DNA from: Artemia franciscana | Taxonomy: Eukaryota; Arthropoda; Branchiopoda; Anostraca; Artemiidae | Reading direction: 5' to 3' | DNA length: 64,000 nt | NCBI RefSeq assembly: GCF_032884065.1 | Contig: NC_088873.1 | Location: forward strand, 23,487,558 to 23,551,557 | Shown here: one piece after another, positions 1 to 64,000 of the stretch | Numbering within the stretch: position 1 is the stretch's first letter | How the letters are laid out: the number at the start of each line of letters is the position of its first letter | Program-made: the position numbers and the translations under genes | The notes under the pieces: generated by a model | What the model was told of the DNA's origin: nothing | Seen by the model: only the letters and a program-made list of their open reading frames with translations | Database searches by the model: none

Positions 1-960
1 TTCACAGTTCTCTCATAGGAAGACCTATGAAAGTCGGAATAGCCTCAAAGCAGCTAGGAGAGATTTATGACGTTGGAACAGGACTAGAGCAATTCAGAAG
101 GCAGTAAAGAAAATTGGATGGGATTAAAGGAGGCTGAAGGAGACCAAGACCGCCGAAAACTAGTTATTAAACCTGGAATAGCCAAAGGAAAGTTGAAAAA
201 AAGAAGTCTTTTTCAATGTTAATTAGAATTAATTATTCTAGCAGGACTAGAAGAGAGCAAGTCAATACAGGAAAACTAACCGTCGGAAACTCACTACGTA
301 CTCATATAACCTACCCAGTTTTTTTTTATTTTATTTTTTTAATTACAACGTAATCAAAAAATTTGGAAAATACCATGAATAATTGAGAAAAGTAATCTGA
401 AAATACGCTCGTTTTGCAAAAAGTGAAACTTAAAATACACTTTTGAAAACGTATTATAAGGAATTTCAACCCTCTTGTGTCTATACTGGAAAACGCACCA
501 TCGGGAAACTCATCGCACAGGTTTTAACATACCCCAAAAAAGCAACATAGAACACAAATTGATACACCAAAGAAACACTGCAGCTTATAATAAAAAAAAA
601 TCATAAAACACTAACTTATTTAAAAAAGTAACCTGAAAACTCATTTTAAGGATTTTACTATCCTTATTTTATCTAAAAATCGATTCAATACTGAATCAGT
701 ATTGATTCAGAGTTCAAGGTGTGAGGACCTATATTTGGATTGAACCTATCACTAATATTTGGTACAGGATTATCGTCTCTACCTGACATATAGCCAATTT
801 TTTCATAATAATTAATTCAGTGTCCAAAGAATTATAAATAAGCGGATTATTTTCAGACTTGAGTGAAAATTCCCTTGGGAACAGTGATTTCTCTTATCGA
901 TTTTTTCATGAACTATATATGATATAGGTCAGGATTAAGCAGTTGCAAAAATAATTATAA
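1..960. other. AT-rich stretch without recognisable gene
   Basis: No ORF, RNA gene or clear repeat was recognised here. The sequence is AT-rich with several poly-A and poly-T runs, and lies upstream of the first LINE. Confidence 0.5.
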
Positions 961-1062
961 TTTCCGATATTATAGACGATTGCATTACGATAAAAGTGAG
1001 AGGAGAAAAGTAAGCAGAAGGGTGGGGGAGAGCTGTTTGCAAGAGCCGTGGTACCCGCCGGG

Positions 1063-1088
1063 CTTGTCCCTTAAATTGCAGGGACAAG
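1063..1088 (+). other. Perfect 9-bp hairpin in the LINE 5' leader
   Basis: CTTGTCCCT (1063-1071) is exactly complementary to AGGGACAAG (1080-1088) across an 8-nt AT-rich loop. It sits about 60 nt before the ORF1 start codon and could fold in the element's RNA. No function is shown. Confidence 0.6.
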
Positions 1089-1148
1089 GTAGGCAGCCTC
1101 CAACGCTTCCCTTACTTCTCTCGCAAGTGAACCTTCAATCTAGAGAAA

Positions 1149-2254
1149 ATGGGAATTGGCAATTGGTGCGAAAATGAACTTTTCTACAATCCTATCCTGT
1201 GCTTTGTACAGAAAAATCTTGCAAAAGGAGTTTCGCCCGATACGATAAAAGAGTACTTGGCCGATTTCTTCGAGTCTTCTTCTCTTGGTGAGACCCGTAA
1301 ATTGCTTTTTTTAAATCTTTTTCCGAATGAAGTCCCATCGAAGCGCGTAGGAGCCAATGCTGCATTAAACTGTGCTTCGGACATTATTTCTTCGCTTGTA
1401 AAGTGCGATTCCCAGAACATAAAGCTTCCGGACTTTGTTATCAAATGTCCCAGCGAAGTGCCAATGATCCCTGTCGATGCCTTCAGTACCCTCAGTGCCA
1501 AGGTGAATTCTTGCCTTGAACAGCTGCGTGATATTGCGTCCAAGGTTACAGAGGGACAGTCTAAGCTTGTAGCCCCTGCTCAAAATACGAAAAAACCATC
1601 ATACGCTATCGTTGTAAGAAACCCACCCCCGGAGCTCAGCGACCCTATCCTTCGCATGAAGAAGCTCGAAACGTTGGATGGTCACGACGGAATCATAAGT
1701 CTAAAATCTAAGCCACATAGCAAAAGCTGGGTTGTGATGGTACGCGATAAGCGCTCAGCCGACTCGCTTGCTGAAGCTGTTACTAGCTCCATCCCTAACG
1801 TTGGAGCCAGAGTGATTGATAAAAAGCCTTTAGCTGTGGTCCGGGATATACCCCATAATTATTCAAGAGCTGATTTGGAGGCCTCAGTGGAAGGACTTAT
1901 TAGTGCTAGTCAAATCGGCGACTCTCGTACTTTTCGCCTCGAGTTCGTCGACAAACCGCTCTGAATGCGGTTCTGGAGTCGGGAATCCGTATTGGATATG
2001 AAATTTTTCGCGCTAAGCCCTTTCAATCCATTCCGCGTCGATGCTTTCGCTGTCAAAGTACTGATCACCTGATTGGAGCTTGTCCCAGCTCACCAGCACA
2101 TCCCAAGTGTTCCAGATGTTCTGGCCCTCATGTGAATTCCAAGGAAAACCCTTGCCAAGCCTCACCAAAATGTGCAAATTGCACTATGGAACACGTAAGT
2201 TTTAGCCTGAAATGCAAAGTTCTCCGATCGGCTCTCAACAACGCTAATAAATGA
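1149..2254 (+). pseudogene. LINE ORF1, nucleic-acid-binding Gag-like protein with CCHC knuckles, one frameshift
   Basis: The ATG at 1149 opens a frame of 271 codons that stops at 1964. The coding sequence then continues in another frame from about 1964 to the TGA at 2252-2254. That second part holds a run of Cys/His knuckles: CFRCQSTDHLIGAC, a second beginning KCSRCSGPH, and a third beginning KCANCTMEH. These are typical of ORF1 proteins of I- and Jockey-type LINEs, which coat the element RNA and assist target-primed reverse transcription. The junction equals a net -1 shift. No slippery heptamer is visible there, so it looks like a mutation rather than programmed frameshifting. The stop codon overlaps the ORF2 start as ATGA. 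Confidence 0.8.
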
Positions 2255-4902
2255 ATGCTCAAACTCCGTTTAGCTTTGTTTCCCTTAATATTAATGGTAC
2301 AAAAGACAAGGATCTACTGATAAGTGAGCTACTTGAAAATGATATTGTGTTTCTACAGGAGCACCTTCTCTCTAAAGTGAATGTTGATAGCCTAAAGCGT
2401 TCTCGGACCCATTATACCTTCTTGAGAGCCGCCCAAAAAACCCGTGGAAGACCATCAGGAGGTCTGGCCATCTATTTCAGACACAAGACTCAGCCGATAT
2501 TATTGCAAAGCGACGCTAACATTTTAGCGATAAAATGTGGTGATACCGCATTTATAAACATTTATTTCCCCTGTAATAAAAAGACTGTGCAGTCATTGTC
2601 TAGTTTTTCACAAGCATGTAATCGCCTACGAACACTACTTAGCGACCTTTCAAAACAAAATACCAAATGGGTTCTCGCCGGTGACATGAACACTGACTTA
2701 TTATCTAATTCCGACCGATCTGAAATCTTTCTCGATTCACTACCTGGAGGATTCCATCTTGCTGACAAAGATCTTCTATTTACTTATATTCACAATCGTG
2801 CTTATCTCACTTCCAACCTTGATCATGTAATTGTGTCAGATTCAACTCTACTTTCATCAATAGTTCATGTGGAAGACTCTAAAATCGACGACGATCATTT
2901 ACCAATCACGTGCCAACTATCTTGCTCCATGGCGACCTCTGTGCAACGTAACTCTCCCAAGTGGTTCTCAAAGTTAAATTGGGAAAATACCAATGTTCCA
3001 CTTTATGTATTGACATTGTCCCAGTTATTATCATCTATTAAAGTGCCTTTCCACTTATTGCAAACATCTGTATCTACAACTTCAACGCGGATAGATATCA
3101 ACTCGTATTATCAGCAAATAGTGTTCTGTCTAAAGTCTGCCGCTAAAACAGCTGTACCCTCCGAGTGCGTGCGAACGGGTACTCGCAATCCCTTTTGGAA
3201 AGTTGATCCTAAAGTGAAGATAGCTAAACAAAAAGCTAAGTTCTGGCTCCGTATGTGGATAGCCTGTAATCGTCCTTCTTCTGGTTCACTACATCAAATA
3301 AAACAGAAAACCAAACGAGAGTACAAATATTCCCTGCGTAGAGCGAGACTGAATGCCTGGGATGGTCCTTGTGACAAGAAATCCTGGGATCGTGTTATAA
3401 ACAGTGTTAAGTGTTCACCTCCAATTAATTCGTCTCTTCGGCTATGTGACTTCGTTTCTCATTATAAAAATATTTTGCTTTCGTTTAATATTAATCTCCA
3501 AAATCATTTTACAAAGCTTGTAAACTCAATCCTCCCAATTCGTATCAACCAATCTCAAGTGTTGTCGGTGGAATCTGGTGTTATACTCCGAGCTCTTATG
3601 CAAGTGAATAAGTCTGAGTCTCTCGATAGTGATGGTCTTTGCTTCAAGTTTTTTGCTTATGATTGTCCTGAACTGCTGAAGCATTTGCAATTATTGTTTC
3701 AGATGTGTTTGGCACAGTCCGTTGTGCCAGATAGTTTTTTGTCCGGTTGTATATCTCCCATAGTCAAGAGGGGTAAGGACCCCAGTGCTTGCTCTAATTA
3801 TCGTCCTATCACTGTGTCTTGTTTTGTTAGTAAGCTATTTGAATATGTACTTCTACCGGCCATTAACTCCAAGTGCAATTTTACACCCTTCCAGCTTGGT
3901 TTTAGAAAAGGTATGGGCTGTTTTCAAGCTCACCATATTGTGGGTAGGCTAATGAAACAAGCTGTTGCTCAAAAAAGTCCCCTGTATTGTTTGACTGTTG
4001 ACATATCTAGTGCTTTTGATAATGTAATTCATTCAAATGCTTTGTTTTCTCTAGCAGCCTCGGGTGTTAACCTTTCTATTGTTTCCGTGCTTAAGTATTG
4101 GTATGCTAATTCTTCAGTTAGGGTGAAGTGGAATGGTACGGTAGGGGAGTATATTCCTGTTAAAAAAGGCGTTAGGCAAGGTGCCGTGTTATCCCCGAGC
4201 ATTTTTAAATGTGTTTTAGCTTCGTGTCTCCAGCGTCTTCAACCGTCAATTTTTTACAATGATAATTTAAGCATTAGTCACGTTGCATATGCTGATGATG
4301 TTCTGCTTCTTAGCCGGACAAAAAATAGTCTAATTACCAACTTTTACCGGCTTTCAGCCGCACTATCCACAGTAGGCCTTTCAGTTAATGCCTCCAAATG
4401 TGAGTTTTTGTGTTTTGGGAGTCCTCCACCAGCATCACCTCTTTGCTTGGGTTCTTCAACTATACCATGTTCAGCAAGTATTAAATGGTTGGGTCTCTCT
4501 TTTTCCACGTCACTTTCGTCTACTTGCTCCGCTATTACGTCCAGCGTGCTGAAAAGTATGCGGGTTGGATACGCGAAAATTTCACCAAATCGTGGTCGGT
4601 ATAACCGAAATGGACTATGCCGTCTTTATTCTAGTTTTTGTGCCCCTGTTGTTTTTTATCTTTCTGGTTTTGCTTTCCTCCTTCGCAAGAAGGGTACAAA
4701 GAAAATACGCTCAGGATATTTTAAGTATTGCAAGTATTTGCTGCGTCTGCCTCGGTGGTATCGGAGTCATACAGTCGTCTCTAAATTTGACATCGTTGAT
4801 GCGCCCTCGCGACTGAAACATTTATCTAAAGATATATGTTTTAAAACTCGGCAAATGGTCGGTGTTTTTGACCCTCTTTGGCCATTTTTTGATTGGAGGT
4901 AA
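2251..4902 (+). CDS. LINE ORF2: endonuclease-reverse transcriptase, 883 aa, intact
   Basis: This is the replication enzyme of the retrotransposon; it nicks the target and copies the RNA there. Residues 1-230 form an exonuclease-endonuclease-phosphatase fold: SLNING near residue 11, FLQEH near 34, AGDMNTD near 142, and a DDDHLP site near 214 in place of the usual SDH. The reverse transcriptase occupies about residues 440-730: SNYRPITV, QLGFRKGMG, DISSAFDNV, KGVRQGAVLSP, the catalytic YADDVLLL, GLSVNASKCEF and the thumb-side IKWLGLSF. The C-terminus ends PFFDWR without an RNase H domain. The start is the ATG that overlaps the ORF1 stop. All main catalytic motifs look intact. Confidence 0.93.
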   Translation: MNAQTPFSFVSLNINGTKDKDLLISELLENDIVFLQEHLLSKVNVDSLKRSRTHYTFLRAAQKTRGRPSGGLAIYFRHKTQPILLQSDANILAIKCGDTAFINIYFPCNKKTVQSLSSFSQACNRLRTLLSDLSKQNTKWVLAGDMNTDLLSNSDRSEIFLDSLPGGFHLADKDLLFTYIHNRAYLTSNLDHVIVSDSTLLSSIVHVEDSKIDDDHLPITCQLSCSMATSVQRNSPKWFSKLNWENTNVPLYVLTLSQLLSSIKVPFHLLQTSVSTTSTRIDINSYYQQIVFCLKSAAKTAVPSECVRTGTRNPFWKVDPKVKIAKQKAKFWLRMWIACNRPSSGSLHQIKQKTKREYKYSLRRARLNAWDGPCDKKSWDRVINSVKCSPPINSSLRLCDFVSHYKNILLSFNINLQNHFTKLVNSILPIRINQSQVLSVESGVILRALMQVNKSESLDSDGLCFKFFAYDCPELLKHLQLLFQMCLAQSVVPDSFLSGCISPIVKRGKDPSACSNYRPITVSCFVSKLFEYVLLPAINSKCNFTPFQLGFRKGMGCFQAHHIVGRLMKQAVAQKSPLYCLTVDISSAFDNVIHSNALFSLAASGVNLSIVSVLKYWYANSSVRVKWNGTVGEYIPVKKGVRQGAVLSPSIFKCVLASCLQRLQPSIFYNDNLSISHVAYADDVLLLSRTKNSLITNFYRLSAALSTVGLSVNASKCEFLCFGSPPPASPLCLGSSTIPCSASIKWLGLSFSTSLSSTCSAITSSVLKSMRVGYAKISPNRGRYNRNGLCRLYSSFCAPVVFYLSGFAFLLRKKGTKKIRSGYFKYCKYLLRLPRWYRSHTVVSKFDIVDAPSRLKHLSKDICFKTRQMVGVFDPLWPFFDWR

Positions 4903-5024
4903 TTTATTTATGTTGTATGTCGTTATGCTGCTATGTTATTTATGTTGTTATGTTTTTTGTCTTGTTTTTTCTTTTTTTTGTGTGTTTACTCCACAGTTTA
5001 ATGTACTTTGTGGGTTATAAATAA

Positions 5025-5048
5025 ATTATTATTATTATTATTATTATT
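5025..5048 (+). repeat. (ATT)8 tail of the LINE
   Basis: Eight perfect ATT units follow the element's AT-rich 3' end about 120 nt after the ORF2 stop. Short microsatellite tails of this kind mark the 3' terminus of many non-LTR retrotransposons. Confidence 0.85.
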
Positions 5049-7660
5049 GACTCTTATCGACTATATACTGAAATATAGATACGGAATATTTTATATACCG
5101 AAGGATGACGATTCTAAAAAAACTGAAGGAAATTAAACGAATTTTGATGCATAGTTAACATAATTTACAAAAATCAATGTCATTACTATTGCAATTTTCC
5201 CGCTGCATTACTGCAGACAATTTGGAGCTTCTAATAAAAAAGTATACTCTCTTGGTTATTTTTTCTTCTTGGACTTCTACATTTTGAGAGGAACTAAAAT
5301 CATTTTGCAAGAAGAGTTTAAAAAAAAGTGGAAAACAGAAGGGAGCAAAAAAGTTCAAGATTTAATAATTGCTGGCTAAAACATTAAGGTCTTAATATTC
5401 AAGCCAGAAAGTGAAATCCAAAGAAGATATAAAGCTTTCTTATCTTTGCGCTATCTAATCAATTCGCATTTTTATCCTAACTGAGTCTATTGGTGTGTTG
5501 AACCGCAGATAAAGAGAAGAGAAAATCGTGAGCGCACAAGAAAAAAGCATTTTCATGGGTTTTATGCTCTTTTTAAATTTCGAAAAAATTCCTTTCTTAA
5601 TAAATTTTCACTATTTGCATTAATCGAAATAATATTTACTTTTTCAGAATAAGCTTCAAAAGGCAATTTTTTCTCCCTTGACGTTCAAATCACGTTTTTA
5701 AATTTACGGCTGCTATGGGCTGTGGTTGCACATTCCAGAAGCAGCATCAAAAATACCTTTTTTTGTTCTATAGCACTTTGTGATGGAGTCATCGAGACGT
5801 ACTTAACAAGACGAGCTGTGAAATGAGCTATTAAATATCTCTCTACGATGTTGCAGTAGCCTGGTATTTATGCTTGTCAGCCCACGATATATGAAACTTA
5901 CAAGGGAAAGTATGCAAGATGGAGGATTGTAAAGCTCAGTAGGAAGGTTTTCGATCATGGAGATTATTGTAGTGCCCATTCGTGCTTCCTAGCATTTAAT
6001 CTCCAGATATGGCCCCAATAGTGTAATTTTTGGTGCCATGTTGCATTTTATGACAATATTTATTACGACGATTTAAAAAAACAAACAAACGCGTTGTTAT
6101 AAAATTAGCTTTAAAATTAGACCGTAAACAGCGCTATAATGTTGCAGTAGTCTGATTAGTTCTCTTAATCAGTAGACGACTTATGAAAAATATTAAGGGG
6201 GGCTAGGAGGCGGGGATATAGAAGAGAGGGGATTGTATACCCCAGGCCTATGGTTTTCAGCCATGGAAATTATGGTAGTACCTTTTCATTCTTCTCAGCC
6301 TTTCCATTCCGGAATAGGGGACCCAAAGTGCACTTGTAGGGTGCCATATTGCACTTTAGATAGCGTTTTATAGTTGAATTTATAACAAGCGATTAGATAT
6401 AAAGAAATTAGTTTTACATGAGTCCTTAAACATCTCTTTGTGCTGTTCCAGGGCCCCATTGCCAGTGAAGAAAAAAAAGAAGCATAGAATAAAAATGGCA
6501 ACGTATCAGTGCTATGCATGCAAAAAAGTGATCTTCTTTATTGTTCAAGGTCGGGGACCGTAATTACCTGTAGGCTATGAAGTTTTCAGAGTAGGCTTTA
6601 AAGATTCGTTCTTTACTAAGTTGCATCTATTGCTGCAACTGTGACTATTTTGTCATCTTGAGTTGAATTAGCTCATGAATATATGAGGTGTTCTAAACCC
6701 AAATCGATTGACTTCATGTTTTAAACTTCTTATATTTTAGTATCAATGCATGTGACTGACCCTTAGCTTCATACTTTGGTAAGAAATTCTCGAAAATTAA
6801 GAATTAATACCCAAAAATGGTGAAAAAACTTATAACCATCGCAAGCTGAATTATTATCGTTATATTTATTATTATTATTTTTTTGAATTGTGTTTGGCTA
6901 ACTCCTCTCTAAATTGTAGTTAAACAATATTTTCTGTTATCAGACTCAAAACCAAATGAAAAAAAAGGAACAATCATTCAATAGACGGAATTCCGTTTGA
7001 TATCTGTTTGTCATGCTCTTTATCACGTCTGTGTTAATAGCTGTAGTGATATGAACTAAAATAAATGACGTTATTTCGAAGATTAGATAAAAAGATGTCA
7101 GATTGATGTTTTTACTTCTGATCGAAGTCTCGTCTTTTATTTTGAATTTATCATTAATTTATGTCATGTTCCTTTGACTCATCGTAGTCTAGCTTAATGT
7201 AGCATATTGTTTAAATTTTCCATATTTTCTTTTGGATTTTTTTTAGGTTTTCTTTTAGATTTTGGATTGTGTTGACTTTATTATTTCTAGAATGAATCAG
7301 GTCTTTTTTCTTTTCAAACGATTGCTATAAAACGTGGTTGATTGTTCAGATAGTTTTACATCTAGGAATTCCTACAGTCCATTAACGTTCAGGTATAATG
7401 GTTTCTATATCCCTCATAAATACACAGATAGTGGATTACATGTAAAAAATCTAATCATATGAAAATCAAATAACTAGCTGAAAATAAAAAATGCGGCTAA
7501 ATGGTTAAGTTCCTATATAATAATAAAAAAGGGGACATGATTTTCCTTGTCGTTCAATCTGGGGAAGTGCAAACCTCCAATTATGGATTTTTGACATTGA
7601 TCATTTCATTGGTGTAATTTTTTTTGACCAAACTTCTTTTTTCGTTTTGAGGGGTTCCGA
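5049..7660. other. No gene recognised; contains a diverged direct duplication
   Basis: There is no convincing coding sequence. Segments 5840-6075 and 6130-6385 are diverged direct repeats: both contain ATGTTGCAGTAG, a CATGGA(G/A)ATTAT block, a block near CCATTCGTGCTTC or CTTTTCATTCTTC, and TGCCATRTTGCA. The rest is AT-rich with poly-T tracts. Confidence 0.5.
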
Positions 7661-7669
7661 GCTCTTTTT

Positions 7670-8048
7670 GAGTTCTTAAAAACTGCTTATATAATAACAC
7701 ATTAGTGTTCAGTTAAATCAGAGTAAAAACCAGGCCTAGGTTGCTATGGTGACGTGCAGTGTTGCAGCAACTGTTGGTCATCATCGGTGAAATCTTTTCG
7801 AGTTCTTAAAAACGCTTATATAATAACACATTAGTGTTCAGTTAAATCAGAATAGAAACCAGGCCTAGGTTGCTATGGTGACGTGCAGTGTTGCAGCAAC
7901 TGTTGGTCATCATCGGTGAAATCTTTTCGAGTTCTTAAAAACGCTTATATAATAACACATTAGTGTTCAGTTAAATCAGAATAAAAACCAGGCCTAGGTT
8001 GCTATGGTGATGCGCAGTGTTGCAGCAACTGTTGGTCTTCGTCAGTGA
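7670..8048 (+). repeat. Three tandem copies of a 129-130 bp unit
   Basis: AGTTCTTAAA opens units at 7671, 7801 and 7930. The copies differ at only a few sites, such as ACTGC versus ACGC and GACGTGC versus GATGCGC. Each unit contains GGCCTAGGTTGCTATGGTGA and GTTGCAGCAAC. The high identity implies recent expansion. This is a short satellite-type array; no coding potential is seen. Confidence 0.92.
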
Positions 8049-8157
8049 AAAATATATCGTGGGATTAATTTTTTATTTCGTTTCTTCATCATCAATTATG
8101 CACCATAGTTGTCAACCCGTCAAGACTAAATATTGTATGTCACAAGAAATTTTTTCC

Positions 8158-8538
8158 TTATAAAAAAAAAGAAAAAAAAGAAAAGAAGATGCGTTCCTTA
8201 AATGATTTGATGATCTCAAAATACACTGTGTTGTTAAAACCAACTTTCCCTATTGCCTGACACCCAATGTTGTTAGTATCTAGATGGTGTAGACAAGCTA
8301 ATGCTTTATTACTTTGTCTCAAACTATAAAACCTAGCATAATTTTTGCTGTTTCTAAAATTGTGACATTTACACACTAAGGCTGCGTAACTCCTTACATA
8401 ACTCCTTTTAATCGTTTCATTTGTATTCGATGGTAAAAATAACTTGATGTTGTGTCTATTATCAAGGGATTGCAATTTAAACACTTTACTGATAATTGGA
8501 CATCTACGTAAATGTATTTCATTATTATCGATAATCAT
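8158..8538 (-). pseudogene. Probable LINE ORF2 C-terminal fragment
   Basis: The frame reads, from about its middle, a segment with PSNTNETIKRSYV, SYAALVCKCHNF and RNSKNYARFYSL. This resembles the extreme C-terminus of LINE polymerases, where a folded tail follows the reverse transcriptase. The upstream polymerase is missing, so it would be a truncated relic. The match is to the general look of such tails, not to a specific family, and the N-terminal ATG may be fortuitous. Confidence 0.4.
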
Positions 8539-9750
8539 TGTGTAACCACTTGCACGAAGACAAATTTTTGCACGCTAAACTGTATCAGAAACAAAAACAA
8601 GGTAAGCCAATCAGCATAAGTATATGACCCCTTATCCCTGAAGATAGGATGAAAAAGGCACAATGCTTACATATAAATCAATCTTTGTTGCAGAGGAGGA
8701 AGAATATTCAAACACGGAATTTCTGAAGCCTGCTAGTGTTGAGCTGCTGGCCTCAACGGTAAAAAATTTCTTGATTAACGTCTCCTTGGCTGTAGGTACC
8801 ATGCCAAATTGCAAGTGAGTGTAAGCACATTGGTCTGGACGTTAAATTGGGCCCAGAAGTGGTTGACGCCTCTCAATATCTGCCAGCTCTGATCCCTTGA
8901 CCCAAAAATACACACTATATAAAAATCAAGTGAATCAGAGGCTGGAGGGGAAATGTGGCTCAGAAAATCTTCATTCTGATGTCCAATTAGCCCAGGGTAT
9001 TTGTCCCATAAATTTCTAGCCGATTACTGAGAAAAAAATGGGCCTGCTTTTCCACTGAAAAATTTGTGATAGGGGCCTATGAAGTGGTCTTGGAAGGACA
9101 AAAACTTCGTGCCTCTGATCGTATAGTTTAGATATTCTTGCATGGTTGTGCAGTTAGTAGAGCGGAGTGCACCTACTTTTCCACTTAAAACCTTTGATGA
9201 GAGTGGAAGGGGTGCTCGATGTGCCGTATGCCCACTATGTACCTTTTATCATACTGATTGAAAGTCATTGCACCTCTTTGATACAATTAAGAGGCTACAA
9301 ATTCCTTCTGTTCTGCTAAAAATTTTCCATTGCAAGGGCCACTAGGGAAATTTGAAGATGTCCTAGACCGGGACCCAATTTTTTTCCCCATCAGTACAGA
9401 ATGGAGATCTTTGCAAAATTCCACCTTAAATAAATCGCAACATCTCTACCTTTCTGATAAAAGCTTGTGGAGAAAGGGGTCGTTGGAGTTACCATAAGTC
9501 TATTTTCCGTCTGAAATCATACAGGTTGAAAATCACGTTTTCGATTTAAACCATTAATAAATCGTTCACTTTGAAATAATCTTATGGAATTTTTTTTCTG
9601 TGAGGAAATAGTGTAAAATACAGTGCAATAACATATGGCGCTTTGAAAGGCAGAGGAACGTTTGCTAGATGTTTCCCAGAGGAATTTCTACGGATAATTT
9701 TAGGTAGCCGTTTGACTGACCGTATGCCAAACTAAAAGTTCTACGGAAAA
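8539..9750. other. No gene; weak tandem modules of about 140 bp
   Basis: No coding sequence was recognised. Around 9045, 9175 and 9317 similar phrases recur (CTGCTTTTCCACTGAAAAA, CTACTTTTCCACTTAAAA, CTGTTCTGCTAAAAAT), each followed by a GAT/GAG-rich block. This suggests old tandem repeats with a period of roughly 140 bp. Confidence 0.4.
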
Positions 9751-10085
9751 TGTAGTTCTATCCCAGTTTATAGAGCTGTCATGAAAGAAAAGTTGAAATG
9801 GCTAGGACATATTTTGCGTATGAAGGATCACAAATTGTCAAAGCTTGTTATTTTTGGTCATTCATCTGAGGCCAAACGAAAAGCAGGTAATCCGAAGCAG
9901 GCCAAACTAAAAGCAGGTAAGCAGGCAATCTCCGAATGAGGTGGGAAGAGGTAATCAAGGAGGACTAAAACGAATGGGATTTTTATGGGAGATGATAAAG
10001 AGTGGAGCTTCAAATGGACTGGAGTGGGGGAGAAGCGTGTGCAGCTGTGTGCAGCTCAGGTGGCTTAGTCCTGCAGTTGTTTGTT
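9750..10085 (+). pseudogene. RTE-like LINE 3' fragment
   Basis: Conceptual translation gives KLKWLGHILRMKDHKLSKL, then an arginine/lysine-rich stretch, a tryptophan-rich RWEEV block and a terminal ACAAVCSSGG-like block. The WxGHxxRM motif is characteristic of the C-terminal tail of RTE-like polymerases found in many animal genomes. Only the last hundred or so codons remain, with stops. A related, worse-preserved copy lies at 26520-26745. It sits about 430 bp before an oxidase exon, in the intron. Confidence 0.65.
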
Positions 10086-10512
10086 GGCATTTATATTATT
10101 GAAAGTAATGTGTCCCTTTACTGGAGGGCTTAAGACCTGGTGAAGGTACAAAATTGACATTTATTCTGGCATGGCCTTGTCGTCAAAAACATTGAGTTAA
10201 CAGGTTTGCCCATTTCTTTTTCTTGATTCATAATTTCGTTCATTATGAGTTTTCAGTTTTAGCTCTTTGTTGTTCCTTGAAAAAGATGAGAAGTGTGCAT
10301 CTTTATGGTGTAAGGGCTAAGAGTTTTTTTTCCATAATTTTGTTTGTCCTAATCGATGGTGTGCTGTAAATGACGTTTTAATATCTGGATTTTTGTCATG
10401 TTTAGAGTGTTGTGAACATGCAAAAGTTTATTAAAAAGCTGTGTTGAACACAAGTTAAGGTACCCTTTTCCTCCAAACAAAATGACTGTGAATCTGTACT
10501 GAGCTTTTTTAG

Positions 10513-10710
10513 GATTTGGTCAGAGGCCACACATGATTTCCTTGAATCGCTTTGGAAAAGTGAAGATGCTGGGAGATTAGGGATAAGTTTAATTCCATGT
10601 TATCGAGTCAATGTTGAAGTCGAACCTCTTCCAGCGTGGAAGAATACTGTTTATGGATTCAGGGAAATGCCCGACAAAGAAATACAAAAAATAGGAAGGC
10701 CTGGATTAAG
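10513..10710 (+). CDS. Oxidase exon (first visible)
   Basis: The acceptor is a T-rich tract ending in AG at 10511-10512; the donor is GTATTTG at 10711, a weak but valid GT. The exon encodes a segment containing [22 protein letters not shown] and a W-K-N-T-V-Y-G-F region, typical of the region after the flavin-binding N-terminal domain of D-aspartate oxidase. The exon ends with two bases (AG) of an Arg codon completed by the next exon. Confidence 0.88.
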
Positions 10711-13700
10711 GTATTTGTGTCTCTTGGATAACTTTATTAATCATATACACTGTATGCTTCCATAGTTTAATTCCCAAAAACCATAACAAATAATGACAAA
10801 GGAGAAATGCCTCTGTTTGGGCCTGTATTCATCTTCTCTTCTTTTATTGCTTTACCAAGACTTCTTGCTAGTTTTTGAACAGGAAATTAAGACCTAATCT
10901 TTGGGCCAATTCTTTCTTGTCCAGAAAACGACTAACTCAACAATTGACTTTTTGTTAGGTTAATTTTCCCATGGTGTTTGCATCTATCAAACAAGTTCGT
11001 GGTAACGAACTGTAGTAAGGAGCGACCCGGCTCAATAGTGACCGAAACTCTAAAAAATGGAATTTTAATACCAATAGTTGCATCAAAAGAATCGCATTTT
11101 AATGCTGATTTTAAATATATAAGTTTCTTCAAGATTAATCTTACCCGTCAAAAGTTACGAGCCTGAGGAAATTTGCCTCATTTTAGAAAATAGGGAGGAA
11201 CATCGACTAAAAGTCATACAATCTTAACGAAAATCACACCATCAGATTCAGCGTATCAGAGACCCTACTGTAGAAGTTTCAAGCTCCTATCTACAAAAAA
11301 TGTGTAATTTCGCATTTTTTGCCAGGACAAAGATCACGGATGCGTGTTTATTTGTTGTTGTTTTTTTTCTTCTCATGGGTCATCGTATCGGCCAAGTGGT
11401 CCTAGACTGTCGCGAGAGGGCTCATTCTAACGGAAATTAGAAGTTCCTTTTTAAGTGACCAAAAAAATTGGAGGGTGCCTAGGCCCCCTCCCACGCTAAT
11501 TTTTTTCCCAAAGTCACTGGATCAAAATTCTGAGATAGCCATTTTATTCACCATAGTCGAAAAACCTAATAACTATGTCTTTGGGGATGACTCACTCCCC
11601 CACAGTTTCCGTGGGAGAGGCTGCAAGTTACAAACTTTGACCTGTGTTTACATATAGTAATGGTTATTGGGAAGTGTACAGACGTTTTCAGGGGGATTTT
11701 TTTGGTTGGGTGGGGGAGATAAGTTGAGGGGGAGGGGTCACGTGGGAGGATCTTTCCATGGAGGAATTTGTCATGGGGGAAGAGAATTTCAATAAAGGGG
11801 GCGCAGGATTTTCTAGCATTATTTAAAAAAAAGAAAAATAAATATGAAAAGTTTTTTTAACTGGCCCTTTTTGGAGCAGCATTAAAACTTAAAATGAACA
11901 GAAATTATTACGCATATGAGGGGTTTACCTCCTCGTTATACCTCGCTCTTTACGCTAAAGTATTTTTAGTAATTTTAACTATTCATTCTACGGCCTTTGT
12001 GATTCAGGGGTCATTCTTAAGGAATTGGGACAAAATTTAAACTTTAGTGTAAAGAGCGAGGTATTGACGAGGGGGTGAACCCCCTCATATACGCAATAAA
12101 AATATACGAATATAGAAGTTCGTTACGTAAGTTAATTCGTAAGTTACGTATATTTTTTACTAATGAAAACGTTCGTAAAAATTAAAAGTTCTAGTTGCCT
12201 TTTTAAGTAATCAAAAAATTGGAGGGTAACTAGGCCTCCTCCCTCGTTTTTTTTCTCAAAATCTTCCGATTAAAACTATGAAAAAGCCATTTAGCCAAAA
12301 AAAAAAAATTAAAATGCAAATTTCGTTTTAATTATTTATGTGCGGAGAGCCAAGATCAAAACATGCATTAATTCAAAAACGTCCAGAAATTAAATTTAAA
12401 AAAAAAGTTTTTTTAACTGAAAGTAAGGAGTGACATTAAAACTTAAAACGACAGAAATTACTACATATATGAAAGGGGCTGTTCCCTCCTCAACGCCCCA
12501 CTCTTTACGCTAGTTTTTTACTGTTTAAAAAGTAGAGTTGAAAAAAAGAGTCAAACTTTAGCGTAAAGAGCGGGGAGTTGAGGAGGGAACAGCCCCTTTC
12601 ATATATAAAGTAATTTCTGTTGGTTTTAAGTTTCAATGTCGCTCCTTAGAATCCCAAGGCGTGCATATTGTATTCGTATTTTACGAATATATAAAATCCG
12701 CCGTAATTTTGCGTCAAGGTTGTTGCCATTTTTGTGCTCACTTGGAAGCGTACTAAATGCCATATTTTACTCAACTTTGCTGTAGAATAGAGAAATTACT
12801 CCTTTCTTAGATTTTGAAAAAATGCCTTTTTGTTTTTCCATTGGAAAATACCTTTTTCAGTATTTTCATTGAAAGAAAAGTCAAATTAATTGTTTGATCT
12901 TAAAAAAAGATTTTGCCTCCCTCTTACATTTTTGGAAATTGATGTCCCTATCTGAAATCAAAACAAATTCTCTAAAAAAAAGAACGCTTTTAGTTGAATC
13001 CGTCGCATGCGGTGTTCGGTAAGCGACGTTGGTGCTCTTTCGACAGGCGACGGTGGCAAAACTGCTAGATACCTCGTTTCTGGCTTATACTTGTTTGAAT
13101 TGTAATATCCGCTCGCATGATCTACGCTCAACCTAGTAAATTCAAACTGCAGTTATTCAAAACGTTTTATGCTATATTTTTAGTGTTTCATTTTGTAACT
13201 ATTTATCACTCCCCAAGTGAAAACGGAACCAAAATATGTCAACAATATTTGCCAATGGTTTCTTTTAGATATCTGTATACGATCTGGGAGACTGATAATA
13301 GGGTCTTGCAATTTTGCAGTTGGTAACTGTTAAACATTCAGAAAATTACAAAGGAATGAGTCTTAATCTATGCAAGAGGTGTTTCTATCTTATTCAACTA
13401 TGAATTTTGAATAAAATTACAAATTGATAAATATTTATAAAACGGTTTTTAATAATTAATATGAACTTATTTTCAAAATCAGGTATAGTTTTTAATAGAC
13501 CATTACCAATTCGAAATCATGATTCGGTTTTGGAGTAATCGAGTATAAACGGCAGTATCTCTTCTGCATATTAAGGTTTTTATTTTTAAAGTATTATCTA
13601 TGACTATGAATATTCTCTAGTGGAGTTTAAGTGTCGAGGTCATTACTACATTTTTCATGCTGCGTCGATGTTGTTTAATAGGCTATCAATATTCTGACTA

Positions 13701-16700
13701 CTCAAGAAACAACTTTAAATTTTGGAAAATAAATTATCATTTTGTCTCTCCAACTGAAAATGGAGCAAGATTTGCGATATTTTGGGTTACCATATTTGGT
13801 AGCAATGCTCTTTAGGTAATTTTACATAAGATAGTTAAAATTTATTATGTGCAGCAAATAAATTGTTCACTCAATTAGTGAAGCGTCAGGGAAGTAGCAC
13901 ACTGGGACTGAGTGATTTTTTGTAAGTCAAATGGATAGAGATCAGCTTTATCTTAATCACATCTTTGTAACAACAAATAAAATAATATTAAACATGATGT
14001 TATTTGCCTCTCAGACAGGAGTAGTAATGATAAACATTATTCATTATTAAAGATTATTCAACCTGCCTGCTGTCTTTGTGACAATTTTATAATCCTTATT
14101 GTTTTTAGTATTTTGAGAAACTATATTAATTTCCCTGTCAAGTCGCTTGACATCGAAGTTTAGAAGTAATTTAATACCAGGCATGTACAGAGATCTATCT
14201 TGGGACAGGGGGGAAGGAATGAGAGATGCATTTATGAAAATGTCTGGCGATGTCAGCATTATGTAGAGACTAAAAAGAACAGTGAGAATTTGAAAAGAGG
14301 TGGCTTGGCTTAGATGCCACCCTTGATATAGGTCAGCGTGGTGCCTAATATCAATTGAAGATTTAGCTCTAGGGATTTTTCAATGTTATGCTGTACTTCT
14401 GGTTCAAATCCACGTGTATTCATGGAATAACTTTATATTCCACTACTTATGCTTAAATGTGTGTATGTTGCTGTTTTCAGCTTCAGTTTACAACTGAAAT
14501 GTAATTTCAGGTATAGATGGAGGTGTAACTACGAATAAAAAAAATGAATATGGAGTTAAAGAGTGAAATAATTTACCAGGTCTTAGGCTTGAATTTAGAA
14601 ATAGTTAAGCTTTAATAAAAAGATCGACGGTTTGTGACTATTTATTAAGTCTTTGCATTTGTAGACAAGGAATCAGTTTTGTTACATACATCTGTGAATG
14701 CTCCAAGTTTTTACCGTATCTTCTTGAGGAGTTCCGGAAAAACCGTGGCAATGTGGTTGAGCAGACAATCAAAAACTGGGCTCAGCTTGTTGATACCTAC
14801 GATATTATAGTTGACTGTAGCGGAATAAGGGCTCGAGACTTGGCTGGTGATCGATCCGTGGCTCCAAAAAGAGGCCAGGTAATGCGTGTAACGGCTCCCT
14901 GGATCAAAGCTGTGATTCTAGATGATTCTGATGATGGAAATTATGTAATCCCTAAGTAAGTAGACAAATAGTTTTTTTATAGCATGCATTTATAAACAGT
15001 ACACAGTACTTAGTTTTATGAATTGTATATCTTCGTATCATAAGCTAAACGTTGTATCTGACACTTTATCTTAAGCTGAACTATAGGAAACATATAATGT
15101 TTTTTTTCTGTAAGCATTTATGCATTGATCGTGTATGCAGAGGAGAATTTGATTCGTACGAAGCAAGGTAGACGTTACGCGCACGGCTGTATCCAGAGGC
15201 GATGAGTTGCAGGATTAGACCCCCTCTCCTAAATTTTTGTCCGACTTTCAAAAACTGAAAAAAATGCATATCAACAAAATTTTAATGCTTTTGAATTTTC
15301 TTTTGTGCCCCCCACCTGAACGAAAATCATGGATACCCGATTTGTTCTATGATTAGGGAAAAGAAAGAAGCTATCACTTTATGTACTATATTAAATTAAA
15401 AAAACAGAAAAGTTTTTTCTACTGAATGTAAGGAGCTACATCAAAACTTAAACGAGCAGAAATTATTCCTTGTGAGGTGGGCTGCCCCCTCCTCAGTACC
15501 GCTCTCTTAACGCTAAAGTCTTTAAGGCCTTGCGCACTTCCAGAAATTATACTCTCAGTTCAATTCTTTTTCAATCGCGGCAAATCACAGAAACACTCAA
15601 GGTTATTAGATTTCACTGCCGTCATTAAACTCAAGGGGTTTCTCACTGAAAATTACGATTATTGTATTGTCATGCTTCGTAATTTGGCAAGTAAATAGGA
15701 ATATTTATTTGCAAAAGAACTATTATTCGAGGAGAAAATTAGAGAAATTATTATTCCAGATTTTTTGGGGGGAGGAGAGGGGTTCAACTCTTACGAAAGA
15801 AATACCAGGAAAACACGGGAAAATTAAACATTTCACTGAGAAAATTAAGCATTTTACAAAGTTAAGGTGGGTGAATCCCTCCCCTGCGTGTGTGCCTGTG
15901 GTCTGGTCATTATTAGTTATTTATGCTGACTTATTATTTATTATTTTAATGCTGACTTTAAATATATCAGTTTTACCTATCTAAAATTACGAGTCTAAGA
16001 AAAATTGCCTTATTTTAGAAAATAGAGGGAAACACCCGCTACAAGTAATAAAACCAAATTTACACCCATCCGATTCAACATATCAGGGATCCCTACTGTG
16101 GAAGTTTCAAGCTCCTATCTGCAAAAATGTGGATTTGTTTTTCCAGGGATGATCTTATCGAACCAGTTGTCCTAGAATGTTGCGAGCGGGCTCATTTCAA
16201 CGGAAATGAAGTTATATATAAGTGAATTATATATAAAAATGAAGTATATAGTACCCTTTTTAAGCGATCCAAAAAAATTGGAGGGTGCCTAGGCCCCCTC
16301 CCGTGCTAATTATTTTCCCACAGTCACCGGATCAAAATTATGAGGTAGCCATTTTATTCAGCATAGTCGAAAAACCTTATAACAATGTCTTTGTGGACGA
16401 CTTAGTCCACCAGAATCCCCGTGGAAGGGGCTACAAGTTACAAACTTTGATCAGTGTTTATATAGTAATGGTTATTGGGAAGTGTACAGACGTTTTCAGG
16501 GGGATTTTTGGCTGGGGGGAGGGGCTGAGAACATGGGGTTATGTTGGAGGAACTTCCCCATGGAGGAATTTGTCATGGGGGAAGAAAATTTCCATGAAGG
16601 GAGCGCAGGATTTTCTAGCATTATTTAAAAATAAAACATTACAAAAATAAATATGAAACAGTTTTTTCAACAGAAAGTAAGGAGCAGCATTTTAATTTAA

Positions 16701-19700
16701 AACTAACAGAATACAGAAGTTCGTTACGTAAGCTAACTCGTAAGTTACGTATATCTTTTACTAGCAAAAATGTTCGTAAAAAATTAAGTTCTAGTTGCCT
16801 TTTTAAGTAACCAAAACATTGGAGGGCAACTAAGCCTCTTCCCCCGCTCCTTTTTTCTTAAAGTGATTCGGTCAAAACTATGAGAAAGTCATATAAATAT
16901 GCAAATTTCGTTTTAATTATTCATCTGTGGAGAGCCAAAATCAAACATGCATTAGTTCAAAAACGTTCAGAAATTAAATAAAAAAGACATGTTTTTAACT
17001 GAAAGTAAGGAGCAACATTCAAACTTAAAACGAACGTAAATTACTTCGTATATGAAAGGGGCTGCTCCCTCCTCAACTCCCCGCTCTTTACGCTAAAGTT
17101 TGACTCTTTCTCTCAACTCTACTTTTTAAAACAGTAAAAAACTTTAGCGTAAAGAGCGGGGCGTTGAGGACGGAGCAGCCCCTTTCATATACAAAGTAAT
17201 TTCTGTTTGTTTAAGTTTTAATGTCGCTCCTTACTTTCAGTTAAAAAAACTTGTTTTTTTTATTTAGTTTATCCATACGGGTTCATTAAAAAATATTCTA
17301 AAGTTCGAGTGTTGCTTGAGTATTTGTATATCTGAATTTGTATTCGGATAAGACTATAATGACACATGATAACTACCCATACCTAGCACAGTTGGATTTA
17401 TATAAACGGTTCTCGTATCTCCATACTTCTTGGCAACCTTCTGTCGACAATTTCTGGTAACAGTGCCTCAAAATAAAAATTTTGTAGATTGGGCAGCATT
17501 TTGTTAGATCAGAATTCTCGGTCACGACCAATCTTTTCATAATATAATTCTTCTTCCCCTAAAAATATTACAAAGTATACAAAATCAATGTCACAACATT
17601 CCAATTGCATTTGAATTTGGTAATAGTAGTCATCTGTTCTTTTCAGCTTTATATCACTATTAACTTTCTTTTCAAGACATGTATTTTTTTTAAGCGCTAT
17701 CCACTCTTCCAATGTAAGCCCTTTTGCTGTCAAAGGGCACTTTACCCCCAAAAGAGCCTTCTCACCCGAAGGAAAAATTGCTATCCCGTCCGGACTGGCC
17801 CCTAGAAACCCATATTCCTTGTGAATGAGCAGAGTTCACTTGTGAAGCCCAGCAGAGTTCACAATGCAACCCGTTCTCTTTGCAAAAGCTGCAATAGCTA
17901 CAGGCTCATACATCTGACCATGCTCCATTGCCTTTGTTTGGCGGTTTCTGGGATACAGCAGCTGCCGAACTAATGAACCCACAGTCTTCAACCGCCTTTT
18001 ACAAACAGCACCAGCTACGGAAGCTGTAATTCTGTTTTTTCTGTATTCTATCCAGTTATTATCGATAGAGTTTCTCTGAAGCCTTGTGGGTTTTTCGATA
18101 CTGAGGATTTCCGTTGCAGTACATTGGAGACGGGTCAAAAAATCTGGTTTTTCAATTTCGAGCGCACTGCAATCAAGATCCGGAGCGGTTGCGTTCGAGC
18201 CGTAGTTTTTGTCTGCTCCGTTTGGCTCCCTGATTTCTTTTGAAGGGAGTTTGGTGGAAGTATTAGTGAAAATGCGCTTTCTAGCGGACAGTTTTTTACG
18301 TCGAGCAGTAGTCATGGCCCACTGCTGTGCAAGTTTTTTCAACTGCCTACTTGGTGTAGATCCTACAGTTCTTCGAAATATTTCAAGGCGAGCTGAGTGA
18401 CCTTTCGTAAATCGGATTCCTGCTGCTTTAACACGGGTGGTATATCGCGCACTTTGGCTAACCATGATGTTTTTGCCACCTATAAGCCTTGCAACTATGC
18501 TCATAAAATATTCTGCCAGGCTGCTCGTGTTATTTCCTATCAGTAGACGAGCCCTTCTGGTCAGCGTATCAAAGGCTGAATACACATGGCTGAGAAAGAT
18601 GTTGCTAGGGGTGTCTGTAGGACAAAATCTATGGTCGCCACGGAAAAAATGCAGAGGAATTGCCTTCAGCGCACTGATGAGATCCTTTACGCTTTTCTTC
18701 TCTGTGGTGGTACATGCATTGTATTTCTGGCAAAATCACACATTTTCTTTATTATTGCGGCACTAAGAAATCTTCTGCATTCGGCATTTTTATGCTGCTT
18801 CTTATATAGTCTGTTTTTCAAGCATTTGCACGCATGATTAGCACACTCAATTTTTTCTACATTTCTGCCATATGGTACCCTTGCTATAATTTCAGAATGG
18901 GTACTCGAATCGCCGTCGGCAACAAATCGAGCATATCTTAGATTGTGCATGGATGTTGCTATTCGGAATGCGTCAACTAATATATCTGACTCCATACCTG
19001 TACTAGGCCCCTGCCAGTTCATAAAACATGTATGTTCAGGAACAGATCTATTTACTTGATGCCTGTATTTCACGCACGTACAGCAATATCTGTTCCTAAT
19101 TCCTAGATTTAAGAGTTTCTTCTAATAGAAACCTATCACCACTCCACAGCCTGAGAGTGCGCGATACCTATTCCCGTAACTTTGTGTACACCAGCTTCCA
19201 TAATCTATAACACATATCTCTACATCTCCATTTGGGTGAATTTTCTCACCTGCTTCCAATGCCATCCTTCGCTCGGTTTTCCCATTTTCGATAAGATAGT
19301 CATAGAGAACTTTTTCCAATTCTACGCAAATTTCTTTCTCAAATTTCGTAGACTTTTTGAGACGGGGTATTTATTCCAATGGTAGAGGAAAGTTCTTGAA
19401 CCTGGGCGTGAGGCATTCCGCCATTTATTGCACCAACCACTACCTCTTTGTTGACACTTACTGTTCCTGTTTCTGTTTTGTATTTCTTTCTGATAGTATT
19501 CACACTATCAAAATCAGTCCTTTTCCGTTTTTTGACTACGGTTTTCTTTGAGTCTGTTTTTTTAAGCCTTCGAGGAGCAAGGGGCTTTTCTGTGTGAATT
19601 GTGGCTTCCTCATGACATGATTCGCATTTGAAGACGAGTCTTGTGCGCAATCCAGCTCTATATTCTCTAGAAAACATCATATTTGAAACCAAATTGATGT

Positions 19701-22700
19701 CTTGGCACCTGTAAATAAAATGCTAATTGGTTGTGAGGAAGTAAAATAATAAAGTAGCGGCTTTATTGTTTTGGTAGAAAGGAAAGTGCTATAGCTTCAA
19801 AAAGGATAGGTAGTATGTAGAGTAGTGAGCGATGTAGGGTAATTAAAATATGAAATAAAATATAAAATATAGCTAGAAATGGGTGAGAAGTGGAAATTAT
19901 ACGATCTAACCGAAAGTTTGTTGTATTTCATTGTCAGATTAAACCACCCAATTTTATATATGTATGTAACCAAGCCAAAAACTGTCCTGAAACTACCAAT
20001 CAGGAAAGCCAAGTATTTCAAAACTTTACAAAATCCTTTGGGGCATGACAGGAAATGCCCTCTGAATCGACCCGTGTCGATTTACCAAATTCCAAGGAAA
20101 ACTACTAACCGAATTCCAAGAAAAATCAAGTCTCACTTGACTCCCTAAAATCAAATTCAAAGTAAAAATCCGTGCCCCAAATTCAGTTGCATCTCAACCA
20201 TCATTTACATTTTTATTCGAGTAATCCACACAGTTCTTATTAGTACGATTAAAAATACCAATATGCTTTTATGAGTTAGGAGGATCAAATTAGCTCGTTT
20301 GTTTCTCAAATCCTTTAAAGCCTTTGCAGACATTCTTTCAGAACCTTTATCCGTACTTTTTAATGATTAAATAAAAAACAAGTTTTTTAAATGAAAGTAA
20401 GGAGCAACATTAAAACTTAGAACGAACAGAAATTATCCCGTATATGAAAGAGGCTGTTTCCTCCTCAACGCCCCGCTCTTTACCCTAAAGTTTGACTCTT
20501 TCTCTCAACTCTACTTTTTAATACTGTAAAAACTTTAGCGTAAAGAGCGGGGCGTTGAGGAGGGAACAGCCCCTTTCATATACGAGGTAATTTCTGTTCA
20601 GTTTTAAGCTTTAATGTTACTCCTTCCTTTCATTTAAAAAAAATCGTTTTTTTTATTTAATTTCTGAACGTTTTTTAGTTAATCCATGTTTTGATTTCGG
20701 CTCTCCGCAGATGAATAATTAAAACGAAATTTGCATTTTTATTTTTTTCGCTAAACGGCTTTCTCATAGTTTTGATCGAACGATTTTGAGAAAAATGAGC
20801 GGGGAAGGAGGCCCAGCTGCTCTCCAATTTTTTGTTACTTAAAAAGGCAACTAGAGCTTTTAGTTTTTTACGATGGTTTTCATTAGTAAAGATATACGTA
20901 ACTTACAAATTAGCTTACCTAACGAACTTCTATATTCGCAGGTATCTATTACGTATATAAGGGGGGTTCGCCCACTTGTCAATACCTCGCTCATTACACT
21001 AAAGCTTAAATTTTGTCCTAAATCCTTAAGAATGACCCCTGAGTCACAAAGGCCGTAGAATAAATAGTTGAAATTACTAAAAATACTTTAGCGTAAAGAG
21101 TGAGGGATTAGGAGGAAATTAACCCCTTATATGTGTAATATTTTTTGTTCGTTTTAAGTTTTACCGCTGGTCCTTACTTTCAGTTGAAAACACTTTTTCA
21201 TATTTATTTTTTCATTGTTATTTTTTTAAATAATGCTAGAAAATCCTGTCCCCCCCCCTTCATGGAAATTTTCTTCCCCCATGAGAAATTCCTCCATGGA
21301 AAGTCTCCCCCACATAACCCCCTCTTCTCATCCCCTCCTCCCAACCAAAAGATCCCCCTGAAAATGTCTGTACACTTCTCAATAATCATTACTATGTGCA
21401 AACACTGGTCAAAGTTTTTAACTTGCAGCTGCTCCCACGGGGACTTTGGGGGAGTAAGTCGTCCTGAAAGACATAGTTATAAGGTTTTTCAACTATGCTG
21501 AATAAAATGGCTATATCAGGATTTTGATCGGACGACGTTTGGAAAAAATGAGCGTGGGAGGGGGCCTAGGTGCCCTCCAATTTTTTTGGTCACTTAGAAA
21601 GGGCGCTAGAACTTTCATTTCCATTCGAATGTCGACCACTGGGTCGATACAATCACCCTTGTAAAAAAAAAAATAAACACGCATCTGGGATTTGTGTTTT
21701 GGCAAAATATACAAAATTCTACATTCTTGTAGATAGGAGCTTGAAACTTGTACAATAAGGTTCTCTGATACGCTGAATCTGATGGTGTTATTTTCTTTAA
21801 GATTAAATGACTTTTAGGGGGGTTCCCCCATTTTATAAAATAAGGTAAATTTTCTCAGGCTTGTAACTTTTGATGGGTAAGACTAAACTTGATGATGAAA
21901 CTCACATATTTAAAATCAGCATAAAAGTGCGATTCTTGAGATGTAACTCTTGATATCAAAATTCTGTTTTTTAGAGTTTTGGTTACTATTGAGCCGGGTC
22001 GCTCCTTACTACAGTTCGTTACCACGAACTGTTTGAAATTACCTCTACTGGTAAGTTCGCTTTATGTTGGAAATAAAATGAAAAAAAGAAGTTTTTTAAC
22101 TGAAAGTAAGGAGCGACATTAACGAACAGAAATTACTCCGTATATCAAAGGGGCTTTTCCATCCTCAACACCTTGCTCTTTACGCTAAAGTTTGACTCTT
22201 TTTCTCAAGTTTACTTTTTAAAACAGTAAAAAACTTTAGCGTAAAGAGCGGGGCGTTGAGAAGGGAAAAACCCTTTTAATATACAGAGTAATTTCTGCTT
22301 GTTTTAAGTTTTAATGTCGCTCCTTACTTTCAGTTAAAAAACTTGTTTTTTTTTCATTTTATTTCTGAACGTTTTTGGATTAAGAATACATTTTTTTTCT
22401 GTTTTTTTTTCTGTTTCTCTGTTTGCCATTCTGGCATGTCCAATGAATTGTGGGACAGAATAGAGGCAGTTCAAAAAACATGTCTAAGAATCATTTTCAA
22501 ACAGGGTAATGGGCCTTACATTTCCCTTCTTCGGAGAGCAAATCTAGTCACCCTTAAGGAAATGAGAGTACAAATTTCCTTATTATTTTGCCAACAATAC
22601 CGTGCATAACCCTTGTACTACTTCTCTTTTCCCTAGTGAACATTTACCCACCCGGCACGTCAGGGGCGGATCTAGGATTTTTTTTTTTGGGGGGGGGGGT

Positions 22701-25700
22701 GTACATGAAAGGTTACTCCGATAAAATTGTGGACAAAGAAATACCAGCAATTTAAAGAGAACTGCAACAATTTCTAAGTCGTAGGTAGGTAGTGGACATG
22801 GACTTTAATTTAATATAAAATCTGATGAGTTCTATTGAAATTAAAGTCAATTAGAAATATTGATACAAAAAAAGTAAGTTTATAAGAACCACCTCGCCAT
22901 AAAAATAATTAAAAGGTTGTTCACCCTCTACAAAAAAAATAATATATTTAATCTTTTCTGCATAATTTTTAGCATTTGCCCTTCTGTCGACTATAGCGAG
23001 TTAGTTAAACTTTGTATTGTCAAAAAAAAATTAGTACCATATTTTGGTATCATACATTCTTTGGAACTAATTGTTGATTAAACATTAAATAATAGTTCGT
23101 TTGATGGTGTAGCAGGAAAAATAGAACAAAGAAATAGAAATATGATGCTTTCTTAATGTTGCTATTAGCAGCGGATTAAGTCAGAATTTGAAATCTCCCC
23201 TTCTTACGAATGAAGATTTTTGCCTCCCAGTTGGCATTTGTGGTAATACGGACAGATTCCCTTGATAAACTTAAATTTAATTAAATACTTTTTGGGGACA
23301 TGTGTCATTAATAAAAATCTAATAGAGACTGCAAAAAGTAACTGAAACCTTGTTTCAAACTTGTTTGCAAAAAGAAACAGCCTTAATAATTAAAAACTTA
23401 CTAAAAACTCGACTATTAAAAACCAAATACAAAAAAAAATAATTTTCGTCCCAAAAAGAACCAGAGCAAGCGGTCCCAACCACAAATCTACTACTATGTC
23501 AGGGGGAGGGTGTCCCCCTGCATTCGCCACTGCCCCACGTTCTAATTCAACAAAAATCCCCCTTCTTGCCCCAATAAGAGTTTGCACTGAAAGATATAGA
23601 AGAACGCTCATCCTTCACATAGTTGAAATTTTAAATTACTATCCCTCCCCTCTTATCACTCCACTTTTAACTTGTAGTTTTAATGCTTATTTTGCAACTG
23701 CAAACTTTACAATTCTTGCAAGGCAAACTAAATTGTCATTTTGTTTAAATTTGTTTTCCCGGTTTTAATTTACGACTTTTTATGGTTTGACTTTTTTACT
23801 GATTGCAATTTTATGAGTTTAAACTGGTTTGATATTTGTTACTGATTGGCATTCACCATTTTTTTAATTTTTTTTATTGACACTAAAGTGTGAATTTGGC
23901 CCTTTTGGGCTTGTGATAGCCGTTTCGTAGAAATAAATCTTGTCTTGTCTAAACCGTAATTTCAAAATAATGTGATAGATAACCCGTGAAATATGACAAG
24001 AGAAGAGCCAGAACTTGAGTACGAAGATGAGATTGCTAAAGAAATAGCGAAACAACTGCCGATTATTCTATATAAGCTTTAAATTTTTGGTAAAACCAAC
24101 AATAGTGAAATTAAACCAACCTAAGCAGATACCGTCGGAGCGTTCTGTTGTTTTGGGATGAAAATATCTTTAAAAGTTATCGAACATTCTTTCTCTATAG
24201 CAGAAAAGACAATTATCAAGAATTACTAAGGTACAAGTTGTATTAATTGTTACCCAGAATAATTCCCCATCCTAATAATTTTGATAGCAGTAAATCAATG
24301 ACGTAAAATGAAAGACAAAGAAAAAACTTACATGTGGCGAATCACGAGCTTTTCATAATTCTCAAAAAGGTAAGGTAGATCCACAATCCAGCGTGAGCCT
24401 TTTAGAAGGTCTGACCCCAAATTCCTTCCAGAAGTGATAACTTTCAACGCCAAAGGGGAATTTGTTCTAATTTCTTCGGAACTTGATTCGTCGTGAACCG
24501 AAGCATCTGTTAAGCCTTCTAACAAATATTTTGGTAAACGCGGTCTGCCTCTAGCCCGATAATTCAATTTCCTGCACATTTGGCAAATTGAGCCCTCGCA
24601 TATTTCTTTTTTTTTCCCCATGTTACTGTGGTCAATAACAAGAACTATATAAGAATTTTATTAGGGTTGTGACCATTTTTATCGGGGTTTACTTACTAAG
24701 GGATTGAATTGTTTCTTGGAAAGGCCTTGGACTTGAGACTGGTCATTGACTGCTTTTGTAGTTTCCTTTGGTAGTTCTACAGCAAGACTCGAGTCTTGCT
24801 ATAACAAATTTAAATATTCTGGGAACATTTTGTTTCGTTCACATTAGTTATTAATTAGCTTTTGTTTTATATATCTTTAATTCTTATTTCAGTACGAAGA
24901 TTATACAAAATTGTACTTATACTACAATACACAAATTTGTCCTAAATTTATTTTAATTATAAAATAATAACCAAAACGATAGATCATTCTTTTTAAAATA
25001 AAACCTTTGCTTCTTATTCGGCCCTTGTGCTGTGTTCAATTTGTCTCTAGGATTAGACGCAGCTTATCCTTAATTTACAATACAATTTTCTTATATATTC
25101 ATTAACCGGCAGTTTGGTGTCTGTACCTTACTTCTTCTCTAGACTCTGTTTAAACAGGTTACAACTAATTAATGCTTGACTGAATCGCTCCTGAACAATC
25201 CAAGTGGTTAGCCCCTTGGTGTAATTTTTGCATTCTTAGATGCTCCGATTACAGCTCAATCTAACCTTTTGAGGGGAAATTTTGATTTCGGAACACAAAT
25301 ATGTAAAGTATTTGAAGGGACTGCAGCCAGGAGGTATATATTATAGAAAAAAGTTTCTTATTGATGAATAGAAAATTTTTTGCTCTATTTTTTATACCCC
25401 ACAACAACAATGTCAAGCATAGCAATCTAGAATGCAAACCCGAAACAGGTTTTATAATTATTTTGGAATTATAAAAAAAATAATTGTCGGCTTTAAGATT
25501 TGATTAGACCAAAAATTCACCAGATTTTTTTACTTCTATTGACATAAAAACCGCCAAAATCACTAATTCAGGAACGTCAGGCAAACTCCAAATGTTTAAC
25601 ATGGGAGATATAGGAAGATTCTTTGCGAGTCCGTCCTGCCTTAAGAACTTTTTAAGTTTTTAAGAAAAAGGTTCTGATTCTAATTACACGGCCCTTGTGT

Positions 25701-28700
25701 TTCAAGAATCGTTATTAAAGAATTGAGACGAAAGGTCGCACTTTAATGCTGCTCGTTACTTTCAGCAGAAAAACTTGTTTTTTTTTTATCTGGTTTCTTT
25801 TAACTTTTGCTGCTGCATGGAAACACAGCTTGCTGATTGAAATTCTTAGTGACACCCTTGGATTCAATAAACACAGGCGACGCCTTTGTTATCCAACCCT
25901 CCATCGCTGTGACGGTGGGTTGCTGCGATATATCTTACATGCTTTTCTAACCTATCTTTCCTCTTTGAGCATGGATTTTTTTGTGCTCGGAGTACCATAA
26001 TGGGGTCAGGTCTTCCAATTTTTTTCTAAAATACTTTTTCCTTTTTCAGCATGGATTCTGTAGTACTTGGTGGAACTCACCAAGAAGGAGACTGGAATAT
26101 GAACATATATCCTGAGGATACCCAGTTTATATTAGAAGGTTGTCAAAGACTAGTTCCAGCACTTAAACATGTCCCGGTCCAGCGTGAATGGGTTGGACTT
26201 CGGCCAGGAAGACCCTCTGTACGGCTGGACAGAGAAGTAGTCAGAGTAAAAAACAGAAAAGTTACTGTAAGTTTTTCTTTCTGTTCCATTAAGAAATTCC
26301 ATGTGATTGTGGTGTTGATCATTCCCTGGCGGCATAGCTGCTACCAATTAAAGTCTCTTTAAGAAAAATCTTGAATGTCCTCTTAAAAACATTTTAAGCA
26401 TGATTCGGACAAGTTACATCTAGAATCCTATCCTTGACGAAAAAATGACGATTTATTCTTGCTAGTTTGCCACAAATCCAGAATTCTAGACTATTATTTT
26501 TATGACAAATTGCCAGATTGCTACAGATCAAAGATTGCCAAAGATCATCCTTGTCAACCAACCATCTAGGGCCAGACGAAAAGCAGGTCGTACCACAATG
26601 TCCTAGGAGGATGTCATAAGGGAAGATTTAAGGAAATTATAACTTCTTGGGAGAGTGTAAAGAGTGAGGCTTTGATAGATTGGGATGGAGGTTGAGCTCG
26701 CGAGGCTGTCTTGGCCTCAGGTGGCTTGATGCTACAGTGTGTATTTAATATTAGTTATTATAGTATTTTATATGGATCAGCACGCCTAAGAATTTTAGCC
26801 TACTTTCCCTTTTTCAGTTCAGTAGCCAGCGCTATAGCGTTGCCTATAGTAAAGGGCCATAAGGCTTCAATATATTGTGTTCTATTTAGTTTTTTTCCTA
26901 GAGGCCCTTCATAGTGGTGGTTGTATAAACTTCGGAGGGAGCTCATTTGATTGAAAATTGAAAGACCTAGTTCCGTTTTTAAGAGTAAAATCAGAGGGTA
27001 ACAGCCCCCCCCCCTTACGCCCTTTTATCCTTAAATACACCCGATCAAAATTTTTAGATAGGTATTTTTTTCAAAATAATCCGAAGGTCAAATAACTATG
27101 CATCTGGGGTTTCACAAAAACCCATCACCACTGGGGTAAGGGCTGTAAGTTATGCAAGCTGTCCGATGTTAACATATAACGTTTTAATTGAAGGGGTTAT
27201 AACATAAACTTTGGAGGGAGCTCATTCGATTGGAAACTGAAAGTTCTAGTACCTTTTTTAATAGGAAAAAGTGATCAGAGGGTATTCAGAACTCCCCCTC
27301 CTCCACGACCGTTTTTTCCAAATGCATCTGATCAAAATTTTGAGATAACCATTTAGTTCAAAATAGTCCAAAGGTCAGATAGCTGTGTCTCTGGGGCTGA
27401 AAATCCCCAATTATCCTCCGGGACAAAGGCTATAGGTTTGATCCCGGGTTTCCACAAAAGGCTTAGGTTATCAAGGTGAAACTTTAAGGAAATGTTGAGA
27501 GGGATGCCGAATACAGTCAAAACATACTATGTGCTTGCTAGTTGTGAAAAGGGAATATCAGCAACATCTAAGGAACGGGTGAGAGTATTAAGTTGAAACT
27601 TTCAAGGTATGTTGAGGAGATGTTGAAGAGAGTTTGGAGGGCAACCAGACCCCCATCCCTCCCTCCTTGCCATTTGTAGGTGCGCTTTCTGCTCATAACT
27701 GATCGGAATTTTTATATTATCATTTTGTTCAAACTAGTCAGGAATGCCGTGGGTGCCATCTCCCCACCTCCAGGGGGAGAGAGTGGTTATGTAAACTTCA
27801 GATGGGGCTCATTCAATTGTAGATTGAAAGCTCTAGTGCCCTTATTAAGGGTCAAAAGGGATCAAGATGCAACCAGTTCCCCCCCTTTCCACACTCTTTC
27901 CCCCAAATGTATTCAATAAAAATTTTGAGATAGCCACTTTGTTCAAAATGGTCCAAAGAAACATCCTGCATATTAGAGGTGTTATTATTTATTTATTGTT
28001 TGTTTTTCCCAGAGACACTTTGTATAGACAAAGTGGTTGTATAAACATTTGAGGGGGCGCATTCAATTGCAAATTGAAAGTTCTATTGCCCTTTTTTAAA
28101 AGTCAAAAGTGACTGGAGAGGAACCAGCCCCCCCCCCCGTACAGTAATTTCTCCCCAAATGCATCCAATAAAAATTTTGATATATTCGTGTTGCAAAGAG
28201 ATTGGAGGGAAACCAGCCCCCTTTCCCTTTTTATGTGCCCCCTTTCCTCAACAACAGTCAAAATTTTATAACTATCGTTTCTTGCAGGATTTATCTTTTG
28301 GAAAAGGGGAAATATTTTTTTCATGGTGTATCTGAAAAGGATAAGGGTATTTAGTTGAAAATTTCTAGAATGTTTAGGGGTATGTTTGACTAAATCAAAA
28401 GACAGTATGTGCATCCAGTTTATCAAAAAGGAAGGATCTGCAATATTTTAAGAATTGCTTAGGGCATTGAGTTGAAACATTCAGAATATGTTGAGGGGAA
28501 TTGGGGAAAGTGGCTGGAGGGCTGCTGGCCCCCTCTCATGCCCTTCTTAGTTTTCCTTCCTCCAAAAACATTCGATCAAAATTTTGAAATAGCTATCTTG
28601 TTCAAAATAGTTGAAAAGTCAAATAAGTGTGCCTCCGGGAATGACTTAACCCCCACAGTCCCTAGGGCAAGTGTTAAGTTGTATAACTTGCCCATTGTTT

Positions 28701-31700
28701 ATATACATGGTTGGCTATTGGAAAATGAGGGCATGTTTGATCCTGAGTCTTCAAAAAGGCTATGGACATTAAGATGAAACTTTTAGAAAATGTTTCGGGG
28801 GGGGAGGAGATTTTGAAACAAAATCAGAACATACTATGTGCAGAAGGGTTGTCAAAAGGACACAATAGTAATATCTAAGGAACGGCTAAAGGAATTTAGT
28901 TGAAACTTTAAAGGCATGTTGAGAGGGATATTGAAAAAGGGACGGAAGACAACCAATCCTGCCCCCTCTTGCCCTTTTGTTTGCCCATCTCAACACTGAT
29001 AGAAATCTTAAAGGGGTATTCTATTCAAAACTATCACACCGTCTAATAGCTATGCCTGTGCGAATGCCATGCCCCCACAAAAGGTTAAGGGTATTGAGTT
29101 GAAATTTCGGGAAATGCTGAAGGGTATGTCGAACTAAATCAAAAGAAACAATCTGCATCCAAGGTATCAAAAAGGCACGTCTCCAGTATCTTAAGAATAA
29201 GTAAGGGTATTAGCTCGAAACTTTCAGGGCCACTACTACCACTACTATTGTGGCTGCAAATGCGACTGGTTGCTACAGTGACCGTGACTACTTCCGACTG
29301 TGACAACTTGCAACTGTGACTGTGACTGCTTGCAACTGCTACTACATCTACTTGTGATTGTCCTTAGGAAATTTTAAACAAAATTAAAACAGTGTGTATA
29401 CGCTGATTGTCAAAAGTATATATCACCAACCTCCCAGGAATAACTAAGGGCGTTAAGTTGAAACTTTAAGGGCATATCGGACCCGTCCTGACAAGGGCAA
29501 AGGTCCTCTTGTCCTTTTTAGACCCCCTTAATACTGGTCAAAATTATGAAACAACGAATTTCTTCAAATTAATCAATAGGTCTGACAAATATGCCTATTT
29601 GAATGTAATGCCCCCCACAATCCCTGGACTACTTTGTAAATTGTGCCCATTATTTGCATATAGGATTTTTTCAATGATAATTTGAATTAACAGTTATCTT
29701 AGGATATTGCTACTACTTCTGTGACTACAACTACGGCAATGACTACTTGGGACCGCTTTCAAGCGTGACTACTTATGACTGTGGTTGTGACTATCTGTAT
29801 TGACTGTAACTACTTGTAACTGCGTGTACTAGCGAATGCCATTACTTGTGACTGTGACTAAGGCTACTTGTGATTGCAACTGTAACTGTAAATTCTCTGT
29901 GGGAGGGAATTTCCAACATTGGAATTTTTCATGGGAAATCTTGAAACGGTGGAGGGAAGACAAGGAGATTTCCTGACATGATTTGATGACGATCTGGAAT
30001 GAAATAAAAAAGAAAAACAAGTTTTTTCGGCTGAAAGTAAGAAGTAATATCCGGGTTGCAGCGGTAGCTAGCAACCTAGTAAGAGACGATTACATCCCCT
30101 ATTAAAAACTACAATAACCCATAACTCAAAAAAATTGAGGCAGATCAAAACAAGGAGTACACTATTAGAACTGTCTCGACCGAAACCCCTATATAGGAAA
30201 CTTGCCGTCTCTTGGCTTGAGCAACAATTCAAAACATAAAACGAATTGCAATTTCATTGTATGTTCATTTCATTTGTAATTTATGTGAAAAAAAAAATGC
30301 TCAAAATTTAATTTTGTTGGTTTTTACTATCATTTTCAGGATATTTCAGGAAATTTGCCTCCAGAAACTTAGTTTTGTATATTTGAGTGTTTCTCTTTGA
30401 AATAGTTATTTGACTTTCAATCTCCCGTGATTTTCTGCCACTATGGGACTCTGGACCAAAAAGGTATGGAAGGACCCTATTAGCCTTTTTAACTCCATCT
30501 CATAAAAAAAAACATTATGCTTAAAAGTTTCGTTCGAAGGAGCACTATTCCAAGATTGTATGATCTCAGATTTGATTTGGGTTGCCCCGTAATCGTAGCT
30601 TTAGTGGTGTATATAGAGTAGGAGGCTATAGGCTCCGTCTGTCGCCCAGCCAGAACTACGTCTACGCTTATAATTTAAATTCAAAATGTTACAATATGCT
30701 CACATTTATTCTAAATTTTATCAACTAACCCCTGGGTCTAGATCCAACAAGTTCCAAATTCCAACTAAGTATATCTTATTCCCTTTCTAAGGCAATTCAC
30801 TTGAAAACTTTTAATTTGTCTTTAGTCATTCGCATAATTTTGGGTAGACTCCCCGAGATATCTTTGGAAAAAACACAAATTGCTTTGGTGAAAATATCCA
30901 TTAAGTTGTATGTTTAACGATCTATAACAAGGCTGCCTCTATTTGAAGATTTATTTATAAATCACTTTGTGTGAAATAGGCAATTGTTCATTACTTTGGG
31001 CCCTTCTCTAGGGGCTGCTAGGATCACGCCACCTACCCTTGACGAGGTAATTTTTGTGTATTTTGACCTTTCTGTTTAAGATGGCTGCCTAGAAATTTTG
31101 ACGCGACACCTTTTTTGGCAGCAAGAAGCCTAGTGAGAAAAATCGCTTGGAAGGGGTCTACTTGCCCTCTGGTTGCTTCCGACTCTTGAAAAAGGGCACT
31201 ATCAATCGCAATTTCCGTTTTATCGATTAGAAATCTACGGTGAGTGTGAATTGTTCAGAAGGTGATAAAAAAGACGTGGTAAATCTGTAAATTGCTTGCA
31301 GGTATTTTGAGATACATAGCCTCTATAAAGTTTATTTGCTAGTTTGAATATGTGCTTGCATTTGTGAGTATCGGGAAATTTTAATGATTTTGGTTCATCA
31401 GTGTCCACAACACTTACTTGGACACTTTGAATAAGAGAATTTGACACTACAGGTGAAAAAAAATTATGGCGTTAACAATGTGACCCTTGAAGTTGATGGC
31501 AAAGCTAAATAATCATTGCGACAAGACCATGGTATTTATTTGGTAGTATAACCTGGGTGTACTCAATTAAGAGCTGCTTCGACCCAGCAAAACCACCGCT
31601 GGGGTACGTTTAAACAACAATTAGCGCAGTTGAACTAAGCATATAAGTAAAAGTAGCAGGGTTAAGCAAAAAGACGACAGCGCTAGACCCTATGCTGGTA

Positions 31701-34700
31701 AAATAGTCAAAGGAACGTTTGATGTGTATAACTGGCATGTGCTACAAAAAACTGATGTTTTCTTCAGATACTATGATTCTGAATACTCTCTTTTTCGATT
31801 GATGAACCTTTGCCTGTCTAAATAGTGCTCTGTTCTTTTGAGAACACCCAAAAGTGATCTACCTCTCATTACACTAGCAATATTTAGCAAGCAGTAGCTA
31901 GTAATAGAATTTTTTTGTCTGACTAATTTATAGCCGTTTTTGTTACAACACTTCCTTACAGATGTTTTTTTAAGCGAAAATCTTTGAAAACCAATACAAA
32001 CTCTCCGTCTCCGTATTATTTCATCAAGGAATGGTCAATCACAGTTTACGGTAATCTACTTAGTTTTATGTTTAAATGATGCCTACAATGGCAGCAGATT
32101 GCTACTGGTTCTCAAAATTAATGAAAAGGATTAGTCAGGGTAGTAGTGCTAAATATTTTAAGGTTTTTTTTTTGTGATTTCTGTAACTGTGCTTATTTTA
32201 CCTAAGAAATACGGGAATAATTCGGCTGAAGTACTCTCACATTATATATTATGAATTGGGCGTCCGCCTCCTTATAAATATCAACTAAAAAAAAAAAAAA
32301 AATTTTTTAACTGAAAGTAAGGAGCGACATTAAAACTTAAAACGAACAGAAATTACTCCGTATATGAAAGGAGCTTTTCCTCCCCAACGCCCCACTCTTT
32401 ACGCTAAAGTTTGACTCTTTCTCTTAACTCTACTTTTAGCGTAAAGAGCGGGGCATCGAGGAGGAAAACCCCTTTTTATACGGAGTAATTTCTGTTTGTT
32501 TTAAGTTTTAATATCGCTCCTTACTTTCAGTTCAAAAAACTTGAACTGAAAAACTTGGTTTTTTATTTTAATTTCTGAACGCTTTTGAATTAATGCATGT
32601 TTCGATCTTGGCTCTCTGCACATAAATAATTAAAACTGTATTTGCTTATTATATTTTTTGGGGCTAATAGTTTTCTCATAGTTTTAATTGGAAGATTTTG
32701 AGAAAAAAGGAGCGGGGAAGGAGGCCTAGTAGCCCTCCCAATATTTTGATTACTTAAAAAAAAAACTAGAACCTTTAATTTTTTACGAACGTTTTCATTA
32801 GAAAAAAATATACGTAACTTACGTAACGAACTTCTATATTCGTATATTACGTATATGAGGGGGTTCACCCCATCGTCAATACCTCGCTCTTTACACTAAA
32901 GCTTAAATTTTGTCCCAATTCCTTAAGAATGGCCCCTGAATCATCAAGGCCGTAGAATAAATAGTTGAAATTACTAAAAATACTTTAGCGTAAACAGCGA
33001 GGTATTATGAGGAGGTGAACCCCTCATATGCGTAATAATTTTGTTCGTTTTAAGTTTTAATTCCGCTCCTTACTTTCAGTTGAAAAAACTTCTCATATTT
33101 ATTTTTTCATTCTGTGAAATTCTCTTCCCCTATGACAAATTCCTCCATGGAAAGATCCTCCCACGCAACCTCAGCCCCCTCAACTCCCCCCCCCCCAAAC
33201 CAAAAAAAACTAAAAAAATCTCTGCACTCCCAATAATCATTACTATATGTAAACACTGTCAAAGTTTGTAGCTTGCAGCCCCTCCCACGGGGACTGTGGG
33301 GGAGTAAGTCGTCCCCAAAGACATAGTTATTAGGTTTTTCGAGTATGGTGAATAAAATGGCTATCTCAGAATTTTAGTCCGGTGACTTTGGGGGAAAATG
33401 AGCGTGGGAGGGGGCCTATATGTCCTCCAATTTTTTGGTCACCTAAAAAGGGCACTGGAACTTTTAATTCCCGTTAGAATGAGCCCTATTGCAACATTCT
33501 AGGACCACTGGGTCGATACGATCACCCCCGGGAAAAAAAAACAAAAAAACAACAAATAAACACGTTCCCGTGATCGGTCTTCTGGCAAAAATACGAATAT
33601 CCACATTTTTGTAGATAGGAGCTTGAAATATACGCTGAAAGCGATGATGTGATTTTTGTTGAGATTCTACGACTTTTAGGGGGTGTTTCCCCCTATTTTT
33701 TAAAATAAGGCAAATTTTTTCAGGCTCGTAACTTTTAATGGGTAAAACTAAACTTGATGAAACTTATATATTTAAAATCAGCATTAAAATGGGAGTCTTT
33801 TGATTTAACTATTGGTATCAAAATTCCATTTTTTAGAGTTTCGGTTACTATTGAGCCGGGTCGCTCCTTACTACAGTTCGTTACCGCGAACTGTTTGATA
33901 ATTTTGTTTAGTATGACGTTAGACTTTGATGGGTTTGGAATTGACTGAACCCTTTAATTTTTATTTTGCCAAATACTAAGGGGGTATATCAGATTGTAAT
34001 GATTTTAAAGGAGAGTGAAATTAAGGTCTATAGGTTTTACAGAGAAGTGTTTTTTTCAATAATTTAAGTTCGGAAAATCAGTACAAAAATTAGGCAATGT
34101 GGCTTCACTTTGGTAGATGATGTGATCAAAAAGTGAATGTCCCTGTTTTGTAATTTCAGTTGAGCGTCATTTAGTGGACTTGGAGAGACCTTTGTTATAG
34201 TTTGTCGGTAATAAGAGAACTGGTTTTCCACTTGAGGATATTCTACTCGTCTTAAAGACACCTGACTTTAAGACACCTGACTATTCGCTCTGTGGAGTTG
34301 CGTGTATCCACTACTGCTATTTATGTTCTATTCTCGATGAAGTAGGAAAAATTGGTTCTCTAGTCTTACAGACTCCTCTTAAAAGCATGTAATGATTATG
34401 AGCTATGCACAGTCATGCGTTTTTTTTTTTTTTTTGTTTTTTTTTTAAATTTCAAAAAGGAAAGGAAATTTATCTGGAGCTAGTGTATATGGTATATGGC
34501 AAAAATTGCATGAGTGGGCAAATGTTGCTACAGTGTTATGAAAACTTTATTCAGGGACGTTCTGACACCACAATATTGAAAGACAAGCTTAAGTTTTGTT
34601 AAGTCTGTGTGAGGTGGGTTTTAGCTTTCTCTTCTGAAAACCACAAACAGTAGCGAGTTGGCGCTGCAGCGAATCTTCGGATATTCTCGATCGTGAAGTT

Positions 34701-35570
34701 GATGCTCTCTATTCATGTTTTGTGACAGAATGTGAGACAAGGACTAAGTGTGCAAACCCAAGCGTCAAAATATGATCCAGAAGAAAATGGAATGCGAATG
34801 CGCCAAAAAATGTGAAAATCGAACACTACTGGAAAATATGGCTACTTTTTCTGGGATGTGACGAACATTTTATAAACTGACTATCAACAGTACAAAAATG
34901 AATGTAGATAAATTAGGCCTATTGGTTTACGAAAACCAATTAATTAATTAATGTTATTAATCATTTTGTTTATTCGGTCTAAGAAATTATTTACGCCTAT
35001 TGGTTTAATGTTAGAAAAAAAAATGATGTCTAATGAAAAGAGCCTGTCAAGTTATGAAGAAATGTCTTCTTTTTTAATGACAATGCCTGTCCTCATTCTG
35101 CCGCAAAAATTCAATAACAGTCATTATAAATTCATTAAAGTCGTAAGCAGTTATGTAGAAATGTAGTTTAGAACTCAAACGATCGAATAGATTCTTTGTG
35201 TTTCTTAAAATACGTTTTATTTCTAATGCATAGGTTTTCAGTATCCTTTCCATTCGATGAATTTGATGCGTCTCTGAGACTCCTGCCTAGAGCCTAGAGG
35301 CTCCTACGAGTGGATTAACTCCTTGTGGAGACACTTTTATGCACAGCCTCCTTTCAATAGAAATCTGGTTTGGTTTTCAACGGAAATAGTTCTTTAAAGA
35401 CTTGGGTAGTTTGTATCTATTTACTTTTATGAAATTTACTACATTTACAGGTGATTCACAACTATGGGCACGGTGGTTCAGGTGTCACTCTTTTCTGGGG
35501 CTGTGCCAAAGAAGCCGCTGATTTAGTTGGTGAAGCTTTGAGCTCAAAACTTCTCAAGTCTAGGCTTTAA
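10513..35570 (+). CDS. D-aspartate/D-amino-acid oxidase, C-terminal four exons (gene level)
   Basis: A peroxisomal FAD flavoprotein that oxidatively deaminates D-amino acids to 2-oxo acids, ammonia and H2O2. Four exons (10513-10710, 14665-14955, 26050-26266, 35451-35570) join without frame breaks through GT-AG introns of 3,954, 11,094 and 9,184 bp. In order they carry the substrate-domain strand [10 protein letters not shown], the segment [10 protein letters not shown], the FAD-domain GQVMRV with the following [13 protein letters not shown], the substrate-arginine segment RPSVRLDRE, the FAD-binding NYGHGGSG, and a C-terminal SRL, a type-1 peroxisome signal. [10 protein letters not shown] and GGTHQEGDW favour D-aspartate oxidase over D-amino-acid oxidase, but the two are close. 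The N-terminal GxGxxG exons were not found between 1 and 10512 and are probably upstream of the window. No stop codons: it looks functional. Confidence 0.92.
11855..12110. repeat. Hairpin 1 of copy A
   Basis: The arms carry CCTCGCTCTTTACGCTAAAG on the left (about 11940) and its near-complement ACTTTAGTGTAAAGAGCGAG (about 12041) on the right, flanked by a block near ATATGAGGGG and its complement. The non-palindromic loop contains ATTCTACGGCCTTTGTGATT. The same arms and loop occur in copies C and D. Confidence 0.85.
12403..12648. repeat. Hairpin 2 of copy A, loop orientation R
   Basis: The left arm runs from AACTGAAAGTAAGGAG through ATATGAAAGGGGCTGTTCCC to CTCTTTACGCT; the right arm is the reverse complement, ending GTCGCTCCTTA. 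The loop reads ACTG..AAAAAGTAGAGTTG..AGAGTC on the + strand. In the repeat's own orientation this matches copies C and D. Confidence 0.88.
12660..14660. other. Intron sequence, nothing recognised
   Basis: This is the remainder of the first visible oxidase intron. It is AT-rich, and no coding sequence, RNA or named repeat was recognised apart from the copy A boundary at its left. Confidence 0.5.
14665..14955 (+). CDS. Oxidase exon (second visible)
   Basis: The acceptor is TTTGTAG ending at 14664 and the donor is a consensus GTAAGT at 14956. The exon completes the split Arg codon and encodes [18 protein letters not shown], then a helix, then [18 protein letters not shown] (conserved flavin-pocket region) and RGQVMRV with PWIK and VIP. 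It ends with two bases of the Asn codon that the next exon completes. Confidence 0.92.
15405..15520 (+). repeat. Half-hairpin fragment of the repeat family
   Basis: GAATGTAAGGAGCTACATC, AAACTTAAACGAGCAGAAATTA and a CCCCCTCCTC..CGCTCTCTTAACGCTAAAG block reproduce one arm of hairpin 2 in diverged form. The loop and opposite arm are absent. Confidence 0.7.
15940..17260 (+). repeat. Hairpin-rich repeat family, copy B (+ orientation, 5' truncated, hairpin 1 missing)
   Basis: It matches copy A from the GCTGACTTTAAATATAT region onward, including GGAGGGTGCCTAGGCCCCCT at about 16280 and the GGGAAGTGTACAGACG block. At 16700-16715 the left outer arm of hairpin 1 (AAACTAACAGAA) is joined directly to TACAGAAGTTCGTTACGTAA, which in copy A lies beyond the right arm. 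The whole palindrome is therefore absent. Hairpin 2 is at 16997-17251. Confidence 0.85.
16997..17251. repeat. Hairpin 2 of copy B, loop orientation F (inverted)
   Basis: It has the same arms as copy A but the loop reads GACTCTTTCTCTCAACTCTA..AAAACAGTAAAA on the + strand, the reverse complement of the loop in copy A although both copies lie in + orientation. Confidence 0.88.
20380..22035 (-). repeat. Hairpin-rich repeat family, copy C (- orientation)
   Basis: On the - strand it starts with the TTCGTGGTAACGAA palindrome (about 22013-22030) and GGAGCGACCCGGCTC. It then carries the GGAGGGCACCTAGGCCCCCT module (about 21555-21585), hairpin 1 (about 20951-21185) and hairpin 2 (20380-20645). All parts of copy A are present in the same order. 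Confidence 0.85.
22089..22345. repeat. Extra hairpin 2 unit beside copy C, loop orientation F on + strand
   Basis: AACTGAAAGTAAGGAGCGAC at the left and GTCGCTCCTTACTTTCAGTT at the right bound an inverted repeat with the loop GACTCTTTTTCTCAAGTTTA. It lies just beyond the terminal palindrome of copy C, so hairpin 2 can exist outside the larger repeat. Confidence 0.88.
22409..22615 (+). pseudogene. LINE polymerase C-terminal fragment
   Basis: The frame contains [36 protein letters not shown] and [16 protein letters not shown]. This matches the usual C-terminal region of Jockey/CR1-type polymerases, where a WxxG..xIExVQKxxxRII motif is followed by L...R. Nothing of the reverse transcriptase remains, so it is 5' truncated. 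Confidence 0.72.
22661..23532. mobile_element. hAT-like nonautonomous DNA transposon, about 870 bp
   Basis: The left end reads CAGGGGCGGATCTAGGA, followed by poly-T and poly-G. The right end, read inward on the other strand, is CAGTGGCGAATGCAGGGGG. These are degenerate versions of one terminal inverted repeat. The flanking octamers CGGCACGT and CCCCACGT agree at 6 of 8 positions, which fits a decayed 8-bp target duplication of the hAT superfamily. There is no transposase ORF inside. Confidence 0.5.
23533..24327. other. No gene recognised
   Basis: AT-rich intron sequence between the hAT-like element and exon 1 of the Mutator-like gene. Nothing else was identified. Confidence 0.5.
24622..26049. 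other. No gene; a half-arm of the repeat family near 25740
   Basis: AT-rich. At 25736-25790, CACTTTAATGCTGCTCGTTACTTTCAGCAGAAAAACTTG reproduces (in 5'-part) the right outer arm of hairpin 2 as an isolated fragment. The rest is unassigned intron sequence. Confidence 0.5.
26050..26266 (+). CDS. Oxidase exon (third visible)
   Basis: The acceptor TTTTTCAG ends at 26049; the donor GTAAGT is at 26267. Reading in phase from the previous exon it encodes [13 protein letters not shown], a helix with [11 protein letters not shown], and [14 protein letters not shown], whose Arg in VRLDRE is the family's substrate-carboxylate arginine. The exon ends on a codon boundary. Confidence 0.92.
26520..26745 (+). 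pseudogene. Second RTE-like LINE tail, heavily decayed
   Basis: AGGGCCAGACGAAAAGCAGG, AGGATGTCATAAGGGAAGAT, a GGGATGGAGGTTGAGCTCG block and GCCTCAGGTGGCTT parallel, in order, the fragment at 9750-10085 (GAGGCCAAACGAAAAGCAGG and CAGCTCAGGTGGCTTAGTCC). The reading frame is lost. Confidence 0.55.
26930..29660 (+). repeat. Array of diverged homologous modules related to the hairpin-repeat family
   Basis: A module recurs near 26930, 27205, 27795 and 28045. It has a GGAGGGAGCTCATT(T/C)GATTG-type start, a GAAAGTTCTAGT(A/G)CC block, a CAGAGGG..CCCCC block and TCAAAATTTTGAGATA. Less complete versions continue to about 29600 (GTTGAAACTTTCA, CCCCTC..GCCC). The same phrases occur in the GGAGGGTGCCTAGGCCCCCT module of copies A-D (TCAAAATTCTGAGATAGCCA), so the array is an older, expanded relative. 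No coding sequence was found. Confidence 0.65.
29230..29895 (+). repeat. Two stretches of GTGACTACTTG-type minisatellite
   Basis: At 29250-29350 and 29700-29895 imperfect units of TGTGACTACTTG and TGCAACTGTGACTG follow one another, with frequent changes. No consistent frame exists, so it is not a coding repeat. Confidence 0.7.
30050..32300. other. Intron sequence, nothing recognised
   Basis: Part of the last oxidase intron. A half-arm of hairpin 2 (AAGTTTTTTCGGCTGAAAGTAAG) sits at about 30018. The remainder shows no recognised gene, RNA or repeat. Confidence 0.5.
32301..33895 (-). repeat. Hairpin-rich repeat family, copy D (- orientation)
   Basis: It has the same order as copy C: the terminal palindrome near 33882-33897, GAGCCGGGTCGCTCCTTACT at about 33853, the GGAGGGGGCCTATATG module near 33405, hairpin 1 at about 32850-33085 and hairpin 2 at 32301-32543. 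The hairpin 2 loop is shortened to CTCTTTCTCTTAACTCTA between the two arm tips. Confidence 0.85.
33900..35450. other. Intron sequence, nothing recognised
   Basis: AT-rich sequence between repeat copy D and the terminal oxidase exon, with a poly-T run near 34420. No further feature was recognised. Confidence 0.5.
35451..35570 (+). CDS. Oxidase terminal exon with peroxisomal signal
   Basis: The acceptor ACATTTACAG ends at 35450. The 39-codon exon begins [18 protein letters not shown], the glycine-rich loop that closes over FAD, runs through a short helix and ends KLLKSRL followed by TAA at 35568-35570. SRL at the extreme C-terminus is a PTS1 variant, which fits peroxisomal D-aspartate oxidases. 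Confidence 0.93.
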
Positions 35571-35770
35571 GGCATCTTTTGTACACGCAACACATCATTC
35601 CCGGTGCCTTCATATTTATTGGGGGAAGTGTAGTGTAACGGTTCAGTTTGTATTTTACTATATTTTTCTTTTCACTGCCCGTGGAAGCGTTCTTCTCGTC
35701 GTTTGTGTTTACTGGGTTTATTTTTATTATTGGCTCCTCAGATTTTATTTGTTGTCGATGCAGTTACTGA

Positions 35771-35776
35771 AATAAA
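35771..35776 (+). promoter_or_regulatory. Candidate polyadenylation signal of the oxidase gene
   Basis: AATAAA occurs 201 nt after the oxidase stop codon and is followed by a T-rich stretch. It is the first canonical hexamer after the stop that I noticed. Use of this site is inferred. Confidence 0.5.
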
Positions 35777-35779
35777 TTA

Positions 35780-36855
35780 TTCTTTTTTCGGATTTACAAG
35801 AAAATTCCGTTTTGATGATCAATTGATTTTTCTTTATTTTGCTATGAGGAATTAGTTGGCTGTAGGAAACAGCCAACAAATGAAGTCGCTGTTTATGCAT
35901 TATGTTGGCTGATTTTGGGTTTTGAGTTTCAAATCCAGACCCCATGTAGATTTAACTGATTGTTTAAAGTAGGTATTGTATATTAGTTTCAATGTATTAC
36001 TGTGCAATATATTTTCATTTATGATTGTGGAATTTACCGCATTTCCAAACAATAACTGTTAGTTTTCCCTCAGTTTTTCTTTTTCTTATTTTTATTTATC
36101 ATACTGCCACTGTATTATTCCCACATAATGATCATCTGTAAATGGTATTTGGAATAGTAGGATTAATCTTTGTACCGCTGCAATTCTTTCTTCAAGGACA
36201 TGCGCTCCATGACCATCATTTTTATCACCATAAAATTCTATTTTATATTCCACCTTCCAAGAAATTACTAGGTCCCCCGCCACTCTGTTTGCCAACCCGT
36301 CCCACAAACTGCTCTTCTGTCTCCCCAATTATGTTATAAGCCTCCTCCGTGACGATGTTCATTATTAATTACGATGTTATGGACCCTAATTTAGGACCAT
36401 GGACAGAAATAAAAAGTCAGCGGGCCACAAACTACCATACTCCTGATTCCTGGTGGACCTTTATTCCAGAAAAAATGACCTATAAAAGAGAGGTGTCTGT
36501 CTCCTTTGTTCGTTTTTTTTACTGTTTTCCAAAAGGTGTTTTTATTTGTAGTGTTCATTTGTCGGTATTTTGGTCGGCCAGTGTTGAACTAAATGTATCG
36601 TAAATTTAAGTATCACTTTTCAGGTTCTGGTGTTTTGAGTTGTCTTGGTTGAACTTCTTGTGTTAAGCCCCTTATGTTGAGCTGTTGGCGTGTTAAGTTG
36701 TCTGTGTTGAGTTAAACGTGATGATCTTCCTCTTTTAAGTTATGTGTGTTGTAACATATATATTGAGTTTCTTGACTTTAATTTTCTAAATTGAATTTCG
36801 TGTGTTGAACTGACTAGATTGAGATTTGTATATATTAACTTGTCTATATTGAATT
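35780..36855. other. Intergenic; TGTGTTGA-rich imperfect repeats at 36630-36860
   Basis: No gene was recognised. Between 36630 and 36860 phrases such as TTGTGTTAAG, TGTGTTGAGTT, TGTGTTGAAC and CTGTGTTGAAT recur about every 20-30 nt, ending at the start of the next LINE. Confidence 0.5.
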
Positions 36856-36859
36856 TCCT

Positions 36860-40555
<3,696 letters not shown>

Positions 40556-40559
40556 GTCT

Positions 40560-41880
40560 GGTATTTGATGTTCTACGCTCTGTCAGTAAAACAGAGAGGT
40601 TAATTTTAGTGCTTACAGAAATAGGATTAAAAACCCCTTCGTTGCCACAGGCAAGCTGGGTTCATGCCGGGTAGGTCCATTACCGAGCAAAGCTATACAA
40701 TCACCCGGCTGATAGAGAAGAATCTAGTTATAAAAGAAAGGCATACATTGCCTTCGTCGATTTTCGATCTGTTTTGACACTGTCGACAGACAGTCACTGT
40801 GGCTGATCCTTCAATCTGCTGGTGTACCTAAGAAAATTGTCAATCTGTTCAAAGAACTATAAAATAAGACCAAAAGTGCAGTCATTCTAAATGGCCAGCT
40901 CTCATCACTTTTTCAAATTAGAACCGGTGTTTGGCAAGGCTGCGCTGCTGCTCCCGAGTTCATCAATTGTGTCGTGGACCATGTTTTCAACAAAACACTA
41001 TTGGCACATCCTTTTGGCATCGATTTTGGTGGAACAGCTCTGTTAATAGTTGACTTCGCTGACGATGTTGCATTGGTATGCAAAAATCTTGCCTGACATC
41101 AAAACTTCCCTGGAAATGCTAGTATTTGCTGCAGAAAAGTTTCGTTTAAATGTCAACTTGACCAAGACCAAAATATTACCTGTGGATGAAACACCAAGCA
41201 GCCCCCTGACAACTATAGAAGTATGTGGCAAAGATGTTGGGATAGTCAAGCAGTTCTCATACCTTGGTTCAGTTGTCTGCTCAAATGGAAATCTAGATGC
41301 AGAAATATCAGTAAGCGTGGCAAAGGCGAACGCCGTTTTTGGCTGCCTTCTGAGAATAATATTTCACAAACTTCAGATCAGCCGTCTCACGAAAGGTCGT
41401 ACCTACTCTGCCTCGGTAGCAAGTGTTGTGTTGTACTCATCAAAGACTTGTCCTTTGACTCAGTCGCAGGTGATGAAGGTAGATGCTGTCCAGACAAAAC
41501 ATCTCCGTAAAATCGAACACATTAGGTGGCTCGATAGGGTACGGAACATGGATATTCTTCGATCCTTTCAATTACCATCACTGTCCGAGCAGCTTGAGTC
41601 CTGCTCGCTGCGTTGGTACGGTCGCCTGCCCACTGAAACACCCTCCCGACTTATATTCGACTTCGATCCAACTGCAAACGGCTGAAAACGCCGCAGAGAT
41701 AGACTACGTTTGAGATGGGTGGATAACATGCGCGATCGAGTCACAGCGTGGGGCATTGACCCCAGCGAAGGTCCCAACCTCGTTCAAAAAGGCCACTCTG
41801 GAGACGACGAACGGCGCTGACATCTGGTTCCCTCTAAGCTGGCGACGCTGCCGAGCAAAAGCTTTAAGTCAAGTTCCGCC
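40560..41880 (+). pseudogene. RTE-like LINE polymerase, decayed
   Basis: Early parts are broken (YIAFVDFRSV, LTSLTMLHWY near a lost DFADDVAL motif). From 41080 an open stretch of about 200 codons reads LEMLVFAAEKFRLNVNLTKT, KQFSYLGSVVCSNGNLDAEI, KANAVFGCLLRII, RTYSASVASVVLYSS and LRWYGRLPTETPSRL, typical of RTE-like polymerase C-termini in marine invertebrates. After the stop near 41684, RRRDRLRLRWVDNM continues the tail. Several stops and frameshifts make it inactive. The last part ends in a GACGACGAACGGCGCTGA block. Confidence 0.82.
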
Positions 41881-41998
41881 CCCCTATGCTGAAAGAAAAG
41901 GGAGCGGTTGAAGATGTTACTAAAACAGATATAAAGGAAACTAAACAGAAATTAGTGTTAAATTTTAATAGCTTGATGAATGAACCCCAGGGTACTTC

Positions 41999-42151
41999 CA
42001 GGGAATACGTTTCGGGAAGGACAAGAGGGGCAGATGCCCCCGCCCCCAGTAATTTAGAAAGAAAAAACTATTATGTATCCCATGCCACGTGACTATCTGG
42101 ATATGGACCCCTCTAGCCCCCCCCAATAGAAATACTGCAGCTACGCCCCTG
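41999..42151. mobile_element. hAT MITE, 153 bp, with perfect 8-bp target duplication
   Basis: GGTACTTC occurs at 41991-41998 and again at 42152-42159, directly flanking a segment that begins CAGGGAATACG and ends CTGCAGCTACGCCCCTG. Read inward the ends are CAGGGAA and CAGGGGC, the short CAGGG-type ends of hAT elements. There is no coding capacity. The exact 8-bp duplication is the hallmark of hAT insertion, and its preservation implies a recent event. Confidence 0.8.
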
Positions 42152-42443
42152 GGTACTTCTGGGATCCCAACATCTTATAAGCCGCCAAGCTACCAAAGGT
42201 ACATTAAAAGGCTATTTTTTAGTTTGTTCTTTGCATCAGACGTTCATTTCTTTGCTAAGCGTTTTGACAAAGTTTTGCGAATAAAGTTATGGCAGAACGT
42301 TTCACAAAAACTGACCGTGACACCCATTAGTCAAACCGCTCAAAACATCAAAACCGCTTTCGTTACAATTTTTTGAGGGACCATAATTACCAGTTTATTT
42401 TCAAGACTTTTACCTATCTATTTTTTAGTATGACTTACTAAAT

Positions 42444-42812
42444 CTAATCACTGAGTAAACCAATTAGTCTGAGAATATAAATAAACAAATTAACAATATC
42501 AAGGTACAAATTAAGCGCAGCAAATATGTATTCTTCTGGTGAAATGGAATATCGATGTTTTCCCCCCATCATAATTTGCAAATCAAAAACTAGATAAAAT
42601 GAGAAAACTAGTGCACCCAATGAAGCGTAAAGAATTTGTAAAATTTTGGATTGAAATATAAGAGCAAATAATCCGAACATCAGTAAGCAAATGCCTAAGC
42701 ACAGAAGTCCTCCAGCCATTGCAGTGAAATCGATTTTAGTTTGAAATGAGAATAATGTGAGTGCCAGTGTAATTATGGCAACAATTCCTATTGCCAGTAA
42801 GACGTCGTCCGC
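42444..42812 (-). CDS. Lifeguard/TMBIM (BAX-inhibitor-1 family) membrane protein, terminal exon
   Basis: The exon starts after a T-rich tract ending CAG (AG at 42814-42813) and ends at the stop at 42446-42444, giving about 122 residues. It begins ADDVLLAIGIVAIITLALT and continues with FSFQTKIDFTAMAGGLL, four hydrophobic segments, and SFYLVFDLQIMMGG plus YIFAALNLYLDIVNLFIYIL. The FQTKxDFT and the LVFD/LYLDIxNLF motifs are signatures of Lifeguard proteins, 7-TM calcium-leak and apoptosis-suppressing proteins of Golgi/ER membranes. The C-terminal half is complete and uninterrupted. Upstream exons would be at higher coordinates on this strand and were not found; Polinton debris begins 1.5 kb away. 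Confidence 0.9.
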   Translation of the reverse strand, partial: ADDVLLAIGIVAIITLALTLFSFQTKIDFTAMAGGLLCLGICLLMFGLFALIFQSKILQILYASLGALVFSFYLVFDLQIMMGGKHRYSISPEEYIFAALNLYLDIVNLFIYILRLIGLLSD

Positions 42813-42833
42813 CTGAAAAAATAAGTATCTCAT

Positions 42834-44330
42834 AATTATCGGATGAGGAGATTATCGGTGAGGAGCCCAACTTTTACAATAGTCGCAAACTTAGCACCTG
42901 GAATCCAGAAAATAAGCATTTTTCACTTCTTGTAATAAATTTCTGCTTTGTGATTTTAATATAAAACGTCCAGAAATGTAACAAAATTTATCAGTGGTAG
43001 TTTTGCAACATCTAAGCTGAGAACCTGCTATTTTTCGATTTGAACTTTTAAAGCACGCGACTACTCTTAACAAAGAATTTTTTCTATTTTGTGTTTCCAG
43101 AAATAATTAAATAAGGCTGGGTTTCAGGGTTGCCAGCAGAGGTTAGCGTTGGCATTTGGCTCGAAAATCATGAAAATTGGACGATTTCATTTGTTGTAAT
43201 AAAAAAAAAATCAAACGTAATGGGACTTTATTACTTCAACTATTTAAATGACAATCTTAAAATCTTTTTAGTAAAGAGTAAATAACATGTGTCTGATATT
43301 TTTAATTTATTTTTTGAGTTTTGAGATGAAGGCAGTAACTTTGGAATAAAAACCAAACATTCTTTGGAAACTTGACGAAAACTAATTGCTGAATCTCGGT
43401 TTATGTGCTAACTTAGTTTATCTTTTCAGGGACCATTGTAGTATCTACCTACAACCTATCCAGAAATCAAACCTGATGAAAAGAAAAATCTCTGTTCATA
43501 TTTACCATGCTTTACAAGTCTAATTTTCTTTCCTTTTATCACACACAAAAATAATCTAGGCTGTGTAAGCTACCTTCGGATTGTTTGGCACAATCAAAAT
43601 GGAGAGATAAGTAGTACCCCTTCTGTGAGTTTAAACTCAGCCCTATCTCGGTGTACGATTGGAGTCGCTAACCCCTCGTATCCCCTCTTTGGATACTAGC
43701 AGAGCCCTGTCCCAATGTGCAATTGGAGAAATCGGGTCTGTCGAGCATCTGGTATTACTTAGTCGTTTCCGGTTGATAAGGAAATTTCAGGGAGCATTAT
43801 TATCTGAGTTTCGTTTGCCAAGTATGTTGTTCAATAATTGAAGTGGGTTGGAAGTGACATGATGCCTAATAAACGAAGTTTTGATACGGATTCTAATATA
43901 TAACCGGAGGAGATTTTTTTGTGCTGTAATAGTATCGAGCTGATTATTGATTATTGATAATTGATTATGACTAAAACCGGTCAGATATCAGTATTGTATA
44001 GTAATGGTCCTGAGCCCATCGGTTTTCCATTAGTTTTGGTTCCCACAATCCCATCCAGGACCGAATGCCGCCCACCAGGGCCCCGAGTCCCCCTCCAGGG
44101 CTTCAAATCCCCAATACTTCCTCCAATTCCAACCAGCTGATGTCCAACCAGAGCTCCTATGCCCCCTCAACCATTTTTTAACATATATTTTGAACTTGGA
44201 TTTTCTTTTTGCGGCAGCCCCCATAGTACTCTTTGGTTGGACATCAGCAGTATATGGTTTATTGTATATTTTGATCAATATTAACTGTGCGCCAGAAGGA
44301 TAAACACTTACACCATTAAACAAAATTGAA
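42834..44330. other. No gene recognised; GC-rich pocket with a short inverted repeat
   Basis: Mostly AT-rich. Near 44040-44170 is a GC-rich pocket of CCCCxGGGCC-type phrases. CTGATGTCCAACCAGAG (about 44138) and its near-complement CTCTTTGGTTGGACATCAG (about 44229) form an inverted repeat with a loop of about 75 nt. No coding function could be assigned. Confidence 0.45.
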
Positions 44331-44331
44331 G

Positions 44332-44910
44332 ATGAAATATTCGAAGAAATCCTGTACACATGATAAAGTTATCGTTGCGTTGAATGCTGACAAATACAAA
44401 TATTTTAACTACGAAACAACTACTAGTGGTAACACTATTGGAAATGTATGCGTACGCTGTCATGATAGTGAGAGATTAAAATCCTTAGGAGTACCGAAAA
44501 GATTCAACTTTTATGAAGCTGGATATGCGAGAGCTACTTTTCCAGACATGTTAGTGCTAAAAGAGAATGCAAAGATAAAACTATTAGTTGATGACAAAGG
44601 CCAGATTCTTGCTGCTACTGGTGGTAACACGTTACCTGTTTGTAAATCATATCGCCATCTTTCTGGTATTAGCACTCAAATGAAAGCAAAGGGAAAAAGA
44701 AAGGCCTACTGCTGCACTAACATCATAATGCATATCTTGTCTATATGCCAAAACTCCAAAATATGTAAAAATAATTTGGTAATAGACAGTGAAACTGAAA
44801 GCGAAATAAAAAGAGCAATTTTAGACAATATCACGAAGGAATATAAAGACGAAATGATGAAAAACAAAGCACATGTGAACATGTCATATACCAATAGATA
44901 CAGTCAATGA
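44332..44910 (+). CDS. Unrecognised ORF, 192 aa, at the edge of Polinton debris
   Basis: The first ATG in frame is at 44332 (start MKYSKKSCTHDK); the stop is at 44908-44910. The product is basic, with two Cys pairs (CVRCHD near residue 41, YCCTN near residue 124) and a C-terminal Glu/Lys-rich helix. I cannot assign it to a family. It is uninterrupted and directly adjoins decayed Polinton-type genes, so it may be an element gene, but that is context only. Confidence 0.5.
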   Translation: MKYSKKSCTHDKVIVALNADKYKYFNYETTTSGNTIGNVCVRCHDSERLKSLGVPKRFNFYEAGYARATFPDMLVLKENAKIKLLVDDKGQILAATGGNTLPVCKSYRHLSGISTQMKAKGKRKAYCCTNIIMHILSICQNSKICKNNLVIDSETESEIKRAILDNITKEYKDEMMKNKAHVNMSYTNRYSQ

Positions 44911-45477
44911 ACCCAATAATAGCAATGATGCAACGTATAATGCGATCGTTGCTAAAACCATGTGAAAACTTGTGTATGACCCACCCCAAAATGGAGTATG
45001 TGTCATGTTAAGATAAAACATACTAAGCACTTTATGGAATGGATTCAAAGCACACATTTTTATTTTTGTGATGATAATCTGTATGTCCTTGTTTCAATAA
45101 AAATACTTTATGCATTACTTTGTTATTTTTCCATTATTTCTAGGGTATTTTCTATTTATATTGATAAATTCTTTCCCATATTCGATACTTCTATTTTGTA
45201 CTAACCCTAGTCGATGTTGAATCTTATTAGTATACTCTGATTAAGCTCCCTCTCTTATGTTTTTCAGGGAAGCTTTGAATAATTCCGAGTTAGCTATATT
45301 CTCAAAGAAACTGCCAATACCACTAACGTATTGTCTTGTGTATAGCAATTGTTTTTTTATTATTCAACATTTATTATAGTAAAAAACCTATTAAACATTT
45401 TAACACAATTATTTATAAGAGAAAGAATGAATTAAAACTAATTTACTAACCATTAAACTTTGTTTCAATTTTATTAA

Positions 45478-46173
45478 GCTCGTTTCAAATCTAAAACATA
45501 ACCAGTATTATCACTATTCATGTCGATAAGTCTACCCATTTTATCTATAATTGATATTTCAAAGAATTAATGCACTCTTTTCTATTTCTTAAGAGGTATT
45601 GTCTTTCTTTAGGGATTTCTATGATCAAGCAACCCGGTTCGATCTTAGGTGCAAATGTCCATATTATATAACATCTAACCCCATTGACGATTGAACTATC
45701 GACTAATGGACAATGGACTTGGATCTTATCCATATTTCTTGTAATATCCGGAACTTTTGTACCTTCATTGAATTTATCTGATAGTATAATATCAATTTCA
45801 GAACCTAAAATAATACTTAAATCACTATTAAATTTGAATTCATAATTACTTTTCAATAGTATAACGAATCTCATCGTTGCAGGATTAGATGAAACAGTTA
45901 TTGGACAGTTTTTTTCTAAAAGCATTAAAGTAATGACTTAGAAAATAATTCAAATACTCGTCGCTATACGTACCATTGGGTATCACAAAACTTAGCTATG
46001 GTTCATCTTTATTTTTCTAAACTCAAATGTATTGTTTTTAAATTTATCACTAATATTTTGCCATGAATACTATAAAGCACATTGTGTAAAGCAATTTGGT
46101 CTAATCTAATCGGATTACTTGTATAGGATTGCTCAATTTCACTTTTGATACCTTCAGGAATAATCAAACCCAT
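45478..46173 (-). pseudogene. Polinton/Maverick virion-type protein, decayed
   Basis: From the ATG near 46173 a segment with LIIPEGIKSEIEQSY is followed, after frame breaks, by IPNGTYSDEYLNYF, then an open part (45925-45545) with KIQVHCPLVDSSIVNGVR and PKERQYLL. A final piece after a stop reads MGRLIDMNSDNTGYVLDL. This order (IPxGxY repeat, HCxLVxxSxVNG, aromatic core, GRxID..L) is common among unassigned structural-type proteins of invertebrate Polintons. At least three disruptions make it nonfunctional. Confidence 0.62.
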
Positions 46174-46417
46174 TTAATAGAATACTTTTTAAAGAAAAAC
46201 AATTTCTTTTGACATGAACAAATTGTTTTTAAATACATTTTAAGATAAATTTGATATATTGTATTCTATTCATTTTCTTTAATATTTTATCTTTTAACAA
46301 GGAATCTAACATACTTACAGCCTAATTTCTAACCTTTTCTGATATGTTTCCAGCAGTTCTACTAGCTATTAGCCTGTATAATCGTTCAATCTTATTTAAA
46401 AACAATCTAGTTCCTAC

Positions 46418-46810
46418 TTATGGTATTTCTATGTCCATTTTATGGATTTCAGCAAACTTTAACAATCTATACCTATAAAGTTTTACAAAATCAGCTAGTT
46501 TAACATTTTCAGGTATTCCCTGTCCTTTTTGTCCACCATATTTGTGATTCAATTCACCCGATTCCTTTATAGCATTTTGAAGGAACTCATGATGTTCTAG
46601 GTAATATAAGCAATTCAAAAGAAGTTGGTTCTCTAGGATAATACTTTTTTGCGGTCTTCGTTTAACTATTTCAGTAGTTTAGTAGGTTAGATTCAAATTA
46701 AGATCATATACTGTCGGTGATTCATCAGCAGTTTTTATTTTTGGTACTTCTAATGATTCAATGCTTTGAAGTTGTGATGGTGCTGGTAATGGTTTAATAC
46801 CTTCAAGTTA
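46418..46810 (-). pseudogene. Polinton-associated protein of unknown role, one in-frame stop
   Basis: A frame from about 46810 runs through KPLPAPSQLQSIESLEVPKI and VYDLNLNL, meets a TAA, and continues in the same frame with KRRPQKSIILENQLLLN, then YYLEHHEFLQNAIKESGEL and a tail ending IHKMDIEIP. It is a mostly helical, basic protein. No named family is claimed. Position and strand group it with the neighbouring virion-type gene. Confidence 0.5.
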
Positions 46811-46904
46811 TGATGATGGTGTTGATTAAGCGTTTGGCTAAAACTTTCATTTTAGTTTTATTGATTTTATCCTGTTGTAAGTTTTTTCTTCTTATATATT
46901 TTTG

Positions 46905-46955
46905 CATTGCTGAGGACGGCCCTTGGACATAGGGCCGAAATATTGATTCTAATTT
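46905..46955 (+). other. Hammerhead-ribozyme-like motif (candidate)
   Basis: CTGAGGA (46910-46916) fits the conserved CUGANGA box. A GGCCC/GGGCC stem (46918-46922 with 46932-46936) and GAAA (46937-46940) follow. The next bases can form a 3-bp stem ending in a TTC cleavage-type triplet, and the bases after it can weakly pair with those before CTGA. One extra C at 46917 between the box and the stem does not fit the ideal fold. Alternatively this is only a GC hairpin. Confidence 0.35.
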
Positions 46956-47039
46956 GTTTCCCACATTCTTGAGAAATTCCCTTTCGTTCTTCTTGTTTTT
47001 GGTATTTGTGATGGAAAGGCAGTGTGGTCTTCGTCGCTA

Positions 47040-48290
47040 TTTGCGAATAATAAATACATGAAAACCTTTGATAAAACAAAACCCTCAAATTGGTTAATGT
47101 ATTTAGATTCTAGCAACTTGCATGGCTGGGCAATGTCTCAAAATTTATCTGAAAAATATTTTAAATTTATTTGTATACCTGACCACTTAAAAGGAAACAA
47201 CACCTCCGACAATTACCAACAGTTAAGATACTACGTTCAGTCAGAAATTAATAAGGATAATGTAAGGGCAATTTATGAAGTTTATTTAGTGTATCCAAGT
47301 GAATTACACAATTAACATAAAGATTTACCACTAGCTCCTGAACTTTTTCAATTTAAATTAATTACAAACTTATATAAAAAAATTTACTGTGCCTTCTAAT
47401 AATTTAGACTTTTATTTAGAGCATGGCGTAATATTGAAAAAAGTATATAGAATACTACTATTTATTTAGTCACCCTATCTAAAAGAATATATCAATCATA
47501 ACACTAAATTACGACAAAAGGGAAAAAATGATTTCGAGAAAGATTTCTTTAAATTAATGAATAATGCTTGTTTTGGGAAAACAAGGAAAATATTAGAAAA
47601 AGAGCTGTATTAAAATAATCACTAGTGATGAACAACGACAAAAAATAATTAAGAAACATAAGTTTATATCGTAAATAATTTTTAGCGCCAATTTCTTGGT
47701 AGCGAAAATATCCAAGTCGAAAATAAATTTAGATACACCTGTTTTTATCGGACTCGCTGCCTTAGAGTTATCTGATGTTAACTTAGAGCTGCCTTAAGTT
47801 ACTGATGTATGAATTTCATTATGAATACATGAAACCAAAATATAATAAGAACATTGATTTATGCTACATGGATACGCATAGTTTTATTTATGATATTCCA
47901 ACTGAGGATTTTTATGAAGATATTAAAGCTGACTTCAAAAAAAAATTCGATACTTCGGATTATAAAAATGAAAACCCTGCTAACTTCAGTGCAGTCAATA
48001 AAAAGTGATAGGTATGATGAAGGATCAATTATCTGGAACAATAATGTATGAGTTTGCAGGTATGAGATCAAAAGTATACGCTTATTTAAAAGAGGGTCAT
48101 GATGAAACCAAAGCAAAGAAGAAATTGAAAGGTATCAAAAAGAATATCGTTAAAGATAAAATAACACTACAGTAAAATATAGATGTATTATTTGGAAAAT
48201 TGGAAAGCTTACCAGAAACTCAGTATACTTTCAGAGCAAACAAACATAGAATGTTCTTAGGAAAACAAAATAAAAAGCTCTAGACCCTAA
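47040..48290 (+). pseudogene. Polinton protein-primed DNA polymerase B (C-terminal two thirds), decayed
   Basis: Motif A region: MYLDSSNLHGWAMSQ (about 47098). Motif B: KNDFEKDFFKLMNNACFGKT (about 47527). Motif C: CYMDTHSF (about 47862), where the usual YxDTDS has His for the second Asp. The C-terminal part has EFAGMRSKVYAY and TFRANKHRMF. Stops and frameshifts separate these pieces. In the intact family this enzyme replicates the element from protein-primed ends. The changed catalytic residue and the stops rule out activity. Confidence 0.8.
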
Positions 48291-48352
48291 GGACACTAAA
48301 AGAAGAGTATTGAAAAATAAAGTAAACAGGGTGCTCTGGGGATTTAATTCTA

Positions 48353-48870
48353 TAGTCAAGTTAGTTAGTTAAATAGTTAAATTAGTTAGATAGTTTTTTT
48401 CGTTTGTTAGTTAAGTTAGTTAAGTAGTTTTTTTATTAAGCTGGTAAGAAAGTCAAGTTAGTTAGAAAGTAAAATTAGTTAGTTAGTTAAGTAGCTAGGT
48501 AGTTATGTTAGTTAGGTAGTTAAGTTAGTAAGGAGGTTGAATTAGTTAGATAGTTAAGTTAGTTAAACAGTTAGGTAATTAAGTTAGTAAGGAAATTGAG
48601 TTAGTTAGACCGTTAAGTTAGTTGGTTAAGTTGTTAGGTACTTATGTTAGTTAGGTAGTTAAGTTAGTAAGGAAGTTAAATTAATTAGATAGTTCAGTTA
48701 GTTAGTTAGTGAATTTAATTAGGTAGTTTGGTAGTTAAGTAGTTAGGCTAGTTAGGTAGTTAAGTTAATAAGGAAGTTAAGTTAGTTAGGTAGTCAATTA
48801 AGTTAATTAGGTAGTTAGGTTAGCTAGGTAGTTAAGTTAGTTAGTTAGGCTAGGTAAGTAGTTAAGTACT
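48353..48870 (+). repeat. Degenerate TTAG/TTAGG-like simple repeat, about 520 bp
   Basis: Irregular alternation of GTTAG, GTTAAG, GTTAGGTAG and GTTAAATAG. It resembles the arthropod telomere unit TTAGG in places but has no tandem TTAGG run. It lies between the polymerase and ATPase pseudogenes. Confidence 0.85.
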
Positions 48871-48898
48871 TTTTCTATTAAAATTTTATACTAAGGAA

Positions 48899-49370
48899 AT
48901 GAATCAAATAGTAGTGCCTATAAAAGTATATGATTTTAAACCTTCGAATAGTCAATTGCATAATAAACATCTGCTAACACATCAATGGCCTTTTAGACTA
49001 TTAATTTGCAGAAATTCTGGTGGTGGTAAAACCAGTTTATTTTTAATTTAATATATGATTTGTTATGTTTCGATAAAGTTTATATATATGCTAAATATTT
49101 TGAAGAAGACAAATATGCTAAATAAAACAAAGAAGACATCGAAAATTTATTATTGAGAGGTAGAAAATGAAATGCATCAATAGTATATATTTTTCAAAGC
49201 CATTTTGATACTCCTAAAATCATACGATTAAATTGTAATTACTTTTCATTTTTCAAATGTTCTAATCCAAGCGAAACTGATAGCATCAGACAAAATCATG
49301 CATCTGACTTTAAAAAAGGTAAGTTTCTTAACTATTTTAATCATGTCATGGATGTTTACTTGTTAATTTG
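48899..49370 (+). pseudogene. Polinton packaging-type ATPase, decayed
   Basis: From the ATG at 48899 the frame reads LLTHQWPFRLLICRNSGGGK followed by TS, a Walker A motif of the FtsK/HerA-type ATPases that pack viral genomes. After a frameshift, LCFDKVYIYAKYFEEDKYAK and FKKGKFLNYFNHVMD follow. Several stops interrupt the rest. The gene order polymerase-ATPase on one strand supports a Polinton source. Confidence 0.68.
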
Positions 49371-49461
49371 AAATAAACAAAGAATCTTTAAAATATAGAA
49401 AGAACTTTGACATACGATTACAAAATGATCAAACTAGTTAATAAATTAATTTATATAATAA

Positions 49462-50153
49462 ATGAATAAATTTGGAAGTTTAGGAAATAAAACCAGTAAA
49501 GATAACACTTTAAGTAGATTACTCGACGATAATGGTAATCTTGATTTACAGGTTAAGCGCTTAATTAATTTAGATGATGCTATTACTATACAAAATGTGA
49601 AAATTATTGTAAACGATTTCAAGGATGAAGTTGTTAACCAAGCAATTCTTACAAATTAGTATTTAAGTGATGATATTAATATATTAACTAAGATTTATCA
49701 CTCATTTGATAATATGTTGACTAGAGTCGATGGTGAAAGATTATTCGTAAAAAATACTAAGAAATTACAAAAGAAGATGTAAATGTGGAAAATAGAAGAA
49801 TTGAAAATGTTGCAAACCCTGAAAATGGTACAGATGCAGTTAATCTTTCAACGTTAAACGATTTCAAACAAGAAATTACTAAAGATCAAATCCTAAACAA
49901 TCTGAAATTAAGCGAAGATATTAGCAAGTATACTAAAATTTATCAATCACCTGACAATATATTGACTAGAGTTGATGGCAAAGAACTATTAGTACAAAAT
50001 ACCTTAAAAGTAACAGAAGAAGATATTAATACTGAAAATGGAAGAATTAGAAATGTTGCGAACCCCGAAAATGGGGCAGATGCAGTTAATCTTTCAACAT
50101 TATTTATATACTCAAAGGGTTTAATGCATTTATTTGAACGTAGACAATTTTGA
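49462..50153 (+). pseudogene. Fibre-like repeat protein of the Polinton debris, interrupted
   Basis: The ATG at 49462 starts a frame with LINLDDAITIQNVKIIVNDF. After a stop and a frameshift the frame reopens at 49785 with RRIENVANPENGTDAVNLST, a spacer, and GRIRNVANPENGADAVNLST. The repeated (R/N)xxNVANPxxxxDAVN motif occurs in trimeric tail- or fibre-like proteins of phages and some Polintons. It lacks a C-terminal head because the frame ends at 50153. A near-identical copy follows. Confidence 0.6.
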
Positions 50154-50301
50154 AAATCATACTTGAAAAAATGTATTTGAAAAAGATCCCGATGAGACAT
50201 TTAAAAAGAGAATCAAAGGAAGGTTGAAGTAAAATAAATAATATTAGATTTTATATATTATATTTTATATTAGATTTTAATAAAATAATTTACTAATAAA
50301 T
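49575..50301 (+). repeat. Direct duplication, copy 1 (about 730 bp)
   Basis: It is nearly identical to 50531-51258 (offset 956 bp). Differences include ATTTATC/ATGTATC, CAAACAAG/CAAAAAAG and one extra C in AACCCCCGAAAATG in copy 2. Confidence 0.92.
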
Positions 50302-50530
50302 GGCAAGTTTTATTCAGTATACAATGTTTCGGTCCCCTTTTGAAAAAAAGAAAAAATAAAGAATGCTCCAGTGCTAAAAGAAAATATCAAAATCGTGCAA
50401 ATTACACCAGAAAATTGACAGAGATCCTGTTAAATTTCTTTTTAAACCAAAGGCAAGTGAATAAAATAGAAAAATTTATAGATTTTTCTATTACTTTACA
50501 ATATTACGATGCTATAATTACTATACTATT

Positions 50531-51258
50531 ACGATGCTATTACTATACAAAATGTGAAAATTATTGTAAACGATTTCAAGGATGAAGTTGTTAACCAAGC
50601 AATTCTTACAAATTAGTATTTAAGTGATGATATTAATATATTAACTAAGATGTATCACTCATTTGATAATATGTTGACTAGAGTCGATGGTGAAAGATTA
50701 TTCGTAAAAAATACTAAGAAATTACAAAAGAAGATGTAAATGTGGAAAATAGAAGAATTGAAAATGTTGCAAACCCAGAAAATGGTACAGATGCAGTTAA
50801 TCTTTCAACGTTAAACGATTTCAAAAAAGAAATTATTAAAGATCAAATCCTAAACAATCTGAAATTAAGCGAAGATATTAGCAAGTATACTTAAATTTAT
50901 CAATCACCTGACAATATGTTGACTAGAGTTGATGGCAAAGAACTATTAGTACAAAATACCTTAAAAGTAACAGAAGAAGATATTAATACTGAAAATGGAA
51001 GAATTAGAAATGTTGCGAACCCCCGAAAATGGGGCAGATGCAGTTAATCTTTCAACATTATTTATATACTCAAAGGGTTTTATGCATTTATTTGAACGTA
51101 GACAATTTTGAAAATCATACTTGAAAAAATGTATTTGAAAAAGATCCCGATGAGACATTTAAAAAGAGAATCAAAGGAAGGTTGAAGTAAAATAAATAAT
51201 ATTAGATTTTATATATTATATTTTATATTAGATTTTAATAAAATAATTTACTAATAAA
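50531..51258 (+). repeat. Direct duplication, copy 2, running into the N gap
   Basis: It matches copy 1 to the last base before the run of N. The fibre-like reading frame is broken by a one-base insertion near 51022 and a stop near 50890. The coincidence of copy end and gap suggests it may be an assembly product. Confidence 0.9.
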
Positions 51259-51358
51259 NNNNNNNNNNNNNNNNNNNNNNNNNNNNNNNNNNNNNNNNNN
51301 NNNNNNNNNNNNNNNNNNNNNNNNNNNNNNNNNNNNNNNNNNNNNNNNNNNNNNNNNN
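51259..51358. other. Assembly gap, 100 N
   Basis: Exactly 100 unknown bases, the usual placeholder for a gap of unknown size. Linkage across it is therefore by scaffolding only. Confidence 0.98.
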
Positions 51359-52060
51359 AGGATGGAAGAAATAAATTGCAAAAATTGAAACCAAAAGAAT
51401 CACGCCATTCTACTACGCCTACTAACAGTTGACTGCAGTAAAAACAGCTGTGTGCACTCCTCCATTCCAATATATTCAAAGCTTCCATCTTTACACCATC
51501 CAAAGAAGTTACAATTTTTTATTAATCTGTTCGCACGATCTCGTCCCATTCAATTGGGGTGGCAAAGCGGTACTTAAAGAGCCAAATCTTCAAGGATATC
51601 GAAGAAATGCGCTTCTCCAACAACAGTCCGAACTATAAGAGGTAATATGTTTTGTCTCGTCCCTTTCCCAACCCAGTGAAGCTGTAGAATAGCCTAAAAA
51701 TCAAGAAAAAAAGAAGCAATTGAAAAATGAAAACAAAATATGACAAAGCCCTCACTTCATCCAGAAAAACTCATGAAAATAGATGAATTTACAGAGAAGA
51801 AAACTCAGACTGTGAAAAAAAGTGAATTGTATCTAGTTGCAAACGAACGGGATTGCCAAGGTGTAAAACTAAGGTTCAAGACATGGCAATACTAAAAAAA
51901 ACCGTGATTCTATACTACTGTTATGCAGCAATTTTTTTCCAAAATAGGATTTACGATATTGTTGATGTGTTGACAGCGTTCATTGTATACTTTTCCAGCA
52001 CACATCTCCAGCATCCCATTCAATCGAAACGGCCTGCTTTTCGATTGGTCCTAAATAAAT
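51359..52060. other. No gene recognised
   Basis: Unassigned sequence of average composition after the gap. Only short ORFs without recognisable motifs. Confidence 0.45.
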
Positions 52061-52063
52061 GAT

Positions 52064-52236
52064 CCGCTCTTTACGCTAAAGTTTTTACTGTTTTAAAAAG
52101 TAGATTTGAGAGAAAGAGTCAAACTTTAGCGTAAAGAGTGGGGCTTTGAGGAGGGAACAGCCCCTTTCACATGCGGAGTAATTTCTGTTCGTTTTAAGTT
52201 TTAATGTCGCTCCTTACTTTCAGTTAAAAAAACTTT
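52064..52236. repeat. Truncated hairpin 2 unit
   Basis: It starts abruptly in the inner part of the left arm (CCGCTCTTTACGCTAAAG), contains the loop in the R orientation (AAAAAGTAGATTTGAGAGAA) and a complete right arm to GTCGCTCCTTACTTTCAGTT. The outer left arm is missing. Confidence 0.85.
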
Positions 52237-52408
52237 TTTTTTTTATATTTAATAGCATTATAGAAGAGAGCTTCCTTTCTTGAATGCCTGATAAGTATTA
52301 AAAAACAAGTTCATGAAAAAACTTGCCGAACAGGTTTCTTAAAAATCCAAACAGACTATTTTTTTGTCCTCACTGATTGAAAGCTAGTTTAATACTGTCG
52401 GTCTGTGT

Positions 52409-53276
52409 TCAAATTTCTGTCCAGGCTTCTGAATTTTTTTTGGTTTCATTTCTAAACTTTTGGCGGAAGTGTTCCAGAGGTAATCCGAATCGTCTTAGTA
52501 TCGCTTTTTTTAGTTTTAGTTTCATTGCCTTGTACCTCACTAAAGCCACATAGGCATCTTGTCCCTTGTGATTCAACTTGGTCTGTATAATTGTCCCCCA
52601 GTGTTCTTGCGGCCACCAACTCAATCCTGAACTTTTTTTGAAAATTAGTGATATACATATATACATCTTATTTTTTGCATTGGTTGGAGATTTGCAATGC
52701 CCATTAAATGTATTGTTGACAATTGTTATTGAGGCTGGGAATTTCTCCCTGTAGCTATTTCCATTAATAATCCCTTTTCTTCTCTATATGCTTCTTCTTT
52801 TGTTCCCTGCCTTCATTTTGTTCTCCTTCTGTCGTTCTCCCCTTTTTGCCCTAGGTTTCCTGTGTTTGTCTCTTTCTTTCCTATTTTTTCGTTCTCTACC
52901 TTCACTTTCTGTCTTCTTGAAATTTAATATATTCTTTACACCCCAGCTTTTTATCCTCTTGATCCTTACCTCGAGCCTCATCCTATTCTACTACGATTAC
53001 TTTGTCTATTTCATTTTACCCCGTCGTAAAATTCTCTGAATTGATTTTCTGAGTCTATTCGTTCTGTATTTCTTCGGCCAATAGGTCTATATGTTTTATC
53101 TCTGACTGGTGATTCCTTTTCATTTTGCCTAGCATCTGAAGGATGACTTTGTATGGGTTCCTGCGTGTTTTCTTACCATACAAATCTGATTGATACCCAA
53201 TTATATTACCGGTTGCACTCCTTACCGATGGCATTATTTGTATATCCATCTCTGTCTCTCTATCTTGGTATCCCAT
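52409..53276 (-). pseudogene. LTR-retrotransposon Gag relic
   Basis: The - strand frame 52666-52409 contains WPQEHWGTIIQTKLNHKGQD and KAILRRFGLPLEHFRQKFRN followed by E-T-K-K-N-S-E-A-W-T-E. The pattern W..Ll...L.GKAQ.A...L......Y..vK.aILR.y.l....yRqkFR is that of gag-core regions of Ty3/Gypsy-like and related elements in invertebrates. Upstream (53276-53055) lies a basic region with YKVILQMLGKMKRN and a charged linker broken by many stops. No protease or polymerase follows on this strand, so only the gag part survived. Confidence 0.6.
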
Positions 53277-53279
53277 CTT

Positions 53280-55235
53280 TAGAAATAATTGTATTTAATA
53301 CAGTATGTAAACTAGATCGCACTTTTCACGTGTCTCAGGTATATTACTGTCTTTTCGGAAGATGCAAATGCAGAAACTGGGTCAAAACTGGCTATTTTAG
53401 TAGCTGACAAAAATTGAGTGTCACTTAGTGGTGGATTTGCTTTTATACTCCTACCGGGAGTTCCGTATAAATGCGAATCTGAAAATGGTTTCTTTGTTTT
53501 ATTGCAGTAATTTTTCTCGGGTTAATATCTAGCTCAATTAAGTTTTCTCTTTGCCTGATAGACATTGACCTTTGTTTTCTACTGGTTCCGTCCGATATAA
53601 ATTCAACTAACACAAATTATTTCAATTCACATCAGAGTAATTCCTCAAATGGTCAAATTTACTTCTGGTAATATCAATTCTTTTTCCTATTCTTGTGAAA
53701 AATTGCTAACATTTCAATTGCTGGTCGTCATTTAGTAGGCTTTTTAGGTGTGTTTTTATTCCTAATACTTTGTCTTCTAGGCGAAACCCAGGAAATGTTT
53801 CTAATATTATTGTAGTATATTATCGGTTAACCAGACTCCAAACAAAAATTAGTTTAAAATTTTCTGTTATCTTTATATGGTACTTTTTATAGACTAACAA
53901 CTTAGCCCAAATCTTTGAAAAACACGAGTTTGTCTTACTACTATTGTTTCGATAGTGTCTTTCTTCTTACTACCACCAGTATTTGCAATCTAAGGTCACC
54001 ACTGGCCTCTGTAAGAGTATAGTAACGCGCTCAAGTGGTCACATGGGTTCTACTTGTTCTTTCCGCACTAATATAACCAGTGAGGGTTCGACAATTGTAC
54101 TACCTGTGGGGGTACAAGTGGTGCTATATTTTTCCGAGATGCCAAGACCTGTTTCATCACTAGTAAAAACAATCTGAAGGAAAAACAATCTATTACGGTC
54201 ATAGAAAATAATTCGCTTTTATTACGAATGTCAATTCCAAATATCAACTCCGAATTCTACACACGAACTCTGAACACGAATTAACTTTAAGAATATATAC
54301 ATAAATGAAAATTCGAAACCAATTTCGAATTGGTTTCGAATTCGAAATCATACTTACTTTACGCATAAATTATATTTCAATGGTGAGAGTTAGCCCGATA
54401 AAAATATAATTTCAAACTAATTTCTTCTCTTTTGCAAAATTACTTTGAAAACTGGATAGCCTCCAAAAGCTTTTAACTTTTAAAATTGAAAATATGTTGA
54501 AGGCCAATCTATGTTAAAATAAAAGGGACATTTATCTGATAAAAAAGGGACACGGGCCTCAACATCCCTTAAATTTTTATTTAAAGAGGTCATAGTAGCA
54601 ACAGCTGCTAGTTCTGTGTCAGGCAGGATTGGACGCTGATACATAGAAGGGCCTAACAATGGAAATTCACCAATCAAAAATGACGGGACGATCGTAGTGC
54701 CTATGACCCCCTCAGAATGTGTTATGGCATCTTACTACTATTATATGCTCCTGTAGAACCGACTGATGAAATTAGTATAATAATTTTCGATTCCGCCTTA
54801 CCTAGATCACCCCATTCAATTTACATCATTTTCTGTCTATTTTACCTTATTTTAACACCAAATATTGACCATTTTGAACATTTTCCATCCCTAAATTCAA
54901 AATGAAAACAGGTCCGGTAATCAAATTTGGTTTCATTTTTATACTTTTCACACTGGCCCCGCATAGATATCCGATTTTATTTACTCCATTTTCAATTGAA
55001 TTACCACCATTTAAAATAAAAATTTTCCATATTTTTTATAATTTCCTATTCTGAGCTTTAAAGTCAAAAGAGGTCATGTGAAATAAATATTTGATGAATG
55101 TTTAAAATAAGAGTTTAATAATACTCCATTTTCCCTATACTACTGATAAAATGTAATAATTGAATATGATTTAATATTTAGTGGATAGTTCGATATTAAT
55201 ATCTAAATAATTTATACTATCTTTATTTTTCTTTC
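53280..55235. other. No gene recognised; contains a 15-bp palindrome
   Basis: AT-rich. Apart from the hairpin at 54310-54342 no repeat, RNA or coding feature was recognised. Confidence 0.5.
54310..54342. repeat. Perfect 15-bp inverted repeat, 3-nt loop
   Basis: AATTCGAAACCAATT (54310-54324) is the exact reverse complement of AATTGGTTTCGAATT (54328-54342), separated by TCG. The region just upstream is also rich in TTCGAA and CGAA phrases. Confidence 0.9.
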
Positions 55236-55420
55236 AATAACTTTTAAAATCATACCTTTATCTAATTTTAAAATTTTCTTTTCAAGATCAGCCGCTTTAT
55301 TATTAAAACGCTTAGGTGCAAATAGATCAATCATTTCACCTTTAAGATCAATAATGATAACAATTTCTTTCCATATTTGGTTATAAGACATTTCAGTCCT
55401 TTAATCGTGTATTCCATTTC
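55235..55420 (-). pseudogene. Fragment of a Polinton-type protein
   Basis: The - strand reads IIIDLKGEMIDLFAPKRFNN and then ADLEKKILKLDKGMILKVIE. The GxxIDLFxPKRF phrase is recurrent in invertebrate Polinton proteins of unknown role. Stops occur on both sides. Confidence 0.5.
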
Positions 55421-55779
55421 AATGTCTAAATTTTCTTTCTTAACAGTTCGATTATATTTATTTTCCTCTTTCAGTTTGCTTAATATTTTCTTCACTTATT
55501 ATTAGATAACTCTATTAAACGAATTTTCTGAATCAGACAGAATTTTTTGTTTAATTTCCTTTGGCTTTCTTCGCAGAATTGTTTCACATAGTGAAATAAT
55601 TCTGGGACGAAATTGAAACATACGTCAGAAGCAATTTGAATAATTTCGTGGTACTCGGTTCGATGGTGTGCCGTAGCATTTTAGAAAAAAGATTATTTGT
55701 ATAATAGGCTTCTATTTTCATTTTGCTTAGAATTTTCACCATTTATTAGTAAATAATTTTATTCAACAAATTTCCCAAT

Positions 55780-56440
55780 CGAAAACAATATATTTATTAA
55801 CATATAATTTACTATCAATGATATCCATGATTGCTTTTCCTTCTGAAAATATAACACAGTAAATGTTATAAGGATTAGCAGGTACTTGATCTAATAATAG
55901 CTTAGTTTCTATATCAGAACTTGATCCACTTCGATAAATATTCGATTCATCCTTTAAAACATTAAAGCGAAAGAATGGATATCCTTTTTTGAAATCATTG
56001 TAACTTACAATTGTTCCACTATCAACATTTTTATGTTAATGTCCTAAATGTGAAATCGTTGATAAGCGTTAGAATAATCTTCATCGGCATCACTGAACTC
56101 ACATTTAAAATCTTCTTGGGGATATTTATATCTATTTAATCTCACTTGTATTCTGTGTGTTCATATTGTCGAATACCATATTGTTTTGCGTAAAAGTGTT
56201 ATTTTCTTCAGATTTCTCTCTAACACCAATAATTTTAGTTGTATTATAACGTTCACCGACGTTGTTAATTCTTTATCCGTTATGTTATCACTTTTATCAG
56301 TATTACAGGCCTCCCATCTTAGTTCAAATAAGCTGCTCTTTCGTAATCAAGCTTTTAATTGTTCCGCTTTCTTCGTTAATCCAGCTTCTAATTGAGTCGC
56401 TATGTGTAAACTGGGATGTAATATTGGTAATATCCATGAT
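55780..56440 (-). pseudogene. Polinton F54H12.2-like virion-type protein, decayed
   Basis: In different frames the - strand gives SWINEESGTIKSLITKEQL, then RLNRYKYPQEDFKCEFSDAD, then YNDFKKGYPFFRFNVLKDES and NIYCVIFSEGKAIMDIIDSK. The combination of R..RY..P..DF...(W/F)SDADEDYS, a GYPFFRFN strand and the YCV(I/V)(I/F)S core is characteristic of a family commonly called F54H12.2-like in Maverick elements. At least three breaks. It lies 4.5 kb from the other Polinton genes, with a gag relic and an assembly gap in between. Confidence 0.6.
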
Positions 56441-56444
56441 AAAT

Positions 56445-57885
56445 GCATTACAGCTACTTTAAAGTTCTGGGCTCTAGATTTTATAAATATATTGGAAAAA
56501 TCGGTTCTCCTTAATATAATTTGATGTGTGACACCTCTAAAAACACCTTAATATCTTGAAAAATCAAAATAATTGTGATAATGGTAAATACATACTAACT
56601 TCGTGACTTTCTTTTTTTTATTCGATCTTTTAAATAGACCACTGTTAAAAGTGTTATTTCGTTTTGTTGTAATGGTTCCACCACCTGCTGCAGCAGGTGT
56701 AAAAGTACTTTCAGGACATATATAGGGACGAACAGAGGAGGAGCGGAGGTTTGGGCTAGACAACCCTAAAACTCCAAATATTCGAACTTCTTGAAGTCCC
56801 AGATCAACTTATCAGACCCTGTTTTACACTTGCACCCCTCCCTTTACCCACAAACGAAAGTCATTTGTGGCTTCCAGTCTAGCAATTTTAGGGTAGACAC
56901 AATTTTTCACTATTAAACCTTTCAACTACGAATGAAATTACAATTTGTGTAAGAAATTAATACCCTACTAGTTATTATCCCTGACAGCTAAAACTCTCTA
57001 ATTAAAATTTTTAGAAGACACCCATCAGTGTGTTCGTCCTCCAATTTTGTCCCATATTCAGAAAAACATGGAAAAGAAGGAAGTAATATGGACTACTTTT
57101 CTAGAAAAAGCACTGAAAAGGAGACAATAAGCAATAAATAGAAATAACTTTTTAATTTGGTTTCAGCAGAAGGGCTGGCTGTCCTCCTCTTATTCATGCT
57201 ATTCCTTATTAACTTTAACTGAATACATTATTCCTTTTAGTTTCAATTCAATTGAGTTTCATTTGTCAATTCATCTGTTTACCCCAAAAAAATTTAGTTA
57301 AATTCATGTTTAATGTGATTATTCATCTTAATTTCTAGATTTTACTAGAGCTCTTTAATTTATTTTGGAAGCCTCTTTTTGGAAATTATGTTTATTAATT
57401 TCATTGAAGGGGAAGCATACTTTTCTAAGGCAACGCTAGAACATGGTCTCTGAAAGCCTTGGATTAGAGTTTAATATTGTTTATGGCTTGTGCTGGGACC
57501 AAATGCATGTAAATTCTAAGGATAAATTTAGCACCTTCTTTATCCAAAGCTAGGTAGATAATATATAGCTAGAATTTCTTTAAAAGACCTTCTAGGGACG
57601 GTGGCAACGGGCAGAAGATGTTTTGATGTAATTTTGCTTGTAGTGTTGGAAAAGCTAGATATGACCTATATAATAACTTCTTTTATTTCGTTTTTGTTGT
57701 TGCTTTTTATACTAAATTGAAAACACCACTTTCTTTCTATAAATTTGATGCGTAAAAAGAAATACAGCTCTAATGCTAATAATTAAGAACACAATAAACA
57801 GCTATAACAATACTAAGTAGATCAAAAAAATCATTTAATTTAAAAATAAATTAGGTAAAAAACTTTTGTTGCTTAAAAACTTCTT
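56445..57885. other. No gene recognised
   Basis: AT-rich. A short GC-rich phrase (CCACCTGCTGCAGCAGGTG) at about 56680-56700 is palindromic around CTGCAG. No coding feature was recognised. Confidence 0.5.
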
Positions 57886-57890
57886 TCTCT

Positions 57891-58214
57891 CTAGCCCCAA
57901 TACCGTCTGTAACCATAGATGGTCGGAGCGTATCCACATGATCGATATGCATAACTATATGTAGGGTAGTAATGACCATAATAATGATAAGGATAATAAC
58001 TATAGTGACGAGTGTCTGCTCTTTTCAGATCATCTTCGACAGGAGCTTCTAATTCAGATGCTTCTCTTCTCAGCCTGTAACTAGGATCGTCAAAGGAAGG
58101 ATCACCTCTGTCAGCTGTTAACCCTCTTTTCATATCTTGAAAATCAATAGCTGGTTCCTTTGGATTATTTGGTTTGGCTAATGCTGCATTGATATAAGGG
58201 GCAACAAACAGAAT
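57891..58214 (-). CDS. Secreted Tyr-rich protein or propeptide, terminal exon
   Basis: The acceptor TTTTTTCTAG ends at 58215. The exon begins ILFVAPYINAALA, which looks like the end of a signal peptide (hydrophobic core plus small-residue cleavage site). An acidic/basic stretch follows with MKRGLTADRGD, YRLRR, ELEAPVEDDLKR and then a Tyr/His-rich tail (HYSYYPYHYYGHYYPTYSYA) ending GYRRYWG and a TAG stop. LRR, KR and RR pairs could be propeptide cleavage sites, and the C-terminal Gly could donate an amide. It may instead be a cuticle or shell matrix protein. The first exon, which should hold the start Met and signal core, was not located. Confidence 0.65.
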   Translation of the reverse strand: MLFVAPYINAALAKPNNPKEPAIDFQDMKRGLTADRGDPSFDDPSYRLRREASELEAPVEDDLKRADTRHYSYYPYHYYGHYYPTYSYAYRSCGYAPTIYGYRRYWG

Positions 58215-58830
58215 CTAGAAAAAAGAAAGAAGTTATATTGATATAGATAGGTGTGTAAAAATGTGTATTTATCCTTTGGAGATCTGTATTCTACTAATGC
58301 TGCAAAGACACCAAGAGTAACAAGAAAACTCAAGAGCGAAGTTCAATGTGAATGTTATGTAATCATTTGTAAGTTCAAATGCCGAATTCAACAGGAATAT
58401 CAATCATGCATCTAAAAATTTATAAAGCTTGTTTTTGCATAAGTTTTACCACCTATCTTATCCTATCTCAGATTTAGAATAAAATGTGTCAATATTGTAG
58501 TCAATATCAATAGGGAAGAAGATGAAATGAAATATCATTCAAATGTCTTTCTTTAACAGGATCGTCGATTTCATCTTTCCAGATTAAATTACAAGAAGTG
58601 AAAAAAAGGAAAAAAAAATATGTAATAAAATTGATGTTTCCATACTAAAGAGAAATCAGTAAAGCGTTTTAATTTGAAAAATTCCAAACATTCAAACATT
58701 TCAAAGAGCCTGGTGAAAAAAATAGAAATTGAGAGACAAAGTTCCAAATACCTAGGATAAAAGTAAAGTTTTAAAAATCAAAATAAAGGGATATTTGGTC
58801 ATTATTGAATAAAAAAAACACATAAAAAAT
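58215..58830. other. Upstream intron or intergenic sequence, nothing recognised
   Basis: AT-rich sequence upstream of the secreted-protein exon on its strand. The missing first exon may be here, but no convincing ATG plus GT donor was identified. Confidence 0.4.
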
Positions 58831-59660
58831 GTGTTGGACCAATCAGCCGAATATATTCTCCCTGGAGACCTATTTGGCGACAAAATCATGCCAGAGTTTC
58901 AAAAACGTTTCCATTGTCGTAATTTTCCACCAAAATCAACGATTGTTAGTTGGGTTCCGAAGTTCAGAGAACATGGGATTATAGTGGACTTATGTTCTAA
59001 AGCCACAGGGGGGACTTATTCAGGCAGGAAAAAGAGAGCAGGGACAGAAGAAACATTGCTGCAGTGTGGGACCACACTGTCCCTCACTGTTCAACTAAAC
59101 GCAAGAACACGCCACAGTGACTCCCTTGTCATTCCGAGTTCTTGGCTGCGTCAACGCACTGATTTCCTAGGGCTGCGTCCTGCTGAGTCCTTACTGCAGC
59201 AATGATTTCTTCTGTCCTTGCATTCCTTGCATGTCCATGCACTTGCTTGTCATTCTGAGTTCTTGGCTGCGTCTACGCACTGATTTCCTAGGGCCGCGTC
59301 CTACTGAGTCCCTCACTGAAGCAATATTTTCCTCTTTTTCCTGCCTGATTAAGTTCCCCCTGTGGCCCATGCTCTTTAAACTTCGTAGCCTAACTAAAAA
59401 TCATTGATTTTGGTGGAAAGTTGTGACAATGGAAACGTTTTCGAAACTGAACGTGTTCACTCTGATATGATTTTGTCGCAAAATAGGTCTTCAAGGAGAA
59501 TATCTTCTGCTGATTTGCCCAGGACATTTTTGGGGCAACTATAGCTACAAATGATCATCCATAGGCTCACCTTTAACGTCCTGTAATAGAAAAGACATTC
59601 GTTAAAAAATGGATTTCTTATCGAATAAAATATGGGTACACATCTTTTTGGGTCACCCTG
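58831..59660. mobile_element. Inverted relic of a DUF4817-type transposon
   Basis: The + strand frame 58831-59030 reads GDLFGDKIMPEFQKRF, CRNFPPKSTIVSWVPKFREH and G-x(6)-L-C-S-K-A-T, then GGTYSGRKKR. This matches the N-terminal helix-turn-helix (DUF4817) found in insect and crustacean transposable-element proteins. The - strand from about 59520 to 59400 carries a second, diverged copy (GKSAEDILLEDLFCDKIISE). The two therefore face each other as a large inverted repeat. Near 59640 GGGTCACCCTGTA (ACAGGGTGACCC) resembles an element end. Between the arms, 59124-59215 and 59245-59335 are direct repeats. Only the DNA-binding head remains. Confidence 0.6.
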
Positions 59661-59674
59661 TAATTGATATCTCA

Positions 59675-60560
59675 AATTTTTCGAAAATGATTTTTATGAA
59701 TTTTAGGTTGGCTGCAAAACTACTAACAAAAACTAATCTACAATTAAAAATGACAAGAAAAGGCTACTCATATATTTCATAATTAGCAATTTTTTGTGGA
59801 ACAACCAACTTCGACTAAAAGATTCAACTGATAATGTAAACTTAAGAAGTCCTTATTTATATTTGAAAATACAGGCTATATTTTTCTAAATCAAAATAGT
59901 TTCAGGTGAAAAGATACTGGGGACTTTTACAATTGACGCTGCATGTTGCTGCGGTTAAGAACCGAGATTAACCGAAAACAAAGAAGTGGTACAATATCTT
60001 TCAGGAGAGAGCCCTATCAAAAACAAGATATTTGGGTACATCAGTGCAAAAAATACGGGTTAACTGTAATTGTAGATTCTTGGGGTGAGAGGGAGGTTTC
60101 TTAATATGAATTATTGAGCCTGAGTTTATGGGGAGGAATTTAGCTTTAGTCCCTCTCCAATAATACCACTGCGAGCCAAGACTATGAATTTCCTTTTGCA
60201 TGGCAATTAGTTTTTGCATAGTGTGTAAAAGTTGCCACCGCCAACTTATCAAAACTATGACAGAAGAAGGAAAAATGTCAAAATGAAAAAATGAATAGAA
60301 GGGTTTGGAAAATGTGAAAAATTGCTTGAATTCAAAACACTCCATTCTTCAATACTTGCCTTCTTAAAATATCCATGCTCCTATTTCTACCACTCGTCAG
60401 CTTGCAACCAGGGCTGTTAAAAGATCCCCAAAATATTACCGGAAAAACGATTGCCAGAAGTAGTGACAGAAGTTGCCAGAAGTAATTGCCAAAAGTTGTT
60501 TGTATTCACCTAATTCGAAAATGATAAAGCTGTCCCAATTTTTGGGAATTTTTTACTGTC
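59675..60560. other. No gene recognised
   Basis: AT-rich intergenic sequence. No recognisable coding sequence, RNA or repeat. Confidence 0.5.
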
Positions 60561-60563
60561 GAG

Positions 60564-60776
60564 ATGGCCCGTAAAGTGTTCGTAAGCAAATCAAAATTTG
60601 CTGGTTCTAAAATTTTCAAATCCGAATCTCCAAAAAAGCACTGTCGTGGTATTTTCAGTCAAGTGAGAGACAAATTCGGTGTTAAAAATGTTTTGTCAGA
60701 TTATGGTCAGGTACTCGCAAAGGTTCCTGATGAGTGGGTTGCAGGTCGAATTAACTCCCTTTCAGTTTGTCTTTAA
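60564..60776 (+). CDS. Unrecognised small basic ORF, 70 aa
   Basis: The ATG at 60564 opens MARKVFVSKSKFAGSKIF, a Lys/Ser-rich basic protein ending INSLSVCL. It lies just upstream of the decayed LINE and could be a piece of its ORF1 or 5' region. No knuckle or other motif is present, so this is only a positional guess. Chance cannot be excluded. Confidence 0.3.
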   Translation: MARKVFVSKSKFAGSKIFKSESPKKHCRGIFSQVRDKFGVKNVLSDYGQVLAKVPDEWVAGRINSLSVCL

Positions 60777-61229
60777 ATGTTGTTTCTGAATAATCTTTTA
60801 CCGTTTACCATTGTTCATCTCTACTTCTTTTTTGTATCTTTTTTTAGATTATGTATACTTTTTGCTTGGCTTCGTATAAGAGTTTTTTTTTTTGGTTTTA
60901 ATTCATTTTGTCGGTTTTTTTTTTCTGTGAACGTTTGCTTGTTTGAATGCGGAGGAAGTATGATTTATGGTAATATTCTACTTTTCAGATTTCCAAGTCA
61001 CTGTCCATATTTAATTATAAGGGTTCAGGCCATTCCACCGCTTTATTAAACTGAATGTCTACTCTAGAAAAGAGATCAGCTTGATGTTGAAAGATTATCA
61101 AATACTACGATTGTGAATAATGATAATGTGATTGACTTAACTTTTTTGTCATATAATCAGTAAATTTTTAACAAATTTTCCGTTTGCTAAGGATAGGCGG
61201 GGGGGGGGGGGCTCTCGCTGTTTCAGCTA

Positions 61230-63420
61230 AATACTCAAGGACTAATCTCTTCTTTTAACCAACTTGAAATTCTGATGGTTGATTTCCAGCCACATATTGT
61301 CTGTGTGAGACTTTTTTGGATAGCTCTAATGATTCAGTTTTTGATTTGCCTGGTTGTTTGACTGAAAGATTGAGCCGGGTTCAGATAGTAAAGGGAGGTC
61401 TTGCTCTTTATGATTCAGATAAATTTGCATATTCCATTAGTAGAGATCTTTTTCGGAACGTAGAAGGAGTTTTCGAATCACTAATTTATTGAAACTTCAG
61501 TCTCAGGAAAAGTTGGTTGTTGCTGAGGTTTATCGTGCTCCAAGCGGTTCTATACCGGATATTCTTGAATATTCCTAATTAAACAATGAAATTGGTCTAA
61601 AATCAGCCTTATAAGAGGGTTGTCATGGGTAATTTTTACTTAAATCCTGTAGATTCTTCTTCTGTGTCATTATACTTTCTCGCTGTAATGTTTTTTATGG
61701 TAGGCTGTCAACGATGTTTATAGCAGCTGGGGTAACTAAGGTAACAGTCATTCTATTTGATAATATTGTTCCTTCTATACCAACTCTTAGTAGGTGTGTC
61801 CTGGTAAGCGAACTTTCAGACAACTTTCCTATTCTTTTGAAGTTAGTTCTTCCTGAGCCTGGTTGTAGTAGAACTGCATTGAAAGCAAGTTTTACCTATC
61901 ATTGCTTTGAAAAAACTGGAACTTTTAAAGCTACATTTTTCTCAAAAAGTATGGGATGAGTTTGAATCTAAAACAAGTTTGATACGGGTGTCATTTGTTT
62001 TATGATTCATTGAAGTCTGTAATACTTAAAATCTGAAATCCCTTACCTTTGCACTTACGATTAAGAAATATCAGAGCCTTTAAGCCCGTGGATGACTCCC
62101 GCTTTACTCAAGAGCCGGAAAACAAAAAATTATCTTAATCAAATCAACTTTTAGGATTGTCTCATCCCTACAAGGTACTTTGTCCTCGGGCACATATGAT
62201 ATTCCTACTAGGGTTCTCAACTTCATTTTACCAGCAATTGTCGCACCTTTAACAGAGCTTGTTTAAGCTTCTTTTGCTCGGTATTTTTCCATCAATCACT
62301 TAAAAGTGCCAAAGAAATATTTCAATTTAAATGTGGCTCAAGAAGTAACCCTTGACATTACAGACCTACCTTTCTCTTGTCAGTATTCAGCAAGACTTTT
62401 GAAAAGGCCCTTTTTCCTAAACTTGAAAGCACACTTGATGCAAAACAGTTTCGTAATGACTTTCAATTTTGGTTACATACCAACCCAACTAAGAATGCAT
62501 GTACTTTTCTCCTTAGTTTCATTAGCTCTGCCTTAGACTCTGGTTTCATAATTGCTGTAACTTCAAAAATGACGGAAACTGTTAAAATCAGTTAAATTTT
62601 ATGTATAGAAAAGGCTATATCCAGGTATCAATCACGTATATTGGAGAATGGGCTATTGCGTCTCGATTCTTTGTCCCGTTAGCTTTTGAAAGAAAGCTAA
62701 CGGGACAAAAAGGAGTAAATGAAATCGTTCACGCTTGGCTCCATTCCTATCTGTCGAATAGGAAGATTTTTATTGGCGAGAACCCTCTAAATGTCTTTAA
62801 GGTTGAAAGTGGAGTCTCACAAGGATATATCCTGGGTATAACACTTCTTTATTTATATCATTGATCTTTTTGATTAATTAAAGATGTTTTTCCCAATGTT
62901 TTATTACCGTGTGTGTAACCCTAACCGTATTGATGAAATCAGGTTCCAGTCCAACTCCAATGGCCACCTAGTTGCCTTTGCTGATGACGATACGCTTGTT
63001 ACGGTGAGATTTGACCAAGTTTGACTAAATATAAATCTTATTTTTCTATTTGAGAGATGTCTTTCATGGTTTAATGAGAACAATTTGGCTCTTAACGTTC
63101 CCAAGTCTAAGTTTTTGTTTTCTTCTAAAACTTCTTAAGTATTTCTGAGTATCCCTTTAATACATACGCCATGTGGTACTCTTGGCTATAATATATTCCT
63201 TGGAATCCTTCTTGATGAGAATTTGTCTTACAAATTCTTCATTAATGCTTTAAAGGTTAATACTACCAGGAATCTTGGCATCTTAGATAAGAAAAAGCAT
63301 ACATTCCCTGGATCTATCTTACGTCTTATTTTATTTACCTTGATTAAATCAGGTATTTATTATTATCCTATCGCTTGGATATTTACTTTGAAGTCAAATT
63401 TATGGAATTTAGCATCACTT
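61230..63420 (+). pseudogene. Decayed LINE polymerase (Jockey superfamily-like), endonuclease to C-terminus
   Basis: In shifting frames the + strand gives SFNQLEILMVDFQPHIVCV (endonuclease start), VKGGLALYDSDKFAYSI, VAEVYRAPSGS, TKVTVILFDNIVPS with a nearby SDNFPI (endonuclease end), then reverse-transcriptase pieces: GVNEIVHAWLHSYLSNRKIF, VFKVESGVSQGYILGI, NGHLVAFADDDTLVTV and NLALNVPKSKFLFSS. The C-terminal part has LGILLDENLSYKFFI and ILRLILFTLIKSGIYYYPIA. The order is correct across 2.2 kb, and about ten frame breaks make it long dead. FADDDT retains both catalytic Asp residues. Confidence 0.75.
62670..62709. repeat. Perfect 17-bp inverted repeat inside the LINE relic
   Basis: TTTGTCCCGTTAGCTTT (62670-62686) is the exact complement of AAAGCTAACGGGACAAA (62693-62709), with a 6-nt loop TGAAAG. 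In the polymerase this region has no reason to be palindromic. Confidence 0.92.
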
Positions 63421-63439
63421 CAAGAGAAAGCCAGATTTT

Positions 63440-64000
63440 TTCTTGCTCCCTCTGTCAAAACAGATTTATCCCTCCGTCAAAACAACCTATCTCCTCCATA
63501 AAAAAAAACTTGTCCCTCCATCAAAATAAAATAATCCTATCATCTAAACAAACTCATCCCTCCATCCGTCATCCTTCGATCAAAATAATCTCATCCCTTG
63601 TTCACTCTTCCCTCTATCAAAACAAACCAGAGACTGTATCAAAACAAACTCATCTCTCCACCATTAATCCCTCTATCAAACTCAGCCCTCTTTCCTCTTT
63701 CCAAACAAACCCATCCGTCCATCAAAACAAACTCATTCCTCCATATCTCATCCCTCGATCAAGAAAAACTTATCCTTCAATGTGCAATACCTACATCCAT
63801 CTTCCCTTCATCAAAACTGAATCCCTCCATTCCTCATCCTTACATCAAATAGAGGTATAGCTTTTTTATGGAGGGATAGCACAGGGATGAATTGGTTTGT
63901 TCTTATGTAGGGATGTGGAATTGAAGGGTGACCAGTGAATTTATTTTGACGGAAGGATGAGGAATGAATGGATTAGATTAATTTGATAGAGGGATTACAA
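63440..64000. repeat. Degenerate minisatellite, about 22-bp unit, reversing strand near 63865
   Basis: Imperfect copies of TCCCTCCATCAAAACAAACTC run from about 63465 to 63850. From about 63866 the complementary pattern (ATGGAGGGATAG, GGATGAATTGGTTTGTTC, GAGGGATTACAA) takes over and continues past the window end. The array is roughly palindromic at large scale. It begins inside the C-terminal region of the LINE relic. Confidence 0.8.

Follow-up and report, generated by a model that had tools for sequence, protein, structure and literature searches.

A noncoding repeat in the stretch of DNA analysed here (64,000 nucleotides, referred to below as the window) raises a question about the behaviour of long palindromes: one of its copies carries the loop of its terminal hairpin in the direction opposite to that of its relatives. 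We were interested in three aspects of this arrangement: (i) whether the reversal is real; (ii) whether the loop was turned in place or brought in by a separate insertion; and (iii) what kind of process could have reversed it. The initial annotation had proposed recombination between the arms of the hairpin, or a hairpin intermediate, and had likened the outcome to the switching of terminal palindromes in some viruses.

The repeat and its copies in the window

Self-comparison of the window revealed a noncoding repeat of about 1.7 kb, present as copies A, B, C and E and as two pieces, D and F. The outer end of the repeat is a palindrome of about 300 bp, hairpin 2, with an asymmetric centre of 37-51 nt. 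Copy A (10985..12648, plus strand) is canonical, with the outermost part of hairpin 2 missing. Copy B (15943..17270, plus strand) lacks the start of the repeat and a further hairpin, hairpin 1, and has hairpin 2 at its terminus. Copies C (20366..22040) and E (32289..33903), both on the minus strand, are canonical; copy E was absent from the copies listed in the initial annotation, as was piece F. Piece D (22070..22383, minus strand) consists of hairpin 2 and a short stretch of repeat that reaches to near 22383. Piece F (52064..52254, plus strand) consists of hairpin 2 with one arm cut; it has no repeat flank against which its orientation could be scored, and was therefore left out of the orientation count.

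With the copies aligned in one sense, a repeat start bearing a short stem-loop is common to A, C and E, and a repeat end, formed by the outermost part of hairpin 2, is common to B, C, D and E; copy A ends just before it. Hairpin 1 is found in A, C and E, in the same sense in all three, and is absent from B. The corresponding gap in B (16660-16740, against 11904-12097 in A) coincides almost exactly with the span between the two stem bases. Copy B may thus either have undergone a palindrome-directed deletion or descend from a state that lacked hairpin 1.

We note that the outer end of hairpin 2 is kept in all five partial copies (22070-22383, 52064-52254, 15389-15523, 25742-25785 and 30002-30051), the weakest of which, near 30020, was matched at E = 0.11. 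The stem-loop end of the repeat was found in A, C and E only. An exact-pattern search for further copies in viral and prokaryotic contig collections gave no match, as expected, and sequence words searched in open-access papers likewise gave none.

Orientation of the palindrome centre in copy B

Hairpin 2 of copy B, a near-perfect palindrome at the outer end of the repeat, spans about 16971..17270 on the plus strand. Folded as single-stranded DNA, it reaches -108.9 kcal/mol, against a mean of -27.7 for shuffled sequences (z = -20.8). The span of the palindrome replaces the 16997-17251 given in the initial annotation.

We then aligned the centres, each comprising the asymmetric loop. The centre of B (17095..17145, plus strand) consists of that loop and a few symmetric bases per side. 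As it lies, this 51-nt segment aligned with the centres of A, C, D, E and F at scores of only 5.5 to 13.5; after reverse complementation, the scores against the same five centres rose to 30 to 46. In a control with 2000 shuffles per comparison, mean scores were 3.5-5.6 and the maximum was 15. The centres of A, C, D, E and F share one sense in 10 of 10 pairs, F being read on the plus strand. We scored the orientation of each repeat from the flank outside the palindrome, which runs on the plus strand in A and B and on the minus strand in C, D and E; the call for D is weaker, because its repeat flank is short and ends near 22383. Relative to the repeat, the centre is canonical in A (12512..12559, plus strand), C (20487..20536, minus strand), D (22187..22237, minus strand, judged against its short flank) and E (32406..32437, minus strand, shortened to 32 nt), and inverted in B, that is, in one of the five scorable copies. 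The reversal of B relative to A, C and D, claimed from inspection of the letters, was thus borne out, and copy E adds a further canonical case. In E, hairpin 2 has a centre about 18 nt shorter than in the other copies.

A later insertion of a hairpin in the opposite direction, with its own target duplication, was the outcome that the initial annotation had named as fatal to its proposal, and the alignment showed nothing of the kind. The junction between repeat and palindrome can be aligned across all five copies with repeat flank (A to E), which have it in common, and no repeat sequence lies beyond the palindrome in B, C, D or E. Given this common junction, and a palindrome that itself forms the end of the repeat, we rejected a separate hairpin insertion into B. 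As the palindrome of B occupies the same place as those of the other copies, its centre was either inverted in situ or inherited in the turned state from the source copy. The loop inversion in B is confirmed as real, is of a known kind, and is largely ordinary.

Likeness of the arms and the process behind the reversal

The arms of hairpin 2 are almost symmetric. Read from outside to inside, with the arms of B assigned by its loop, the two arm consensuses are identical at 106 of 108 positions. Of 106 core columns, 36 vary, and none distinguishes one arm from the other in A, C, D and E. This bears out the earlier suggestion that a flip leaves the arms unchanged; with arms this symmetric, a flip leaves almost no trace in them, and its breakpoints cannot be placed. 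The two arms of B are unlike at nine or more core columns; among these, columns 127 and 173 hint weakly that the inner arm turned with the loop, and none clearly indicates the opposite. The arms of the copies are about 83-94% alike, and the copies are, to judge from this divergence, old.

Arms of the same copy resemble each other more than they resemble the arms of other copies. Over core columns, the mean identity between the two arms within a copy was 90.6%, the highest value among the 120 possible pairings of the five X arms with the five Y arms. The excess in within-copy identity was 0.026 (bootstrap 0.008 to 0.047). Four variants are confined to a single copy yet occur in both of its arms: A and B have one each, C has two, and D and E have none; that of B lies at alignment column 160. 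No shared private variant appeared in any of the 44 full re-pairings, and only 2 of the 120 pairings, the true one included, reached four. With wider columns, 5 of 120 pairings reached the observed number, and the mean over full re-pairings was 0.75. The sharing at column 143 could reflect two independent CpG changes; with this column left out, the observed identity was reached by 2 of 120 pairings, and with all four shared columns left out, by 7 of 120. These patterns indicate, with a modest signal, that sequence was exchanged between the arms of single copies at some time.

We think it probable that the centre of B was inverted in place by the palindrome's own arms, most likely via a template switch. 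A replicating strand would switch to the opposite arm, copy the loop in reverse and switch back, and the same switch would also make both arms alike; a crossover between the arms is a close alternative that would yield the same product. Inversion mediated by the arms would explain both the turned loop and the homogenisation of the arms in B. In yeast, a polymerase that switches template between inverted repeats both homogenises the arms and inverts the spacer; ten spacer inversions, nine of them on already perfect arms, have been described there, some of them recurrent (PMC8604942). Two features of B match a spacer inversion of this kind: its loop is the reverse complement of related loops, and its inverted-repeat arms have kept their place. 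Arms unusually alike within a copy, a further expectation of template switching, were also found, within the limits of the pairing test. We infer that the event in B was a template switch, that it occurred in B's own lineage, and that the majority of copies, not B, retain the original orientation; the direction of change is read from the majority, with one flipped copy in five. Of the process first proposed, in-place inversion and exchange between arms fit these results; the viral comparison (see below) has no support here.

The inversions described in yeast resemble that in B in three respects: the loop is reverse-complemented between unchanged arms, the arms are made alike, and the arms are mostly perfect. 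They are reversible in yeast, and differ in scale, with arms of about 10-16 bp and spacers of a few bases against about 108 core arm bases and a 37-51-nt loop here. They also come from genes, in sequenced strains whose ancestry is known, whereas we are dealing with a repeat without an ancestor (PMC8604942). Minute hairpin-loop inversions in plastid DNA have been called "flip-flop mutations" (PMC6824564, citing Kelchner and Wendel 1996). There too the loop occurs in two orientations between the same stems, with several changes in 6 of 11 cases, but the stems are very short and the comparison is among species at one locus rather than among dispersed copies (PMC6824564). For nuclear DNA, work on great apes describes how two template switches can leave an inverted segment together with near-perfect inverted repeats; the cases it reports are mutation clusters at single loci with known ancestry and, unlike ours, have no long terminal palindrome (PMC7954356). 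Hotspots of avian microinversions are described as not linked to stem-loops (PMC3123225), which argues against stem-loops as a general cause of nuclear inversions and indicates that other causes exist.

The repeat offers a longer loop and longer arms than the yeast and plastid cases considered here, and its dispersed, palindrome-ended copies could serve as parallel trials of how often a nuclear hairpin loop turns over. One flipped copy in five is a mere pointer toward such a rate; a genome-wide count would give the rate itself and would test whether the likeness of the arms goes with the turning of the loop. Searches of the open-access literature retrieved no matching title (titles and abstract openings) for loop orientation in palindromic transposable elements, and no paper on flip-flop or spacer inversion in a transposon or foldback context. 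The available portion of a report on Galileo foldback elements (PMC4168063) makes no mention of loop inversion.

The foremost of the other readings, though an unlikely one, is ectopic gene conversion, in which a donor lying in the opposite direction overwrote the centre of B and, through the symmetric arms, installed its loop backwards. Suitable neighbours exist: within the window C, D and E run opposite to B, with C at a distance of about 3 kb, and on the plus strand their loops have the same sense as that of B. However, the peculiarities of the C, D and E centres do not recur in that of B, and the two arms of B share a variant private to this copy. A donor within the window is thus unsupported by the loop sequences of C, D and E when set against that of B; a donor beyond the window, elsewhere in the genome, is possible.

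It is rather improbable that B instead derives from an older or separate lineage whose source loop was already turned, with no event at the B locus. The missing or diverged start of B would fit such a subfamily difference, as would its lack of the hairpin 1 seen in A, C and E. Over the stretches compared, however, the similarity of B to A is on a par with that of C to A and E to A (about 81-83%), which does not make B an outgroup, and an inversion would still be required, only earlier.

The link to viral terminal palindromes supposes that the flip belongs to the element's own replication, each round yielding either orientation and the copies becoming a mixture. The repeat does have its palindrome at one end, and one reversed copy in five (or in six, with F) is compatible with an even mixture (two-sided binomial p of about 0.4 and 0.2, respectively). 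We nevertheless hold this reading to be very improbable, and equally so the specific form in which copying of the element would itself turn the palindrome over, for instance by way of a single-stranded intermediate with hairpin ends or of the rolling-circle type. A replication gene was not found among the scanned open frames, and the single exception is accounted for by a known, ordinary process. The copies are old and diverged, and one flipped copy in five does not demonstrate a recurrent switch. Because loop inversion between inverted repeats is known in nuclear and plastid DNA without a virus-like cycle, such a cycle is not needed here. Were it true, loop orientation would record the copying history of each copy, and the repeat would be a noncoding transposable element of a eukaryote with a flip-flop end.

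Least probable of all is an assembly artefact: long, nearly identical arms are a setting in which assemblers err, and a palindrome whose arms are symmetric may be put together either way round, but the arms here span only about 108 core bases, and the differences between those of B at nine or more core columns would give reads an anchor.

Affinities of the repeat and its setting

In its structure the repeat resembles the nonautonomous HINE/DINE-1 elements derived from Helentrons, although we do not claim membership. A 13-base subterminal motif, AGTAAGGAGCGAC, is found close to where A, C and E start and recurs, inverted, in the outer arm of hairpin 2; in HINEs the subterminal inverted repeats are described as sharing 11 or more identical bases (PMC4067079), a length that this motif exceeds. 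Another HINE trait, a short palindrome near one end, has a counterpart in the stem-loop with which A, C and E begin (three matches). The likeness comprises an inverted subterminal motif at both ends, a stem-loop at one end and a T-rich end; in contrast to the elements described, the repeat has a very large palindrome at one end, and its end distances differ (PMC4067079). HINEs are described as flanked by Ts and lacking target duplications (PMC4067079). For target duplications we considered the complete copies C and E, in which the longest shared end word was 6 bases and lay off the junction, the element ends being approximate. No Rep or helicase was present among the open frames scanned within the window (8 and 10, partly the same).

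The window is AT-rich, with a GC content of 27-41% in 2-kb steps. It looks eukaryotic: long open frames are few, and the domains seen among the scanned open frames were reverse transcriptase, exo-endo-phos, a piece of a Mutator-like transposase and a piece of Bax1-I. Reverse transcriptase frames lie at 2251-4902 and 36839-38766, both on the plus strand, the first of which also contains the exo-endo-phos domain, an arrangement known from non-LTR retrotransposons. Between copies B and C, a frame with a YqaJ domain and the Mutator-like transposase piece occupy 17839-19121 (minus strand) and are probably the remnant of another transposon. The frame with the Bax1-I domain (42447-42851, minus strand) is probably an exon of a host gene. 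Finally, 49576-51258 holds a head-to-tail duplication of about 957 bases, with 99-100% identity in the listed parts.
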